64,000 nucleotides of DNA. Origin: Bremerella sp. P1. Lineage in GTDB: Bacteria > Planctomycetota > Planctomycetia > Pirellulales > Pirellulaceae. Positions 1-64,000 of the stretch are shown here, piece after piece. A model generated the notes under the pieces. It saw only the letters and a list, made by a program, of their open reading frames with translations, did no database searches and was not told the DNA's origin. Made by a program: the position numbers and the translations under genes. The stretch spans positions 2,232,001 to 2,296,000 of the forward strand of contig NZ_CP118164.1 of NCBI RefSeq assembly GCF_028748185.1, written 5' to 3'. The number at the start of each line of letters is the position of its first letter. Position 1 is the first letter of the stretch.

Positions 1-1526
1 AGCATGTCGTAACTGGTGAACAGCACGAACGCGTGCCCCTGGGTTTGCTCGACGTACCGCTTCACCATATCGGCCAGCGCCTGGTCGTAGTCGCGGCGAT
101 TGCTGGGGTCTGGCATCCCTTTCACCAGGACCAGCTTGACGTTCTTCTTGTAGTCGAACGGACTGCCGGAGGTGACCTCGTCGTTTCGCGTGATGCCGAT
201 GCGATCCTTGAAAAAGTCAAAGCCCTCGTTCGGCGAGGACGATAGCGTCGCGCTGGTCAGGATCACACTGTCCACCTTCTGGAACAGCTCTTCCCTGAGC
301 ACTGGCCCCACTTCAATCGGCGTGGCGAACAGCTTCACTCGTCGGTAAGGTCCACGCTGCTGGCTGCTTTCGACCCAGTAGACGGTGTGTTCCATCTTCT
401 GCATCCGCCAGGCTTCGATCGAGTCGGCCATCAGGAAGATGCGGTCCGACAGCGAATGAAAGTCTTGCCGCGTACCTTCCTCTTCAAAGCGATCCCCTTC
501 CGACTTCACCATCTGGGCCAGCTTGGCCATCGCCGGCGAGAGGACATTCGGGATCAGCTCCGGCACGTTCACGCGGCCGTTTCCGCCCGGGTTCTCTTCC
601 AGCCAGCTATCCAGCTCGTTGAAAAACTGCTGGGCTCGATAGCGGGTATGCACTACCTGGTTCATCGCGTCGCTGCACTCGTGATGGACCAGCAGGCCTT
701 TCTGGGTGCGTTCGTTGAACAGCTTGTTCAGGGCGAAGTCGATCTGCGTCGACGTGACCGACATCCCCAGGTGATCGCCGGCGACCCCTTCCAGCGTGTG
801 CGCTTCGTCGAAGATCACCGCGTCGTACGAAGGCAGCAAGCTGACGCCACTACGCCGCAGGGCCAGGTCGCTGAAGAACAACGCATGGTTCACGATCAGC
901 AGCTGTGCGTTCTGCATCCGGCGGCGAGCCCGGTAGTAGAAACAGTCGTCGTACGAAGGACACTTGCGTCCCAGGCAGTTGCCGCTGTCGCTGGCGATTT
1001 CGTCCCACACTTTGATGGCTGGGCGAAAGTCGAGATCGCTTAGCGAGCCGTCCGCCGTCTTCTTCGACCACTCTTTGAGCGTGCGGAGCTGCGTCGTCTC
1101 TTCGTCTTTGTCGAACAGGCTGGCACTGCGAAGCGAGGCTGATCCCAGCCGACGCAGGCTCACGTAGTTGCCACGGCCCTTGGCCAGCACGGCCGTGAAT
1201 TCCAAGGGAATGGCCGCGTTGATCAGCGGAATATCCTTTTCCAGCAGCTGTTCCTGCAAGCTGATTGTATGGGTCGAGATGACCACGCGGCGGGACTTCT
1301 CACCATTTCCTTGCTGGCCACAAGCCCACAGGATCGACGGCACCAGGTAGGCAAAGCTCTTGCCGACGCCCGTCCCGGCCTCGACCACCAGGTGGCGGTT
1401 CTTGGCCAGGGCCTTGCCCACGGCCTGGGCCATGGCCATCTGCTCGGGGCGCTGTTCGTATTGTTGTAATCGACGAGCGATCAGCCCCTGGGGGCCGAGA
1501 ACGTCCTCGATTGACAGGTTATCCAT
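1..1526 (-). CDS. DinG-family ATP-dependent DNA helicase, 3' end outside window
   Basis: This is a superfamily 2 helicase of the DinG/XPD type, which unwinds DNA with ATP and is linked to repair and R-loop removal. The reverse-strand frame is open from the ATG at 1526 to the left edge, giving 508 codons. Visible motifs are Walker A AGTGVGKS (residues 50-57), a cysteine cluster (C-x4-C-x5-C, about residues 184-196) expected to hold a 4Fe-4S cluster, then NHALFF, and the DEAH box at 240-243. The sequence SVILTSATLS is a typical later helicase motif. The C-terminal helicase lobe is cut by the window edge. Whether it is DinG proper or a YoaA-like relative cannot be settled from this part. Confidence 0.88.
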   Translation of the reverse strand, partial: MDNLSIEDVLGPQGLIARRLQQYEQRPEQMAMAQAVGKALAKNRHLVVEAGTGVGKSFAYLVPSILWACGQQGNGEKSRRVVISTHTISLQEQLLEKDIPLINAAIPLEFTAVLAKGRGNYVSLRRLGSASLRSASLFDKDEETTQLRTLKEWSKKTADGSLSDLDFRPAIKVWDEIASDSGNCLGRKCPSYDDCFYYRARRRMQNAQLLIVNHALFFSDLALRRSGVSLLPSYDAVIFDEAHTLEGVAGDHLGMSVTSTQIDFALNKLFNERTQKGLLVHHECSDAMNQVVHTRYRAQQFFNELDSWLEENPGGNGRVNVPELIPNVLSPAMAKLAQMVKSEGDRFEEEGTRQDFHSLSDRIFLMADSIEAWRMQKMEHTVYWVESSQQRGPYRRVKLFATPIEVGPVLREELFQKVDSVILTSATLSSSPNEGFDFFKDRIGITRNDEVTSGSPFDYKKNVKLVLVKGMPDPSNRRDYDQALADMVKRYVEQTQGHAFVLFTSYDM

Positions 1527-1728
1527 CCGTGAACTGCTTGACTGACTGGTATGGCTTTACAGGGTCGGTAACTGTTTACTCTATCGCGGATCGAGCCTAC
1601 TGCCCACCACGATGGGTAAAAGTCGCGTCGTAAGCTAGAGCAGGGACTCGATTTGGAATAGACTAGGATCCGGCCTTTTGGGGCCGACCTTTTCGTACTG
1701 TCCTTCTGCGTTGAGAAAGTCATCCACG

Positions 1729-2418
1729 ATGCCGATCGACTTCGATTGCGCCGTTTGCAAACATAGAATTCGCGTCCCGGATGGAACCGAGGGAAAGCGA
1801 ACCAAGTGCCCCAAGTGCAACGCCATCCAGCCGGTTCCGTCCGAAACGGACGAATTACAGCTGAAGGACTCGCCAGGCGAACCTGCCCCGACACGTCGAT
1901 CTGGCGTGGGGGATGCCTTCAAACCACGGGAATCCTCGCCGCCACCGCAAGAGAAGAGTCCTTTCGGCGACATGGACTCAGATAGCTCAACCAATCCTTA
2001 CGCCCCTTCGTACGGCGAAGACGCGGTCAAGGTCAGCTCGGCCCGCATGGAGGCCATGGAAAAGCTGCAGACGCCGGCCCTGATCTGCCTGATCCTGGCG
2101 GGTCTGGGCATCGCTTCCAACCTGGTGACGCTGATCATCTCGGTGATCGGGATCATTGGCGAAGGGGCCCGCGGAAACGACGTCGTCATTCAGCTAATCA
2201 GTTATGCGATCGGTTTCGGATTCGCGATCGGTCTGTTGGGTTTTGCCTGTTTCGGACTGATGCAGGCCCGTGATCTTAAAAGTTATGGCCTGGCCTGGGC
2301 AGGCTTCATTATCACTTTGCTTCCCTGTTCGTGTTGTTTTCCCCTGTCCCTTCCTATTAGCATCTGGGGAATGATGGTTCTGTCCGATAATAGCGTCCAG
2401 CGTCAGTTCACTTCGTAA
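1729..2418 (+). CDS. Zinc-ribbon membrane protein, paralogue 1 of 4
   Basis: A 229-residue protein of unknown function. It starts with a four-cysteine zinc ribbon (CAVC at residues 6-9, then CPKC), followed by a Pro/Ser-rich charged linker (about 40-110) and three to four hydrophobic segments to the C-terminus. I chose the ATG at 1729 because its three downstream paralogues start at the same point (M-[PS]-I-[DS]-F-x-C). The first potential start, at 1678, would add 17 unrelated residues. It leads a tandem array of four paralogues on the same strand and is the most diverged in its linker and third hydrophobic region. The likely topology is a cytosolic zinc ribbon tethered to the membrane. Confidence 0.8.
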   Translation: MPIDFDCAVCKHRIRVPDGTEGKRTKCPKCNAIQPVPSETDELQLKDSPGEPAPTRRSGVGDAFKPRESSPPPQEKSPFGDMDSDSSTNPYAPSYGEDAVKVSSARMEAMEKLQTPALICLILAGLGIASNLVTLIISVIGIIGEGARGNDVVIQLISYAIGFGFAIGLLGFACFGLMQARDLKSYGLAWAGFIITLLPCSCCFPLSLPISIWGMMVLSDNSVQRQFTS

Positions 2419-2484
2419 CGAGTCGCTAGGTCCATGTTGTTGCTCCTACGTTGAAACTCCCTCGAACCGATCAGGTGCCTTCCC

Positions 2485-3216
2485 ATGTCGATCGACTTTC
2501 CTTGCTCGAATTGCCATCAGACGGTTCGCGTGCCCGATGGCACCGAAGGTAAAAAGACCAAGTGCCCTAAATGCCAACAGGTCCAGGTCATTCCCGATAA
2601 GAACTCGTTCGGGTCATCCTCGGCACCGACGCCTCCTCCGGCACCCGAGCAGCCGGCCAAGGAAGAATCGATGTGGGATGACCTGATGCCAGAGCCGTCG
2701 TCTGCACCAGCGCCCGCTTCCAGCAATCCGTTCGGCGATGCTCCCGATCCGTTTGGGCCTCCGGCCGACAATCCCTATATGTCGCCGACTCAGTCCTCTT
2801 CGTCTTATCCACGTCGAGGTGCTTCGCGCGAAGAGGCTCGCTCGAAACTGATGGGTCCGGCGATCGGCGTTTTGGTATGTAACGTCCTGGGGCTGCTTCT
2901 GCTGGGTGTCTGGGCGATTGCCACGATCATCGAGCTTCAAAAAGGAAACGAGATCAACGATACGCCTGAGATCGTCGGAGCCAGCATCGCTCTGTTCATC
3001 ATGTTCGGCCTTCCGTTCCTGCTGAGTCTGTTGTGCATGGCGGCCATGGCCCGAGCGTTTGCCGTCCGCAATTATGGCCTGGTCATGACCGGATTCATCC
3101 TGGCCTTAACGCCCTTTGGCGGAGGCTGCGGCTGCTTGATCGGGATGCTCTTTGGTATCTGGGGTATCGTGATGATGAACGATGATTCCGTCAAAGCGGC
3201 CTTTCGTCTGCCGTAA
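2485..3216 (+). CDS. Zinc-ribbon membrane protein, paralogue 2 of 4
   Basis: A 243-residue protein with an N-terminal zinc ribbon (CSNC...CPKC, residues 7-31), a Pro/Ala/Ser-rich linker to about 115, and a membrane region starting near MGPAIGVLV with three to four helices. It ends with a conserved cytosolic tail (NDDSVKAAFRLP). The zinc ribbon and the tail are nearly identical to those of the next gene, so this pair is the youngest duplication in the array. The linker NPFGDAPDPFGPP is also shared. No enzymatic motif is seen; the function is unknown, and a sensory or scaffolding role is only a guess. Confidence 0.82.
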   Translation: MSIDFPCSNCHQTVRVPDGTEGKKTKCPKCQQVQVIPDKNSFGSSSAPTPPPAPEQPAKEESMWDDLMPEPSSAPAPASSNPFGDAPDPFGPPADNPYMSPTQSSSSYPRRGASREEARSKLMGPAIGVLVCNVLGLLLLGVWAIATIIELQKGNEINDTPEIVGASIALFIMFGLPFLLSLLCMAAMARAFAVRNYGLVMTGFILALTPFGGGCGCLIGMLFGIWGIVMMNDDSVKAAFRLP

Positions 3217-3271
3217 ATAGAAGCTCTCGAAACTGAAAAACGCGCTCCGCGTAGACGTGAAGTAAACGAAT

Positions 3272-4012
3272 ATGCCGATCGACTTTCCCTGCTCCAGTTG
3301 CCATCAGACGGTTCGCGTGCCTGATGGCACCGAAGGTAAAAAGACCAAGTGCCCCAAGTGCCAACACATCCAGGTCATTCCCAATAAAAGCGCGGCAGGT
3401 TCGTCCCCCACGCCAACGCCTCCTCCGGCTCCCCAGCAGCCGGCCAAGAAAGAATCGGTCTGGGATGACCTGACGTCGGAATCGACTCCAGCCGAGCCAC
3501 CTGCGTCGAGCAATCCGTTTGGCGATGCTCCCGATCCCTTTGGACCGCCGTCGGACAATCCCTATGTGTCGCCCCCTTCGTCGGCGTCTTCCTCTTCGTC
3601 TTACGCACCTCGACCGGCTTCCCGTGAGGACGCACGCTCGAAACTGATGGGCCCTGCAATTGGTATTCTGGTAACTAACGGGTTGGGTCTGCTCCTGATG
3701 TTACTGGGGATCCTCATCACGATTGTCGAAGTCGTAGACGGTGGCGGATTCAACGGGAACCAGAACGATGTCGAGGTCCTTATCGTGGCGGTGTTCCAAT
3801 TTGGCATACCGTTGCTGTTCACCATCCTGTCGATTACGGCGATGATCCGCGCGCTGGCTGTCCGCAACTATGCGTTGGTCATGACCGGTTTTATCCTATC
3901 GATAACGCCCTGCTCGGGCGGATTCTGCTGCCTGATCGGGATGGTCTTTGGCATCTGGGGAATTGTGGTCATGAACGACGATTCCGTGAAAGCAGCGTTT
4001 CGCCTACCGTAG
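3272..4012 (+). CDS. Zinc-ribbon membrane protein, paralogue 3 of 4
   Basis: A 246-residue protein, closest to the preceding gene: same zinc ribbon (CSSC...CPKC), same Pro-rich linker motif and the same 12-residue C-terminal tail. The transmembrane stretches differ more than the ends, especially the extracytoplasmic loop, which carries a Gly/Asn-rich insert (GGGFNGNQN). The 55-base gap from the previous gene contains no obvious terminator, so co-transcription is likely. The function is unknown. Confidence 0.82.
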   Translation: MPIDFPCSSCHQTVRVPDGTEGKKTKCPKCQHIQVIPNKSAAGSSPTPTPPPAPQQPAKKESVWDDLTSESTPAEPPASSNPFGDAPDPFGPPSDNPYVSPPSSASSSSSYAPRPASREDARSKLMGPAIGILVTNGLGLLLMLLGILITIVEVVDGGGFNGNQNDVEVLIVAVFQFGIPLLFTILSITAMIRALAVRNYALVMTGFILSITPCSGGFCCLIGMVFGIWGIVVMNDDSVKAAFRLP

Positions 4013-4044
4013 CTAAGCCGTTACCTATTTGAGAAAGTCTTGCG

Positions 4045-4755
4045 ATGCCGATCAGTTTTCATTGCGAAACCTGTCGGCGGTCTATCTGCGTTCCCGATGG
4101 TTCGGAAGGCAAAAAGACACGCTGTCCGAATTGCTATTCGATCGTCCGGATTCCCTTCAGCGGTAGCCCGAAGCTGTTGACGACCCCCGACGTACCCGAG
4201 GTCGCTCCACTGGAAGAAGAGGACCCACTGGGAATCACTGGTAAGACTGAATCTCGCTGGGATGCCCCGCCCCCGGACCAACCTTCCCCAAATCCTTTTG
4301 CCGAGCGGCCTGAACCGTCACCGGTCGAAAGTCCCCAGGCACCACTGCCAGGTCAGCCACGGGACACAACCCAAAAGCAAAAGATCCTGAAGGCCTTGGC
4401 GATCGCGTTGATGCTGCTGGGAGTGCCGTCGCTGGTTTTCGGCTTGCTGATGATTGGCGTTCGAGTTGTGGTGATCTTTGAATACCCAACCGATGATCCG
4501 CGAACGCTTGGTGCACTGGCAGGCCTGATCACGGTGTTTATCGTTCAAGTATTGACCCTTATTGCCTTGAACGAGGCACGCATCATGCGGAACTACATCA
4601 CCGCACGCACGGGAATGATCTTGGCCATAATCCCGTTCTCCTACCCGGCAGCTCTCTTGATCGTGCCGCTGGCGCTGGCGATTTGGGGGGTCGCAATTCT
4701 GTACGATCCCGACGTTCGTGCCGCCTTCGAAAGCGAACCCAAGCTAGACGCCTGA
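4045..4755 (+). CDS. Zinc-ribbon membrane protein, paralogue 4 of 4
   Basis: A 236-residue protein with the zinc ribbon CETC...CPNC at the N-terminus, an acidic/proline linker and hydrophobic segments from about residue 115. It is more diverged than copies 2 and 3; its C-terminal tail is VRAAFESEPKLDA. The 11 bases at the 5' side of its leader (TTGAGAAAGTC, about 4029-4039) recur upstream of paralogue 1 (1711-1721), so the duplication unit included the translation leader. The gap to the previous gene is 32 bases, consistent with one operon. Confidence 0.8.
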   Translation: MPISFHCETCRRSICVPDGSEGKKTRCPNCYSIVRIPFSGSPKLLTTPDVPEVAPLEEEDPLGITGKTESRWDAPPPDQPSPNPFAERPEPSPVESPQAPLPGQPRDTTQKQKILKALAIALMLLGVPSLVFGLLMIGVRVVVIFEYPTDDPRTLGALAGLITVFIVQVLTLIALNEARIMRNYITARTGMILAIIPFSYPAALLIVPLALAIWGVAILYDPDVRAAFESEPKLDA

Positions 4756-4849
4756 CTGACACGCCCCGCCGCGTGTGTTAAAACAAGCGTTCTTTATCGA
4801 ACTAACCCCCAAGCTTTGCCTGTCTTATTCTCTGAGGAGATTTGCCCCC

Positions 4850-6046
4850 ATGGCTACCAACGGTGATCTGAATCGTAAATTGCGAATGGCTTTGGTCGGT
4901 GGTGGTTCCGGCTCGTTCATCGGCCGTGTTCATGCCACTGCAGCCGTCCTCGATAACCGCGCCGCACTGGTCGCCGGGGCACTCAGCTCGAACCCCGAAC
5001 GAGCCAAAGCTTCCGCTGCCGATTACGACATCCCCGAAGATCGGGCCTACACCAGCTACCAAGAGATGCTGGATAAGGAAAACGCCCTGCCGGAAGACAA
5101 GCGGATCGACTTCGTCTCGGTCGCCACGCCGAACCACATGCACTTCCCCGTGGCCAAGGCCGCCCTGGAAGCCGGCTTCAACGTCATGTGCGACAAGCCA
5201 ATGACGCTGACTCTGGAAGAAGCCGAAGAGCTGTACGAAGTCGTGCAGAAGTCGGGTGCCGTCTTCGCTGTTACGCACAACTACACCGGCTACCCACTGA
5301 TTCGCCAGGCTCGCGAGATGATCCTTAATGGTGAGCTGGGCGAGATCAACGCGATCCGCGTGCAGTACATCCAAGGCTGGCTGCGAGAAAAGCTGGAAGA
5401 CACCGACCAGAAGCAAGCTGCCTGGCGTAGCGATCCGAAGAAGAGTGGTGCCGCCGGTGCTTACGGCGACATCGGTACCCACGCCTACAACCTGGGCCGC
5501 TACATGACCGGTCTGCTGCCAGACAAGGTCAGCACAAGCCTGGCTACCTTCGTTGAAGGTCGCACGCTTGACGACTACGGCACCACCATCATTCGCTACG
5601 AAAACGGTGCCCTCTGCACGCTGACCGCTTCGCAGATCAGCCATGGCCGCGAAAACGATCTGGCGATCGAAATCGACGGCACCAAGGCCGCCATCCAGTG
5701 GCGTCAGGAAAACCCGAACGAAATGATCTTCCGCCAGAACGGCGAACCTCACAAGATCTACACCCGCAGCCCTGGTGCTCCGTTCATGACCCCGATGGGT
5801 GATGCTGCCTGCCGTATTCCGGCCGGTCACCCCGAAGGGTTCTTCGAAGCGTTCGCGAACATCTATCGCGCCGCGTTCGATGCGATGGCCCTGCGTGCGT
5901 TGGGTAAGGACTTCGAGAAGAAGGACACCGTCTATCCAAATATCCACGACGGCGTCGAAGGGATGTACTTCATTCAGCAGTGCGTCGCCAGTAGCCAAGA
6001 AGACGGCGCCTGGTTGCCCCTGAAGCACGAAGTGGCTCGCCGTTAA
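4850..6046 (+). CDS. Gfo/Idh/MocA family oxidoreductase
   Basis: A 398-residue NAD(P)-dependent sugar or inositol dehydrogenase-like enzyme. The N-terminal Rossmann fold shows the glycine-rich GGGSGSFIGRVH, and CDKPMTLTLEEAEEL is the family's [ED]KP catalytic-lysine motif. The GDIGTHAYNL stretch carries the usual active-site Asp and His. The ATG at 4850 follows a good ribosome binding site (TGAGGAG, 4833-4839); the in-frame start at 4775 would add 25 non-family residues. The substrate cannot be read from sequence. A rho-independent terminator lies just downstream. Confidence 0.9.
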   Translation: MATNGDLNRKLRMALVGGGSGSFIGRVHATAAVLDNRAALVAGALSSNPERAKASAADYDIPEDRAYTSYQEMLDKENALPEDKRIDFVSVATPNHMHFPVAKAALEAGFNVMCDKPMTLTLEEAEELYEVVQKSGAVFAVTHNYTGYPLIRQAREMILNGELGEINAIRVQYIQGWLREKLEDTDQKQAAWRSDPKKSGAAGAYGDIGTHAYNLGRYMTGLLPDKVSTSLATFVEGRTLDDYGTTIIRYENGALCTLTASQISHGRENDLAIEIDGTKAAIQWRQENPNEMIFRQNGEPHKIYTRSPGAPFMTPMGDAACRIPAGHPEGFFEAFANIYRAAFDAMALRALGKDFEKKDTVYPNIHDGVEGMYFIQQCVASSQEDGAWLPLKHEVARR

Positions 6047-6068
6047 GCAGCTTCCGTGCCATCCACAC

Positions 6069-6102
6069 ACGCCGCTTCCTGACACAGGGAGCGGCGTTTT
6101 TT
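6069..6102 (+). terminator. Rho-independent terminator after the oxidoreductase
   Basis: A GC-rich hairpin (ACGCCGCTTCC paired with GGGAGCGGCGT) is followed by a T6 run, 23 bases after the stop codon at 6046. Confidence 0.8.
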
Positions 6103-6129
6103 AATAGACCTTTCCCTGGATGAAATGCC

Positions 6130-6519
6130 ATGAAAATCGAACACTTTGCCCTCCAGGTTGCCGACCCGATTGCTGTTGCTCGCTGGTATGTCGTTCACCT
6201 GGGGATGACCATCCAGAAGGGAAGCAGCCAACCGCCGTTTGCCCACTTCCTGGCCGATGACGGGGGACAGATGCTGATCGAGCTCTACTTCAACGATCAG
6301 TTCGACGTGCCGGATCAATCGCAGGTCCCGCCGGCTCATTTTCACCTGGCATTCGTGAGCGAAGACATCGAGAAAGATCGCAAGCGGCTCATCGAAGCCG
6401 GGGCCAAGGAAGAAGGCCCGATCGCCACGCAGCCTAACGGCGACCTGGTTTGCTTTCTGCGCGACCCTTGGGGCCTGACGCTGCAGCTGGTCTCGCGCGT
6501 GGAAAAGCTTTTAGCCTAA
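6130..6519 (+). CDS. VOC family (glyoxalase/bleomycin resistance-like) protein
   Basis: A 129-residue single-module vicinal-oxygen-chelate protein. It opens with KIEHFALQVADP, the usual first beta strand with a potential metal-binding His, and contains ARWYVVHLGM in the helix after strand 1. It closes with FLRDPWGLTLQLV, the common DP-x-G-x-x-[IL]-x-L ending. A further His lies at HFHLAFVSED. The enzymatic activity (glyoxalase, dioxygenase or antibiotic binding) cannot be decided. It stands alone between a terminator and the next gene. Confidence 0.85.
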   Translation: MKIEHFALQVADPIAVARWYVVHLGMTIQKGSSQPPFAHFLADDGGQMLIELYFNDQFDVPDQSQVPPAHFHLAFVSEDIEKDRKRLIEAGAKEEGPIATQPNGDLVCFLRDPWGLTLQLVSRVEKLLA

Positions 6520-6593
6520 GAGACGTTTGTTTCGGGGCGAGCAATCGCCGATAATCGGGAGCATCTTTCCTATTCCCCTTGGAGGTGCTCCCC

Positions 6594-7799
6594 ATGCGAT
6601 TGCTGCCCGCCTTGCTGACTGCCCTGCTTCTGCTTCCCTGCCCACTCTTGGCCGATGAGCTTTCGTTTGAGCCCGAAGAGCTGAACACCCAGCTGGGCGT
6701 CGGGTACGCCGTTCGCCTGCTCGATATGAACGGCGACGAGAAGCTCGACATCTGCATTGTCGATAAAGAGCGTCTGATCTGGCTAGAAAACCCCAGCTGG
6801 ACCGAGCACGAGATCCTGGGCCCTGGCCAAACCAACGCCGACAACGTGGCCTTTGCCCCGGCCGACATCAACGGCGATGGAAAGCTCGACTTCGCGGTGG
6901 CCGCTGGCTGGGGTGGCGGCAAGACGCAGCGCGGCACCATCCAGTGGATCACCTCCGCGGAAGCCAAGGGAGATCACTGGAACGTCCATCCGATCCGCAA
7001 CGAGCACAGCACGCATCGCATCCGCTTTGCCAATGTCATCGGCGATGAAAAGCCGGAATTGATTATCGGCCCTCTCTTCGGCCCCGGCACGACGGGACCT
7101 CACTTCGCAGAGAACGGCGTGCGTCTAATCGCGCTCGAGATTCCCAAGACCCCAACCACCGACGAGTGGCCGGTCCACATGATCGACAACTCGTTGCACG
7201 TGATGCACAACTTCCTGCCGATCGACTTCACCGGCAACGGTAAGACCGACATCATCTCGGCCAGCTACGAAGGCGTTCACCTTCACGAGCTTCAGGAGGA
7301 CGGCAGTTGGAAGAAGTCGCAGCTGGGCAGCGGCGATCAAGAGTCGAGCCCCAGCCGCGGTGCCAGCGAAGTGAAAGTCGGTCGCCTGGCCAATGGCGAT
7401 TGGTATATCGCCACCATTGAACCGTGGCACGGCAATCAGATTGTGGTCTACACCAAGCCAGAGGATCAGCCGCTGCGAAGCCTATGGACGCGTCACGTCC
7501 TGGACGACCAATTGAAGTGGGGACACGCCGTTTGGTGTGCCAATTTAGACGACGACGCCGACGAGGAACTGGTGATCGGGGTTCGCGACGATCAGACCGA
7601 TAGTACCCGCCGCGGACTGCGTATTTTCGACCCTCAGGATGCTAAGGGATCCCAATTCCAGCGAACGGTCATTGACCCCGGAGCGGTTGCCATCGAAGAT
7701 TTAGCCGTAGGGGACCTGAACGGGGATGGCAAAGCCGATATCGTGGCGGTCGGTCGGCAAACACACAACGCCAAGATCTACTGGAACAAAACTCAATAG
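6594..7799 (+). CDS. Secreted FG-GAP/VCBS repeat protein
   Basis: A 401-residue exported protein with a signal peptide (MRLLPALLTALLLLPCPLLA, cut near residue 20) and several FG-GAP/VCBS-type repeats with calcium-loop consensus D-x-[ND]-G-[DN]-G: DMNGDEKLD, DINGDGKLD, DFTGNGKTD and DLNGDGKAD. Such repeats fold as beta-propeller blades. Planctomycetes encode many of them and usually annotate them as surface or carbohydrate-associated proteins. The ATG at 6594 has a strong GGAGGT ribosome binding site at 6581. No catalytic domain is visible. Confidence 0.87.
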   Translation: MRLLPALLTALLLLPCPLLADELSFEPEELNTQLGVGYAVRLLDMNGDEKLDICIVDKERLIWLENPSWTEHEILGPGQTNADNVAFAPADINGDGKLDFAVAAGWGGGKTQRGTIQWITSAEAKGDHWNVHPIRNEHSTHRIRFANVIGDEKPELIIGPLFGPGTTGPHFAENGVRLIALEIPKTPTTDEWPVHMIDNSLHVMHNFLPIDFTGNGKTDIISASYEGVHLHELQEDGSWKKSQLGSGDQESSPSRGASEVKVGRLANGDWYIATIEPWHGNQIVVYTKPEDQPLRSLWTRHVLDDQLKWGHAVWCANLDDDADEELVIGVRDDQTDSTRRGLRIFDPQDAKGSQFQRTVIDPGAVAIEDLAVGDLNGDGKADIVAVGRQTHNAKIYWNKTQ

Positions 7800-7972
7800 C
7801 GATCGCTACATTTCTCAAACATTACCTATTTACCGGGTGGTTCCTACTATTTTTATCGCAAAATTTCAATATCGCTGGGTGAATGACGAACGGACCGTTA
7901 CACTGGATTTCACCTGCCAAACGCGAAATCTTATCTCCCCACATCATGAAGAACGAAATAGGAACAGGCCCG

Positions 7973-8980
7973 ATGAGTAAAGTTCGTTGGGGTGTGCTGA
8001 GCACCGCAAAGATCGGTACGGTCAAAGTCATCCCTGGGATGCAGAAAGGGCAATATTGCGAAGTGACCGGCATCGCCTCGCGCTCGCTGGAAAACGCCCA
8101 GGCAGCTGCTGACCAGCTCAATATTCCCAAAGCTTACGGTTCGTACGAAGCCCTGCTGGAAGACCCCGAAATCGACGCGGTCTATATCCCGCTGCCCAAC
8201 CACATGCATGTGCCCTGGGCCATCAAGGCCATACAGGCCGGCAAGCACGTGCTGTGCGAAAAGCCAATCGGACTGAGTGTCGAAGAAGCCCGGCATCTGG
8301 CCGACATCGCTTACCAACACCCGAACCTGAAGGTGATGGAAGCGTTCATGTTTCGCCATCACCCGCAGTGGCAGAAGGCCCGCCAGATTGTCCGCGAAGG
8401 GGGTATCGGTACGCCGGTCACCATCCAGTGCTTCTTCTCGTACTTCAACAACAACCCATCCGACATCCGCAACAATCCTGACTGGGGTGGCGGCGGCATC
8501 ATGGACATCGGCTGCTACCCGATCTCGCTGTCGCGGTTCATCCTCGAAGGCGAACCGGAAAAGGTCATCGCTTCGGTGACGCGCGACGAAGAGTTCAAGA
8601 CCGACGTCGTGTCGTCGGTGATGATCGACTTCGGCGGGCTGATGAGCACGTTTACCTGCGGCACAAAGATCGTCCCCTACCAGCGGGTCAACATCTTCGG
8701 CACCGAAGGCCGCGTTGAGATCCAGATTCCCTTCAACGCTCCACCAGACGAGCCGTGCATCTTGTGGCATCAGCAAGGGGAAGAGATCACCGAGATCCAA
8801 CTGCCGGTGGCCGATCAATACACGATCCAAGGCGACCTCATGTCGCAGGCCATCCTGGAAGACACCGACGTCCCCACGCCTATCTCCGATGCGGTCGCCA
8901 ACATGGAAGTCATCGAAGCCGTCTTCCGCAGCGAACGCTCCGGCCGCTGGGAATCGGTCAATCACATGGTGGCCAAGTAG
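7973..8980 (+). CDS. Gfo/Idh/MocA family oxidoreductase
   Basis: A 335-residue NAD(P)-dependent dehydrogenase-like protein, with Rossmann segment WGVLSTAKIGTVKVIPG, the catalytic-lysine motif CEKPIGLSVEEA and MDIGCYPISLSRF for the later active-site Asp/Tyr region. The overall pattern (YIPLPNHMH, FMFRHHPQW) resembles the glucose-fructose oxidoreductase/trans-dihydrobenzenediol dehydrogenase branch. The start at 7973 matches the family; upstream in-frame ATGs at 7946 and 7883 are possible but would precede the Rossmann fold with unrelated residues. It is distinct from the oxidoreductase at 4850 and not a recent duplicate. Confidence 0.9.
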   Translation: MSKVRWGVLSTAKIGTVKVIPGMQKGQYCEVTGIASRSLENAQAAADQLNIPKAYGSYEALLEDPEIDAVYIPLPNHMHVPWAIKAIQAGKHVLCEKPIGLSVEEARHLADIAYQHPNLKVMEAFMFRHHPQWQKARQIVREGGIGTPVTIQCFFSYFNNNPSDIRNNPDWGGGGIMDIGCYPISLSRFILEGEPEKVIASVTRDEEFKTDVVSSVMIDFGGLMSTFTCGTKIVPYQRVNIFGTEGRVEIQIPFNAPPDEPCILWHQQGEEITEIQLPVADQYTIQGDLMSQAILEDTDVPTPISDAVANMEVIEAVFRSERSGRWESVNHMVAK

Positions 8981-9337
8981 GAAACGATCTCCATCGCCCG
9001 CTTTCGCCTTCGCAGGCTGAGGGGCTGATAAGCGATGCGATCAAAGCACATGAAAGCCCTGGAAGAACAACCTTCCAGGGCTTTTGTCACTTCTTGTTCA
9101 TCGGTTGCGGGGCTCACACAGCTCGCGTGATTCACTTAGACACTTAGGCCTGGTCTTGGGATCCAAGCCTACTGTTTTTCACGGAAGTGATTGCAGTGAT
9201 CACGGCGTGCCTCGCGATGCCGATCATTCCCTCGGGGGGGGATCACCCCAGTATCATAGCCATCGCACCACCCAGCTGTTACGGTGAGAGATATGTGCTG
9301 CTTACTCTTTTCTGTCGATTCGCAAAAGCCGAGCTGA
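8981..9337. other. Intergenic stretch with a terminator
   Basis: This gap of 357 bases holds the terminator at 9053-9085 and no credible open frame. Nothing else is recognised. The G-rich run at about 9235-9241 has no obvious role. Confidence 0.6.
9053..9085 (+). terminator. Rho-independent terminator
   Basis: A perfect 13-base stem (AAAGCCCTGGAAG with CTTCCAGGGCTTT) around a six-base loop. It is near symmetric, with A-rich and T-rich flanks, so it may work in both directions. Confidence 0.8.
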
Positions 9338-10249
9338 ATGGAAGCCGATCACGACGAAGCATTCTCCTCGACCGCGATCCATGCGGGCGATGATGCTTCC
9401 GCCGATTCCTACGATCTCGAAGCAACCAAATGGTTGGTTCCGGCAGCCTTGGTTTTGTTTGCCATGCTGCTGTTGGAGATCGTCGTGCTTCTCGCCTGGC
9501 GAACTCCCAGCGACATCGGCATCTTCCTTCGCTTCGGCCAGGCAGGCATCGTCGGCTTCTACTTGGCTTGCGGCTGGGCGAAGTGGTGGGTTCGCTGGTT
9601 GGTCGCCGCTGGCTCGGTGCTGGGCCTTTCCGTAACCATGCTGCAGCCCCAAGATCCGGTTTCTTATGTCATGTTTGGCGTGCTGATCGTGATCTCGGCT
9701 GGGTTCACGTTTCTGGTCCGCATGATCGTCGCCGTCATTCGTGGCGAGTCGAGCCCCACACAGCGCTTCACCATCTTCGGTCTGATGCTCGTGACCGGCG
9801 TCGTGGCCGTTTGTACGGTTGCGTTGAACCAGCTTCCGGAATTCCAGGATACCGCGCGGGGGAGTTCCATCATCCTGATGATGGCTTGTTTCGGGTTGTG
9901 CTTGATCGCCCAGTGCTCTCCCCTGTGGACTACCAACCCGCGTCAGGCCATCGCCTTTGCCGCCAGTGCCATATCGCTGGCACTTGTGATGCCGTTTGGC
10001 ATCGTCGGCGTTATCTACGTGTTACAAGATCAAATGCCAGAAATGTGGAACGTCGTGACGGCGTGCTGGGGCATGGCCTTCACCACCTGGGTTACGCTCT
10101 ATCCGCTTGTCTTTGTCTTCTACGGGATGGGCGGGGCGCTGGTCGATCCGAGTTGGAAACTCAAGCCACGTCACGAGAGGTCCCTCAAGCCTGCTCGTGT
10201 CCAACCGGAATTCGATGTCCTGATGGGCGATGATGGCGATGGAACCTGA
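9338..10249 (+). CDS. Polytopic membrane protein, first of a paralogous pair
   Basis: A 303-residue protein of unknown function with about seven hydrophobic segments after a roughly 30-residue acidic N-terminus. It shares with the next gene the motifs FYLACG, WW-x-RWL, VISAGFTF, RGESS, QRFTI and PSWKL-x-PRH at corresponding positions, so the two are paralogues. The stop at 10247-10249 lies inside the 5' end of the next gene. No transporter or enzyme signature is recognised. Confidence 0.75.
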   Translation: MEADHDEAFSSTAIHAGDDASADSYDLEATKWLVPAALVLFAMLLLEIVVLLAWRTPSDIGIFLRFGQAGIVGFYLACGWAKWWVRWLVAAGSVLGLSVTMLQPQDPVSYVMFGVLIVISAGFTFLVRMIVAVIRGESSPTQRFTIFGLMLVTGVVAVCTVALNQLPEFQDTARGSSIILMMACFGLCLIAQCSPLWTTNPRQAIAFAASAISLALVMPFGIVGVIYVLQDQMPEMWNVVTACWGMAFTTWVTLYPLVFVFYGMGGALVDPSWKLKPRHERSLKPARVQPEFDVLMGDDGDGT

Positions 10250-11120
10250 TGCCGCTGAAGTGATCGAAGACGTGGGTTCGCCACCAGAACCCAAGCCTGT
10301 AACGACTGGGGGCTTGCGAATTGCGGGTGTGCTCGCGCTGCTTGTCTGGGCGATATCGATCCTGATTTGCCTCTTCAGTTCCATGCGATTTACATTCGAA
10401 ATCGGCATGTTTCTCATCTATAGCCTCACCGCGTTTACGGGGTTCTACCTGGCTTGTGGCAATGCCCGGTGGTGGGCGCGTTGGCTGCTGGCCAGCTTGA
10501 GCATCTTGCTTATCGCTTCAAGCCATTACAGCCATGACATGCTGGAAGGGATTTCCTATCACGGCGTGTTCATCGTGATCTCGGCTGGATTCACATTCGC
10601 GGGCCGCATGATCCTTTCGGCCTTTCGCGGCGAGTCGAGCGCTCGTCAGCGATTCACAATTCTCGGCTTGATGGTCGTCACGGCAATCACCGCCGTATGC
10701 CTGCTGGCGATCAATTACTTGTTCTTATCCAATGGAGCAACGGACGTGGCTGTGGCCATTGCTATTCTGACCGTGCTCGGTTTTGCGATGACCGCCCAAT
10801 GCACTCCCGCCTGGACGAACACGAAATGGGAAGCGTTTGTCTTTGCGGCAACTGGCTTCCTGATCGCGATTCCGTCCTCACTGATCATTTACGGCATCCT
10901 GGCTTTCTCCGAAAACACAACACAGTTGGTCGAGGAGGTGATGTATCCGGTATGGATGATTTTCCTCTTGCTGTGGCTGATCCTCTACCCGCTTTGGTTC
11001 AGCTTCTACGCGTTAGGCTGGAAGCTGATCCATCCCAGTTGGAAGCTTGGACCGCGTCATGCCATGAAGTCCGCGGTCCGCATGAAAGAGAAAGAAGTCG
11101 ACGTCCTGATGGAAGATTGA
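10230..11120 (+). CDS. Polytopic membrane protein, second of a paralogous pair
   Basis: A 296-residue paralogue of the preceding protein, with the same seven-segment hydrophobic layout and shared motifs. Three in-frame ATGs lie at 10230, 10233 and 10239, all upstream of the preceding stop, so the genes overlap by 11 to 20 bases and are probably translationally coupled. Both proteins end in a similar acidic tail (V-D-V-L-M-E-D here; F-D-V-L-M-G-D-D there), so the overlap lies in duplicated sequence. The function is unknown. Confidence 0.75.
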   Translation: MMAMEPDAAEVIEDVGSPPEPKPVTTGGLRIAGVLALLVWAISILICLFSSMRFTFEIGMFLIYSLTAFTGFYLACGNARWWARWLLASLSILLIASSHYSHDMLEGISYHGVFIVISAGFTFAGRMILSAFRGESSARQRFTILGLMVVTAITAVCLLAINYLFLSNGATDVAVAIAILTVLGFAMTAQCTPAWTNTKWEAFVFAATGFLIAIPSSLIIYGILAFSENTTQLVEEVMYPVWMIFLLLWLILYPLWFSFYALGWKLIHPSWKLGPRHAMKSAVRMKEKEVDVLMED

Positions 11121-11138
11121 TCGCCGATCACCGGCGGC

Positions 11139-11648
11139 TTATTCTTCTTCGTCGTCGTACTCGACATGGCGATCGCGCCAGTACGTTTCGTTGGCCAGCA
11201 CCTGTTCAATGACCGCTGGCTGATCGAGCGCCGCTGCCTGGGGCACAAGCTTGAGCTCGTGATCGGCATAGACGCCCTGCACTTCAAACTCTTCGGCATC
11301 GACCGGAATCGCCCACCCATCGAAGTAGACATACTGCTGGCCTTCCTCCAAGTCCTCGGTCATTTGCTTCATGAGTTCAATCCAAAGCTCAACGTCCTCA
11401 TCGGTCGGCGGCTCGCTGTAGCGGGTATCGAGGTCCAGGTGCGCCAGCTCCTCCCAGGTCAGATCACAAGGCGCGGCAACCGCGAAGGTATAGGCATGCC
11501 GGCACTTGGGACAAGCGAAGAGCCACCCGCAGCCACACCAGGGGCAATCCATTTGGGCCGGCGCCGAGATCCAGCACGGCTCGCACTTGCAGTGAGAAAC
11601 TAAATCGTCGTTGGCCTTCTTCAGGAACAGTCCGACCTTTTCACTCAT
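11139..11648 (-). CDS. Hypothetical zinc-finger-like acidic protein
   Basis: A 169-residue protein, not recognised as a named family. The first 50 residues hold clustered cysteines (CKCEPC, CPWCGCGW, ACPKC) that could bind one or two zinc ions. The rest is acidic (many Asp/Glu) and ends in YDDEEE. It converges with the membrane protein ending at 11120, with only 18 bases between stops. There is no signal peptide, so it is probably cytosolic. Confidence 0.65.
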   Translation of the reverse strand: MSEKVGLFLKKANDDLVSHCKCEPCWISAPAQMDCPWCGCGWLFACPKCRHAYTFAVAAPCDLTWEELAHLDLDTRYSEPPTDEDVELWIELMKQMTEDLEEGQQYVYFDGWAIPVDAEEFEVQGVYADHELKLVPQAAALDQPAVIEQVLANETYWRDRHVEYDDEEE

Positions 11649-11939
11649 CGATCGATCCTTGCTTCACAGGGCGTAACTCACCAGGGCAATTCATCGCCAA
11701 GCGGCGCATACCTGAGATGCCGTTCGGTGTACCCTACCCAGTCGCCGACAGCAAGCATTTGCTGCTTCCCAGAAAAATGAAGAACGATTTCTGCGGAAAT
11801 TCGTCGAACTAAATAGAGAGAACGATCAATCCTTTGTGAAAGTCTTTTCCCACTCGGTTTTCGCATTCCCTTCCCCCCGACAGGTATGCATAATCGGAAG
11901 ATAGATTCGCTCTGGCCCGCTTTCCTTCATTGCCTTCTT

Positions 11940-13430
11940 ATGTCTCGAATGATTCGAACACTTACGATTGCCTTCGTTGTTTTGCTGCTTCCCACGCGAC
12001 TGGCCTTTGCCCAGATGAGCGCCTCGCCGTGGATGCTCGCCTCCGACATCACCATCCCTGCGGACGAGGACGCCCAGATCACCATGGGGCCTTCCGGTTG
12101 CCCGGTGATCGTGGTCAACCGCGAGGCCTGGCACATCAAATCGAAGAAGGTGGTGCAGACGATCCCCGAAGGGACTGAGATCGGTGAATACCGCTGCTTG
12201 AGCGCCAACGGCAAGTACTTCGCCGCATTCGCAGGCCGCCGTTTCGATCGTGGGAAACCAGTCAACGTCTGGAACCTGGTCACCGGCGAGATCGTCGCCA
12301 CGGTGCCTGGCAAGTCGGATACGACCTACCAGGTGATGAAGATCATGTACAACCGCTACTTGTTGGTGGCTCCGTACGATGGCAAGACATTGACGATTTG
12401 GGATCTTGAGGAAAACAAGAAGACCCGTGATGTCTTCGTCCGAGCCGAACGCATCGAAGAAGGTCAGCTGACCGTTTCGCCGGATGGTAAGTACCTGGCA
12501 CTGTGCGAAGGAGACAAGGTCTCGGTCATGACGCTGGCCGATGGTCGCTACGTGGGCAACATGGCTGCTCCGCTGAGCGATCTGGAAAGCCGTTCCAGTT
12601 GGACGCTCCGTGCTCGCGATGTCGAAGACCTCGAGTTCTCGCCCGATGGCCAGGAGATGGCGGCGGTCTACGGCACGTTCAGCAGGCAGCGCCTGGTGGT
12701 CTGGAACAGCAAGGGACAGATCATCCAAGACATCCTCTTGAACGTCCCTTATGGCCGCTTGAATGCGTACAGCTTGTCGTGGCTACCGGATCAAAGAGGC
12801 TGGATCGTCGACGGCAACGTCATCGATCGCGAAACCAAACGGATCACCGTTCAGTTCAAACGTCCGCGTAACGACAACGACGAGATCACGGTGCTCGACA
12901 AATATTTCCTGATGGGACGCTTCGGCGAAGAGGCCGAAACGATCACCATGATCGGCCTTCCCTGGGAAGAAGTCGCCCGGTCGCTGGAGGCGATGAATTC
13001 CGTCGACAACGTGATCATCGGCCCAGGTGCCAAGCTTTCGCTGTATGTCTACATGCGAGGCCAACGCAGCCCGTCGGTCGACAAAGCCCGGGCAGCCATC
13101 GGCGACGCGATCGTGGCCCGCCTGAAAGCGGACAAGATGCTTTACGCTGCAGACCAAGACGCCTACTTCCGCTTCAACGCCGAGCCTGCTTCGCCAGAGC
13201 ATCAATACGGCCAGTTGAAGCTGGAACTTCTCATGAAGGGCTCCGACGAGCCGATCTGGTCGCACACGTTCTCATCGTCGACAGCCACCGGCTTCCTGCA
13301 AGGCTTGGATAAACAAGAGATCTCGGACGCATCCGCCACACAAGTCGCCGCCGAAATCAAACGCCTCCAGATCCCCTACTTCATCCCCCGCACCGCCGAC
13401 TTCCTACCGCTGCCGTTTGTGGTGCAGTAG
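11940..13430 (+). CDS. Exported WD40/beta-propeller-like protein
   Basis: A 496-residue exported protein. The ATG at 11940 gives a clear signal peptide (MSRMIRTLTIAF...RLAFA), which the in-frame start at 11886 would bury behind 18 residues. The middle (about residues 30-300) has WD40-like strands such as NVWNLVTGEIVATVPG, LTIWDLE and LEFSPDGQEMAAVYG. The C-terminal third lacks such repeats and has no recognised domain. The function is unknown. Its 3' end borders the accessory patch that carries the epmA repeat copies. Confidence 0.75.
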   Translation: MSRMIRTLTIAFVVLLLPTRLAFAQMSASPWMLASDITIPADEDAQITMGPSGCPVIVVNREAWHIKSKKVVQTIPEGTEIGEYRCLSANGKYFAAFAGRRFDRGKPVNVWNLVTGEIVATVPGKSDTTYQVMKIMYNRYLLVAPYDGKTLTIWDLEENKKTRDVFVRAERIEEGQLTVSPDGKYLALCEGDKVSVMTLADGRYVGNMAAPLSDLESRSSWTLRARDVEDLEFSPDGQEMAAVYGTFSRQRLVVWNSKGQIIQDILLNVPYGRLNAYSLSWLPDQRGWIVDGNVIDRETKRITVQFKRPRNDNDEITVLDKYFLMGRFGEEAETITMIGLPWEEVARSLEAMNSVDNVIIGPGAKLSLYVYMRGQRSPSVDKARAAIGDAIVARLKADKMLYAADQDAYFRFNAEPASPEHQYGQLKLELLMKGSDEPIWSHTFSSSTATGFLQGLDKQEISDASATQVAAEIKRLQIPYFIPRTADFLPLPFVVQ

Positions 13431-13453
13431 GCCAGCGCGTTCAAGCCTGACGA

Positions 13454-13474
13454 GTCGGAAACGGGATCACCTCG
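13454..13474 (-). repeat. Distal partial copy of the epmA 3' end
   Basis: Twenty-one bases identical to 15477-15497 within epmA and close to 14416-14436 in the second copy. Read on the minus strand in the epmA frame it encodes E-V-I-P-F-P-T-R followed by Q-A-stop, where epmA has L-A-stop. Similarity ends on both sides. It marks the outer border of the accessory patch. Confidence 0.6.
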
Positions 13475-13560
13475 CAAGGGGCATCCAGTCCACAGCCAGT
13501 TTCCGGCCGTTCTTCGTGAATGGCTAATTATCAACCTAGAATGACCGTCCTGCGGAGCAA

Positions 13561-14343
13561 GTGCTGATGCTGCCGGAAGACAACGCGTTTCTTTTTGGCG
13601 TGTTAAAACTTGCCAAAGCAACGCCCAACTCTCAGGGTCGCCATACGTTCGGTGGGAACACTCCATTTCGTGGCGCGACACGAGAGGATTGTGATGGCCT
13701 CTTAGTACATCATTTGTATTCTCTTGATTTAGCCGATCCTGCGTTACCGTTCAGTCCACCGGGATTGAAGTCGTTACCGTTGCTCTACTGCTTTGATTTT
13801 CGCGCAAACACGATTGGGTATCGCTTTTCAACTGACGATTCGCTTCAGTTTTTCTTCGATCGATCAGATCCGAATCTATCTTCCGAGGAAGAATGGCCAT
13901 ACGAAGACTATCCTGAGCGATTCCCAAGAGTCCCCATGAGTATCACCCCAGTACCCTACAATCCGCAGGATCCTGAAGATGTTTACGCTTGGGCCGGCAT
14001 TTTTGGCATGGATCACATTTCAAAAGAAGGTGAAGAACTTCTTCAAAAGAAAGCTCACGAATCGGCTCGGCTTTGGCAACAGGATGCTCCGCAGACCAGA
14101 GAAGAACTATCCGATTACCTTGACATGCCATTCTCCCAAGGACGCCCCACTTCGCGATGTATGAACCCCTTGTGCGAATACTCTCAGCAAGATCGTCGCA
14201 ACCAACTTCGGACCATCGCGATTGTTCCCAATTGTCCTACAAAGGAAACTTACTTATTCGGCAAATATGAAGATGACGTGATTCTGATTTTCCAAATGTG
14301 CGAAAAGTGTCAGACCATTCGCGTTTCCAATCAGTGCACGTAG
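13561..14343 (+). CDS. Hypothetical protein in the epmA-linked accessory patch
   Basis: A 260-residue protein (GTG at 13561; the ATG at 13567 is equally possible and better spaced from GGAG at about 13554). It contains aromatic-rich stretches (YCFDFRANTIGYRFS, LQFFFDRSD). A C-terminal cysteine set (CMNPLC, then C, then CEKC) may be a zinc ribbon. Base composition is clearly more AT-rich than the neighbouring core genes. It lies between two copies of the epmA 3' end and so may be a captured cassette gene. No family is recognised with confidence. Confidence 0.6.
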   Translation: MLMLPEDNAFLFGVLKLAKATPNSQGRHTFGGNTPFRGATREDCDGLLVHHLYSLDLADPALPFSPPGLKSLPLLYCFDFRANTIGYRFSTDDSLQFFFDRSDPNLSSEEEWPYEDYPERFPRVPMSITPVPYNPQDPEDVYAWAGIFGMDHISKEGEELLQKKAHESARLWQQDAPQTREELSDYLDMPFSQGRPTSRCMNPLCEYSQQDRRNQLRTIAIVPNCPTKETYLFGKYEDDVILIFQMCEKCQTIRVSNQCT

Positions 14344-14406
14344 TATCCTCGTGTGCAATCCCTTCTGGGGCTTTGGTTTCATGAGGAAAGAACTTGATGA
14401 GATCAC

Positions 14407-14487
14407 GCCAACCGCGTCGGAAATGGAATCACCTCGTCTATCGACTTCGCTCCGATCGCCGCCATCACCAGGCGATCCAATCCCAAC
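14407..14487 (-). repeat. Second copy of the epmA 3' end (81 bp direct repeat)
   Basis: This segment matches 15468-15548 with six mismatches in 81 bases. On the minus strand it encodes the same last 27 residues of EpmA (from LGLDRL to TRLA) and its own stop codon. All six differences are synonymous third-position changes. With the genuine epmA end it brackets the ankyrin lipoprotein gene. Confidence 0.85.
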
Positions 14488-14489
14488 AA

Positions 14490-15434
14490 CTATTTGTTTT
14501 CATCGGAAAAACTAGCCGCTCGCTCTTGGTAACCGAGTGTGTCTTTATGGCTTTCTACTTCCGGATGATTCTTGATCCAACGATTCCATCTCTGGTGATC
14601 CGATCGTACGTTGGCGACAGAGATTCCATGATCGGTTAACCAGTTTTCAATTTGCTCAAAATCGGACTGTTGCTGGGTAGTCCAACTCTTCGGGTTTATA
14701 TTTTCGCTTTCGACGAAGACATCGACAAAATTAAGCAGACTCGGCTGTTGGCGTACCATAGGGTCCGCTCCGTTTTGCAGCAAGAACAACGCGATCCCAT
14801 ATTGCCCTCCCCAGCCTGCGGCACGCATCAGTGGCGTATCCCCTGATCGACCGCGTCCATTAATATCAGCCCCAGCATCGAGCAGCATACGAATCCTCTG
14901 CTTTTTTGACGGAGCATGCGAAATAACGAGACAGAGTGGGGTATCGCCATTCGCATTTGTCAGATTGGGATCTCCATCATGCGTAAGGACAGCACCGAGA
15001 AAGCCATCCTGTGATGCCTTCGTCGCCAGATGAATGATTTCATCGCCAGGCTTAATGACATTGGTACCAAAACGACTCTGAAATGTGAGATTCGGATTGG
15101 TACCCTTCTGCAGCAACATCTCAAAACATTCTAAATTGTTGCGGGCAAATGCCCACAGCAGCAGTGTCATACCGTCCTTGCCAATTGCATTAACATCAGC
15201 ACCTGCCTCAGCCAAACGTTTTATCTTGCTTGGATTGTTGGAGTCGATTGAGTCGCATAACTCGATAACTTGCTCGTCATGGAAGAAATCGTTTGCTCGC
15301 CAGCCATTCGCCCCAGGAAATGCAGCGGACTTGGGTGGATGAGGATAACACCCCAAAGCCATGACGATGCAAAGCAAAAACCCTAAACCTACAACAGGCA
15401 AGACATTCATAGGATTGAGCATGGCATAAGTCAC
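14490..15434 (-). CDS. Ankyrin-repeat lipoprotein
   Basis: A 314-residue protein with an N-terminal hydrophobic stretch ending in a lipobox (MALGC), so it is probably lipid-anchored. It contains four or so ankyrin repeats (about residues 65-230), shown by IKRLAEAGADVNAIGKDG, LLQKGTNPNL, NANGDTPLCLV and LLDAGADINGRGRSGDTPL. Ankyrin repeats mediate protein-protein contacts. The exact start is unclear: ATGs at 15434, 15422 and 15410 all keep the signal sequence. The gene is AT-rich compared with the core genes and is flanked on both sides by 81-bp copies of the epmA 3' end, which suggests acquisition as a unit of about 1 kb. Confidence 0.8.
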   Translation of the reverse strand: MTYAMLNPMNVLPVVGLGFLLCIVMALGCYPHPPKSAAFPGANGWRANDFFHDEQVIELCDSIDSNNPSKIKRLAEAGADVNAIGKDGMTLLLWAFARNNLECFEMLLQKGTNPNLTFQSRFGTNVIKPGDEIIHLATKASQDGFLGAVLTHDGDPNLTNANGDTPLCLVISHAPSKKQRIRMLLDAGADINGRGRSGDTPLMRAAGWGGQYGIALFLLQNGADPMVRQQPSLLNFVDVFVESENINPKSWTTQQQSDFEQIENWLTDHGISVANVRSDHQRWNRWIKNHPEVESHKDTLGYQERAASFSDENK

Positions 15435-15463
15435 TTCGGAAAAAAGGGCACGGGATCATTTCC

Positions 15464-16447
15464 CTAAGCCAACCGCGTCGGAAACGGGATCACCTCGTCG
15501 ATCGACTTCGCTCCGATCGCCGCCATTACCAGACGATCCAAACCCAACGCACAGCCGCTACACGCTGGCAGGCCGTCGCGCATCGCTTCGATTAGCTGGC
15601 TCTCTTCTGGCAAAGCGGGCTTGCCGAGTGACTCACGAGCCGCGTTGCTGGTTCGGTTTCTCTCCACCAAAATCTCGGCGTCGAGCAGTTCGTCGTAGCC
15701 GTTGGCCAGTTCCATCCCATCGACAAACAGTTCAAAGCGGCAAGCTACCCGCGGGTCAGCTTCATCCAGCCGGGCCAGCGCTGCCTGCGAGGCCGGGTAG
15801 TGATACAGGATCACCGGCCGATCGAAGCCGAGCTTCGGCTGAATCAGTTCCGATAGCAGCAGTTCCAACAGGCCGTCGATGTCATCATCCGAGAACGACT
15901 CCGGCACGCTGACGTTGTGCGTTTCGGCTATCGCTTTAAGCTGCTGCGTCGTTGTGGCCAGCGGGTCGATGCCCAGATGCGTCTGAAAGAGCTGGGCGTA
16001 GCTGATGGTTTCGGCTGGGCCTCGCTGCAAAGCGGCCTCGGCCAAATCGGATAGTAGCTGCATGCCGGCCTGCAGGTCGTCGCCGACTCGGTACCATTCA
16101 ATCAGCGTGAACTCGACATTGTGCTGCAAGCCAGCCTCGGCCAGGCGAAAGGCCTTGGTGATCTGAAAGATGGCATCCGCCCCAGCCGCCACCAGCCGCT
16201 TCATGGCGAACTCAGGCGACGTCTGCAGGTAGTATCGCTCGCCTTCGCTCGGCTTAGCCGGATTCCAGGAGAGCGGCACCGGCACGGGATCGAGATGCGT
16301 GTCGACGACCGTGTCCCGAGAAAGTAGCGGCGTCTCAACTTCCCAGAACCCGAGAGCCAGGAAGAAGGCCCGCACAGTTTGGGTGATCTCGTGACGGCGT
16401 TTCAAGTTGTCGATCGACGCGGTAGGACGCCAGGAGTGATTGGGCAT
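15464..16447 (-). CDS. epmA: EF-P lysine lysyltransferase (EpmA/PoxA/GenX)
   Basis: A 327-residue truncated class II lysyl-tRNA synthetase paralogue that attaches (R)-beta-lysine to elongation factor P. It lacks the anticodon-binding domain, as expected for the family. Class II motif 2 is FRLAEAGLQHNVEFTLIEWY, and motif 3 is the glycine-rich GCALGLDRLVMA near the C-terminus. The last 27 residues (through TRLA) are duplicated downstream at 14407-14487 and partly at 13454-13474. epmB and efp are not in the window. Confidence 0.9.
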   Translation of the reverse strand: MPNHSWRPTASIDNLKRRHEITQTVRAFFLALGFWEVETPLLSRDTVVDTHLDPVPVPLSWNPAKPSEGERYYLQTSPEFAMKRLVAAGADAIFQITKAFRLAEAGLQHNVEFTLIEWYRVGDDLQAGMQLLSDLAEAALQRGPAETISYAQLFQTHLGIDPLATTTQQLKAIAETHNVSVPESFSDDDIDGLLELLLSELIQPKLGFDRPVILYHYPASQAALARLDEADPRVACRFELFVDGMELANGYDELLDAEILVERNRTSNAARESLGKPALPEESQLIEAMRDGLPACSGCALGLDRLVMAAIGAKSIDEVIPFPTRLA

Positions 16448-16470
16448 GAAAGCAAAACAATCAAGTCTTA

Positions 16471-16508
16471 GTCCCCTCTCCCTCGCTGGGAGAGGGTTAG
16501 GGTGAGGG
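16471..16508 (+). repeat. REP-like repeat, left arm
   Basis: A CCCTCTCC-rich element (TCCCCTCTCCC ... GGGAGAGGGTTAGGGTGAGGG), itself a short palindrome. An inverted relative lies at 16600-16644. The pair brackets about 90 bases of non-coding DNA between the epmA start and the NRDE gene end. Confidence 0.65.
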
Positions 16509-16599
16509 TTTATTGAGCGACGCTAATATAACACCGCCAGACGAAGTACTGCACCAATCTGGAACACATGGCGGGCATTCGCTTGAGAGAAGCACGAGC

Positions 16600-16644
16600 C
16601 CCCTCACCCTAACACTCTCCCCCGCAGACGGTGGAGAGGGGACC
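16600..16644 (-). repeat. REP-like repeat, right arm (inverted)
   Basis: CCCCTCACCCTAACACTCTC ... GTGGAGAGGGGACC is the inverted counterpart of 16471-16508, with some mismatches. Such CCCTCACCCTAACCCTCTCC elements are scattered in many bacterial genomes, and pairs like this are typical of REP doublets or small MITEs. Confidence 0.65.
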
Positions 16645-16654
16645 GGAATGTCCA

Positions 16655-16692
16655 ATAAAAAAAGAGCACATCACGCATGCAATGTGCTCTTT
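16655..16692 (-). terminator. Terminator of the NRDE gene
   Basis: On the minus strand, AGAGCACAT and ATGTGCTCT form a perfect nine-base stem followed by a run of seven T residues. It lies 29 bases past the stop of the gene at 16721. Confidence 0.8.
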
Positions 16693-16720
16693 CGAGTGTT
16701 ATCAATTTCTCGTCGGCGAA

Positions 16721-17497
16721 CTAGGCTTCGGCTCGGGAAGCTCGGGCTTCGCGAAGACCGCGGCTGAGGATGTCTCGCAACAGTGGCGAGTAATCTTCGT
16801 AGCCAACCTTGGTCGGAGGACCTTCGGTGTATTGGAAGATGGCGTCGCGGGGCTTTTTGCCCAGCGAGATCAGCGTGCTGCTGACCGTACCCCATTCCTT
16901 ACCTTCGATCACCATCCCAGGACGACCTTGAGCCGCTGGCGGACGGGCAAAGACCTTGCTGGAAACGGCCAGGAACTTCACGGCCGAATCAAGCGTCTGC
17001 AGGGTCATCAAGCGATGAGCCAGCTGAACACGTTCGTCGCGCGAATCGTTCAGGTCGTGACCACCGATCAGGTTCAGGCCTTCTTCCAGGCGTTGAGCGT
17101 TGACGTCGTCGCCACCATGCACGACCCAACCGCTGTCGGCGTCGGCCATGACGAAGTTGACTCCGTCGTACTGCTCGGACATCAGTCCTTCCATCGCCAC
17201 TTCGACAGCAGCCTGAGCACTGCTGGCCCGCAGCAGTTCACGGCACAAAAGTCCCCGCGAACGAGGTACTGCTGGACGCTTCATCTTGCGACGGTTAGTG
17301 CATCCGACAACGAGACCGTGCTGATTGACGCCGAGCCAGGTTCCCCCAGCTTGTTGATCAATGCCGCACAACGCTCGTGGCTTCCCCGATTGAATCGAGG
17401 GAGCGAGCGTGGGACGATCATAAAATTCTTCCCGATTAGCCGCGACGAGAATCGGGGCCTCAGGAACGCTTCGGTATTGGATTGCCAATAGGCACAT
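16721..17497 (-). CDS. NRDE/TANGO2 family protein
   Basis: A 258-residue member of the NRDE (TANGO2-like) family. The start at 17497 puts the conserved Met-Cys at the N-terminus (MCLLAIQY), where Cys2 is the presumed Ntn-type nucleophile. The signature AANREEFYDRP follows at about residues 19-29. GGTWLGVNQHGLVVGCTNR is the next conserved block. Eukaryotic TANGO2 has been linked to heme and lipid handling; the bacterial role is not settled. An upstream in-frame start at 17548 would hide Cys2 and is rejected. Confidence 0.88.
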   Translation of the reverse strand: MCLLAIQYRSVPEAPILVAANREEFYDRPTLAPSIQSGKPRALCGIDQQAGGTWLGVNQHGLVVGCTNRRKMKRPAVPRSRGLLCRELLRASSAQAAVEVAMEGLMSEQYDGVNFVMADADSGWVVHGGDDVNAQRLEEGLNLIGGHDLNDSRDERVQLAHRLMTLQTLDSAVKFLAVSSKVFARPPAAQGRPGMVIEGKEWGTVSSTLISLGKKPRDAIFQYTEGPPTKVGYEDYSPLLRDILSRGLREARASRAEA

Positions 17498-18319
17498 ATT
17501 GTTAAAGAGCGGGGCTAGAGGATTGAAAAAAGCAAGTGCCCTGGTCACGCCCCAAGGTCGATCTAATTCCCTTGAGTCTATTCTTTTTTCCCCATTCGGA
17601 CACCCTTTAATGGGGGTCGAGTACCTAAATTTTTGTTAAAACAAGTTTCTCGGACGGCCGCTTGAAGGAAGTGTGAAAAGAGGGACACAAATAAGCCCGC
17701 TATCCCCACCTTTAAGGTACACCCTCGATCGGCGGCCCCCCCGCCAGATGGCAGCCAATTGTCAAAAAACTCGGCAAAATCGACATTAATGGACTCGGAG
17801 TCGCTCGGGGCAGCCGCCCCCGATGCGTCTCCGGCTTCGACGACCGCAGGCGACCTACCTCGGTTTGATGGTGCCTGAACGATGCCTAGATCGGACCAAA
17901 ACGTCACCGTAACCGTCAAAGACAAGGTTGATTTCAGCCCCCCTATCCAGTCGACCGTGATCACCCTTTGTTCGCTTCGAAGGACACGCCAACGCAGCGT
18001 GTGTTCGGCATCTTCCAAGGAGGACGATCGAAGGGCGAATAGCCGCTGGTACGAAACGCCTGGTGATCGTCGTGTATTTCGTTCAGCTACCGACCTGGGT
18101 GAAGCAGCGTCAAATTTCCGTTATCATTTGAGACGGGTTGTTTGACTCGGCCATCTGCGAAGAGGCTGTCCTTGTGCCGATCAAACGCGAAGACGTAAGT
18201 GGCAACGAACTCTGATCTGCTTCTTTCCACCGACTTGGCCAGCCGGCGTGAGAAGTGTCACTGAACTTTTCAACCCTCTTTTCCCTAGCCAAGCGGAACA
18301 GCAATTCGGGAGTGATGAT
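17498..18319. other. Long gap without a convincing gene
   Basis: This gap of about 820 bases lies between divergent genes. A 146-codon minus-strand frame (17578-18018) and shorter plus frames exist, but none shows a recognisable domain or a good ribosome binding site. The left part has several homopolymer runs (T6 at 17584-17589, C8 near 17735). It could hold regulatory sequence, a decayed gene or a small fast-evolving protein. Confidence 0.4.
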
Positions 18320-18679
18320 ATGTCCTCAGGCAGATTTGCCGGAGCTGTCGACTTAAGCGGTCCAGATCGACTACAAATGTTCATCCACAAGGTCAGCGAT
18401 TCGCAAGAGATGTGGGGACTGTACGTCGATGGCTGGGCCGAAGCGACCGACGAAGACGGCAAGAAGGCCTTGGTCGTTTGGCCGGATGAACAACATGCCC
18501 GCCTTTGCGCTACGGATAAATGGCGACAACACTCCCCTAAGATGATCAAGCTCTCCAGCTTCAACGAACGTTGGGTTGATAAGCTGGTCCGCATGCGGCT
18601 GAGAGTGGCCGTCTTCCCTACCCCGTTCGATGGGCCGGTCTTCGTCGACCCGGTGGCCTTGCGAGCGGAACTTCTATAA
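18320..18679 (+). CDS. DUF2750 family protein
   Basis: A 119-residue cytosolic protein matching the DUF2750 pattern: SQEMWGLYVDGWAEATDEDG, then ALVVWPDEQHARLCATDKW, then VAVFPTPFDGPVFVDPVAL near the C-terminus. The ATG at 18320 follows GGGAG at 18308-18312; the in-frame start at 18248 would add 24 residues. The family has no known activity. Confidence 0.75.
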   Translation: MSSGRFAGAVDLSGPDRLQMFIHKVSDSQEMWGLYVDGWAEATDEDGKKALVVWPDEQHARLCATDKWRQHSPKMIKLSSFNERWVDKLVRMRLRVAVFPTPFDGPVFVDPVALRAELL

Positions 18680-18799
18680 TTCTCTGACAGTAGTTCCCAC
18701 AGAATCGCGTGCCTGTTAACGGGAATAGGCATGAGAACTTGGGGGATTTCTGGTACATTAATCGTTTTCCGGCACGAGCTTCCCTCACGAAACGAAAGC

Positions 18800-19861
18800 A
18801 TGGCGACGGCGCAACCCAATTCCTCTCCCCGCAGTGACACCACGTCTCCGCGCCCAGTTCCCTCTGGGCGAAGTCATCTTCGTTCACTGATGGGCTTTCA
18901 GATTCTTGGTACCGGCAGCTACGTGCCGGAGAAGGTCGTCCCCAATGAAGACCTCTCGTCGCTGGGATGCGATCCTGAGTGGATCATCCAGCGCACCGGC
19001 ATTCGTGAGCGTCGTCACGCTCCGGAAAACATCGCCACCAGCGATATGGCCTACGAAAGCGCCATCGCGGCGATCAAGTCGGCCGGCATCGAGACCGACG
19101 AGATCGATTTGATCGTGGTCGGTACGTTCACGCCTGACTCGGCAACGCCCTCGACCGCCTGTCGACTCCAGGAACGCCTCGGCATTCGTGCCGCAGCGAT
19201 GGACGTCAGTGCGGCCTGTGCCGGTTTCCTGTACGCCATGATCACGGCGGCCCAGTTCATTAAGACCGGCACCAGCCGCCGAGCCTTGGTCGTCGGTGCC
19301 GATCTGCTCTCGCGGATCTCGAACCCCGAAGACAAGAAGACCTATCCGTTGTTCGGCGACGGCGCCGGGGCAGTCGTTCTCGGACCGGCGGGCGACGACC
19401 AGGGCATGCTGTCTTACACGCTTGGTAGCGAAGGCGATGGCGGTCCGCTCTTGTGCGTCCCAGGCGGTGGTTCTCGCGAGCCCCTCACCGAACAAGGCCT
19501 ATCCGAAGGCAAGCAGTACTTGTACATGGATGGCCGCAGCGTCTTTAAGTGGGCTGTGCGTGTGATCGAAGATTCGATCCGCGATGTCCTGTACGGCGCC
19601 AATCTCACGCCAGACGACATCTCGCTCGTCCTCTTGCACCAGGCCAACGTCCGCATCATTGACGCGGCCTGCGAGAACCTCGGCTTCCCGCGCGAGAAAA
19701 TGGTGGTCAACCTCGACCTGTACGGCAACACGTCGGCCGGCAGTGTCCCGCTTGTGCTCGACGAAGCGATGCAAAAAGGTCTGATCAACCGCGGCGACAA
19801 AATCCTGATGTGCGGCTTCGGTGCCGGGCTATCGTGGGGTACGACTGTCTTCCAGTGGTAG
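18800..19861 (+). CDS. fabH: 3-oxoacyl-[acyl-carrier-protein] synthase III
   Basis: FabH condenses acetyl-CoA with malonyl-ACP to start fatty acid synthesis. The thiolase-fold protein shows the catalytic Cys in VSAACAGFLYA (Cys140 from this start), the His in LVLLHQANVRIID and the Asn in NLDLYGNTSAGSVP. The C-terminal FGAGLSWGT is typical. From the ATG at 18800 it has 353 residues, about 30 more than usual; the alternative ATG at 18890 (MGFQILGTGSYVPE) gives 323 residues, the standard length. Neither has a strong ribosome binding site. The gene is isolated from other fab genes. Confidence 0.93.
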   Translation: MATAQPNSSPRSDTTSPRPVPSGRSHLRSLMGFQILGTGSYVPEKVVPNEDLSSLGCDPEWIIQRTGIRERRHAPENIATSDMAYESAIAAIKSAGIETDEIDLIVVGTFTPDSATPSTACRLQERLGIRAAAMDVSAACAGFLYAMITAAQFIKTGTSRRALVVGADLLSRISNPEDKKTYPLFGDGAGAVVLGPAGDDQGMLSYTLGSEGDGGPLLCVPGGGSREPLTEQGLSEGKQYLYMDGRSVFKWAVRVIEDSIRDVLYGANLTPDDISLVLLHQANVRIIDAACENLGFPREKMVVNLDLYGNTSAGSVPLVLDEAMQKGLINRGDKILMCGFGAGLSWGTTVFQW

Positions 19862-19898
19862 GCTGGATGATCAAACGTGGATTACGCCAAGATATATC

Positions 19899-19922
19899 GG
19901 GCATCTCTGATGCCCTTTTTTT
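19899..19922 (+). terminator. Terminator of fabH
   Basis: GGGCATC and GATGCCC form a seven-base stem with a three-base loop followed by T7, 38 bases after the fabH stop. Confidence 0.85.
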
Positions 19923-19944
19923 GTGCCATCACTAACCACTCATC

Positions 19945-20026
19945 CGACTTCTTATCCGCGCCCATCCGTGTAATCCGTGGTCCCTCCCCTTCTCTCTCTT
20001 CCTGAAAACTGAAAACTGAACACTTC
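19945..20026. repeat. Intergenic repeat-like motifs
   Basis: The stretch holds CATCCGTGTAATCCGTGG and, further on, a tandem GAAAACTGAAAACTGAA. Motifs like these recur between genes in many bacterial genomes; only one copy of each is present in this window, so the call rests on general knowledge. Confidence 0.35.
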
Positions 20027-20119
20027 CAACTGCCCCCAACCTAATCTTTAACCATCCGCTTTTACGCGGTACGATTGCCTTCGAGATTAGCGATTAGAGA
20101 AACCTGAGAAGGAACCAAC

Positions 20120-21949
20120 ATGGCCAAGACTGCCAAAGCAGCGAAGAAGTCTGTCAAAAAGCTCCTCACACGCGACCAGGTTGCCACCGGTGATACCTGG
20201 GATTTAAGCAGCCTTTATCCTGACCCCGAAGCATGGGAGAAAGACTTCAAAAAGCTGGCCAAGAAGGAAGCCGGCTTCGAGAAGTTTCGTGGCACGTTGG
20301 CCAAAGGTCCCAAGGAACTGTTGGCCTGCCTGAAGTTCGATACCGAAGTCGACCGTCTTGGCGAGAAGCTCGGCATCTATGCGTTTCTGAAAACGACCGA
20401 AGACCAGGCCAACGATGACAGCCAACGCCGCATGGCTCGCTTTCAAGCCGTGGCCAGCAAGCTCGGTCAGGCTGCCAGTTACATGGCTCCGGAAATCCAA
20501 GCCATTCCGGCCAAGCGTCTGCAGGAACTGATGGACGATCCGGTCCTCAAAGGCTATCGCCTCGTCCTGGAACGCATGACGCGTTACAAGAAGTACACGC
20601 TGGGCAAAAAGGAAGAACGCATCCTGGCCATGCAAAGCGAAATGGCAGGGGCCGCCGGCAAAGCGTTCCGTCAACTGCTCGATGCCGACATGAAGTTCGG
20701 TAACGTCAAAAACGAAAATGGCGAAGAGCAGGAACTGACCAACTCGACCCTGATGGAATTCCTTCTTTCGCCGGAACGTAAGGTTCGCAAGAAGGCCTTC
20801 GAACAGTACTACCAACAGTTTGAAGGACACGAGAACACCCTCGCCGCGACCCTTTCCGGTTCGATCCAGAAAGACGTCTATTACGCCAAGGTCCGCGGTT
20901 ACGAAAGTGCTCGTGGTCAGGCCCTTTACGCGGACAACATTCCCGAGTCGGTCTACGACAACCTGATCGATTCGGTCCACAACCATCTGCCGGCCGTGCA
21001 TCGCTACTTCGAGCTGCGTCGCCGCAAGATGAAGCTGAAGGACATCCATCACTACGACACCTACGTGCCGATCTTGAACAACATCAAGAAGAAGCACACC
21101 TGGGACGAAGCGGTCGACGTGATCATGGATGCCATGATTCCACTCGGTCCGGAATACTGCGACGTGCTGAAGGATGGCCTCACCAAGGCCCGCTGGTGCG
21201 ATCGTTACCCCAACGCCGGCAAGCAAAGCGGCGCGTTCAGCTGTGGCAGCTTCGACGCGGCTCCGTTCATCCTGATGAACTACAAAAAGGATGTGCTGGA
21301 CGACGTGTTCACCCTGGCTCACGAGGCCGGGCACTCGATGCACAGCTATTACTCGGCTAAGAGCCAGCCGTACCAGTACTACAACTACGTGATCTTCGTC
21401 GCGGAAGTGGCCAGTACGTTCAACGAGCAGCTACTGAGCCAGCACCTGCAAGAGAACGCCGAGAACGACCTCGAACGGGCCTACCTCATCAACCGCGACA
21501 TCGACGCCATCCGCGGCACGATCATTCGCCAAACGATGTTCGCCGAGTTCGAGAAGATCACCCACGCCATGTGCGAAGCAGGCGAACCTCTCACGTCGAA
21601 GTCGCTGCAGGAAGTCTACCAAGGCCTCCTGGAACGTTACTTCGGTCCTGACTTCGTCATCGATCCGCAGTTGAAGCTCGAATGCCTCCGCATCCCGCAC
21701 TTCTACCGGGCGTTCTACGTTTATAAGTACGCGACCGGTTTGTCCGCTGCGATCGCCCTGAGCATGCGAGTGCTCAACGGCGGCAAGGCCGAACTGGACG
21801 ACTACCTCTCGTTCCTCAAGGGCGGCTGCTCGAAGTATCCGCTGGATCTCTTGCGAGATGCCGGCGTCGATATGGAAAGCCCCAAGCCGGTCGATATGGC
21901 CCTGAGCCACTTCGAGAGCCTGGTCGATCAGTTGAACGACTTGCTGTAA
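20120..21949 (+). CDS. pepF: Oligoendopeptidase F (M3B metallopeptidase)
   Basis: A 609-residue cytosolic zinc peptidase that hydrolyses short peptides. The zinc motif HEAGH is at residues 401-405 (LAHEAGHSMHSYYS), followed by FVAEVASTFNEQLL, which supplies the third ligand Glu. The length is typical for the family. The N-terminus is lysine-rich (AKTAKAAKKSVKK), an unusual basic extension of about 18 residues. Only 13 bases separate its stop from the next gene. Confidence 0.93.
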   Translation: MAKTAKAAKKSVKKLLTRDQVATGDTWDLSSLYPDPEAWEKDFKKLAKKEAGFEKFRGTLAKGPKELLACLKFDTEVDRLGEKLGIYAFLKTTEDQANDDSQRRMARFQAVASKLGQAASYMAPEIQAIPAKRLQELMDDPVLKGYRLVLERMTRYKKYTLGKKEERILAMQSEMAGAAGKAFRQLLDADMKFGNVKNENGEEQELTNSTLMEFLLSPERKVRKKAFEQYYQQFEGHENTLAATLSGSIQKDVYYAKVRGYESARGQALYADNIPESVYDNLIDSVHNHLPAVHRYFELRRRKMKLKDIHHYDTYVPILNNIKKKHTWDEAVDVIMDAMIPLGPEYCDVLKDGLTKARWCDRYPNAGKQSGAFSCGSFDAAPFILMNYKKDVLDDVFTLAHEAGHSMHSYYSAKSQPYQYYNYVIFVAEVASTFNEQLLSQHLQENAENDLERAYLINRDIDAIRGTIIRQTMFAEFEKITHAMCEAGEPLTSKSLQEVYQGLLERYFGPDFVIDPQLKLECLRIPHFYRAFYVYKYATGLSAAIALSMRVLNGGKAELDDYLSFLKGGCSKYPLDLLRDAGVDMESPKPVDMALSHFESLVDQLNDLL

Positions 21950-21962
21950 AGGTCATGTCGCG

Positions 21963-22733
21963 ATGAGCGTCCGCGAACAATTCGAACGAGAACTCACCGA
22001 GCGTGGGTACTCGTTCGAGATCGATCCCGAGTCAGGCTGTCACCTGGTGTCCGTCGGCGAAAGCCAATTGAAGATCAGCCTCGAGAACCTCGAGCGCGAG
22101 CTGGCCTCTGGCGTCGATGCCGATCGCGTGGCTCGCTTTGCCGATATGGTTTTCGCTTCGGTCGAAACCACCGACGCCGACTACGCCGCCAATCGTCTCT
22201 TCTGGTCGCTTGAACACAACGACTACGAGGAGAAAGCCGACTACTGCGAGGCCGTTAGCGACTCGGTCGATCGGGTCCTGGTGCACCTGTCGGCCTGCGG
22301 AAGCATGATCACCTGGGTCACGCCGGAGATCCTGGAAACACTGGGCCTTTCCGCCGAAGCAGCTGGCGAACAGGCGCTGGCCAATCTCGGCCGCGAGGTG
22401 GAAGCGGCGACGCTCGAAGCCCAGGCCGTCGACGGCACGCCGCTGGGTTACGTGATCACCGAACTCCCCTTCAAGGCGGCCCTGATCCTGGCCCCCAACC
22501 TGCGGCAGCTGGTCGAAGAGAAGCTCGGCTGGCCGGTCATGGCCGTGGTGCCGGATCGTGACTTTCTTTACATGTGGGGCGCGCAGCATCAGGAGTTGAC
22601 CCAAAGGGTGGGCCCTGTTGTGGTAAGGGAGTATACCCGTAGCCCCTACTCGATCTCGACCGAGGTCTATCAAATCTCCGACGACGGCGTACATGCCGTG
22701 GGAGCATTCAAGGTACCGGAAGATACCTCTTAG
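21963..22733 (+). CDS. Conserved protein, DUF1444-like
   Basis: A 256-residue soluble protein. The N-terminal region (residues 1-60) and the later stretch PVMAVVPDRDFLYMW resemble the DUF1444/YtpQ family, whose function is unknown; this assignment is from memory of the pattern and tentative. It starts 13 bases after pepF and is probably co-transcribed with it. No catalytic motif is evident. Confidence 0.65.
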   Translation: MSVREQFERELTERGYSFEIDPESGCHLVSVGESQLKISLENLERELASGVDADRVARFADMVFASVETTDADYAANRLFWSLEHNDYEEKADYCEAVSDSVDRVLVHLSACGSMITWVTPEILETLGLSAEAAGEQALANLGREVEAATLEAQAVDGTPLGYVITELPFKAALILAPNLRQLVEEKLGWPVMAVVPDRDFLYMWGAQHQELTQRVGPVVVREYTRSPYSISTEVYQISDDGVHAVGAFKVPEDTS

Positions 22734-22827
22734 GGATGTGGTGTTTTCCCCGATTCCCATTTCTGGCGGCTTTCTCTATCATCAAACATGTGAGCTTCTT
22801 CACACCGCTTGGAAGGGAGTCGTTACC

Positions 22828-23403
22828 ATGAGTTTCGCTTATTCGTGGTTGGCAGTTTCAGGGAAGTCGCCGGACGATATGCTTCACGCATTGGGGCTGG
22901 AGTCTGGAGACACTTATGAAGGGTTCCCCGATGGGACCCTCTCCGGCATCTCGCTTCCCACCGGCTGGTACCTGGTCGTCAGCGAGCGCTGCGACTTCGC
23001 CAATACCCGTAATCTGCGTCGGCTGTCGAAACGTTGCGATCTGATTACCTGTGCCGTCGAAGAGCACCTGATGTATGCCAGTACGTCGTTCTGGAAAAAC
23101 GGCCGCTTGGCTTGGGAAATCACCCACGACAGTCAGTTGCAGGCCGGACGACACCACATGGAAGCGACTGGCAAGTTGCCGCCCATGGTGGATGAAATCC
23201 GAACCTGGTACGCCGGCGAACAAGCCGCGATGGACGATTCGAACCAATTGGTCGACTGCATGATGGAAGTCCCCATCGAAACGGCTCGCCGGATCACTGG
23301 GTTCTCGTTCCACGATTCCCTGCCTGGCGAAGGGAAGGATTACTTCCATCACCTGGCCCACGATCCACTGGCGAAAAAGTGGTGGCAAGTCTGGCGCCGG
23401 TAG
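22828..23403 (+). CDS. Hypothetical protein
   Basis: A 191-residue soluble protein with no recognised family. Tryptophan and aromatic residues are frequent (YSWLAV, KWWQVWRR at the C-terminus). The ATG at 22828 has a strong GGAAGGGAG ribosome binding site at 22811; the in-frame ATG at 22693 would overlap the preceding gene and add 45 unrelated residues. It lies upstream of the palindrome invaded by the insertion sequence. Confidence 0.65.
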   Translation: MSFAYSWLAVSGKSPDDMLHALGLESGDTYEGFPDGTLSGISLPTGWYLVVSERCDFANTRNLRRLSKRCDLITCAVEEHLMYASTSFWKNGRLAWEITHDSQLQAGRHHMEATGKLPPMVDEIRTWYAGEQAAMDDSNQLVDCMMEVPIETARRITGFSFHDSLPGEGKDYFHHLAHDPLAKKWWQVWRR

Positions 23404-23506
23404 AGCGCATGCGCAAGCATCACCCGCACGCCCAAGCAGACCTGAGTGTGGCACCCAGCGAGGTATGAATTACATCGCGCTCCTGTCCCCTCGCCCCTAT
23501 GCAACA

Positions 23507-24286
23507 TTATTCACCAGCTAGCGGTGGAGGATGAAGGTTGAGGAGCATGTACATGGCATGGATCAGAAGTTTGGCTTGAACCCACTCGCGGACGCGGTGT
23601 ATTCGTCGAGCCCAGTTGGGTAGTGGTTCGAGGCCTCCGGCGTGATTGCCAAGCCAGGCGAATCTTCGTTCGACCTGGTTCCGGAACCGTATTAGGGCGC
23701 GACCGAACTCCTGCTCTAGTAGGGCGAAACAGCGAATTCGTCCTGGGCTGTGGCGGCAATGCCCCAAGCCTTTTCCTGGTCGCAGTTTTTCGGCCACCAG
23801 TTGATAACCGGCTTCCATCGCCGCGTCGTGGAGCTGGTTGCTGTCGTATCCACGATCAGCCACTAGATAGCCTCCGCCTCTCCCTAGGATCGGGAGAAGC
23901 CGAACTGCAACCGGCGTTTCGGCCACGTTGAGCGGTTCGACATCCCAGGCCAGCGGCATGCTGCTCGAGCCGTAGATCGCGTGGACCTTGTAGCCCTTGC
24001 CGTAGCCGCGTCGTGCGCGGCCCCAACGGGCATCGGGATCCTTGCTGCAATGACTCACCATTTGCGGCTTGCCATCAACGAGCATGACAAAACCGAAATC
24101 GTCCACCGCGATCATGCACCGTTCCATTTGAGCGAGCAGTGCCTGAACTTCCGTGGTTGGCAAGCGTCGGCTCATCGTCGGTTGAGACGGTAATTTCCGA
24201 GGCCTGAGATCGTCAGGCCAGTTGCCCGGCTCGCATGCCCAGCAGGTTGGTCGATCGTGAATAACCGCCCACAAGTAGACGCTCAC
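23507..24286 (-). CDS. DDE transposase, main (3') reading frame
   Basis: A 259-codon frame with the hallmarks of an IS4/IS5-type DDE transposase: IAVDDFGFVMLVDG around the first Asp, VADRGYDSNQLHDA around the second Asp, and RNQVERRFAWLGN with the Glu of the Y-x2-R-x3-E-like region. Its apparent N-terminus VYLWAVIHDRPTCWAC is not the protein start; the family begins with the MERELWIALYK segment found in another frame (24213-24383). A +1 shift near the A6 run at 24300-24305 would join them into about 292 residues. Its stop is within six bases of the left terminal repeat. Confidence 0.85.
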   Translation of the reverse strand: MSVYLWAVIHDRPTCWACEPGNWPDDLRPRKLPSQPTMSRRLPTTEVQALLAQMERCMIAVDDFGFVMLVDGKPQMVSHCSKDPDARWGRARRGYGKGYKVHAIYGSSSMPLAWDVEPLNVAETPVAVRLLPILGRGGGYLVADRGYDSNQLHDAAMEAGYQLVAEKLRPGKGLGHCRHSPGRIRCFALLEQEFGRALIRFRNQVERRFAWLGNHAGGLEPLPNWARRIHRVREWVQAKLLIHAMYMLLNLHPPPLAGE

Positions 24287-24383
24287 GATCTCCCAATCGA
24301 AAAAACTTTGTCATCGCCCACCAGGGATTGGCGTCGCACTGGCGAGCCAATTTGTATAATGCAATCCAGAGTTCACGTTCCAT
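24213..24383 (-). CDS. Transposase 5' reading frame (orfA-like)
   Basis: The frame starting MERELWIALYKLARQ at 24383 has the normal N-terminus of this transposase family, but runs out of frame after AMTKFF, at a run of six T on the coding strand (24300-24305). Beyond that point it encodes unrelated residues to a stop at 24213. The catalytic part continues in the frame of 23507-24286. This is either programmed frameshifting or a single-base inactivating indel. Confidence 0.6.
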   Translation of the reverse strand: MERELWIALYKLARQCDANPWWAMTKFFRLGDRERLLVGGYSRSTNLLGMRAGQLA

Positions 24384-24503
24384 GGCTTGGCTCCCAATTT
24401 GGGAATTCGTACACAACTACCTAGCCTAGTACGTGAACTCCTTTTATTGCTAGCTGGTGAATAATGTTGCTATGGGGAGAGGGGACAGGATTCGTTTGCC
24501 TTG

Positions 24504-25136
24504 TCAGGGTGGGCCGCGGGGGTGTTCGGTATCCGAAACGAGTGGCACGCCCAATTCCGCTTGGGCGTGGCTTTGTGTCACACCAACAATCGCGCCAACT
24601 GGTTCTGGTCGGGTGACCTCGTTCGCACGTCTAAGGCGACTTGGGCTTGGCACCGTGGACGTCGCGTGCTGCTTCAATCGCTTCTTCAGCCGCTTGATTT
24701 CGCTCCCTTGCCGGTCGAGAACCTTCAGGTGGAAGCTCACCCAGGTAAACGCGCGATCGAGTTCGTTACTCGAGGGAACGCGAAGCCCGTCGATCATCTG
24801 GTGGACGAAAGAATCCCGCTTAGGCTGTCGTGGACGCTTGGGTCGCGGCGGAGGATCATTTAACCGAACGGGTTCCGCGCGGTGTGGTTGAGAAGCGGGA
24901 GCCGGTAGGCTTTCTGGTTGGTCGTTCGATTCGTGCGAAGCTGGTGGATCAGGCGTGGTTGGTTTCTCTTCGGAATCATCCGCTTGCGGCGCGTGATCGC
25001 CCACCAGCACCAACTGCCCGACGACATCGGCGGGTATTTCCACCAGCGTGCCGCATGCCGTGCAGAGAAACGTTTTGCCTGCGCGCACGATTACCTGGGG
25101 CGTATTCCCTTCAGATCTTTCGTTGGCATCGGACAT
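24504..25136 (-). CDS. Hypothetical protein with half zinc ribbon
   Basis: A 210-residue protein of unknown function. The ATG at 25136 is chosen over 25295, which would add 53 low-complexity residues. Around residue 20 it has FLCTACGTLVEIP, which resembles the first half of the zinc ribbons in the 1729-4755 array, but no second CxxC follows. Then come a Pro/Ser/Glu-rich disordered region, a basic patch (RPKRPRQPKR) and a short coiled-coil-like segment (EIKRLKKRLKQ). It converges on the palindrome carrying the IS. Confidence 0.6.
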   Translation of the reverse strand: MSDANERSEGNTPQVIVRAGKTFLCTACGTLVEIPADVVGQLVLVGDHAPQADDSEEKPTTPDPPASHESNDQPESLPAPASQPHRAEPVRLNDPPPRPKRPRQPKRDSFVHQMIDGLRVPSSNELDRAFTWVSFHLKVLDRQGSEIKRLKKRLKQHATSTVPSPSRLRRANEVTRPEPVGAIVGVTQSHAQAELGVPLVSDTEHPRGPP

Positions 25137-25369
25137 GGCGAACCTCGTTCGGCTTAGGTAGAAAACGTCGGCAATATTTCGCTGGCAATCGAGAATAAGT
25201 CGAGGTACCTTCACCCGCGTGTCCGACGAGGACAAGCTGGCGAACCATGGAACCTTCGTTTGGTTTGTGTGTCGTACTTGGAATTTACACGCCAAGCGCT
25301 TCCATAAGATAGTGCGCGCGGAAAGTTTTTCCGAAACAGGAATCGCGACCCACGTGAGGTGGCAGCAGG

Positions 25370-26260
25370 ATGAACAACAACGAGAAGCAAGCCCTGCAAG
25401 AGCGGCTGTTTAAGCATGTCGATTGCCTGGCCGGTTTGATTGGCCCGCGTTGTTTCCAAAGAGCTGGCTCGATGGATGCGACCATGGGCTACTTGCGCCA
25501 GCAGTGGTCAGAGATGGGCTATACGATCCAAGAGGAACCCTTCAACGCGCTGTCCGACATCGCCACGAACTTCGTTGTCGAAACGCCAGGCACCCGCCGC
25601 GCCGATGAAATCGTCGTGCTGGGCGGACACTACGACACGGTGCGTTCGACACCGGGTGCCGACGACAACGCTTCGGCCGTGGCCGTGCTATTGGAAGTGA
25701 GCCGACTGCTGAAAGATCACGTCGGTAAGCGTACCGCGCGGTACGTCGCGTTTGCCTGTGAAGAGCCTCCCTATTTCAACGTGAACGAAATGGGCAGCCA
25801 GCACCATGCGCGGTCGTCAAAAGAGCGCGGCGACAACATCGTCGGCATGCTCTGCCTGGAGATGGTGGGCTACTTCAAGGACGAGCCCGGCTCGCAGCCC
25901 TACCCCGAAGAGATCCCCAAGTGGCTGACCTGGCCGCTACCCACGCGGGGCAACTTTCTGACGGCGCTGGGGAACCTGGCTTCGTGGAAGCTGGCGTATC
26001 AGTTTCATCGCGGGTTCAAACGGGGCTCGCGGTTGCCGCTGTGGGCGCTTGCGCTGCCGGACAAATTTGAGTTCATCTTTCTGAGCGATAACCGGGCGTT
26101 CTGGGAACAGGGCTATCCGGCGCTGATGCTGACCGACACGGCCTTCGTACGGAATCCCAACTACCATCAAGCGAGCGATACGCCGGACACGCTCGATTAC
26201 GAGCGAATGGCCGAAGTGGCCCTCGGCGTTGCATCGGCCATGAAGCGGCTTTTAAAATAG
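25370..26260 (+). CDS. M28 family zinc aminopeptidase-like protein
   Basis: A 296-residue peptidase of the M28 (bacterial leucyl aminopeptidase/PSMA) type. The metal-binding residues are visible: His and Asp in LGGHYDTVRSTPGADDNAS, the Glu pair in FACEEPPYF, and a later Asp/His in MLTDTAFVRNPNYHQASDTPDTL. There is no signal peptide, so it is probably cytosolic or exported in a non-standard way. It is divergent from the gene at 24504. Confidence 0.85.
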   Translation: MNNNEKQALQERLFKHVDCLAGLIGPRCFQRAGSMDATMGYLRQQWSEMGYTIQEEPFNALSDIATNFVVETPGTRRADEIVVLGGHYDTVRSTPGADDNASAVAVLLEVSRLLKDHVGKRTARYVAFACEEPPYFNVNEMGSQHHARSSKERGDNIVGMLCLEMVGYFKDEPGSQPYPEEIPKWLTWPLPTRGNFLTALGNLASWKLAYQFHRGFKRGSRLPLWALALPDKFEFIFLSDNRAFWEQGYPALMLTDTAFVRNPNYHQASDTPDTLDYERMAEVALGVASAMKRLLK

Positions 26261-26315
26261 AGAACCTTTCGGCCAGAAAGCCATTACCGGCAAAACTTTC
26301 AGGGGCGGCAAATTC

Positions 26316-26819
26316 GTGGATTCGACCGTTAAGTCCATCCAACTGGAAACAGTTGGACTGGGCATCATTTTCTATTCCCCCCATAACGCTGCGCACATCG
26401 AACCGGGGGACGACTACTTAAGTGTCCACTACACGAACGTCCCCGATGTGCGGCGGCACGTGCGAGCCGGCTCGATCGTTGGCTTCTGCACAGGGACGCC
26501 AGGCACGTTTCGTCTGCGTGTGCAGCGCGGTAAACCGGCTATGTGTGCCGAACAACACGAGTTCAGCCTGTCGTTGCCGTTTCGATGCATTGGCGGAAAG
26601 GTTTGCTTCCGCGACCTTTACGACTTGATGGACTGGAATGTCGAGTGCCCTGAAGAGCAAACGCTGCTGCTGCGGGATGGTGCGTACAAGGTGATGGTGC
26701 GTTCCAACACGCCCCCGTCCGGCGTACTGGGGGATAACCAGTTGATCGATTTCTACTTTCAGCGAGTCGACGAATTGCCTGACATTCCGCATCGGGGTTC
26801 CCCCTATCTATGCCCTTAG
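26316..26819 (+). CDS. Hypothetical protein
   Basis: A 167-residue protein starting at GTG 26316, 7 bases after a GGGGCGG-like ribosome binding site. It has a beta-rich pattern with several cysteines (CTGTPG, CAEQHEF, CIGGKVCF, CPEEQ) and no recognised family. It sits 55 bases downstream of the M28 peptidase on the same strand, so the two may be co-transcribed. Confidence 0.55.
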   Translation: MDSTVKSIQLETVGLGIIFYSPHNAAHIEPGDDYLSVHYTNVPDVRRHVRAGSIVGFCTGTPGTFRLRVQRGKPAMCAEQHEFSLSLPFRCIGGKVCFRDLYDLMDWNVECPEEQTLLLRDGAYKVMVRSNTPPSGVLGDNQLIDFYFQRVDELPDIPHRGSPYLCP

Positions 26820-27043
26820 CCCCGTTTGCCATCAACGTTGATCGATGATCTCGTCGGCTTTCCGCATCCGCTTATGTTTCTCGCGGAATTGATCTGCAAA
26901 TGTGAGTGAGGGTACTTTCCTTGCCGCCATTGATGCCTACTGTTGGTCTAAAGGAATTCACCTTTCCCCAAGCATCATGCGGCAACGAGCCGTGATGATG
27001 TGCCAGTACCCCCATTTCTATGCATACCTAAGGAGGGATTTTC

Positions 27044-27286
27044 ATGGTCCGAGCATTGCTTATGACCGTCGCGTTGTTGGTTGGTTTGTCGATGGTTTCG
27101 GTCAGCGAAGCTGGCTGGCGTCATCGCCGCTGTGGTGGTCACCACTATCGCGGTTGTTCGACCGTCTATCGCGGAAGCTGCTACAACAACACCTACCAGG
27201 GCAGCTGCTACAGCGGTTACTCGTCATGCGGTAGCCAAGGTTGCCAGACCCAAAGCAGCGGTTGCGCAAACGGTGTTTGCCGCTAA
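27044..27286 (+). CDS. Small secreted Cys/Gly-rich protein
   Basis: An 80-residue exported peptide. A signal peptide (MVRALLMTVALLVGLSMVSVSEA) precedes a mature part that starts GWRHRRC and has 10 cysteines with Tyr, Gly and Ser. The cysteine pattern suggests disulfide cross-linking outside the cytoplasm. A very strong ribosome binding site AAGGAGGGA lies at 27031-27039. It is the first of three similar small exported genes in tandem. Confidence 0.75.
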   Translation: MVRALLMTVALLVGLSMVSVSEAGWRHRRCGGHHYRGCSTVYRGSCYNNTYQGSCYSGYSSCGSQGCQTQSSGCANGVCR

Positions 27287-27309
27287 GCCAAGTAGGTAAC
27301 GAATATCAG

Positions 27310-27352
27310 AAAGACACCGCGCTGGTCACGCATCGGCGCGGTGTCTTTTTTT
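27310..27352 (+). terminator. Terminator after the small Cys-rich gene
   Basis: A perfect 13-base stem (AAAGACACCGCGC with GCGCGGTGTCTTT) followed by more T residues. Confidence 0.85.
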
Positions 27353-27471
27353 ATGCGCGGTCAATTCAAGCGGTTTCAAAGGTTCTTGCTTGGCTCTGGC
27401 CTTGGCATCGCTAACAATGGCAAAGAGGGAGTTAACCAATCTTCTTCCTGGCGACTCAGAGGAGTAAAGCC

Positions 27472-27810
27472 ATGATCCGTACGCTGCTGTTGGCCGCTGT
27501 TCTCGTTGGCGGAATGATGTGTATCTCGCTGCCCGAGGCCGATGCTGGACCTCGTCGTTACTATCGACCTTACGTCGCGAATTACGGCTACTACAGCTAC
27601 CCGGGTCGCGTCACGACCTACTACCGCGGCCCCAGTTACCGTAGCTATTACTACGGCCCGGCGTACGGCGCCCCCGGATACTACCATGAGCCCCGCTATT
27701 ACTACCGACCGGTCACAACTTATCGCTATGGCTACTACGGGTATCCCGCTTACGGATACGGCTATGGTTATGGCTACGGACCAGGCGTCAGTTTCCGCGT
27801 AGGCTTCTAA
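27472..27810 (+). CDS. Small secreted Tyr/Gly-rich protein
   Basis: A 112-residue exported protein. The signal peptide (MIRTLLLAAVLVGGMMCISLPEADA) is followed by a mature part with about 30 tyrosines and short repeats such as YGYGYGYGYGPG. No cysteines are in the mature part. The layout A-[DE]-A-G-x-R-R at the cleavage site is shared with its neighbours at 27044 and 27904. Tyr/Gly-rich composition suggests a structural envelope role; that is inference. Confidence 0.75.
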   Translation: MIRTLLLAAVLVGGMMCISLPEADAGPRRYYRPYVANYGYYSYPGRVTTYYRGPSYRSYYYGPAYGAPGYYHEPRYYYRPVTTYRYGYYGYPAYGYGYGYGYGPGVSFRVGF

Positions 27811-27836
27811 GCATTCACGAAAAGTGCCTCACTCAG

Positions 27837-27869
27837 GTGACGTTTGTCTTCGGACAGGCGTCACTTTTT
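27837..27869 (+). terminator. Terminator after the Tyr-rich gene
   Basis: A 12-base stem with G-T pairs (GTGACGTTTGTC with GACAGGCGTCAC), a stable TTCG tetraloop and T5. Confidence 0.8.
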
Positions 27870-27903
27870 CATTTGGCAAGTCTCACCTTTGAGGAGAATA
27901 AGG

Positions 27904-28149
27904 TTGACCCGTCCCCTTCTTGTTTTCACGATGCTGATCGCAGGCTGTTTGTGGGTAAGCAATGCCGAAGCAGGCTGGCGTCGCGCATGGCGCGGGCGTA
28001 GTGTCCAGCATGCCGTACCAGCTACCCAGAAAATTCATACTTCCCACTATCGATCCGCACTCCCACGAAGTGAGTTCCGTGGGTTCGGCTTCGGCGGGTA
28101 TGGCTACGGATCAGGCTTTGGGCCTGACTACCGCCCTGGTCGATGGTAA
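27904..28149 (+). CDS. Small secreted Gly/Arg-rich protein
   Basis: An 81-residue exported peptide starting at TTG 27904, seven bases after GAGGAG (27891-27896). The signal peptide ends at NAEA and the mature part begins GWRRAWRGR, with a Gly/Tyr/Phe-rich C-terminus (FGFGGYGYGSGFG). An ATG at 27931 would remove half of the signal peptide. Its stop abuts the stop of the convergent gene at 28150 without a spare base. Confidence 0.65.
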   Translation: MTRPLLVFTMLIAGCLWVSNAEAGWRRAWRGRSVQHAVPATQKIHTSHYRSALPRSEFRGFGFGGYGYGSGFGPDYRPGRW

Positions 28150-29583
28150 TTAAGACGTCGGCCGCACCGCTTGGACGGTGATGATGTTGCCTCCTTGATC
28201 GATCACCTTGGCTTGCAGGCGAACCTCTTTCTTCTGCGCGTCGGTCTTCAGTTCCAGCTCGCGCTGATCGTCGTCTGCGGTGCCGTCGAGTTGCTTTCCG
28301 CCGACAACGCTTCCACGGACATCATCGTAGTAAAGAACGGCCTTCACACCGCGGTCGTCTTTGGCTTGGATGCTTACCTGGTAAACGTTCGGCTTATCGG
28401 TCGGTTCGAGCTGAACTTCCAACTGAGGTCCGGCGTTGTCGGTGATATCGACGTCAGGATTCAGCAGCCGTGAGGATGCCAGGATGTTGGCATTGGCATC
28501 GGAGAATCGAGCTCGGCCTGAGACTGGCGTGTTGGGATCGAGGTTGGCTTGCATCTTGCGAAAGCCATTGCCCATGATGTAGTGACGATCGTCACGCTGA
28601 TCGTGCGGCAAGCCTAGCGCGTGCCCCACTTCATGGATCACCGCACCGAAGCCGTCCTCGATGAATTCAAACCGTGGCGAATTCGGTCGGCCGTGCCCCA
28701 GCGCCGTTCGTCCTTCGATGGGCGTACGATCTTGAAAGAGCTTCTCCTGCTCGGCAACCGACGTCGCACAGAACATGTCTTGTAAGACCCACGCCGAGAA
28801 GTTCGCCGTGCCGCCATCGGCCGAACGCCAGCCACCCAGTGCGATACCCCCGGGCCATTCAAATTGGTGCGGGCCTTCGTCGTAGGTCTCAGCGAATGTG
28901 ATCACCAGGTGGGTCGACTGCGAGCCGATGCTGCGGGGGATCTCTGGCTGAAGCTGTCGGAGTTGAAAGTACGCATCGTAGTTCGGTGCGCCGTTGTAGT
29001 GCTTCGCCGGATGCTTACCGCGCACCAGGTGCACGATCGGGGTGCCATCGTCGTCGGTTTGAAAGACGAGTCCACGATCGGGCAGACCGCGACGACGAAA
29101 CTCGTACTTGTAGGTCTCGTTCACGAAGTGCATCAACGTGTTGATCTTCTCGCGGTAGCCGGCCTTCGGCTCACGATCGGTCGGCACGAAGTAGATCAGG
29201 CGTACCTTGTGATCGATTGGTGAGACCTGGGCGAATTCCGGCAGTTCGTCGGCCTTCGTCCAGTCACCTCTCACCCACTGCTGATACGGACGGCCACCGA
29301 CCGACAGCTCGGCCTGCTTGGGCTTAAGCCAGATTTTGATTTGTCGGCCTCGGTCAATGATCTCGACGCCGTCGTCGCTGCGCTGTAGTTCCTCGAAGCG
29401 AATGGAACTACCTTTTTCATCGACCTCCAACCACTTTCCGCTGCCACTGTCGATGAAGTAGCTTTCGTTGCCTCCTTGCTTCTTCCAGGCCGCAAGCTCG
29501 GCGGCATCGAGTGCCTCGACACCAACGATCAACAACAACACGAGCAGAAGATACCGAAACGTTTTGGGAAGCTGGCGAGTCAT
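28150..29583 (-). CDS. Exported matrixin-like metalloprotease
   Basis: A 477-residue exported protein with a signal peptide (MTRQLPKTFRYLLLVLLLIV). A metzincin zinc motif HEVGHALGLPHD starts at residue 317, with the two His, Glu and third His of the M10 family; the downstream Met-turn is not obvious. The C-terminal about 110 residues form a separate beta-rich domain (YQVSIQAKDDRGVKAVLYYDD). The start at 29583 is chosen because the frame start at 29646 would put 21 residues before the signal peptide. Confidence 0.82.
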   Translation of the reverse strand: MTRQLPKTFRYLLLVLLLIVGVEALDAAELAAWKKQGGNESYFIDSGSGKWLEVDEKGSSIRFEELQRSDDGVEIIDRGRQIKIWLKPKQAELSVGGRPYQQWVRGDWTKADELPEFAQVSPIDHKVRLIYFVPTDREPKAGYREKINTLMHFVNETYKYEFRRRGLPDRGLVFQTDDDGTPIVHLVRGKHPAKHYNGAPNYDAYFQLRQLQPEIPRSIGSQSTHLVITFAETYDEGPHQFEWPGGIALGGWRSADGGTANFSAWVLQDMFCATSVAEQEKLFQDRTPIEGRTALGHGRPNSPRFEFIEDGFGAVIHEVGHALGLPHDQRDDRHYIMGNGFRKMQANLDPNTPVSGRARFSDANANILASSRLLNPDVDITDNAGPQLEVQLEPTDKPNVYQVSIQAKDDRGVKAVLYYDDVRGSVVGGKQLDGTADDDQRELELKTDAQKKEVRLQAKVIDQGGNIITVQAVRPTS

Positions 29584-29698
29584 ATGCACACGCAGAGAGA
29601 AATTAAGGAGGTAGGTCCGGCAGCCGGCGACAATTGCCAGCTGCACACTGCGTTATTTTATACACACGACAGGCGAGCCTGCAAAGCTTTTCACCAGA

Positions 29699-30727
29699 TC
29701 AGCCACGCTTGGCGGACGTAATCCACAGAAACGGCTTGCCGGCTTCGTCCACTTTCAGATCGATCCCGAGCAAGGCCTGGTAAAGAATGTGGTCGAGAAT
29801 CTTCTTGTAGAACGTCTTGTCCTTCGGAAAGCGAACGTCCACGTCGGTATCGATGTTGTCTTTGACGATCTTGTAGTGATCGAAGAACATAGGCGTATTC
29901 AAGCGAGGCCCGATCGCACCGAGCGCTTTCTCAAGCGGCGTCCGATTGATTTCGACTTCAATAAACTGAAACAGCACCGGGCACGTATCGGCCGGGCTCC
30001 GCTTCAGCGGCTGACCAACCGGCCAGGCATCGTCGCTGACTCCCATCGGCAGGACATGCAGATTGACGACGCCACCAACTTCTCGCTTGGGCACAACGAT
30101 CAAACCATGCGCGCGAAGCAGGATGGCCATGGCGGTGCCGGCGCAGTAGCCGTTAAGTTCGTCTTTCGCTTTGAGCATCTTCACCCGGGCAATCATCGCC
30201 GGCGAAGCACTGAAATTCAGGCCTGTCAGTTCACGGACCGCCCCTAGCGTTTCGGCCAGCGGCTGATCCTGGGTGTTGAAATCGAGCGGCTTGGAAAGCT
30301 TCAGCAAAACTTCGTTGCGTTCAGCGCGGGTCATGCCGTCGCTGGCTGGCTGGCGCATTAGTTCGTCTTCGCCACCCACTTTGATGCGCTGAAACCACTG
30401 CGGCAGCTCTCCCAGGTTTCGCTTGGTGAAGCGTTTGCCGTCAGGCATATGCAGCGTTTGATCACGCCCCAGGATGGCCGTCACGCGATACGATTGGGTC
30501 CGGCCCAGATTGATTTCTTCGATCCCGACCCTCTCCCCCTCGCGACCACTGCGCAGTTTGACCGAATCGGCTCCCTTGTCGTTGAGCAGCCGCGTCCACT
30601 CTTGCAGGGCCGTGATCGACAGGCCTTTCTCGGTGATCACATCGAGCGTCACGCGATGATCAGCCCAAGCCGACGCCGAGAGCGTAACGAAGATCAAGGT
30701 CGTTAATAGAGCGCGCAGTTGAGTCAT
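29699..30727 (-). CDS. Exported protein with secretin/TonB-like short domain
   Basis: A 342-residue exported protein (signal peptide [22 protein letters not shown]). The pattern [29 protein letters not shown] resembles the STN-type domain found at the N-terminus of secretins and TonB receptors, and a second similar unit occurs near [18 protein letters not shown]. There is no beta-barrel, so it is a periplasmic protein of unknown role. The start at 30727 is chosen because of the signal peptide. Confidence 0.65.
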
Positions 30728-30947
30728 GCCTGTTCCCTTTCGGTTCTCGTCCACGCTCCAATATAGCACCCGCCTGGCGCGCAGCCGGGGAATTGGCAGA
30801 ATCGTTACCCTTGGAATTCCCTTACTGGCGGTCTCTGAGTGGTTGCAACGACGCAAGCGAAGGGACAAAATAATCGGTTCTGTGGTTTCCCACACTTTTC
30901 CATTGACAAACCATCGACGCGTTTTTCACCCCGCAAAGGAGCAGAGC

Positions 30948-31952
30948 ATGGCTCGCGCAGTCACGATGTTCACCGGCCAATGGGCCGATATGAAACTGGA
31001 CGATATGGCCAAGACCATGAAAGGGTTTGGTTTTGACGGTCTCGAATTAGCTTGCTGGGGGGACCACTTTGAAGTGGATCGCGCCGTCACCGAAGATGAC
31101 TACTGCGATAAGAAACGCGAGCAGCTCGACAAATACGACCTGGGTTGCTGGTCGATCAGTACTCACCTTTGCGGCCAGGCCGTTTGCGACATCATCGACG
31201 AACGTCACAAGTCGATCCTGCCGGAATCGGTCTGGGGCGATGGCGATCCGGCCGGCGTGAACGATCGTGCTGCCGAAGCCGTGAAGAACGCTGCCCGGGC
31301 TGCTCAGAAGTTCGGTGTGCCGGTCGTCAACGGCTTCACCGGCAGCAGCATCTGGCACCTCCTGTATAGCTTTCCGCCGGTTCCTCCGAAGATGATCGAC
31401 GACGGCTTTAAGCTGTTTGCGGATCGCTGGAATCCGATCATGGATGTCTTCGGCGAATGCGGTATCAAGTTCGGCCTGGAAGTCCACCCAACCGAAATCG
31501 CCTTCGACATCTACAGTGCCGAAAAGGCCTTGGATGCGATCGGCCATCGCGAAGAGTTCGGCTTTAACTTCGACCCAAGCCACCTGCTGTGGCAAGGCAT
31601 CGATCCAGTCGAGTTCATTCGTTACTTCCCCGACCGCATTTATCACGTCCACATCAAGGACGCGATCACGACCCTCAACGGACGCAGTGGCATCCTGGGC
31701 AGCCACATCGACTTCGGCGATCACCGCCGCGGTTGGAACTTCCGCAGCCCTGGCCATGGTGGCGTGAACTTTGAAGAGATCATCCGCGCCTTGAACGACA
31801 TCAAGTACACCGGCCCGCTGAGCATCGAATGGGAAGACAGCGGCATGGATCGTCTGCACGGTGCCGAAGAGTCGTGCGAGTTCGTCCGCAGCATCGACTT
31901 CGCCCCAAGCGACGTGGCGTTCGATTCGGCGTTCGACAAAGAAAAGCAATAA
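30948..31952 (+). CDS. Sugar phosphate isomerase/epimerase family protein (TIM barrel)
   Basis: A 334-residue xylose-isomerase-like TIM barrel (AP endonuclease 2 superfamily). Typical metal-binding elements are [26 protein letters not shown] and [11 protein letters not shown], which supply Glu, Asp/His, His and Glu ligands. Substrate is probably a sugar or polyol derivative. The ATG at 30948 has AAAGGAG at 30935; the frame start at 30726 would add 74 unrelated residues. Confidence 0.88.
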
Positions 31953-32010
31953 GCGATTCCTATTCCCTCTCGCCTGAGGGAGCTTTCCGGCTAATCGCTA
32001 CAAACGAAAC

Positions 32011-32046
32011 AAACCGAGCCAGACGTATTTTCCGGCTCGGTTTTTT
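32011..32046 (+). terminator. Terminator of the isomerase gene
   Basis: AAACCGAGCC pairs with GGCTCGGTTT, followed by T residues. Confidence 0.8.
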
Positions 32047-32135
32047 CATGCGCCGAGGCCATAAGTTGGCAAGAATGTCCGTTTGACATCACACTAGAGT
32101 AATACGATCCCTGTCGCACCTTTCGAGAAACCGCC

Positions 32136-33959
32136 TTGCAACTCTCCGCTGCCATCCTGATCCTTTCGGCCGTGACGATGCAGACCGAAGCACCGTCTCG
32201 GGCAGAGATCGATGCGCGGTTTCAGACGCAGCTAAGCGAGTTGGCAGCCAAGTGCGACGAGGTGAAACTGCCGGAGCAGGCCGAGCTTACCCGCACGTGG
32301 ATCGTTCCTCGGTACGGCCAGGCAAACCTCTTTTACCTGGTGCCCGAAAGTGATCCGCTTCAGCCTGACGACAACGCTTCGCAGTTGGTCCAGTTTTGGT
32401 ATCAGAAGTTTCGCACCATCCGAAACGCGCACGCCGATGCCTTGTACAAGCATGCCCAGGAACTGTTGATCGCCAAGCAAGGAGCAAGGTCGTACCAAAC
32501 ACTGCACGAGGTACTGCGCGAGAACCCCGACCACGCCGATGCGCGGCGGATCCTCGGTTATGCCAACGTCAATGGAACATGGCGTCGCCCTGGCGTGGTG
32601 ACGCGAGCCAAGCAGCCGCGGTATCAGCATCCCAAGTTCGACTGGCCGGCCCGAAGCTTCTGGCAGATCGATACGCCCCACTTTCAAATCATGACCAATC
32701 TCAGCGAGGCGGAAGGTCTGAAGCTGGGCGAGCGTTTGGAGATTGTCTATTCGGCGTGGGAGCAGATGTTCTTCAGCTACTGGAGCAACGAGTTGCAGCT
32801 GGCCGGCTACTTCGACGGAGGCTCGCCGAGCCCTGTGCGAAAGAAGCTTGAGGTCGTCCTGTTCAAAACACGCGGCGAGTATGTCAGCTACCTGGAACAG
32901 GTCCAACCGCGGATTGGTATCACGCTGGGAATCTACCAGTTCGATGAAGAGAAGGTGTACCTCTTCCACGATGAGAGCGAAGCGGCCCACGCAACCTGGC
33001 ATCACGAGGTCTCGCATCAGCTGTTTCAAGAGTATCGCTCGGCCTCGAAAGAGGTGGGGCTGAACTTCAACTTCTGGGCGATCGAAGGCGTGGCGATGTA
33101 CATGGAGTCGCTCCGCATCTTTGACGGGTACGTCACGCTAGGTGGCGTAGATGCTTCGCGATTGCAGTTTGCTCGAAATCGGTACTTCACCGGCGGGTTC
33201 CATCTGCCGATCGAGGAACTGGCGGGCATGAGCCGAGATGACCTCCAGAAGAGCCCTGACATCGGGGCGATCTATAGCCAGTCGGCTGGCGTCGCGCAGA
33301 TGTTTCTCGACTACCCACCGAGCGCCACCCAATGGCGCGAACCGTTTATTGATTACTTGAAAGAGATCTACCTGGGACGCGATCGAGCTCATTCACTAAA
33401 TGAGACCGTGAAGGACTCATCAGCGGTCGGTTACGACGGGGTCTATCGAGAGTTTCTCACGGTCAGCGACCAAGATATCCTGGCGCTGCCTGAAAGTGCC
33501 CCGACCACCGACCTGGTACTCGCTACGATGGATGGGATTACGGATGCGGCCCTGTCCCGCATCGGTACGTTTGAAAAGCTGCGTTGGCTGGACCTCACCA
33601 AGACCGAGATCACCGATAGCGGCGTTGCCCATCTGACACGCTGCCGATCGCTGCGTGACTTGAGTATTGCTACCACGCGGATCAGCAATGACAGCTTGGC
33701 CACCGTGGGTAAGCTGAGCACGCTGGAAGAACTTGACATCAGTGGTACGCCGGTCACCGATGCCGGCCTTGCTCATCTGCGCGGGCTATCAAAATTGAAG
33801 GTCCTACGGTTGGCGGTCACACAGGTTGGTGACGAAGGTCTGCTGCAGCTTGCCCGGCTAAAAAACCTGGAGATGATCGATGCCCGGCAGACGCAGGTCA
33901 CGCCGCAGGGGATCGAGCGTTTGAAGCAATCGTTGCCGAAGGTGGTGGTTCACCACTAA
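32136..33959 (+). CDS. DUF1570-like metalloprotease fused to leucine-rich repeats
   Basis: A 607-residue protein starting at TTG 32136 with a short hydrophobic leader; an ATG at 32178 is the alternative. A zinc-protease motif HEVSH lies at residues 290-294, followed by FWAIEGVAMYMESL, which carries the Glu expected of a gluzincin third ligand; this matches the DUF1570 family. From about residue 475 to the end are five or six leucine-rich repeats (LRWLDLTKTEITDSGVAHL and similar). The protein is probably extracytoplasmic. Confidence 0.75.
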   Translation: MQLSAAILILSAVTMQTEAPSRAEIDARFQTQLSELAAKCDEVKLPEQAELTRTWIVPRYGQANLFYLVPESDPLQPDDNASQLVQFWYQKFRTIRNAHADALYKHAQELLIAKQGARSYQTLHEVLRENPDHADARRILGYANVNGTWRRPGVVTRAKQPRYQHPKFDWPARSFWQIDTPHFQIMTNLSEAEGLKLGERLEIVYSAWEQMFFSYWSNELQLAGYFDGGSPSPVRKKLEVVLFKTRGEYVSYLEQVQPRIGITLGIYQFDEEKVYLFHDESEAAHATWHHEVSHQLFQEYRSASKEVGLNFNFWAIEGVAMYMESLRIFDGYVTLGGVDASRLQFARNRYFTGGFHLPIEELAGMSRDDLQKSPDIGAIYSQSAGVAQMFLDYPPSATQWREPFIDYLKEIYLGRDRAHSLNETVKDSSAVGYDGVYREFLTVSDQDILALPESAPTTDLVLATMDGITDAALSRIGTFEKLRWLDLTKTEITDSGVAHLTRCRSLRDLSIATTRISNDSLATVGKLSTLEELDISGTPVTDAGLAHLRGLSKLKVLRLAVTQVGDEGLLQLARLKNLEMIDARQTQVTPQGIERLKQSLPKVVVHH

Positions 33960-34018
33960 GCAGACCTTTAAAATCGAGTGCTCCTCCACTTCCCTTCCTT
34001 CCTGCTGGAGCCGCACCG

Positions 34019-34819
34019 ATGTCTGCCCCTCGTCCCTGGAAACTTTCTGAAGTTAACTACGGCCACGTTAAGAACACCCAGTACGAAGTCGCCGTGCTTC
34101 CCCTGGGCGCGACCGAGCCGCACAATCTTCACTTGCCGTATGGAACGGACGATTACGAAGGAACTCAGATCGGCGAGCGGATCTGCGAAGCGGCCCACAA
34201 CCAAGGCGCGAAGGTTATTCTCTTGCCGACGATGCCGTACGGGACCGAGACCAACATGCGGCAGTTTCCACTGGCGATGAATGTTGACCCGTCAACGCTG
34301 TTTGCCGTGGTTACGGACCTTATCCAATCGCTGGTGCAAAGTGGGATCAAGAAGGTCGTTTTGCTGAACAGCCACGGAGGGAACGAGATGAAACCGCTGC
34401 TGCGTGAGCTGTATGGAAAAACGGAAGCCCATGTTTTCCTGTGCAACTGGTTTAAGGCATTCAGCGACGAGGAATACCATGAGATCTTCACCCACAAGGA
34501 AGATCACGCCGGCGAAATGGAAACCTCGATGATTTTGGCGTACCGCCCCGAGCTGGTCGCCCGACGACCAGATGGATCGTTTGACGCTGACTCCGGAGCG
34601 ACCAGGCCCATGCAGATGGAGGCCTTGGAGAACGGCTGGGTTTCGATCACCCGCCCCTGGCACTTGCTGACCACCAACAGCGGCTCAGGCAATCCCCACG
34701 AGGCGACGGCCGAAAAAGGAGACCGATTAATGGAGCTTTTGGTGAACCGCCTGGCCCCGTTCCTGGTCCAGCTTTCCAACGCCCAGGCAGACGAGAAGTT
34801 CCCGTTTATCGTTGAGTAG
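34019..34819 (+). CDS. Creatininase family protein
   Basis: A 266-residue metal-dependent amidohydrolase of the creatininase/MftE family. Visible family motifs are LPLGATEPHNLHLPYGTDDYE (metal-binding Glu and His), LLNSHGGNEM, and DHAGEMETSMIL. The substrate may be a cyclic amide or a peptide-derived cofactor; sequence alone does not tell. It starts 59 bases after the DUF1570 gene on the same strand. Confidence 0.88.
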   Translation: MSAPRPWKLSEVNYGHVKNTQYEVAVLPLGATEPHNLHLPYGTDDYEGTQIGERICEAAHNQGAKVILLPTMPYGTETNMRQFPLAMNVDPSTLFAVVTDLIQSLVQSGIKKVVLLNSHGGNEMKPLLRELYGKTEAHVFLCNWFKAFSDEEYHEIFTHKEDHAGEMETSMILAYRPELVARRPDGSFDADSGATRPMQMEALENGWVSITRPWHLLTTNSGSGNPHEATAEKGDRLMELLVNRLAPFLVQLSNAQADEKFPFIVE

Positions 34820-34918
34820 TCGACGTAAACCATGAAAATTGCTGGTCTTGCAGAAATCAGCGGGGCCGGCCGATTGACGAAAGCCGAGGCGGCATTTAAG
34901 ATAAGTCGCTTCGATTGT

Positions 34919-34993
34919 GGTGGGTATAGCTCAGTTGGTTAGAGCACTGGATTGTGGTTCCAGGGGTCGTGGGTTCGAATCCCTCTATCCACC
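34919..34993 (+). tRNA. tRNA-His (GTG anticodon)
   Basis: A complete cloverleaf. The acceptor stem GTGGGTA (34920-34926) pairs with TATCCAC (34986-34992), and an extra 5' G at 34919 faces C at 34993, the tRNA-His hallmark. The anticodon arm CTGGA-TTGTGGT-TCCAG gives anticodon GTG. The T loop is TTCGAAT. The T stem seems to have one mismatch. CCA is not fully encoded. Confidence 0.93.
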
Positions 34994-35002
34994 CTTAATT
35001 AC

Positions 35003-35030
35003 GGCCGGAATACCTCCGGCCTTGATTTTT
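35003..35030 (+). terminator. Terminator after tRNA-His
   Basis: GGCCGG and CCGGCC form a six-base stem followed by TTGATTTTT, nine bases past the tRNA. Confidence 0.7.
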
Positions 35031-35093
35031 GGGTGTACTGTACAGATAGGTATAGCTAAATCCGGTCATTCGTCAGCTTACGGAGAGTGGCAG

Positions 35094-35513
35094 ATGCACA
35101 ACCTACGTGACGCTATCACATTCACTCAGGCCTCGAAAATCTTGGGGGTAACCCGATATAGAGTATGGCAGCTCGTCAATGAAGGGAAGTTGAACGGACA
35201 TAAAGTCAACAGTCACTTGACGCTATACGAGCGTTCAGACGTGATTGCTCTGGCCTACGAAATTCAGAACGGAACCCGCAGAACTCACCCAGTCAGATCA
35301 GCGAAGCCAGACATTAATTCTACCGAAAAAGCAATCAAGATAGACGACGGTATCAGCACAGCAGAAGCAGCAGAAATAATGAGTCTATCATCCGCTGAGT
35401 ACGTGTGTCGCCTAGCACGCGAAGGCAAAATAAAGGGCCAGAAGATGCACGGTCGGGGCTGGGTCATCAGTCGAAAAAGTGCCGAGGAATTCCGGGACAG
35501 GAATAGTACTTAG
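35094..35513 (+). CDS. Double helix-turn-helix (excisionase-like) DNA-binding protein
   Basis: A 139-residue protein with two MerR/excisionase-type helix-turn-helix units: ITFTQASKILGVTRYRVWQL (about residues 8-27), followed by NEGKLNGHKVNSHL, and ISTAEAAEIMSLSSAEYVCRL (20 of these matter, about 86-105), followed by REGKIKGQKMHGRGWVISR. A tandem duplicated winged domain is unusual. The ATG at 35094 follows GGAGAG. The gene is AT-richer than neighbours and lies just downstream of tRNA-His, a common integration site, but no integrase is present. Confidence 0.7.
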   Translation: MHNLRDAITFTQASKILGVTRYRVWQLVNEGKLNGHKVNSHLTLYERSDVIALAYEIQNGTRRTHPVRSAKPDINSTEKAIKIDDGISTAEAAEIMSLSSAEYVCRLAREGKIKGQKMHGRGWVISRKSAEEFRDRNST

Positions 35514-35616
35514 TCGCGAGTTGTCCCTTATGTGGGCCTAGGCCGCATTTTAACGCTAAGGCAAATCTTCCCGTATCTTACAGACACGTTTACTAGTGTC
35601 AGCTTCGAGAACACCC

Positions 35617-35853
35617 ATGAACCATCCGAGTGATCAACTTCGACCAGGTCGTTATCGCCACTACAAGGGCCCTATGTACGTCGTGCTGGGCGTTGCACGG
35701 CATAGCGAGACCGAAGAGCCGGTGGTGGTCTACCGCAAGGATTACGGCGATAAGAGCCTGTGGGTGCGTCCCCTGGCGATGTTCGTCGAGTCGGTCACGG
35801 TCGATGGGCAGGAAATGCCTCGGTTTGAATACCTGGGACCCGAGGCCTTTTAG
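35617..35853 (+). CDS. DUF1653 domain protein
   Basis: A 78-residue soluble protein matching DUF1653: GRYRHYKGPMYVVLGVARHS, then VVYRKDYGDKSLWVRPLAMF. The family is small, widespread and of unknown function. The ATG at 35617 is preferred to GTG 35596. Confidence 0.85.
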   Translation: MNHPSDQLRPGRYRHYKGPMYVVLGVARHSETEEPVVVYRKDYGDKSLWVRPLAMFVESVTVDGQEMPRFEYLGPEAF

Positions 35854-35898
35854 GCACCTCCGCTTCAGGCATATCCTTTCCCCAGCGACTGGCGCATG

Positions 35899-35932
35899 AA
35901 AAAAGCCTGAGATCGTGTGATCCCAGGCTTTT
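35899..35932. terminator. Bidirectional terminator
   Basis: AAAAGCCTGAGATC pairs with GATCCCAGGCTTTT with one mismatch; the A and T tracts on both sides suit both the DUF1653 gene and the convergent YTV gene. Confidence 0.8.
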
Positions 35933-35962
35933 GAGGTTTATCGAGTCAGGCGAAGGCCGAAG

Positions 35963-37576
35963 TTAGCTTCCGCAGGTGCTGCAACCGCCGCAGCTGCTGC
36001 ATGGCGAACCACAAGCAGGAACCTGGATGGTCTTAGGAACCATCTTGCAGACGGCAACTTCAACTTCTTCGGTCACGGTGTGTGGAACCATGACGGTGTA
36101 GGTGCAAACCTTGTCTTCGTACACGTTCTTGTAGGTCGTCACTGGGACTTCCTTGGTACGAGTTTCCGTGTTGCAGACCATGTACTTAACTTCCTTGGTC
36201 TTGGTTTCAGGAACCATCGTGCACACCTTGTAGGTGTACTCTTGTTCCTGTGGAACGCACTCGGTGTACTGCACTTCCTTCTGCTTGGTTTCGGTCACGT
36301 AGTTGCAAACCTGGTAGGTGTACTCACGCGTTTCCGGAACACATTCGGTGTACGAGACTTCTTTCTGCTTGGTCTCGGTCACGTAGTTGCAGACCTGGTA
36401 GGTGTATTCACGAGTTTCGGGAACACAAACCTTGTGCTTGACTTCCTTGGTCAGCGTTTCAGGAACCATCTTGCACACTTGGTAGGTGTACTCTTTGGTT
36501 TCTGGACGGCAGACCATGTGCTTGACTTCCTTCTGCTTGGTCTCGGTGACCATGTTGCAGACCTTGTAAGTCTGGGTACGTTCTTCCGGCTTCATGACGC
36601 ACACGGTGTAGGTGTACGGCACTTCTTCGGTAACCGGCTTCATGACCGTGCATTCGTAGGCTTCTTCGACAACGTTAGGAACCCAAACCTTGCAGGTCGT
36701 TGGGCAACCACAGCAGTCGGTGCTGCACTTGGTCTGCCAGCAGCCACGATCAACGCAGCGCGTCTTGGTAATGGTTTCAGGAACCATCTTGCAAACGGTC
36801 TTGGTACCGGAGCGTTCTTCCTGGTGAGGAACCATCACGGTGCAGGTCTTGGTCTTGGTTTCCCAGACTGGCTTGCTAACCGTGTAGTCGACGACCTTGG
36901 TTTCCCAATCTTGAACCATGACGGTCTTGGTACCGGTCTTGGTTTCGTAGACTGGCTTGCAGACGGTGTATTCAACCAGCTTGGTTTCCCAAGTCGGAAC
37001 CATCACGGTCTTCGTGCCAGTCTTGGTTTCGTAGACAGGCTTCTTGACACAGTAGTCAACCATCTTCGTCTTGGTTACAGGAACCATAACGGTCTTGGTA
37101 CCAGTCTTGGTTTCGTAGACTGGCTTCTTGACACAGTAATCGACCATCTTCGTCTTGGTTACGGGAACCATGACGGTCTTGGTAGCCGTCTTGGTTTCGT
37201 AAACAGGCTTGCACACGGTGTATTCAACGACCTTGGTTTCCCAAGACGGAACGCTCACGGTGTACTCTTTGGTGACGTAGCTCGTTTCAGGAACGCGCTT
37301 GCACACCTTGTAAGTCTTTTCTCGCGTTTCAGGCTTACAAACGGTCTTGGTGACGGTGCGAGTTTCCATCACAGTGGTCGGAACCATCACGGTCTTTTCG
37401 ACCATTTCGACAGGTGCAGCTTCGCCGCACGAAGAACAGGATGCTGTACCACAACCGGTGTCACAGCTGGTTACACATGGCGAAGCACAGCTTGTTCGGC
37501 AGTGCCGCCGGCCCGCTTCCGCGATTTGCGGAATGCTTAAGAAGGCCATCGCTAGAACTAAAACAACACGGAGCAT
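35963..37576 (-). CDS. YTV-repeat cell wall protein
   Basis: A 537-residue exported protein with signal peptide MLRVVLVLAMAFLSIPQIAEA and a mature part starting GRRHCRTSC. It consists almost wholly of short repeats: first units of the type TKTVMVP-x-x-[TE]TK-x-V-[DE]-Y (about residues 70-270), then a Cys-rich spacer, then EYTYQVC/ETKTKEV units. This is the planctomycete YTV domain; YTV proteins were found in the proteinaceous wall of Rhodopirellula. It has many cysteines, suggesting disulfide cross-linking. The sequence has no other catalytic domain. Start 37576 keeps the signal peptide; 37663 does not. Confidence 0.9.
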   Translation of the reverse strand: MLRVVLVLAMAFLSIPQIAEAGRRHCRTSCASPCVTSCDTGCGTASCSSCGEAAPVEMVEKTVMVPTTVMETRTVTKTVCKPETREKTYKVCKRVPETSYVTKEYTVSVPSWETKVVEYTVCKPVYETKTATKTVMVPVTKTKMVDYCVKKPVYETKTGTKTVMVPVTKTKMVDYCVKKPVYETKTGTKTVMVPTWETKLVEYTVCKPVYETKTGTKTVMVQDWETKVVDYTVSKPVWETKTKTCTVMVPHQEERSGTKTVCKMVPETITKTRCVDRGCWQTKCSTDCCGCPTTCKVWVPNVVEEAYECTVMKPVTEEVPYTYTVCVMKPEERTQTYKVCNMVTETKQKEVKHMVCRPETKEYTYQVCKMVPETLTKEVKHKVCVPETREYTYQVCNYVTETKQKEVSYTECVPETREYTYQVCNYVTETKQKEVQYTECVPQEQEYTYKVCTMVPETKTKEVKYMVCNTETRTKEVPVTTYKNVYEDKVCTYTVMVPHTVTEEVEVAVCKMVPKTIQVPACGSPCSSCGGCSTCGS

Positions 37577-37859
37577 TTTCAATCTTTCCCCCAGAAACTT
37601 TCTGAAAACAAGTAGGCCTAAAGGGTGTCTCACCCGACACCTCTTCAACAGTAGGTTATTCATCAGCTTTAACTGGCAAAGTTCGATTTTAACGGCTGCG
37701 ATGACCAGGATAAATTAGGTTCTTGTGTATTTTGGGCAAAATATATAATCGCTATACACATCCAACCTGAGGGAGGGGCAGATTCGCAAGTTGCGGGGTG
37801 TTATTAACAATGCATACGAATTGTCCCTCGCTCGTCTGCCCGATTGAGGATCTTCAACG

Positions 37860-38786
37860 GTGCGTGCCAAACGAACATGCTGCCTCATCATTTCCGCGCT
37901 CGGTCTTCTGGCCGCGGCCGGTGGCATTACTGCATCCGTCGTGCCAACATTGCTTCCAAGTCCAGCAATGACAACGATTTTTGCAATCTTGGCCATCGCC
38001 ATTAGCGTGACCGCCCTGGTGGCATTAAGACACAGCGAAGACGACGCAAACCCGAATGTAAGTCATCTCACACAAGAGAATCTGCAGCTCAAGCTCGAGC
38101 TGGAAACGCTCCGCGACCTGCATGCTCAGCTATTGGAAGATAAAGCGTTTCTGCAGTTTATGCGGGCGGATCAGGATCACGAGCGACAACTCCTGGCCCT
38201 CGATCTACATGATTTGAGTTTGCCGAATCTGACGTCTGCGTTATTTCAGATGGAAGCTCTTCATCAACGACTCGACGGCATGGACGACTCGCTCGAAGCC
38301 ACAATCGACCTGCTTCGCGAAAGCTTGTATCAAACGCGACGCGTCATGAACTGCATGTCGCCCACGCTCGTTCAAGACGAAGGAGTTGTCGCCAGCTTGC
38401 AGCGTTTGGCCGAACACTTGGAAGCAACGGTTGAAAGCGTACGGTTTCATCACGATGTCGAATTCGATCGCCTCGCTCCCCTGTGCGAATGCGCCCTGAT
38501 TCAACTCGTTCGCGAAGCGTTCGATCAGATCCGCCGCAATCGATTCGCCCAGAACGTGGAAGTGGAACTGATCCAAGAGGACGACCGGCTTCAGCTGAGC
38601 ATTTCCGATGACGGTCACGGCGACTTGGCCGACAGTCCGCGGATTCAGGATTGCCTGGAGATTCTGTCAGGCCACCAGGCAGCCACCCACCCGCAAGCGC
38701 CTGGACAGATCATGCGGGTAGAGTTTTCCGTCACCGATTTGATTCAATCGGACACGATCAAGGAAAAATCGCGAGCATTCAGTTGA
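37860..38786 (+). CDS. Membrane-anchored sensor histidine kinase-like protein (degenerate)
   Basis: A 308-residue protein with two hydrophobic segments (about 7-30 and 37-55), a coiled-coil linker, then DHERQLLALDLHDLSLPNLTSA, which matches the NarL-type (HisKA_3) dimerisation/phosphoacceptor pattern. The ATPase part is weak: LVREAFDQIRRNR at the N-box lacks the usual Asn, though ISDDGHGD is a fair G1 box. It may be an inactive or atypical kinase. The start is GTG 37860 with TGAGGA upstream. No response regulator is adjacent. Confidence 0.65.
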   Translation: MRAKRTCCLIISALGLLAAAGGITASVVPTLLPSPAMTTIFAILAIAISVTALVALRHSEDDANPNVSHLTQENLQLKLELETLRDLHAQLLEDKAFLQFMRADQDHERQLLALDLHDLSLPNLTSALFQMEALHQRLDGMDDSLEATIDLLRESLYQTRRVMNCMSPTLVQDEGVVASLQRLAEHLEATVESVRFHHDVEFDRLAPLCECALIQLVREAFDQIRRNRFAQNVEVELIQEDDRLQLSISDDGHGDLADSPRIQDCLEILSGHQAATHPQAPGQIMRVEFSVTDLIQSDTIKEKSRAFS

Positions 38787-38877
38787 TCTGCATCTTAAAG
38801 ATCGGCTAAGCAGTTATACTGGTAGTCAATTGCCTGCCCCGGTTTTGCTCCTTCGATTCCCCTGCTCTCTTGTTATC

Positions 38878-39627
38878 ATGCGCGTCGCCCTTTTCGTTCC
38901 TTGCTATATCGATCAACTCTACCCGCGCGTTGCCATGGCCACATTAGAGCTGCTGGAGCAACTGGGAGTCGACGTTGATTTTCCGGAAGCCCAAACATGC
39001 TGTGGGCAGCCCATGCTCAATAGCGGCTGCGACACCGATGCCTTGCCGTTGGCCCAGCGGTTTGTCGAAATCTTCTCTGGCTACGACGCCATCGTTTGTC
39101 CCAGTGGTAGCTGCGTGTCGATGGTGAAGAACCACTACGACCACCTGCTGCACAACGACGAGAAGTACGACACCATTCGCACGCAGGTCTACGAACTGTG
39201 CGAGTTCCTGGTCGACGTGCTGAAGGTTGAATCGCTGCCGGTCAAGTTTCCTTACAAGGTGGGCCTGCATTCAAGCTGCCACGGCTTGCGTGAACTTCGC
39301 CTGGCCAGCGATAGCGAACTGAACGCACCTGAGTTCAATAAGCCGCGTCAACTGCTCGCGCTGTTGGATGGTGTCGAGTTTGCCGAACTGAAACGAAAAG
39401 ACGAGTGCTGTGGCTTTGGTGGCACGTTTGCGGTTTCTGAAGAAGCGGTCAGCTGCACGATGGGCCGCGACCGGATCGCCGACCATCTTCAGGCCGGCAC
39501 CCAGGTTCTCACCGCTGGCGACATGTCCTGCTTGATGCACCTGGCAGGTCTGATCAAACGCGAGAAGCAGCCCATCCGCGTCATGCATATAGCCGAGATC
39601 CTCGCCGGATACGAGGTACCCCAATGA
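38878..39627 (+). CDS. lutA: L-lactate oxidation protein LutA (Fe-S oxidoreductase)
   Basis: A 249-residue protein with two cysteine-rich CCG domains (TCCGQP near residue 40, ECCGFGG near 178), as in LutA/GlpC-type subunits. With LutB and LutC it oxidises L-lactate to pyruvate, feeding electrons into the respiratory chain. The ATG at 38878 is the family start (MRVALFVPCYIDQLYP). The stop overlaps the lutB start (ATGA), implying translational coupling. Confidence 0.9.
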   Translation: MRVALFVPCYIDQLYPRVAMATLELLEQLGVDVDFPEAQTCCGQPMLNSGCDTDALPLAQRFVEIFSGYDAIVCPSGSCVSMVKNHYDHLLHNDEKYDTIRTQVYELCEFLVDVLKVESLPVKFPYKVGLHSSCHGLRELRLASDSELNAPEFNKPRQLLALLDGVEFAELKRKDECCGFGGTFAVSEEAVSCTMGRDRIADHLQAGTQVLTAGDMSCLMHLAGLIKREKQPIRVMHIAEILAGYEVPQ

Positions 39628-41018
39628 GCGCCATAAAAAGCTACGATCACCCAACCAACGCCAACCAGTTCAACAAAGACCAGGAACGTACCCATTGGCA
39701 TGATTCGTCGCTGTGGTTCATCCGCGAAAAGCGCGACCGCATGTCAAAGAGCTTGCCCGAATGGGAAACGCTTCGCTCGTGTGCTTCTCAAATCAAAGCC
39801 CACACCGTCAGCAAGCTGGCCGACTACCTGGAAGAGTTTGAGAAGAACGCGACAGCCCGCGGGGTGACCGTCCACTGGGCGAAAGACGCCGAAGAACACA
39901 ATCGCATCGTGCTCGAGATTCTACAAAAGCACGAAGCCAAGCGGATCGTTAAGTCGAAGTCGATGCTGACCGAAGAGTGCCACTTGAATCCGTGGCTCGA
40001 GAAGCATGGCATCGAAGTGGTCGATACCGACCTGGGAGAGCGCATCGTTCAACTGCGGGAAGAACCACCTTCGCACATCGTGATGCCGGCCATTCACCTG
40101 AAGAAGGAAGATGTCAGCAACACGTTCCACGAACACCTGCATACCGAACAAGGCAATCACGATCCGAACTACCTGACCGAGTCGGCACGCCAGCACTTGC
40201 GGCAGAAGTTTTGCCAGGCCGACGTCGGCATCACGGGGGTCAACTTTGCCATCGCGGAAACCGGCGGCTTTGTGGTCTGCACCAATGAGGGCAACGCCGA
40301 CCTGGGTGTTTCGCTGCCGAAGGTTCACATTGCCTGCATGGGCATCGAGAAGCTGATTCCCAAAGTGGACCACCTCAGTATCTTCCTGCGACTGCTGGCC
40401 CGCAGCGCGACCGGACAGCCGATCACGACGTACTCTTCGCACTTCCATGGTCCCGTGGAAGGAGGCGAACTGCATATCGTGCTGGTCGACAACGGCCGCA
40501 GCAAAATCATGAACAGCGACGACTACCGAAATTCGCTCAAGTGCATTCGGTGTGGTGCGTGTATGAATACGTGCCCCGTCTATCGTCGCAGTGGCGGCCA
40601 CAGCTACGCGGCAACCGTCCCCGGACCGATTGGTTCGATCCTCAATCCGCTACGCGATGCGAAACATCACAAGACGCTGCCGTTTGCCTGTACGCTGTGC
40701 GGCAGCTGCAGCGATGTCTGCCCGGTGAAGATCAACCTGCACGAACAGCTGCTCACGCTTCGCACCGAAGTGAAGAATCAAAAGCAGTTGCCGATGTCGA
40801 AGACGATGCCGATGCGGATCGCGTCGTACGTCTTCCAGCGGCCCAAGCTGTATGCATGGCTGGGGGGCGTCGGTAAGTTCTTCCTGCGAACGATGCCGCG
40901 GTTCCTGATCTACAACTCGCTGAATCCCTGGGGACGTAATCGCGAGATGCCGGAGGCTCCGCCGGAAAGTTTCCGCAAGCAGTACGCCCAACGAGCGAAG
41001 AAGAAAAGCGACAACTGA
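39624..41018 (+). CDS. lutB: L-lactate oxidation iron-sulfur protein LutB
   Basis: A 464-residue protein with the LutB architecture: an N-terminal LUD domain (TEECHLNPWLE, ITGVNFAIAETGGFVV) and a C-terminal pair of 4Fe-4S motifs, CIRCGACMNTCPVYRRSGG (about residue 307) and CTLCGSCSDVCPVKI. It relays electrons within the lactate dehydrogenase complex. It overlaps lutA by four bases and lutC by one (TGATG). Confidence 0.92.
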   Translation: MSAIKSYDHPTNANQFNKDQERTHWHDSSLWFIREKRDRMSKSLPEWETLRSCASQIKAHTVSKLADYLEEFEKNATARGVTVHWAKDAEEHNRIVLEILQKHEAKRIVKSKSMLTEECHLNPWLEKHGIEVVDTDLGERIVQLREEPPSHIVMPAIHLKKEDVSNTFHEHLHTEQGNHDPNYLTESARQHLRQKFCQADVGITGVNFAIAETGGFVVCTNEGNADLGVSLPKVHIACMGIEKLIPKVDHLSIFLRLLARSATGQPITTYSSHFHGPVEGGELHIVLVDNGRSKIMNSDDYRNSLKCIRCGACMNTCPVYRRSGGHSYAATVPGPIGSILNPLRDAKHHKTLPFACTLCGSCSDVCPVKINLHEQLLTLRTEVKNQKQLPMSKTMPMRIASYVFQRPKLYAWLGGVGKFFLRTMPRFLIYNSLNPWGRNREMPEAPPESFRKQYAQRAKKKSDN

Positions 41019-41623
41019 TGAGCAGCAAAGATCACATCCTGAAGTCGGTCCGCAACCAGCTGGTCCCGTCGGCCGACCTGCCAAGCCTGGATCAAGAATG
41101 GATCCAATATGACGATGCCGTTGCCCACTTCGGCGAGGTTCTACAAGCGGTCGGCGGAACGGCGATTGCCGTCGAAGGTATCGATGGCCTGACGGAAGAA
41201 CTCGCCAAGGTTCCTGCTTATACGGAAGCGAAGAAGACCGTCAGCTGCATCGAGGGGCTTGTGGGAACCGTTGACCTGGCGCGCGTCGAAGATCCGCACG
41301 ACCTAGAAGATGTCGACTATGCGGTTCTGCCCGGCGAATTTGCCGTGGCGGAGAATGCTGCGGTCTGGGTCACCGATGCCAATATTCGGCACCGAGTGAT
41401 AGCATTCATTCCGCAACATGTTTCCCTGGTGATCCACTGCCCAGACGGTAAAGTCGAAGATGCCGTCGTGAATAATATGGCCGAAGCCTATCAGCGACTA
41501 ACGTGGGGTCGCAACGAGTTCGGTTGCTTCATCTCGGGACCCTCCAAGACGGCTGACATCGAGCAGTCGCTCGTTATCGGAGCCCATGGAGCGCGTTCGC
41601 TTCACGTCTTTTTTGTCGTCTGA
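41018..41623 (+). CDS. lutC: L-lactate oxidation protein LutC
   Basis: A 201-residue LUD-domain protein, last in the lutABC operon. The C-terminal SGPSKTADIEQSLVIGAHGA is the conserved LutC ending. The start overlaps the lutB stop. Its last 126 bases are also covered by the 3' end of the convergent gene 41498-42382. Confidence 0.9.
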   Translation: MSSKDHILKSVRNQLVPSADLPSLDQEWIQYDDAVAHFGEVLQAVGGTAIAVEGIDGLTEELAKVPAYTEAKKTVSCIEGLVGTVDLARVEDPHDLEDVDYAVLPGEFAVAENAAVWVTDANIRHRVIAFIPQHVSLVIHCPDGKVEDAVVNNMAEAYQRLTWGRNEFGCFISGPSKTADIEQSLVIGAHGARSLHVFFVV

Positions 41624-42382
41624 GCGAGTCACCTCGCTGGCATCTTCGTCGCGGCGATTTCGTTCGCCGCGAGGCGGAATGGCTTCGTGGTCTAGGTCGT
41701 GATCATCATTGGCCATGGCCACGTCGGCAGCCGTTTCGCGCTGACGCCCTTCCCAACGCTGGCGACGACGATTCCATTCTTCCATCTGCTCAGGCGTCGG
41801 CTGAGGACGGTCGCCCCAGCGTCGTCCACGATAATCTTCCTCGCCACGGCGACGACGCGGTGGACCATTGTGCCAATCCCAATCGGGGGTCAGGTCGCGC
41901 GTCTCGCTGTCGACCATGGCGATCTCTTCCGCTGTGACCTGGTAATGGACGATCTCGGCCTGACGGCGGTTTTCGGGAACGCTGCGGATGACCTCGAGCA
42001 TCGCGTAGCCATCTTGCGGGCTCAGGTGGGTGCTGCGGATGGCTCCCACGTCGGTCGTGACCTGGCGATCGACAATGCGGCTCCATTTATCGACCAGGAT
42101 CAGTTCCTGGCGGTTGGTCTTGGCGTCTTTGGCCGGTTCAAGGTCGGTGATCACGAATACCTGACAATCGTCGCCATACTCGGAAACGAATTGTGCCTTG
42201 AGCCGAACGTTGTACTTAACCGGTCCCCACAGCGACTCGCGGGGCATGCTGTAGGCCAAGTACTCTTTCTGAAAATAGGCAACGTAGCTTGGCCCATGCA
42301 TGTAAGCCAACGCACTAAAAAGAACTAACCCAGGCAAAACCACTTGTGTAATTTTGGTCCAGGTAGATTCCTTAAGATTCAT
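41498..42382 (-). CDS. Hypothetical protein overlapping lutC
   Basis: A 294-residue protein with an N-terminal membrane anchor (ITQVVLPGLVLFSALAYMH), a globular middle (residues 35-160) and a long Arg/Asp/Glu-rich C-terminal tail (RRRRGEEDYRGRRWGDR and further). No family recognised. The tail runs 126 bases into the 3' end of lutC on the opposite strand. Because the first 250 residues are outside the overlap and look like real protein, the gene is credible; its true end could have been extended by loss of an earlier stop. Confidence 0.65.
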   Translation of the reverse strand: MNLKESTWTKITQVVLPGLVLFSALAYMHGPSYVAYFQKEYLAYSMPRESLWGPVKYNVRLKAQFVSEYGDDCQVFVITDLEPAKDAKTNRQELILVDKWSRIVDRQVTTDVGAIRSTHLSPQDGYAMLEVIRSVPENRRQAEIVHYQVTAEEIAMVDSETRDLTPDWDWHNGPPRRRRGEEDYRGRRWGDRPQPTPEQMEEWNRRRQRWEGRQRETAADVAMANDDHDLDHEAIPPRGERNRRDEDASEVTRSDDKKDVKRTRSMGSDNERLLDVSRLGGSRDEATELVATPR

Positions 42383-42559
42383 GCTCGTATTTCCTCTGTC
42401 TGAACTGTTCCGGGAGGGAGCGGCAAAGGTGGGTAGGGTGTGGCCGCTCTTTTAGAATTAACCGCACGGAAGCGCGGTAGTTTCGCTCTTCTCGAAACGA
42501 TTCTCGCGGAATTCGAAATCTGGTCAAGTAATTCGTAGGCTTACGAATTAAAAATCAGA

Positions 42560-42892
42560 CTAAACGGGAATCCCCAGATCGCCAGCACGCTTGCGAATCG
42601 CGGCCTCGAAGTAATAGTAGCGGCGCCCTTTATCGTACTTACGAGACCACTGAAAGGTCGAGTAAACCATCTTCAGCTCGAGTCGGTCCTGCTCAACAAG
42701 CTCGACAACCAGGGCAATAAACTCGAATTGCTCGGGAGTACGGGCATAAAGTCCGCGTTCGAGCGTTGTCTTCAGGTTAGGCACGTCGGCCGCGTCGAGC
42801 CGCTGCGGAACGAGCCAACCCTGCCCCAGCGCAAAAGCACTACCGAGAGCAAAACTGCCAGCAATCCATTTCAGCATTTGACGTCGCATCAT
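42560..42892 (-). CDS. Small exported hypothetical protein
   Basis: A 110-residue protein with a signal-like N-terminus (MMRRQMLKWIAGSFALGSAFALGQ) and a soluble part of about 75 residues. RBS GGAGG is visible just upstream (about 42897). No family recognised, though the part with TLERGLYARTPEQFEFIALV looks like a conserved planctomycete protein. Confidence 0.65.
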   Translation of the reverse strand: MMRRQMLKWIAGSFALGSAFALGQGWLVPQRLDAADVPNLKTTLERGLYARTPEQFEFIALVVELVEQDRLELKMVYSTFQWSRKYDKGRRYYYFEAAIRKRAGDLGIPV

Positions 42893-43291
42893 CGACCTCC
42901 TTAGGCACCCGAGAAAATTCGGGGATGATACGTACCAAAATCTGATTTACCCTGACAAGAGCAACAGCCGATAGATTTCCGCTAGCACGCTGTCCAGAAG
43001 CAACAAGGCAACTTTGCGCACCGTTATTTGGAGCAAAAGTGGCAAAGCTTGACTTTATATTTTGAAAGCGTCATACTGCCCTGAAAGGCTTGTTATTGAG
43101 GGGTTGATCCTAACAGGCCTCCGGTTTGAGGACCGCGCTATCCCCGCAAGCGCTGGCTACCCAACTCGAGAGAACCTCTTCTCTCGCATGTCATCTCCCA
43201 CTTGGTGACAGTCTTGGGTTGTCCTACCTCCGCTCGTTTACCGTCGTGATACGCGATGGTATTCGTCCCAATTTGACCAAGGAGCATTCCC
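42893..43291. other. Intergenic gap before the DUF1501 gene
   Basis: This gap of 399 bases lies between divergent genes. It holds a promoter candidate (listed separately) and no credible frame. Nothing else is seen. Confidence 0.5.
43049..43077 (+). promoter_or_regulatory. Sigma70-like promoter candidate for the DUF1501 gene
   Basis: TTGACT (43049-43054) and CATACT (43072-43077) are separated by 17 bases. This is about 215 bases upstream of the DUF1501 start, so a long leader would follow. Confidence 0.35.
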
Positions 43292-44767
43292 ATGCTGGTC
43301 ATTCCTGGAAGTAAAGCGAAGGACGTCTGCGATTCCCACTTGGGACCAACTCGTCGCGATCTGCTGCGCGTCGGTGGTTCTGCCATGCTGGGGCTTTCGC
43401 TTGGGCAAATGCTGAATCTGCAGTCAGGCCAGGCCGTCGCGGCCGAGTCCAGTGCCCATGGAACCAACTTCGGCAAAGCCAAGAGCATCATTCTGGTCTA
43501 CCTACAAGGCGGCCCAAGCCACCTCGACCTGTGGGACCCGAAGGACGACGTGCCGGACAACGTGAAAAGCGTGTTCAAGCGAATCGGCAGCAAAGTGCCT
43601 GGCATGGACCTGACCGAGAACATGCCCAAGCTTGCCCAAGAGACGGACAAGCTCACCCTCATCCGCTCGATGAGCTACACCCCGGTCGGCCTGTTCAATC
43701 ACACAGCCGCCATCTACCAGATGCATACCGGCTACACGGCCGACAAAGTCAGCCCAAGTGGACAGTTAGAACCGCCCACTCCGAAAGACTTCCCGAACTT
43801 CGGCTGCAACATCATCAAATTCAAGCCGCCGGAAGTCCCCATGCTTCCATTCGTGATGATGCCGCGTCCGCTGCAGGAAAGTAACGTCGTCAACAAGTCC
43901 GGCACCGCCGGCTTCCTGGGACGTGCTTACGATCCGTATTATCTCTTCCCATCCGGAGATGATATGGACATGAACAAGATGGACCGCATCAATGTCGACG
44001 ACTTGAAGCTGCGTCCCGAAATCACCAGCACACGCCTGGGACGTCGGGCCCGTCTGCGTGACATGATCAACGCTGGCATGCCAGCACTCGACAAAGCAGT
44101 CGAGTCGTATGATCTGGACAAGTATTACGAAACAGCCCTCAACCTGATCTCCAGTGGTCGGGCACGCGACGCGTTTGATCTTTCCAAGGAAAGTGACAAG
44201 ACCCGCGATCGTTATGGCCGCAACACCTTCGGTCAAAGCCTCCTGCTGGCACGACGCTTGGTCGAAGCAGGTACCCGCGTGGTGGAAGTGATCTGGCCGA
44301 AAGTTGCCAACAGCAACAACCACAGCTGGGATCATCACGTCGACCTGAGCAATCGCATGAAGAACCAGTCGGCACCGATGCTCGACTCGGGTCTCTCTTC
44401 GTTGATTGCCGACCTGGACGACCGCGGCATGCTCGACGAGACCCTCGTGGTTGCTGTCGGCGAGTTTGGTCGAAGTCCACAACGCGGCGTGAGTACATCC
44501 GGCAATAACAACAGTGCCGACGGTCGAGACCACTGGCCTTACTGCTATACCGCTTGCCTGGCAGGTGCTGGTATCGGCCGGGGCAAGGTGTACGGCGAGT
44601 CGGACGATACCGCTTCGGCTCCGAAGAATGATCCCGTCCACCCGACGGAATTGTTAGCCACCATGTACCATGCGATCGGCATCGATCCGCAAACGATCGT
44701 TTACAACCATTTAAATCAGCCCCGCGAGCTAGTGAAGGCCGAAGCCGTTACGGCACTCTTCGGTTAG
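43292..44767 (+). CDS. DUF1501 protein, twin-arginine exported
   Basis: A 491-residue protein of the DUF1501 (sulfatase-fold-like) family. The N-terminus has a twin-arginine signal, [10 protein letters not shown], then a hydrophobic stretch. Conserved family blocks are [29 protein letters not shown] and [17 protein letters not shown]. In planctomycetes such genes usually follow a DUF1549/DUF1553 cytochrome-like gene; here none is adjacent. The ATG at 43292 follows AAGGAG. Confidence 0.88.
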
Positions 44768-44818
44768 AACGAACTCCACCCCACTCTTTTCTTTGTTCCT
44801 CCCTTCAGCTTTTCATGA

Positions 44819-44859
44819 AACGGCCTCGGTGATACCCATCCCACCGAGGCCGTTTTTTT
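44819..44859. terminator. Bidirectional terminator between DUF1501 gene and katG
   Basis: ACGGCCTCGGTG pairs with ACCGAGGCCGT around a 12-base loop followed by T7. A-rich 5' flank suits the minus strand as well. Confidence 0.85.
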
Positions 44860-44941
44860 GTAACCCCATAAAGAAAAACGCGTCCCGCCGCATAGCAGCA
44901 AGACGCGTTTTCGGGGGGGAATACGCTGACGATCCGTCGGC

Positions 44942-47843
<2,902 letters not shown>

Positions 47844-49283
47844 ATGCTCCAAAATAACTCCGGAAAGCCCCTGGATACCCACCAGAAGGCACTCAGCATC
47901 AACCTGGACAACCGCCGTTACGGCACGTTTGCCGAGATTGGTGCCGGCCAGGAAGTCGTTCGTTGGTTCTTTCGCGTCGGGGGTGCTGCCGGAACGATCG
48001 CCAAAAGTATGTCCGCTTACGACATGCAGGTCAGCGATGCGATCTACGGACGCGCCAAACGCTACGTCTGCCGCGAACGCTTGCAGGCGATGCTCGACCA
48101 AGAGCATGCATTGAACCTGGAACGCTTGACCGACATGCGAGGCGAGACGAGCACCTTCTTTGCCTTCGCCGATACGGTGAAGGCCCGCGGCTACAAAGGG
48201 GGCTCGGAATGTCACGGCTGGATGGGCATCAAGTTCCAAGCTCACCCGCGCGATGACGACAGCCAGATCATCATCCACGTCCGCATGCTGGACAACGAGA
48301 TGGCCTTGCAGCAGGAAGCCCTGGGGATCGTCGGCGTGAACCTGGTCTACGCCGCGTTCAACTACCATCACGAACCGGAACTGCTGGTTGACTCGCTGCT
48401 GGATGGCCTTTCGACTTCGCGAATCGAAATCGACATGATCGAGTTCTCCGGCATCGCCTTCCGCCGGGTCGATAACCGCCTGATGAGTTTGAAGCTGGTT
48501 GAACTCGGCTTGAGCGGTGCCGCCATGTTCGCGGCCAACGGCGAAGTGCTGCAACCGTCAGAATTCCTTTACAAGAAACCAATTCTGGTCGAGCGCGGCA
48601 GCTTCCGTCCCGTTTGCAACGTTAACGTGGACATGCTCAGCTGTGCCCACGAAAAGTTCTCGCAGCTTCCCGACATCAAAGGGAAAGAGGTGGCCCAGAT
48701 CATGGAGATCACCATGCGGAACTTGAAAGCCGAAGGGGAGATCGACCGCCGCGACTTCCTCGCCCGGGCCGACGTGATGGCCGCGTGCGGCATGAACGTG
48801 CTGATTTCGGACTACTTCGAATACTATCGCCTGGGTGCGTACCTGGCCCGCTGCACGAACGAGCACATCGGCGTGGTAATGGGAGCGGCCAGCCTCCGCG
48901 AACTGTTCGACGAGAAGTATTACACCTCGCTCGATGGCGGCATTCTCGAATCGTTCGGACGCCTGTTCAAGAACGATCTCAAGATCTACTGCTACCCACT
49001 TCGCGATCGCGATAGCGATGAACTATTGACCACCGAATCGCTGAACATCAAACCGGAACTCCAAAAGCTGTACCGCTACCTGCTGGAGCGAGACGGAATC
49101 AGCGATCTGGACAACTACAATCCAGAGTGCCTGGGCATCTTCTCGCGAGACGTGCTCCGCAAGATCAGCGAGTGCGATTCCTCGTGGGAAGCGATGGTTC
49201 CTCCACCGGTCGCCAAGGTGATCAAGGAACGTAAGTTCTTCGATTACCAGTGCCCCGACGACGACTCGTGTGCGGTCTCGTAA
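47844..49283 (+). CDS. Conserved cytosolic protein of unknown function
   Basis: A 479-residue protein with a distinctive conserved N-terminus (LNLDNRRYGTFAEIGAGQEV-like, then RVGGAAGTIAKSMSAYDMQV). Similar proteins occur in many bacteria and carry inconsistent annotations such as TonB receptor or nucleotide adenylyltransferase; there is no signal peptide, beta-barrel or nucleotidyltransferase motif to support either. No Walker motif is seen. The start is the ATG at 47844. Confidence 0.75.
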   Translation: MLQNNSGKPLDTHQKALSINLDNRRYGTFAEIGAGQEVVRWFFRVGGAAGTIAKSMSAYDMQVSDAIYGRAKRYVCRERLQAMLDQEHALNLERLTDMRGETSTFFAFADTVKARGYKGGSECHGWMGIKFQAHPRDDDSQIIIHVRMLDNEMALQQEALGIVGVNLVYAAFNYHHEPELLVDSLLDGLSTSRIEIDMIEFSGIAFRRVDNRLMSLKLVELGLSGAAMFAANGEVLQPSEFLYKKPILVERGSFRPVCNVNVDMLSCAHEKFSQLPDIKGKEVAQIMEITMRNLKAEGEIDRRDFLARADVMAACGMNVLISDYFEYYRLGAYLARCTNEHIGVVMGAASLRELFDEKYYTSLDGGILESFGRLFKNDLKIYCYPLRDRDSDELLTTESLNIKPELQKLYRYLLERDGISDLDNYNPECLGIFSRDVLRKISECDSSWEAMVPPPVAKVIKERKFFDYQCPDDDSCAVS

Positions 49284-49310
49284 GCAGCAACCGCAGCATA
49301 CCGTTCAACG

Positions 49311-49342
49311 AAAGCTCCTTGCCCAGGCGAGGAGCTTTTTTT
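49311..49342 (+). terminator. Terminator after the conserved gene
   Basis: AAAGCTCCT pairs with AGGAGCTTT around a 10-base loop and is followed by T residues. Confidence 0.8.
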
Positions 49343-49444
49343 GTTCTCGTGTGCTCTATTCGGCTCGGCCGATAAAATCATTTGCACGGTATCACCCCGA
49401 AGGATAACCTCGTAGCAGGAGCTACTCATCTACAGGGGGATCTC

Positions 49445-49858
49445 ATGGCGATCGACAAAAAAGCGAGCTCGAAAAAGCTGCTCGAATTGTGGGGCGACAA
49501 TGCCGTGCACCAGGCGTCGGACTACCTTGCTGACAACTACGTCAATCACCAAATGCCGGACGCCGCTGGAGGAACTTCTTCCAAGTCGCTGAGTGAGTGG
49601 AAAGCCCTTGTTACAGATTTCCACGAAGGTTTCTCGGACGTGAAGATGGAAGTGCTACTTCAGGTAGCCGAAGGGGACTACGTTTGCTCGCGCTGGCGGA
49701 TGACGGCCACCAATACCGGCGCGTTCCGCGATGCTGACGCGACCGGAAAGACGACCACCTGGACCGGCGTCCACACCGATCGCTACGAAGGTGATAAACT
49801 CGTCGAAAGCTGGGTCGATTGGGACAAGTCGAGCTGGCTCGAAGGACTCGGCATGTAA
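49445..49858 (+). CDS. SnoaL-like (ester cyclase-type) protein
   Basis: A 137-residue protein of the SnoaL-like NTF2 fold. Typical elements are ADNYVNHQMPDA, then DFHEGFSDVKMEVLLQVAEGD and VHTDRYEGDKLVESWVDWD. Many homologues lack a proven activity; polyketide cyclase is the founding function. Start 49445 is chosen; 49382 would add 21 residues. Confidence 0.8.
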   Translation: MAIDKKASSKKLLELWGDNAVHQASDYLADNYVNHQMPDAAGGTSSKSLSEWKALVTDFHEGFSDVKMEVLLQVAEGDYVCSRWRMTATNTGAFRDADATGKTTTWTGVHTDRYEGDKLVESWVDWDKSSWLEGLGM

Positions 49859-49871
49859 CTGGTCGGCAAGC

Positions 49872-50561
49872 CTACTTCGCGGCGGCTTCCCAGATGGCCA
49901 CGTTGCGGAACAGGGCCCCTTCTCCGCGGGCCACGAAACCGATGCGGCCTTTGTGATCGAGGAAACGCTCGTGAGCGGCTTCGATTTCCTGGCCATCGAG
50001 CGTGGCTCGCATCCGATCGCCGACCACTTCGATGCTGATCTTATGCCACTGGTCGGGTTCGACATCGTGCTTAATGCGTTTCAGTTCTTCGCGACGGGTT
50101 TCCTTCGAGATACCGGTCATCTTTTGAATCCAGAACGCATTCGGCTTGATCATCACGCGGCCCTGATGCAGGTTCGGCTGATTCGTATCGCGAAAGACAA
50201 ACGCTACCTGAGGGGACTCATTCATCTTGAACTCGGCCGTCAGCACAAAGTCGCGCATGTCGGTCACGTACTCGCATACGGCTTCGTGACCGTTGGGTCG
50301 CTTCTCGCTGGGTGCTTCCTGAATGGCGTAAGCGGCTCCGTCGACCGTCTTCCAGTCCCCGAGACCGTCGCGCCACTGGCCTGCTTCCGGCTTGCCCTTC
50401 TTGATCATCACGTCAGGCTTGTCGAACTTTTCGAAAGCGACCAACTTGCCAGGCTTACAAAGCTTGGTTTCAGGTGCAGCCGGTGCTTCACCAAAAGCAG
50501 GAGCCACACAGCAGACAACGGCAGCGAATACGAGAGAACGGACCATGGGCGGGCATCTCAT
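49872..50561 (-). CDS. Exported DUF1080-like (concanavalin fold) protein
   Basis: A 229-residue exported protein with signal peptide (MVRSLVFAAVVCCVAPAFG). The body resembles the 3-keto-disaccharide hydrolase/DUF1080 domain: DFVLTAEFKMNESPQVAFVFRD, QWHKISIEVVGDRMRATLDG, GRIGFVARGEGALFRNVAI. It may bind or cut a polysaccharide. The start is either ATG 50561 or ATG 50546. Confidence 0.75.
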   Translation of the reverse strand: MRCPPMVRSLVFAAVVCCVAPAFGEAPAAPETKLCKPGKLVAFEKFDKPDVMIKKGKPEAGQWRDGLGDWKTVDGAAYAIQEAPSEKRPNGHEAVCEYVTDMRDFVLTAEFKMNESPQVAFVFRDTNQPNLHQGRVMIKPNAFWIQKMTGISKETRREELKRIKHDVEPDQWHKISIEVVGDRMRATLDGQEIEAAHERFLDHKGRIGFVARGEGALFRNVAIWEAAAK

Positions 50562-50611
50562 GAAAAAGAAGATAGAGGGGATGGAAGGGGCTGTGATCGT
50601 TCGGCCGAGCG

Positions 50612-51346
50612 TTACTCTTCGCTCGCGCCTTCTTCGGCGGCCGGGGCATCCTTCTCGGATTCCTCAGCCGGTTTTTCTTCGGTCGATTCCGCTGGCTCAT
50701 CGGAGGCTTTCTCCTCTTCAGGAGCTACTGGCTCTTCGGCCGCTTCGACCTTCAAGTCCGCTGCAAAGCGATAGAGCGCTGGCAGGAACTTTTCCTTGTC
50801 GACGCTGTAGGTGAGTAGCTCGATCGAGTACCGTTTGCCTGAGCGAACCGTTTCCAGGAAAACGCCGTTGGCCGCCAGACTGCGGAACTTCATAGCCTTC
50901 TCGTAGCGGACATACCAACTGTCGCCAATGTTGACCACGGTCAGGGCCGAGTCTTTGTCGCTGCCCACTTCTTCGGTGATCTTGGCAACCAACTGCTTGG
51001 CGGAGTCGGCCGAAGACGTTTGCGGTAGATCGCCAGCGTCGGCCTCACGCAGCACAAGCCGCGGAATGCCTGCCTTGTCTTCATAGTAAGCGGCAAAGAG
51101 ATAGTCGTTGGATCGCGGCAGGAACTTCCAACCCTCGGGCATGTTCGACTGAACACGACCACCATCCAGCGGAGGCGTCGCCTCACCAACTGGGGCGAGT
51201 GAAACCTTGGGGGCCTTCACCGGTGCCGGGGCCGGCGGAGCGGCACCGCCACCTCCGGAAGGAGCAGGTGCCGGAGCTTCACTCGTACATCCTAGCGCCG
51301 TCACCAAAAGCACAGCGCAGGTAACTAGACTCATTCGCAGCATCAT
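50612..51346 (-). CDS. Lipoprotein with acidic C-terminal tail
   Basis: A 244-residue predicted lipoprotein (lipobox TALGC near residue 20), then a Pro/Ala/Gly-rich linker (residues 22-50), a globular domain of about 140 residues and a very acidic tail (about 45 residues, almost all Glu, Ala, Asp, Pro). No family recognised. Sequence start 51346 (MMLRMSLVTC); the frame start 51367 would add seven residues. It lies 50 bases upstream of the DUF1080-like gene and on the same strand, so an operon is possible. Confidence 0.7.
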   Translation of the reverse strand: MMLRMSLVTCAVLLVTALGCTSEAPAPAPSGGGGAAPPAPAPVKAPKVSLAPVGEATPPLDGGRVQSNMPEGWKFLPRSNDYLFAAYYEDKAGIPRLVLREADAGDLPQTSSADSAKQLVAKITEEVGSDKDSALTVVNIGDSWYVRYEKAMKFRSLAANGVFLETVRSGKRYSIELLTYSVDKEKFLPALYRFAADLKVEAAEEPVAPEEEKASDEPAESTEEKPAEESEKDAPAAEEGASEE

Positions 51347-51441
51347 CGTGGGGACTCCCGCACTCAAACAGGTGAGTTGTTGGTACTAGGACGAGGCAAC
51401 TACGAAACGGCACGCTGGGTAGGGCGTGATGGGGGGTGCCG

Positions 51442-51750
51442 TTACTCGATCGTTTCTTCGATCGTTTCTTTAACCTTCTGAACGAAGTGTGGCGGCTTGC
51501 CAGACTTGCTCAGGTCGGCGGCTTTGGCTTCGGCTTCTTCCTTCTGGTCGAAGTCGTAAAGAGCGACCCGCTTCATCGACTGATTGAAAACCCCCCAGAA
51601 CATCTTCATGCGGACTTCGGTGGTTTTCTTACTGCGGGATTTGCGCTTCGCCTTTTTCTTCTTGGGTGCTCCTTCGTCCTTAGCTTCGGCGGCTTCAGCA
51701 GCCTCCGCTTGAGCGCGCAACTCTTTACGATTAGCGACTTTTCGAGCCAT
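51442..51750 (-). CDS. Small lysine/alanine-rich protein
   Basis: A 102-residue protein. The first half is Lys/Ala/Glu-rich and very basic (KKKKAKRKSRSKK), the second half is folded-looking (MKMFWGVFNQSMKRVALYDF). It may bind nucleic acid. No family recognised. The ATG at 51750 is chosen; 51783 adds 11 residues. Confidence 0.65.
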   Translation of the reverse strand: MARKVANRKELRAQAEAAEAAEAKDEGAPKKKKAKRKSRSKKTTEVRMKMFWGVFNQSMKRVALYDFDQKEEAEAKAADLSKSGKPPHFVQKVKETIEETIE

Positions 51751-51945
51751 AGTGCAATCTTGCCGTTGTGGGAAGTTGACCAATTACCTGCGAAGGCGAG
51801 AATCTATTAAAAGACGAGTTCACCTAGTGGACCTACCCTCGCAATGGGTTGAATTTAGCTAATATAACGGATTCCACTGCCATTCACCATGGGCAGACCG
51901 TTTTCCCTCAAAATAGCCATAGGGTCTCACAGGCAGACCTTACCT

Positions 51946-53007
51946 ATGATCGATCTCGTAGAACAAATCGTCCGTCATCAACTGGAAGACACCGTCAAAG
52001 AGCTGGGGCAACCTAAGTTTCGGGCGAAGCAACTGCGCGAGTGGATCGTGCAGAAGCGGGTCGACTCGTTCGACGAAATGACCAACTTGCCCAAGCCATT
52101 TCGCGAGAAGCTAGCCGAGTCTTGCCGGATCTGGACGACCACCATCGCCAAGCACACCACCGCGGACGATGGCACCGAGAAGCTGCTGGTCCAGCTACAC
52201 GATGGCGGACGCATCGAATGCGTTTTGCTGCGGGACGGCGACCGCCGGACCATCTGCATCAGCTCTCAGGTCGGCTGTGCGATGGGCTGCGTCTTCTGTG
52301 CTTCCGGATTGGATGGCGTCGACCGCAACCTGACTTCCGGTGAGATCGCCGAACAGATGCTGCGGCTGCAGATGCTGCTGCCGGAAGACGAACGTTTGAG
52401 CCACATCGTTGTGATGGGCATGGGCGAACCCCTGGCCAACATCGATCGCCTCTTACCGGCGCTCGATCTTGCCTCGGCAGAAGACGGCCTGGGCATCAGT
52501 GCTCGGCGAATTACGATCAGCACCGTTGGCTTGCCTCCGGCAATCGACAAGCTTTCTAAGCTCGACACGCGGTATCACTTGGCCGTTTCGCTGCACGCCC
52601 CTAATGACGAGCTGCGAACCCAGATCGTACCAGTGAACAAGACGATCGGCATCCAAAAGATTCTGGACGCGGCCGATCACTATTTCGAGGTGAGTGGGCG
52701 ACGGCTCACCTTCGAATACGTGCTTCTTTCCGAGCTGAACGACCGTCCCGAGCACGCGCAGCAGTTGGCCAAGTTGCTTAAAGGCCGCCCTGCCCTGTTG
52801 AACGTGATCCCTTATAACCCGGTCCCTGGCCTCCCCTATGAAACGCCAACGGTCCAGGCCCAGCAGCGTTTTCGCCAGATCCTGGAAAGCCACGGTATCA
52901 CGGTGAAGTTCCGCCACCGAAAAGGGGACAAGATCAACGCGGCCTGTGGACAGCTGCGACGGCTCTCGAAAGAGAACCTGGTGCCGCTGGAAGGAACGCC
53001 TTCCTAA
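51946..53007 (+). CDS. rlmN: 23S rRNA (adenine-2503-C2)-methyltransferase RlmN
   Basis: A 353-residue radical-SAM methyltransferase that methylates A2503 of 23S rRNA (and A37 of some tRNAs). The Cx3Cx2C radical-SAM motif CAMGCVFC starts at residue 111. VVMGMGEPLANID and SLHAPNDELR are typical. The catalytic Cys is near the end (INAACGQL). The ATG at 51946 is chosen; 51889 would add 19 residues. It converges with the next gene, sharing four bases. Confidence 0.95.
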   Translation: MIDLVEQIVRHQLEDTVKELGQPKFRAKQLREWIVQKRVDSFDEMTNLPKPFREKLAESCRIWTTTIAKHTTADDGTEKLLVQLHDGGRIECVLLRDGDRRTICISSQVGCAMGCVFCASGLDGVDRNLTSGEIAEQMLRLQMLLPEDERLSHIVVMGMGEPLANIDRLLPALDLASAEDGLGISARRITISTVGLPPAIDKLSKLDTRYHLAVSLHAPNDELRTQIVPVNKTIGIQKILDAADHYFEVSGRRLTFEYVLLSELNDRPEHAQQLAKLLKGRPALLNVIPYNPVPGLPYETPTVQAQQRFRQILESHGITVKFRHRKGDKINAACGQLRRLSKENLVPLEGTPS

Positions 53008-53519
53008 CGCTCGGAGTCGAATTGATTCACGAGCTCGGCAATCTCTGAGACAAACGCTTTGTCGACATCCGACGGGTAGTAAAGTCGAACGATCACATGG
53101 GCGTTTACGTCCTTGCGATTGGGAGCCATCATCAGCACTTGGAAATAGTGTCGATCGAACGTCTGCGGCACCGCGGCCATGCCCATATAGGGCCCTTCGT
53201 GAAGATGCGCCGTGCAGAGGATTCCCTTTCGGTCGGGGCCTACCATCTCAATCGCTTCTTGCCACTTGCCGGTCAGTGTGGGCAAATGGACCATGAATTT
53301 GCGCGTCTTCGCGGACCATCTCAAATGTTGGTCAGGTTCCTTCGGCTGCTCGAGCTTGGCATCGGGGTAGTACTTCTCGATGACGCCGCTCAGCTTCTGT
53401 GAGAACGCTTCAAAGGGTGGCTTATCCCACTGGAGACGTTCGTCCGCGAAACCTTTCGCGACCAAACAGAGCAAAACGCTGAGACTGCAAGAGATCCAAT
53501 TCAACGAGCAACGCGACAT
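53004..53519 (-). CDS. Exported hypothetical protein
   Basis: A 171-residue exported protein with signal-like N-terminus (MSRCSLNWISCSLSVLLCLVA). The mature part has no recognised domain. Its stop overlaps the rlmN stop by four bases in convergent orientation. Start 53519 is chosen; 53570 would push the hydrophobic region 17 residues inward. Confidence 0.65.
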   Translation of the reverse strand: MSRCSLNWISCSLSVLLCLVAKGFADERLQWDKPPFEAFSQKLSGVIEKYYPDAKLEQPKEPDQHLRWSAKTRKFMVHLPTLTGKWQEAIEMVGPDRKGILCTAHLHEGPYMGMAAVPQTFDRHYFQVLMMAPNRKDVNAHVIVRLYYPSDVDKAFVSEIAELVNQFDSER

Positions 53520-53947
53520 TTCCCACCTCACGAACTGTCGTGATTGTTTCCGAGTACGGCTGCTCAGCATTGTACCCCTTCAAGCCACTGCATTGCCAAG
53601 AAGCAAAAAACGCCCCGCTTAGTCAGCGGAGCGTCTTTTGAAATTAAACCTTCGGCCAGATGCGACGAGTGGAGTCGCTGCGAGAATTGCGCGTTTCTGA
53701 GCGTGCACATGCACTAGCCGTTGATGAAACGGGCAATCGCAAAAAAATGGTCCCTCAGCCGATGTGGGCCGAAGGTTTATATCCTTTGTTCGTGATGCTC
53801 CCCTATTTTACCTCACAATTGCCATGAGGATAGGTCGGAAACACGAAGAATAAGTTCGACCACCAGCCCGGTTCAGGTTCACTAAATCCCATGATCATTT
53901 TCGTTTGCGAAGAAACTCGCCCGATAATGACGGTAGAAATTTGTCTG
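53520..53947. other. Intergenic gap with a hairpin
   Basis: 428 bases. The only structure seen is the hairpin at 53605-53638. No credible frame. Confidence 0.5.
53605..53638 (-). terminator. Terminator candidate on the minus strand
   Basis: On the minus strand AGCGGGGCG-type arms (53611-53619 with 53625-53633, one mismatch) are followed by T6. It lies about 310 bases past the MOSC gene stop, so its link to that gene is uncertain. Confidence 0.55.
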
Positions 53948-54658
53948 CTAGCCCGCTGCTTTTTCGACCCGCTTTCGAAATTCACCCCGCCATGCTTCCG
54001 CTAAAACGGCACAATCGGCCATCTGTTGAGCATCCTCTAGATTGCTCCGATCGTGATAGAAGAGCTCGTTCAGCCGCGCGATAGGCCACTCAGGCAGCAT
54101 ACGTTCCACCAGATCCATCCCTAGGCCACCGCTAACGGTCCCTTCTTCCACAACACGCACGTACCAGCCCATGCGGCCGGTTGACACGGCAAGTGCCGTG
54201 AGTTGCTTCAGTCGCCAACGTCGCCCTAGCTTCCAGCACGGCTGACGCGGCTGAGAGACTTGAATTCGAGCGGTTCCCACTTGATAGATGTCTCCCAGGC
54301 AGACGTTATCTTCTGAAAGCCCACGTACGGTCAGGTTCTCGCCGAATGCCCCGTCGCCAAAGCTATCGATTGGCAAACGCTCGGCAATCGCGTCGATTTG
54401 CTGAAACTCGTTACGCCAAACGGGATAGTGCTCGGCTGCATAGCACAGGACGGCTTTATCTTCCCCCCCGTGATTGACCAGATCGGCGACGCCGTCTCCC
54501 TCGAACCCCAATCGATTTAAGCGAATGGCCTGGGAAACCGGTTGCTTGAAGAAGCCGGTCTGCCAGGGCTTATCCATCGGATCGGTCGCTTCCGCGCTGC
54601 CATAGTGCTGCGGCATGCCAACTGCCACCTGGACGATAACTCCTTTAACAGACAACAC
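53948..54658 (-). CDS. MOSC domain protein (YiiM-like)
   Basis: A 236-residue MOSC domain protein, related to molybdenum-cofactor sulfurase C-termini and to YiiM, which reduces N-hydroxylated compounds. Visible: RLGFEGDGVADLVNHGGEDKA, the ENLTVRGLSEDNVCLGD block, and QPRQPCWKLG with the key Cys. The C-terminal helical 3-alpha part (WPIARLNELFYHDRSN) is typical. The Leu start MLSVKGVIVQVAVG is at 54658. Confidence 0.87.
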   Translation of the reverse strand: MLSVKGVIVQVAVGMPQHYGSAEATDPMDKPWQTGFFKQPVSQAIRLNRLGFEGDGVADLVNHGGEDKAVLCYAAEHYPVWRNEFQQIDAIAERLPIDSFGDGAFGENLTVRGLSEDNVCLGDIYQVGTARIQVSQPRQPCWKLGRRWRLKQLTALAVSTGRMGWYVRVVEEGTVSGGLGMDLVERMLPEWPIARLNELFYHDRSNLEDAQQMADCAVLAEAWRGEFRKRVEKAAG

Positions 54659-55232
54659 TTACTCCTTAAACAACGAAGTCACTTGGATGGCGAAATGCGA
54701 CGATTCTGACCGCCCAATGCCTGCTTGGATGCCCGTCTGCCAAGAAAGATCCAACATCTCTTCGAGAGGTTTTCCCCACGGCCGGGGATACGGAAGTGCG
54801 ATTTCTCAATATTATTTTCCCGGGGTCGAACCATTGGCATGAAGAGATCGTAACAAGGCTATCGAGACATTTCCCTCCAAGAATGTTACGAAGCAAGTGT
54901 GAGTTCCAGGAAAAGGCCACCCAATAGCGTTCGCCAAAAAAGCGAGTGATTTTGGGTGGCTTTCTTCCTTTTCTTGAGCCAACTCACCAACCGCTGATTC
55001 TTAACAAAACGGCTCTACCGGACTCACCGCTGCGCAGCTTCGAATGTTTAGCTCGCTTCTGAACGCTTCTCTTTAAGCGAAGACAACCGGGGCTAAATCC
55101 GTTCTTAACATGTCGTCCTGACAATATGCTCGAAATGTACACGGCAAGGCAGGCAATCAGTAAGTGTTCGTGATCTCACTTTCACTCGATTTTGCCAACC
55201 CGCATCGTAGCCTCACCAAACGCAGAGACTCC
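54659..55232. other. Intergenic gap before the DUF1559 gene
   Basis: 574 bases between divergent genes. It holds the hairpin at 54912-54963 and no convincing gene; an 84-codon minus frame (54666-54920) has no domain and reads like chance. Confidence 0.5.
54912..54963 (+). terminator. Terminator-like hairpin
   Basis: AAAGGCCACCCAA pairs with TTGGGTGGCTTT around a 28-base loop. No gene ends nearby on the plus strand, so it could belong to an unrecognised transcript. Confidence 0.55.
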
Positions 55233-56453
55233 ATGACATCAAACAATTTGCTTGCGAAGCCAAGGCCAGCGTTCACGCTCGTCGAACTGTTGGTCGTGAT
55301 CGCGATTATTGGAATCCTGGTTGGCTTGGTCTTGCCGGCAGTCGCCAGTGCACGGGCTTCGGCACGGCGGATGGAATGCCAGTCAAATCTTAAGCAAATC
55401 GGTATTGGCCTAGTCAACTTTGCCGGTATCGATAAAGGGCGACGTCTCTCCTCCGGCGGTTTTAGCTGGAAACGGGATGGGGCTGTTACCGAAGTGGGTT
55501 GGGTCGCTGACCTGGTCAATACCAACATCGGTGTTGGTGACATGCTCTGTGCTTCCAACAACTCGCAAATCTCCGATACCTACGAAGACCTGCTATCCGA
55601 AACCAATGTCACGAAAACAGGAACCGCTCCCAACGACTACGCCAACTTCGCCGATCCCGAAGGCGATTCGCTTGGCTCGTTGACGGTCGCCCTGGAAAGT
55701 GGCTTAGCTGGCAAGAACCCTTGTCGCGAAATTTGCGAGACGGTTGCCTTACAAACCCCAGGCGATCAGCGCGACGAACACGTCAAAACAAACATCTACG
55801 ACAAGCTGTATAACACCAACTATACGGCTCACTGGTTCCTGGTACGCTCGCGCGTTCGGATGAGCTACGACAGTTCAACGCGTCGTCCAACAGGAAATGT
55901 TGTCAGCACGTCAGGCTCAAACGCCTTGATTTCCCTGGGCGCAACCCATGGGCCTCTGACCACCGCAATGGTCGACAACGCGGCCACATCTCCTAGCCTG
56001 ATTCCCCTGATGGGCGATGGTTTGTCGGGCGGTGGCGGGCTATTGACACGCGGACTATCAGGCAGCGTGCGAGCAGGTGACCCAATGGTCCCCTTTTGCA
56101 CATGGGGTCCTCGAGTTTCGACAACCGATGCCATTGCTGGTTGGACCGCTACCACGCTCATGCAACCGCCTGTGTTTAGCGGCGTAACTGAGCAGGTCTG
56201 GAAAGCTGCGTGGTGGGAAGGTTGCCGCCAGGACCTGCGTCAGTTTGGCGCGATTCACGGCGATGTCTGCAACGTCCTGATGGCCGACGGAAGCGTTCGT
56301 TCCCTCACCGATAGCGATGGCGACGGTTACCTCAATCCTGGCTTCATCGCAGGTCAGGACTACTTGGTCGGATACACCCGCAGCGATGAGGCGGAAGTCC
56401 CTGAAACCGAGTGCTACTCGCGGTGGGACCTAAAACCGCTGAAGTTCAAATAA
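55233..56453 (+). CDS. DUF1559 prepilin-like protein
   Basis: A 406-residue type IV pilin-like protein. The type III signal ([20 protein letters not shown]) has the cleavage residue and Glu at +5, so a prepilin peptidase should process it. The C-terminal DUF1559 signature is [15 protein letters not shown], followed by [12 protein letters not shown], a possible calcium loop. The start at 55233 places 15 residues before the cleavage site. It is the first of a pair with the gene at 56801. Confidence 0.9.
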
Positions 56454-56800
56454 CTGCCACAAATGAGGGTCAACCCTCGCCACAAAGAAGTGGAATTAAC
56501 CTTAATCGAAAATTCGCTCCGAGATTCACATTTCGTTGACAATCCAAAGCGACAATCTAGCCAAATCACTTTACTGAAAGGAGGTCGTAGTAGTCATTCG
56601 GTTCCCATTCGTAGTTATGTCAACCTGCTTTTGATCACGCCGAAGCGTCTTCAAAGCCCCCACCCCCAGATGGAATATCACAGCACAAAAAAAGAGAGAC
56701 CGAAGCACTAGATTTGGAACTCCGTGCCTCGGCCCTCTCGAAAAGCGTCTTACGACACTCTTTCCACAATTGCTTGTAACTAAATCCTTGGAGATTTTCA
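56454..56800 (+). other. Leader region of the second DUF1559 gene
   Basis: 347 bases with no credible gene. A hairpin (56694-56739) sits 62 bases ahead of the start codon. An AGGAGG-like ribosome binding site occurs at 56579 but is followed by no start in range. Confidence 0.5.
56694..56739 (+). promoter_or_regulatory. Hairpin in the 5' leader of the second DUF1559 gene
   Basis: GAGAGACCGAAGCAC can pair with GTGCCTCGGCCCTCTC, leaving a loop of about 15 bases. There is no T run after it on the plus strand; before it on the minus strand there is an A7 tract. It could stabilise the mRNA of a highly expressed gene, or be a terminator for the opposite strand. Confidence 0.4.
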
Positions 56801-58102
56801 ATGAAGAAGCGTGGTTTCACGTTGATTGAACTGTTGGTGGTTATCGCCATCATCGGTATCCTCGTTGCCCTGCTGCTGCCTGCCGTTTCGCGTGCTCGTG
56901 AAGCTGCTCGTAACGCAGAATGCAAGAACAACCTGCGTCAATTCGGTATCGGTGCTTACATCTTCGCCGGCGTCGACAAGCGTGGTCGTCTGATCAGCTC
57001 CGCTTACGACTTTAAGCGTGACGGTTGCCCAGACACCTACGGTTGGGTTGCGGACTTGGTGAACACTGGTTCCGCTGCTCCTGCCGAAATGCTTTGCCCA
57101 ACTTCCCCGCTGCGTGGTTTGGAAAAGCTGAACGACCTGTTGGGTGGTTCCGCTACGACCGACCCTAAAGAAGGTGTCGCGACGAACAAACTGTTCGCAG
57201 GTCTGTGTGGTCCAACTTCCGCTGCCCCATTCAGCAATACGCCTGCCACTACCGCAGCACGCGCTGAGTACCTGAAGACCCAGTTGCTGGATCAGGGCTA
57301 CAACACGAACTACGCTTCGAGCTGGTTCGCTGTCCGCGAACAGGTCACCTTCACCATCGGTGGTACTGGTAACAAGGACCTGTTGGTTGTTGGCCAAATG
57401 AAGGGTCTGGGCGGCACTCGTGGTGGTATTCGTACCCGTACGGTCGAATCCGCAATCGTTCCTTCCCAGGCGATTCCACTGCAAGGTTGCGGTGCCCCTG
57501 GTGACACGGACGAAGCTGTTCTGTCGGTTGACCTGAGCGTTGACGCCGACTTGATCGAAGGTGCGCGTCTGGCCGAATCGTTCAATGACGGTCCTGCTAT
57601 CGCAAGTGCTAGTGCCGCTTCTGGCGTCACGACGCGCGTTGAAGTCAACCCAATTCCTTTCACGGCCTACAGCCAAACTGGTGTTGGTTCGTGGGACGGT
57701 CTTGATGACCCAACTGCATTCGCAAATGACGAAGTTGCCAACGACACTTCGGGTGCTGGTAACTTCAACGCCGACGGTCAGCGCATGGCTGGTACCGGTG
57801 GTGACGGTGCCCAGTGGGCCCAGGACACTCGCGACTGGTTCGCTTGGCACGCTGTTGGTAAGACCGGCGGTGCTTGTAACATCCTGATGGCTGACGGTTC
57901 GGTGAAGACCGCCTTCGACGTCAATGGCGACGGCTTCCTGAACCCAGGTTTCAACATCAATCCAAATGGTACCGATGTTGAAAACTCCCTGATCGACAAG
58001 GTTGGTTACACCGACAACACCGTCGAAATGGACTGGTTCGACATCTACTGTGGCGTTTCGATCCTGCCTCGTAAGGCTATGAAGGGTACCTTCGAAGACT
58101 AG
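56801..58102 (+). CDS. DUF1559 prepilin-like protein, highly expressed
   Basis: A 433-residue type IV pilin-like protein. The type III signal [20 protein letters not shown] has a six-residue leader with Gly and Glu at +5. The DUF1559 signature is [20 protein letters not shown], followed by [12 protein letters not shown], a likely calcium loop. Codon choice is strongly biased (Arg nearly always CGT, Gly mostly GGT), in contrast with neighbours, which suggests high expression. It is followed by a strong terminator. Confidence 0.93.
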
Positions 58103-58160
58103 TCTTCAAGGGCCTTGGCCTGACGAGAGGAACCGAAAACTACGAGACCTCTAGAAAGTC

Positions 58161-58188
58161 CGAGCCTTGGGGGAAACCCCAAGGCTCG
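58161..58188 (+). terminator. Strong terminator after the DUF1559 gene
   Basis: CGAGCCTTGGGG and CCCCAAGGCTCG form a perfect 12-base stem with a GAAA loop, followed by CTTTC. Confidence 0.85.
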
Positions 58189-58229
58189 CTTTCATGTTAC
58201 TTTCCCCACCTACTTTCGAGTCAATTGCC

Positions 58230-59474
58230 ATGAGCCGCTTCATGCCCCTGGTTATCCTGCTGATTTCCGTCACGATTGCGGGAGTCTTATGGTTGTCAGG
58301 CCCCTTTGATTCTCAAACATCGAATTCAACGCCAGCGAAGGACACGCAAGCGGCTGCCACGGTAGAGCCTTCGACCAGCAACGAAACCAAAGTAGAAAAA
58401 GAATCCACAAAGGATGAGGAAGCCGCCCAGAAAAGCACAGCCTATCCCATCGCTGTTACTCCGAAAACATCCTACGACTTTGGCGTCCTGCCCCGTTTTA
58501 CCCAAACGCATCATGTCTTCGAGATCCGCAACGAAGGCACCGCCCCGCTGGAACTGAAACAAGGGCCAAGCTCTTGCAGCTGCACGATCCTGGGCCTGGA
58601 GACCTCAAAGGTCATGCCTGGTCAATCTGCGGAGATCAAACTCGAATGGACATTGAAATTCAAAGAGGGCCCCTTCTCTCAATCGGCAACCATCTACACG
58701 AATGATCCCAATCGAAAAGAGATTGAGCTGGTCGTCAAAGGCCTCACGGAAACACGTCTGGGCTTGAGCGAATCGGAAGTGGTCTTTTCGTCCCTCTACC
58801 CCGGTGACAGTCCAACCAAAGAGGTACTTTTGTACTCGCGTACGCTCAAGTCGCTGGGTAACGTCGCCCAAGACGTTAAGGCAACCATCCCCGGTTTGAA
58901 CGTTACCTTACACGAAGCATCGACCGAGGATCTTGAACCTGTCGAAGGACGTTGTGGGTACATTGTCAAAGTCGAAGTTCCCGGCGATCTGGAATCAGGC
59001 CACCATGTCGGCCAAGTGCAATTCACTGCCCACCCTGACGAACTTACCGACGAGGAGCAGGTCGATGCGAGAACTCCTAAGGTCGCTCTCAACATCGACC
59101 TTCGCGTCAAAGATCCTGGCGTCAAGTTCTTCTCTCCGCTGATCGATGGCTGGGGACGCATCAAGCTTGGTCAGGTCTCTTCTGAGAAAGGAAGCGAACT
59201 ACTCAAGCTTAATTTTCGAGTCGATCAGGGAGCGACGCCGTGGAACGTGACCGAAATTCGCAAATATCCTGAATTTCTCGATGTGAAAGTCGTCCCACTC
59301 GATCAGGAAAAAGGACTGTTCCAGCTTCAGATTCAAGTCCCCCCCGGTACCCCAGTAGGGAACTATTACGGCCAAACCATTGGACGTATTGTCCTGGAAA
59401 GCGACCACCCGCATATTCCTCGCGTTCCGTCGGACGAACGCGTTGGAATCGCACTCGAATTCCACGTTGATTAA
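58230..59474 (+). CDS. DUF1573 protein, membrane-anchored
   Basis: A 414-residue protein with an N-terminal transmembrane anchor (MPLVILLISVTIAGVLWL), a Ser/Thr/Lys/Glu-rich linker, and a DUF1573 domain (YDFGVLPRFTQTHHVFEIRN, then PSSCSCTIL) of immunoglobulin-like fold. The remaining 250 residues form two or three further beta-rich units. It lies between the pseudopilin gene and the PilM fusion. Start 58230 is chosen because the frame start 58167 overlaps the terminator. Confidence 0.85.
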   Translation: MSRFMPLVILLISVTIAGVLWLSGPFDSQTSNSTPAKDTQAAATVEPSTSNETKVEKESTKDEEAAQKSTAYPIAVTPKTSYDFGVLPRFTQTHHVFEIRNEGTAPLELKQGPSSCSCTILGLETSKVMPGQSAEIKLEWTLKFKEGPFSQSATIYTNDPNRKEIELVVKGLTETRLGLSESEVVFSSLYPGDSPTKEVLLYSRTLKSLGNVAQDVKATIPGLNVTLHEASTEDLEPVEGRCGYIVKVEVPGDLESGHHVGQVQFTAHPDELTDEEQVDARTPKVALNIDLRVKDPGVKFFSPLIDGWGRIKLGQVSSEKGSELLKLNFRVDQGATPWNVTEIRKYPEFLDVKVVPLDQEKGLFQLQIQVPPGTPVGNYYGQTIGRIVLESDHPHIPRVPSDERVGIALEFHVD

Positions 59475-59510
59475 GCACACTTACCCTGGAATCGTCTTCA
59501 CACAGCCTTC

Positions 59511-62129
59511 ATGATCCGCAAATACAATGATGCAATGTCATCCACTGAATCGAGCATCGACCCGTACGACCGTCTGCTTCGGATTAAGACCGAAGGGAAA
59601 CCACTCAATTTCTACGAGGTACTGAAACTCGAAGACTTTGAGAAGGACGTCAATTACATCCGCAACTACGGCGAGAAAGCTCGCAAGCAGCTCCATTCCA
59701 AGTTCGGTGAAATCGATCCAGGCCTTTGGCGGCAGGTCTTCAACCATGTCGAGGACGCGATCGCGACGCTAACCGACCAGGAGAAGAAAGCCGAATACGA
59801 TAAGAAGCTGGATATAGAGAAGACCGGTAACGCGGCTCGCGTTGCCGCCAGTTCCAATGGCAACGGCAATCATTCCGCCTCATCTCCGGCCGAGCCTGGC
59901 GATCGCATCCAGTGCCGTAAGTGCTCTACCCTCAATCCGCCCTCGCGTCGGTTTTGTTCCGATTGTGGTGATGCGCTCTTCATGGCCTGCCCCGAATGCG
60001 GTGGCATGAATACCGTTCACGAACGGTTCTGTGGACAATGTGGCGTGAACCTGCAAGCTTCAGCGAATGCACAGCGCGAAGCCCTGGAGTCGCGTTTCGA
60101 CGAAGCGGAAGCATTGCTCAAAGACGGGCGTCATGAACGCGCGTGCGATGTCTTGCGAACCCTTACCCGGGCGCAGCACGAGGGGGAAGTCGAATTCGCC
60201 AAGCGTGCCGCTACGATGATCACCCAGATCACGCTCGAGAAAGAACGCCTGATCGACCGTGCACCGGAAGTCGAAGCCGAAGCGAGACAGCTTCGCGATG
60301 GGAAACATGCCGAGAAGGCGGTCTCTTTGATTCGGGAAATCCCGAAGGTGCTTTGGCCTGACTCTCTCAAAGAACTTTACGATGAAGTCAGCGAGACCAA
60401 GAAGCAGATCAAACGACTGGCTCAGGAAATCAAGACAGCCATTCAAGAGCGTCGTACTTCGCGTCTGCTTCCGAAAGTGGAACGTCTGCTCGAGCTGAAG
60501 CCGCACGATGTCTCGGCCCAGCGGTTGGCTGAAAAGCTTCGCAAGTCGCAAGATCAGGCCGATCGATTGAAACGCGAGAAGCTGATCGAAAAAGCCAAGC
60601 AGTACCTCAAGCAGTTCCGCTACGAGCGAGCCCACCAGGTTCTCACGGAAGTCCCCGAATCGGTTCGTACAGAGAACTTCCTAAAGTTCTTTGATCAGAT
60701 TTCGGAACTGGCCTTCCTTTCGGCTGACCTTCGCCGAAGTTCGTACGCCGATCCTATTTTGGTCGGTATGGCGAGTCGCCTGGTCAAAATGATGCCGAAG
60801 GACAAGCATTCAATCGATCGGCTGCACAAGATCACCCAGCGTGTCGAACAGGCTCGCAAAAACCGCGAAGCGCCAAGCTCTTATTGGAACGAACCACCCA
60901 AGCACACCACGCTGGGCATTCCAATTGATCTTTATCCTCGGTTCCGGAAGTTCAATACGGCTGCGGTCGACGACAACGAACACTTCGAACACTTCTCTTC
61001 TGGCTTCATCGTCGCCGTGGGCCTCGCCCTGCAAGGCATCGGCGCAGCCAAAGTCGAAACGAACTTGCTACCTAACAAAAGCGGTGGCGTGTTTGGATTA
61101 ATCGGGGCCGGCAAGAAGGCACCTACCGGCGAACTGGCCTGGGGGATCGATCTCAGCAACTCGGGACTGAAAGCCGTGCTACTACGCAAGGAAGTCAAGG
61201 GAGAGAAGAAAGATGCCGAGACGATTGTTCACATCGAACAGATGGTGAAGGTCGAATTCAAACGGCCTCTTTCGCGAGCGGACGACGCGGACCGTCGTGG
61301 TCTGATTCAAGACGCCGTCGAACAGTTCTTCAACGCCGTCGGCAGAGATGTCTTTAATGACAAACGCGGTAAGCCGATTGTTTGCCTGAGCCTGCCGGCA
61401 ACCGAAGTCTTGGGACGCTTCCTGAATCTTCCGCCAGTGGACGACAAGAAGATCCCCAAGACGGTTGAATACGAAGTTCGCCACCAGATCCCTTTTCCGA
61501 TGGAAGAATTGTCATGGGACTATCACGTCTGGGATGACAACTTGGCCCCGGAAGAGATGAGCCTGGAAAGTGATGCCAAGCGAACCTGCGTGGTCGTCGC
61601 AACACGCTTGACCAAGCTACAGGAACGATTGGCGTTTTTGCGAGGACTGGGCATCACGCCGAGCCTGGTGCAAACCGATCAGATGGCGATCTATAACTTC
61701 TTTGACTTCGACCTCTTCTCGGATCAGTCATACCGCGAGTTGATGGAAGAAACGGAACAAGCCGTCGGTATCCTCGACGTCGGTTCGGATGCCAGCCACC
61801 TGGTTATCTGCGGGCCCAACTCGATTTGGTTCCGTAGCTTGGAAGTGGGTGGCGAGAACTTCACGCGTATCCTCGTGCGTCAGATGAGTCTGACGTTCAG
61901 TAAGGCCGAAGAGCTTAAGAAGAAGCCCGATACGGCAGACGAGATCTTCAAGCTGTACGACGTGGCCGAGCCTGTACTTAAGAACATCTCGAAGGAAACG
62001 TCGTACTCGGTCAACACGTACGCTGGCTTAGACAAGCTCAAGCTGGCCGAGATCAAGCTTATTGGTGGAGGCTCTTACCTGCACGGGCTGCTGACCTTCT
62101 TACAGTTCGGAAAGTTCCTGGACGTATAA
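59511..62129 (+). CDS. J-like/zinc-ribbon/PilM fusion protein
   Basis: An 872-residue protein with no signal peptide. Residues 30-100 look like a J-type helical domain without the HPD motif (NFYEVLKLEDFEKDV, LTDQEKKAEYDKKL). Residues 135-177 are two zinc ribbons (CRKC, CSDC, CPEC, CGQC). Residues 185-450 are helical and coiled-coil, with TPR-like character. Residues 540-872 are a PilM-type actin-like ATPase: WGIDLSNSGLKAVLL, EYEVRHQIPFPMEEL, GILDVGSDASHLVIC, KLIGGGSYLHGL. PilM anchors type IV pilus assembly at the inner membrane. Start 59511 or 59535. Confidence 0.85.
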   Translation: MIRKYNDAMSSTESSIDPYDRLLRIKTEGKPLNFYEVLKLEDFEKDVNYIRNYGEKARKQLHSKFGEIDPGLWRQVFNHVEDAIATLTDQEKKAEYDKKLDIEKTGNAARVAASSNGNGNHSASSPAEPGDRIQCRKCSTLNPPSRRFCSDCGDALFMACPECGGMNTVHERFCGQCGVNLQASANAQREALESRFDEAEALLKDGRHERACDVLRTLTRAQHEGEVEFAKRAATMITQITLEKERLIDRAPEVEAEARQLRDGKHAEKAVSLIREIPKVLWPDSLKELYDEVSETKKQIKRLAQEIKTAIQERRTSRLLPKVERLLELKPHDVSAQRLAEKLRKSQDQADRLKREKLIEKAKQYLKQFRYERAHQVLTEVPESVRTENFLKFFDQISELAFLSADLRRSSYADPILVGMASRLVKMMPKDKHSIDRLHKITQRVEQARKNREAPSSYWNEPPKHTTLGIPIDLYPRFRKFNTAAVDDNEHFEHFSSGFIVAVGLALQGIGAAKVETNLLPNKSGGVFGLIGAGKKAPTGELAWGIDLSNSGLKAVLLRKEVKGEKKDAETIVHIEQMVKVEFKRPLSRADDADRRGLIQDAVEQFFNAVGRDVFNDKRGKPIVCLSLPATEVLGRFLNLPPVDDKKIPKTVEYEVRHQIPFPMEELSWDYHVWDDNLAPEEMSLESDAKRTCVVVATRLTKLQERLAFLRGLGITPSLVQTDQMAIYNFFDFDLFSDQSYRELMEETEQAVGILDVGSDASHLVICGPNSIWFRSLEVGGENFTRILVRQMSLTFSKAEELKKKPDTADEIFKLYDVAEPVLKNISKETSYSVNTYAGLDKLKLAEIKLIGGGSYLHGLLTFLQFGKFLDV

Positions 62130-62215
62130 CCGAATCCGTCAACAATCACCGCTGGTGAAAACGACCTGAGCTTTGACTTGACAAAGTAAAGGGTAAAGCC
62201 ACCAGGTGCCAATGC

Positions 62216-62252
62216 AAAAGGCGATCATCCGAACGAGATGATCGCCTTTTTT
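62216..62252. terminator. Bidirectional terminator
   Basis: AAAAGGCGATCATC pairs with GATGATCGCCTTTT and both ends carry A or T tracts. It serves the PilM fusion gene and the convergent sulfatase. Confidence 0.88.
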
Positions 62253-62272
62253 AATGGATTAAAAGACGCGTA

Positions 62273-64000
62273 CTAGTTCAATTCAATCGTCACCGTCTTC
62301 AAGTGACCACCGAATTTAAACGGCAACTCATACGCGTCGTTGATCGGCGTACCGGTATCGAAGCCGATATCGGTCGTCTCGTCGAGTGTCACCCGATTGG
62401 GGATACTCTTTTCGACGCGTCCCTTGCCGACGACTTGATCGTTCGCGTAGAGCGTGACATTCGCACCAGCAAACGGTTTGTCGGCATCCGAGATGTACTC
62501 CATCTTTAACTTCACGTCCCCGGTGGGGATCTTGTCTTCCGACACGATCGTATAGCGATCGACCCCGGCCAGGTTGTAGTGATACGTCAGCTTGCCATCT
62601 TTCACGTAGAACGCGTATCCACAGAAATCACCACCTTGGGTGAACAACACGCCGTCGGCGCCTCCTTCAGGAACCACAACCTCCGCGGTGATCGTATGGC
62701 TCTTATGCTTAAGGTCCGGAGACGAGCCTTCGGTCAAGCGAAGCAAATTTGGATAGACAAACTTGTTACGTCCCTGGGTCAAGCTGGGACGGTTATCAAC
62801 GGCCAGTCTCGCTGTCTTACGATCATCCAATGGCAGTACGTCGTAGCGGGCAGCTTCCGCGAAGAACAACTTGACCAAATCCTTCAGCTTCTCAGGCTCC
62901 TGCTTGGCCAAGTCATTGGCTTGGCTGAAATCCTCTTCAACGTGGTAAAGCTCCCATGGCATCTCTAGCAGATTGGCTGGTGGATTTTCGGAAACCCATG
63001 GAACGCCACGCAGGGCACTGGCCATCCAACCGTCGTGGTAGATGCCTTGGTTGCCGAGCATTTCAAAATACTGTGTGGTCCGACGGTCTTCGGCGCTGGC
63101 ATCGTCAAAGGTATAGACCATGCTGACACCTTCGATTGGCTTCTGCCCGATGCCATTCAACTGGGCTGGCGTTTCAACACCTACGATCTCGAGGATCGTT
63201 GGATAAATATCGATCACATGATGGAACTGGTCGCGTACTTCGCCGCGGGCCTTGATTCCTTTCGGCCACGAAATCGCCATGCCATTTCGCGTTCCGCCAA
63301 AATGACTGGCAATCTGCTTGGTCCATTGAAACGGCGTGTCCATTGCCCAAGCCCAACCAGCGGGAAAATGATTGTAATGCTTAGCACTTCCCAAGGTGTC
63401 GATGGCTTTCAACTTGGATTCCAGTGGTTCTTCGATCCCGTTGAAGAAGGTCATTTCATTCAGCAGACCGCTCAAGCCACCTTCGGCACTCGAGCCGTTA
63501 TCACCGGCGATGTAGATAATCAGCGTATTGTCCAGTTCGCCCATCTCATCAATCGCATCGACCACGCGTCCGACTTCATGGTCGGTGTGGGCGGTGAATG
63601 CAGCAAAGACGGCCATCATTCGCGCGTAGACCTTGCGTTGATCTTCGGGGAGGGAATCCCATGCAGGCAAAGAATCTGGCCGAGGCGTCAACTGCGTGTT
63701 CGCTGGAATGATGCCCATCTTCTTTTGGCGAGCAAACGTATCTTCACGATACTTATCCCAACCCCCGTCAAACTTGCCTTCGAATTTCTCAATCCATTCT
63801 TCTGGAACCTGATGGGGAGCATGAGTCGCCCCAGGAGCAAAGTAGACAAAGAACGGACGCTGCGGAGCGACGGCCTTGGAAGCACGCATCATCCGGATGG
63901 CATGGTCGGCCAAGTCAGTCGTCAGGTGATATGGGGAACCATCCTCATTGGTTTCAGGAGCGGTCATACGCCGCTTGTTCTCAACCAAGGCTGGATGAAA
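62273..64000 (-). CDS. Arylsulfatase, 5' end outside window
   Basis: The last 575 or so residues of a type I sulfatase. The frame is open to the right edge (FHPALVENKRRM at the edge) and the catalytic Cys/Ser of the N-terminal sulfatase motif lies outside. Visible: FVYFAPGATHAPH, IIYIAGDNGSSAEGG (metal-binding Asp-Asn), and GTRNGMAISWPKG with the substrate-lysine region. A C-terminal beta-sandwich follows (about the last 150 residues). Planctomycetes use such enzymes to desulfate algal polysaccharides. Confidence 0.9.
   Translation of the reverse strand, partial: FHPALVENKRRMTAPETNEDGSPYHLTTDLADHAIRMMRASKAVAPQRPFFVYFAPGATHAPHQVPEEWIEKFEGKFDGGWDKYREDTFARQKKMGIIPANTQLTPRPDSLPAWDSLPEDQRKVYARMMAVFAAFTAHTDHEVGRVVDAIDEMGELDNTLIIYIAGDNGSSAEGGLSGLLNEMTFFNGIEEPLESKLKAIDTLGSAKHYNHFPAGWAWAMDTPFQWTKQIASHFGGTRNGMAISWPKGIKARGEVRDQFHHVIDIYPTILEIVGVETPAQLNGIGQKPIEGVSMVYTFDDASAEDRRTTQYFEMLGNQGIYHDGWMASALRGVPWVSENPPANLLEMPWELYHVEEDFSQANDLAKQEPEKLKDLVKLFFAEAARYDVLPLDDRKTARLAVDNRPSLTQGRNKFVYPNLLRLTEGSSPDLKHKSHTITAEVVVPEGGADGVLFTQGGDFCGYAFYVKDGKLTYHYNLAGVDRYTIVSEDKIPTGDVKLKMEYISDADKPFAGANVTLYANDQVVGKGRVEKSIPNRVTLDETTDIGFDTGTPINDAYELPFKFGGHLKTVTIELN

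What the first reader, a model, noticed from the sequence alone, without database searches (positions are those of the whole stretch)
13454..15548. epmA 3' end repeated downstream, bracketing two AT-rich genes
The last 81 bases of epmA (15468-15548) recur at 14407-14487 with six mismatches, all synonymous, and a 21-base core recurs exactly at 13454-13474. Each copy keeps an in-frame stop. The two intervals each hold one gene of lower GC (13561-14343 and the ankyrin lipoprotein 14490-15434). Purely synonymous drift indicates the second copy was once the working 3' end of an epmA gene, which is what elements leave when they integrate into the end of a gene and replace it. No recombinase is present, so these would be passive cassettes or remnants.
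Basis: partly seen in the sequence, partly recalled or inferred. Interest (0 to 1): 0.8.

Follow-up and report, generated by a model that had tools for sequence, protein, structure and literature searches.

The report
Foreign genes stacked behind epmA tails
In this planctomycete, two single foreign genes appear to have been added one after the other behind a housekeeping gene, each arriving with a relative's version of that gene's last stretch and pushing the old stretch downstream, so the locus keeps a readable record of how DNA from relatives may be added without any visible mobile element.

Summary
The repeats are real. The last 85 nt of epmA (15464-15548) recur at 14403-14487; the shared 81 nt differ at six sites, all synonymous. 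A third copy (34 nt) lies at 13441-13474. Each keeps an in-frame stop. In 5 of 8 congeners epmA lies directly next to the WD40 gene: the empty site. Copy 3 sits at that place, keeps the genus' usual QA* ending and is closest to G104 and G090, so it is the native epmA end. Copies 1 and 2 end in LA*, seen in none of the 8 congeners, so they came in. Two insertions are readable in order: orf13561, then the ankyrin gene. A nearby gene in congener G105 shows the same anatomy. No recombinase (25 ORFs scanned), attC or phage match was found, and the duplicated tails differ in length. Best explanation: DNA of relatives, holding a gene's 3' end plus the gene behind it, entered by recombination in that 3' end (single crossover of a circularised fragment, or homology-facilitated illegitimate recombination). 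This resembles the sequential displacement proposed for T6SS/Rhs loci, but at a housekeeping gene. The integrase reading is not supported. Donor and machinery are inferred.

The parts
11886..13430 (+). WD40-repeat protein gene, conserved left neighbour of the empty site
   Evidence: Pfam beta-propeller matches, all below their cut-offs; next to epmA in 5 of 8 congeners
13441..13474 (-). Copy 3: native epmA 3' end (EVIPFPTRQA*), left at the original place 10 bp from the WD40 stop
   Evidence: 3 of 33 nt different from G104 and from G090, 6 and 7 from copies 1 and 2
13475..13560 (.). Junction J1 and non-coding leader before orf13561
   Evidence: epmA homology stops at 13474/13475
13561..14343 (+). 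First insert: 260-aa protein with Cys motifs, no Pfam family; several relatives elsewhere lie beside attC sites
14403..14487 (-). Copy 2: displaced epmA 3' end (LGLDRLVMAAIGAKSIDEVIPFPTRLA*, stop TGA)
14488..14489 (.). Junction J2: 2 nt between copy 2 and the ankyrin stop codon
14490..15434 (-). Second insert: ankyrin-repeat protein with a lipoprotein-like N-terminus (lipobox recognised by eye)
   Evidence: Pfam Ank_2 2.5e-19; matches at E<=1e-22 in 18 of 240 family genomes, own included
15464..15548 (-). Copy 1: working 3' end of epmA (same peptide as copy 2, stop TAG)
15464..16447 (-). epmA (EF-P--(R)-beta-lysine ligase)
   Evidence: NCBIfam TIGR00462, 347.1 bits, cut-off 286.9

Best explanation
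The locus is a two-step accretion of single foreign genes by recombination anchored in the 3' end of epmA. Ancestral order: WD40 gene, about 10 bp, end of epmA (QA*). Event A: DNA from a relative carrying an epmA 3' end (LA*, TGA) and orf13561 joined at the epmA end, so epmA took the incoming end and the native end stayed downstream as copy 3. Event B: a second incoming piece (LA*, TAG, plus the ankyrin gene) did the same, leaving event A's end as copy 2. Most likely each piece was a chromosomal fragment that was end-joined into a circle and entered by one crossover in the shared 3' end; the alternative is a homologous crossover on one side and an illegitimate join on the other. Shown here: the copies, the empty site, the polarity of copy 3, the synonymous-only differences, and a second case at another gene in the genus. 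Inferred: that the donors are congeners, circularisation versus one-sided illegitimate joining, and natural transformation as the entry route.
For: Empty site in 5 of 8 congeners, 16-198 bp between the two stop codons; none of the 8 congeners has a convincing second epmA end within the 16 kb fetched (best E 0.029). Copy 3 is in native position, reads QA* as 6 of 8 congeners do (the others KA*, RA*; none LA*), and differs from G104 and from G090 at 3 of 33 nt against 6 and 7 from copies 1 and 2. Copies 1 and 2 differ by synonymous changes only and are 12-29 differences of 85 from the congeners' ends, the congeners 14-31 from each other, so an origin within the genus is plausible. Second case: in G105 the homologue of window gene 11139-11648 has its 3' end duplicated (84 nt at 95.2%; one synonymous difference in the 75 nt up to and including the stop) around one 114-aa ORF whose stop lies 2 nt from the junction, as the ankyrin stop does here. 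That ORF has a match in 1 of 240 family genomes, G105 itself. Published experiment: among 60 selected E. coli recombinants from a conjugated plasmid that was cut in the cell and shared one gene end with the chromosome, 56 showed a partial duplication of that gene end (109-950 bp in the 14 sequenced), read by its authors as a single crossover with a circular molecule that had lost part of the homologous end (PMC3240628, passages). A one-sided mechanism was proposed for displaced T6SS and Rhs 3' ends (PMC5361080, passages). All 9 genus genomes hold a Pfam Competence (ComEC-type) domain.
Against: No donor with epmA-LA* followed by either gene was found; only nine genomes of the genus are held. 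Event A's duplicated end is 34 nt, short for RecA-type pairing (recalled), so copy 3 may have been trimmed or the join may have been illegitimate. In both the G105 case and event B the insert's stop lies 2 nt from the junction, a neatness that random fragment ends do not predict. A comparison of epmA in 82-nt steps showed no sharp mosaic edge at the 3' end. Classical HFIR usually deletes recipient DNA (PMC3240628, passages), and none is evidently missing here. The competence domain also rings in 10 of 14 control genomes, so it is weak support. The phenomenon is rare: two clear cases in about 1.7 Mb scanned in three genomes plus other loci.
Confidence: 0.6

Rival explanations
1. Remnants of integrative elements: a tyrosine recombinase inserted small elements at an attB in the 3' end of epmA, each carrying a replacement end, and the integrase is missing or acted in trans.
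For: The anatomy (intact gene with a slightly different end, old end on the far side) is what such elements leave, as recalled from phage biology. An orf13561 relative (46% identity) lies at the same site in G090, so the site is used more than once.
Against: The duplicated ends differ in length (34 and 85 nt), so no common core is evident; another gene shows the same anatomy in G105, which one att site would not explain; the DNA between copies is only 928, 976 and 356 bp and holds one gene each; no integrase domain in 25 of 56 window ORFs scanned; no viral or phage match.
Confidence: 0.15
2. Integron integrase put the genes there as cassettes at secondary sites.
For: attC sites lie just behind orf13561 relatives in G019, G011, G055 and G009 and behind a distant relative in G104, where an intI remnant lies just upstream; the left boundary of copy 2 is GTT, the first bases of the recalled core site GTTRRRY.
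Against: No attC in window 13000-16000 (best 4.5 bits, unfiltered; matches listed in other loci score 20.8-91.4); in the own genome one attC scored E<=0.01, about 3 Mb away, though only 150 of 3444 first-look candidates were scored; 6 of 12 loci with orf13561 relatives given to one search also lack attC, so absence is not unusual; J1 lacks GTT; an intI over the family cut-off in 1 of 9 genus genomes, not this one; cassette insertion as recalled does not duplicate 85 nt of the target gene.
Confidence: 0.07
3. Duplication in place (target-site duplication or local tandem duplication of the epmA end) followed by gene insertion and drift.
For: The G105 pair is nearly identical, as a fresh duplication would be.
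Against: Copies 1 and 2 differ only synonymously (P 0.000125 if all changes were neutral; a model in which only one copy drifts freely would be less extreme), and copy 3, not the working end, has the ancestral QA* ending.
Confidence: 0.1
4. Assembly artefact.
For: Repeats are where assemblies fail.
Against: The own genome is one contig of 6,955,728 bases, and the copies differ from each other.
Confidence: 0.01

Closest known systems
Sequential displacement arrays at T6SS effector and Rhs/CDI loci (proposed mechanism akin to HFIR; PMC5361080, passages read)
   Same: An incoming gene 3' end with its following gene lands by homology in the conserved part of a gene; the old following gene, and sometimes the old 3' end, is pushed downstream, in tandem.
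   Different: There the displaced ends are variable toxin/effector parts with immunity genes. Here the end is a conserved housekeeping end coding nearly the same peptide, so the recipient protein hardly changes (QA* to LA*).
Single crossover of re-circularised DNA, and HFIR (PMC3240628, passages read)
   Same: Partial duplication of the homologous gene end around inserted DNA, no recombinase.
   Different: Experimental duplications were 109-950 bp; here 34 and 85 nt, repeated at one locus in nature. Classical HFIR usually deletes recipient DNA.
Minimal mobile element (Neisseria; definition recalled, only a search listing seen)
   Same: Different whole genes, or none, between two conserved genes in different genomes, without a recombinase.
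   Different: As recalled, minimal mobile elements swap content by recombination in both flanks; here content is added and the flanking gene's end is duplicated.
Integron gene cassettes
   Same: Several relatives of orf13561 lie beside attC sites elsewhere.
   Different: No attC, attI or integrase found at this locus.

Membership tests
Sequential displacement by anchored recombination | Working gene carries an incoming 3' end; older ends lie downstream, each with its own cargo gene | tested here: met
Sequential displacement by anchored recombination | Empty or simpler arrangements in relatives | tested here: met
   of 8 congeners: 5 empty, one with a single gene, two with other neighbours
Sequential displacement by anchored recombination | Identifiable donor with the same end plus cargo | tested here: inconclusive
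   G090 has an orf13561 relative at the site, but with QA* and 46% identity; no LA* donor among nine genus genomes
HFIR | Homologous join on one side, short microhomology on the other, usually a deletion | tested here: inconclusive
   no recipient DNA evidently missing at the WD40 side; donor side unknown, so microhomology cannot be scored
Integrative element at a gene 3' end | Integrase gene and constant att core | tested here: not met
   25 of 56 window ORFs scanned: one DDE transposase about 8 kb away, no integrase; boundaries at 34 and 85 nt
Integron cassette insertion | attC behind the gene and G/TT crossover | tested here: not met
   best attC score 4.5 bits; GTT at J2 but not J1
Minimal mobile element | Conserved flanks with variable whole-gene content among genomes | tested here: met
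   (species of one genus, not strains)
Minimal mobile element | Exchange by recombination in both flanks, no duplication (recalled) | tested here: not met
   epmA end duplicated twice

The most novel reading that the evidence does not exclude
Gene ends act as recombinase-free landing sites in this genus: units made of a gene's last 80-odd bases plus one cargo gene ending at the unit's edge move between relatives as cassettes, insert behind any matching gene, keep that gene whole and stack in tandem, newest next to the gene.
Probability: 0.12. Interest if true: 0.7.

Novelty: new variant of a known kind. Interest (0 to 1): 0.42.

Why it matters
Many single-gene islands in bacterial genomes show no sign of how they arrived. 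Here the displaced ends of the flanking gene give order and polarity for two arrivals without a visible recombinase. If such tails are found more widely, scanning for duplicated gene ends would be a simple way to measure recombinase-free gene gain in natural genomes, which in the papers seen here rests on laboratory assays and toxin loci. It would also suggest DNA exchange among planctomycete relatives.

Tried and rejected
Viral or plasmid origin: the back-translated epmA end pattern and relatives of both genes gave nothing in viral contigs; 13430-15560 gave no match in phages; orf13561 gave none in plasmids. The ankyrin gene was not searched in plasmids.

General genomic habit: gene 3'-end duplication within 6-8 kb was sought in 685 own ORFs, 312 G105 ORFs, 306 G104 ORFs and 599 ORFs of 52 other loci, the G105 epmA locus among them. 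Own: three ORFs hit (epmA, a tandem-array gene, a 21-nt match). G105: two (the case reported; a dispersed intergenic repeat). G104: three (a paralogous pair; two ORFs in a minisatellite). Other loci: eleven ORFs hit, one being the G105 case again; the other ten I took for paralogues or integron-array repeats from the repeat lists without inspecting each (those in L130 and L183 not at all). Nine loci with ankyrin relatives gave two hits, read as tandem paralogues. The matching test on 5' ends gave hits in 7 own, 4 G105 and 6 G104 ORFs, most looking like gene families or dispersed repeats, not examined one by one. So it is rare, not a habit.

A decayed epmA remnant beside orf13561's relative in G090: best P 0.0045 against the G104 end, 0.03-0.21 against three other references. 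Suggestive only, not used.

epmA elsewhere: 114 epmA loci with at least 300 bp downstream were tested with their last 150 nt (downstream length varied up to 8 kb); besides the window's own, eight gave weak matches of 17-66 nt at E 1.5e-5 to 1e-3, not followed up. The exact-pattern count matched in 6 of 241 family genomes and three times only in the own genome; outside the genus it matched once, so it tells nothing there.

Structure of orf13561: single-sequence model at mean pLDDT 34.6, useless; the family's profile against PDB and its 15 members against Pfam gave nothing below E 0.1.

Literature: searches (the last two found no paper). No paper on gene-end duplication at a housekeeping gene or in planctomycetes was seen in those listings of at most 15 each; subscription journals are largely not held.
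Full report
WHAT IS THERE. On the minus strand the order is epmA (16447-15464), the ankyrin gene (15434-14490), a second epmA end (14487-14403), then orf13561 on the opposite strand (13561-14343), a third epmA end (13474-13441) and, 10 bp on, the end of the WD40 gene. Copies 1 and 2 encode the same 27 residues, LGLDRLVMAAIGAKSIDEVIPFPTRLA, and then stop; copy 3 encodes EVIPFPTRQA and stops. Stops are TAG, TGA and TGA. Copies 1 and 2 differ at seven of 81 coding nt, all synonymous; a neutral simulation gives 0.000125. No further copy was found in the own genome.

THE EMPTY SITE AND POLARITY. The genus has nine genomes in the library. In five of the eight others (G104, G043, G105, G103, G102) the WD40 and epmA stops are 62, 42, 198, 16 and 17 bp apart. 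G090 has an orf13561 relative (46% identity) between them. G100 and G101 have other genes downstream of epmA. None of the eight shows a convincing second epmA end within the 16 kb fetched (best E 0.029). Six of the eight end epmA in QA*, one in KA*, one in RA*, none in LA*. Copy 3, with QA*, differs at 3 of 33 nt from G104 and from G090, at 6 from copy 1 and 7 from copy 2. So copy 3 is best read as the native end and the working end of epmA as the newcomer. This speaks against a simple local tandem duplication and gives the order of events: the ankyrin insert is newer, because it lies between epmA and the older displaced end.

A SECOND CASE. A scan of long ORFs' last 150 nt against the DNA downstream was run on 685 own, 312 G105, 306 G104 and 599 other ORFs. 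The one clear further case is in G105: the homologue of window gene 11139-11648 has its 3' end repeated (84 nt, 95.2%; the 75 nt up to and including the stop differ once, synonymously), around a 114-aa membrane-protein-like ORF (judged by eye). The ORF's stop lies 2 nt from the junction, as the ankyrin stop does. That ORF has a match in 1 of 240 family genomes, G105 itself. The target gene differs from epmA, so a mechanism tied to one att site is unlikely.

WHAT THE INSERTS ARE. The 260-aa product of orf13561 has no Pfam, NCBIfam, PHROG or PADLOC family and conserved cysteines. Matches occur in 22 of 240 family genomes, own included. A covariance model built from the attC-like repeats of a G055 array was run on 12 loci holding relatives: six carry attC (L171, L175, L177, L178, L184, L185), in five of them just behind the gene (G019, G011, G055, G009 and, for a distant relative at 24.7% identity, G104), and six have none (L126, L170, L172, L173, L174, L176); four further loci were not given to it. 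At the window locus the best score is 4.5 bits. So the family travels at least partly as integron cassettes elsewhere, but not visibly here. The ankyrin protein has matches at E<=1e-22 in 18 of 240 family genomes, own included.

HOW IT MOST LIKELY WORKS. A fragment of a relative's chromosome, holding an epmA 3' end and the gene behind it, joins the recipient by homology in that end. If the fragment first closes into a circle, one crossover gives exactly this product: gene body, incoming end, cargo, old end. In E. coli, 56 of 60 selected recombinants from a conjugated, cut plasmid with homology to one gene end carried such a partial duplication (PMC3240628, passages). The alternative, a homologous join on one side and an illegitimate one on the other, was proposed for tandem T6SS immunity arrays and orphan Rhs ends (PMC5361080, passages), but usually deletes recipient DNA, which is not evident here. 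The 34-nt length of copy 3 is short for RecA pairing (recalled) and may be a trimmed remnant. Natural transformation is an inference; all nine genomes have a ComEC-type domain, but so do 10 of 14 control genomes.

WHY NOT THE ALTERNATIVES. Integrative element: boundaries differ, two target genes, no integrase domain in 25 of 56 window ORFs scanned, no phage or viral match. Integron: no attC at the locus, GTT at one junction only, no integron integrase over the cut-off in this genome. Duplication in place: contradicted by synonymous-only divergence and by copy 3's ancestry.

NOVELTY. The logic (new end in, old end displaced) is known from toxin loci. What seems new, as far as the listings show, is finding it twice at a housekeeping gene and once at a nearby gene in a congener, with cargo of no evident link to the gene. 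I rate it a new variant of a known kind.

Noticed in passing
L197 7212-7487, L198 7814-7966 (own genome, C1 about 5.443 and 6.767 Mb); L178, L200-L206, L209-L212 in congeners: Sixteen pieces of an integron integrase gene's 3' end are scattered in 8 of 9 genus genomes (three weaker ones in L207, L208, L213 not counted); in all 16 a mechanically picked ORF follows in the same orientation. Several share a left flank with a short hairpin and end in an attI-like ...GTTA, suggesting dispersed single-cassette integron relics.
   Followed up: partly
L200 6140-6478 and 7803-8140; L203 7741-7913 and 8894-9066: Repeats of the intI 3' end plus attI-like DNA around one or two genes, formally like the epmA case but with intI as the anchor.
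   Followed up: partly
L199 8192-9259 (G043): The only integron integrase over the TIGR02249 cut-off in nine genus genomes, beside a gene I take by eye for agmatine deiminase; G104 has a remnant with a distant orf13561 relative at what looks like the matching place.
   Followed up: no
L177 (G055), 1-14001: A cassette array with 23 attC matches, one cassette being an orf13561 relative.
   Followed up: partly
window 36158-37367: Dense 84-nt repeats inside a long ORF on the minus strand, 35963-37663.
   Followed up: no
window 23510-24286: DDE transposase, the only mobile-element gene seen among 25 ORFs scanned.
   Followed up: no
window 1717-4012: Array of related genes with CxxC motifs (by eye) in direct repeat.
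   Followed up: no
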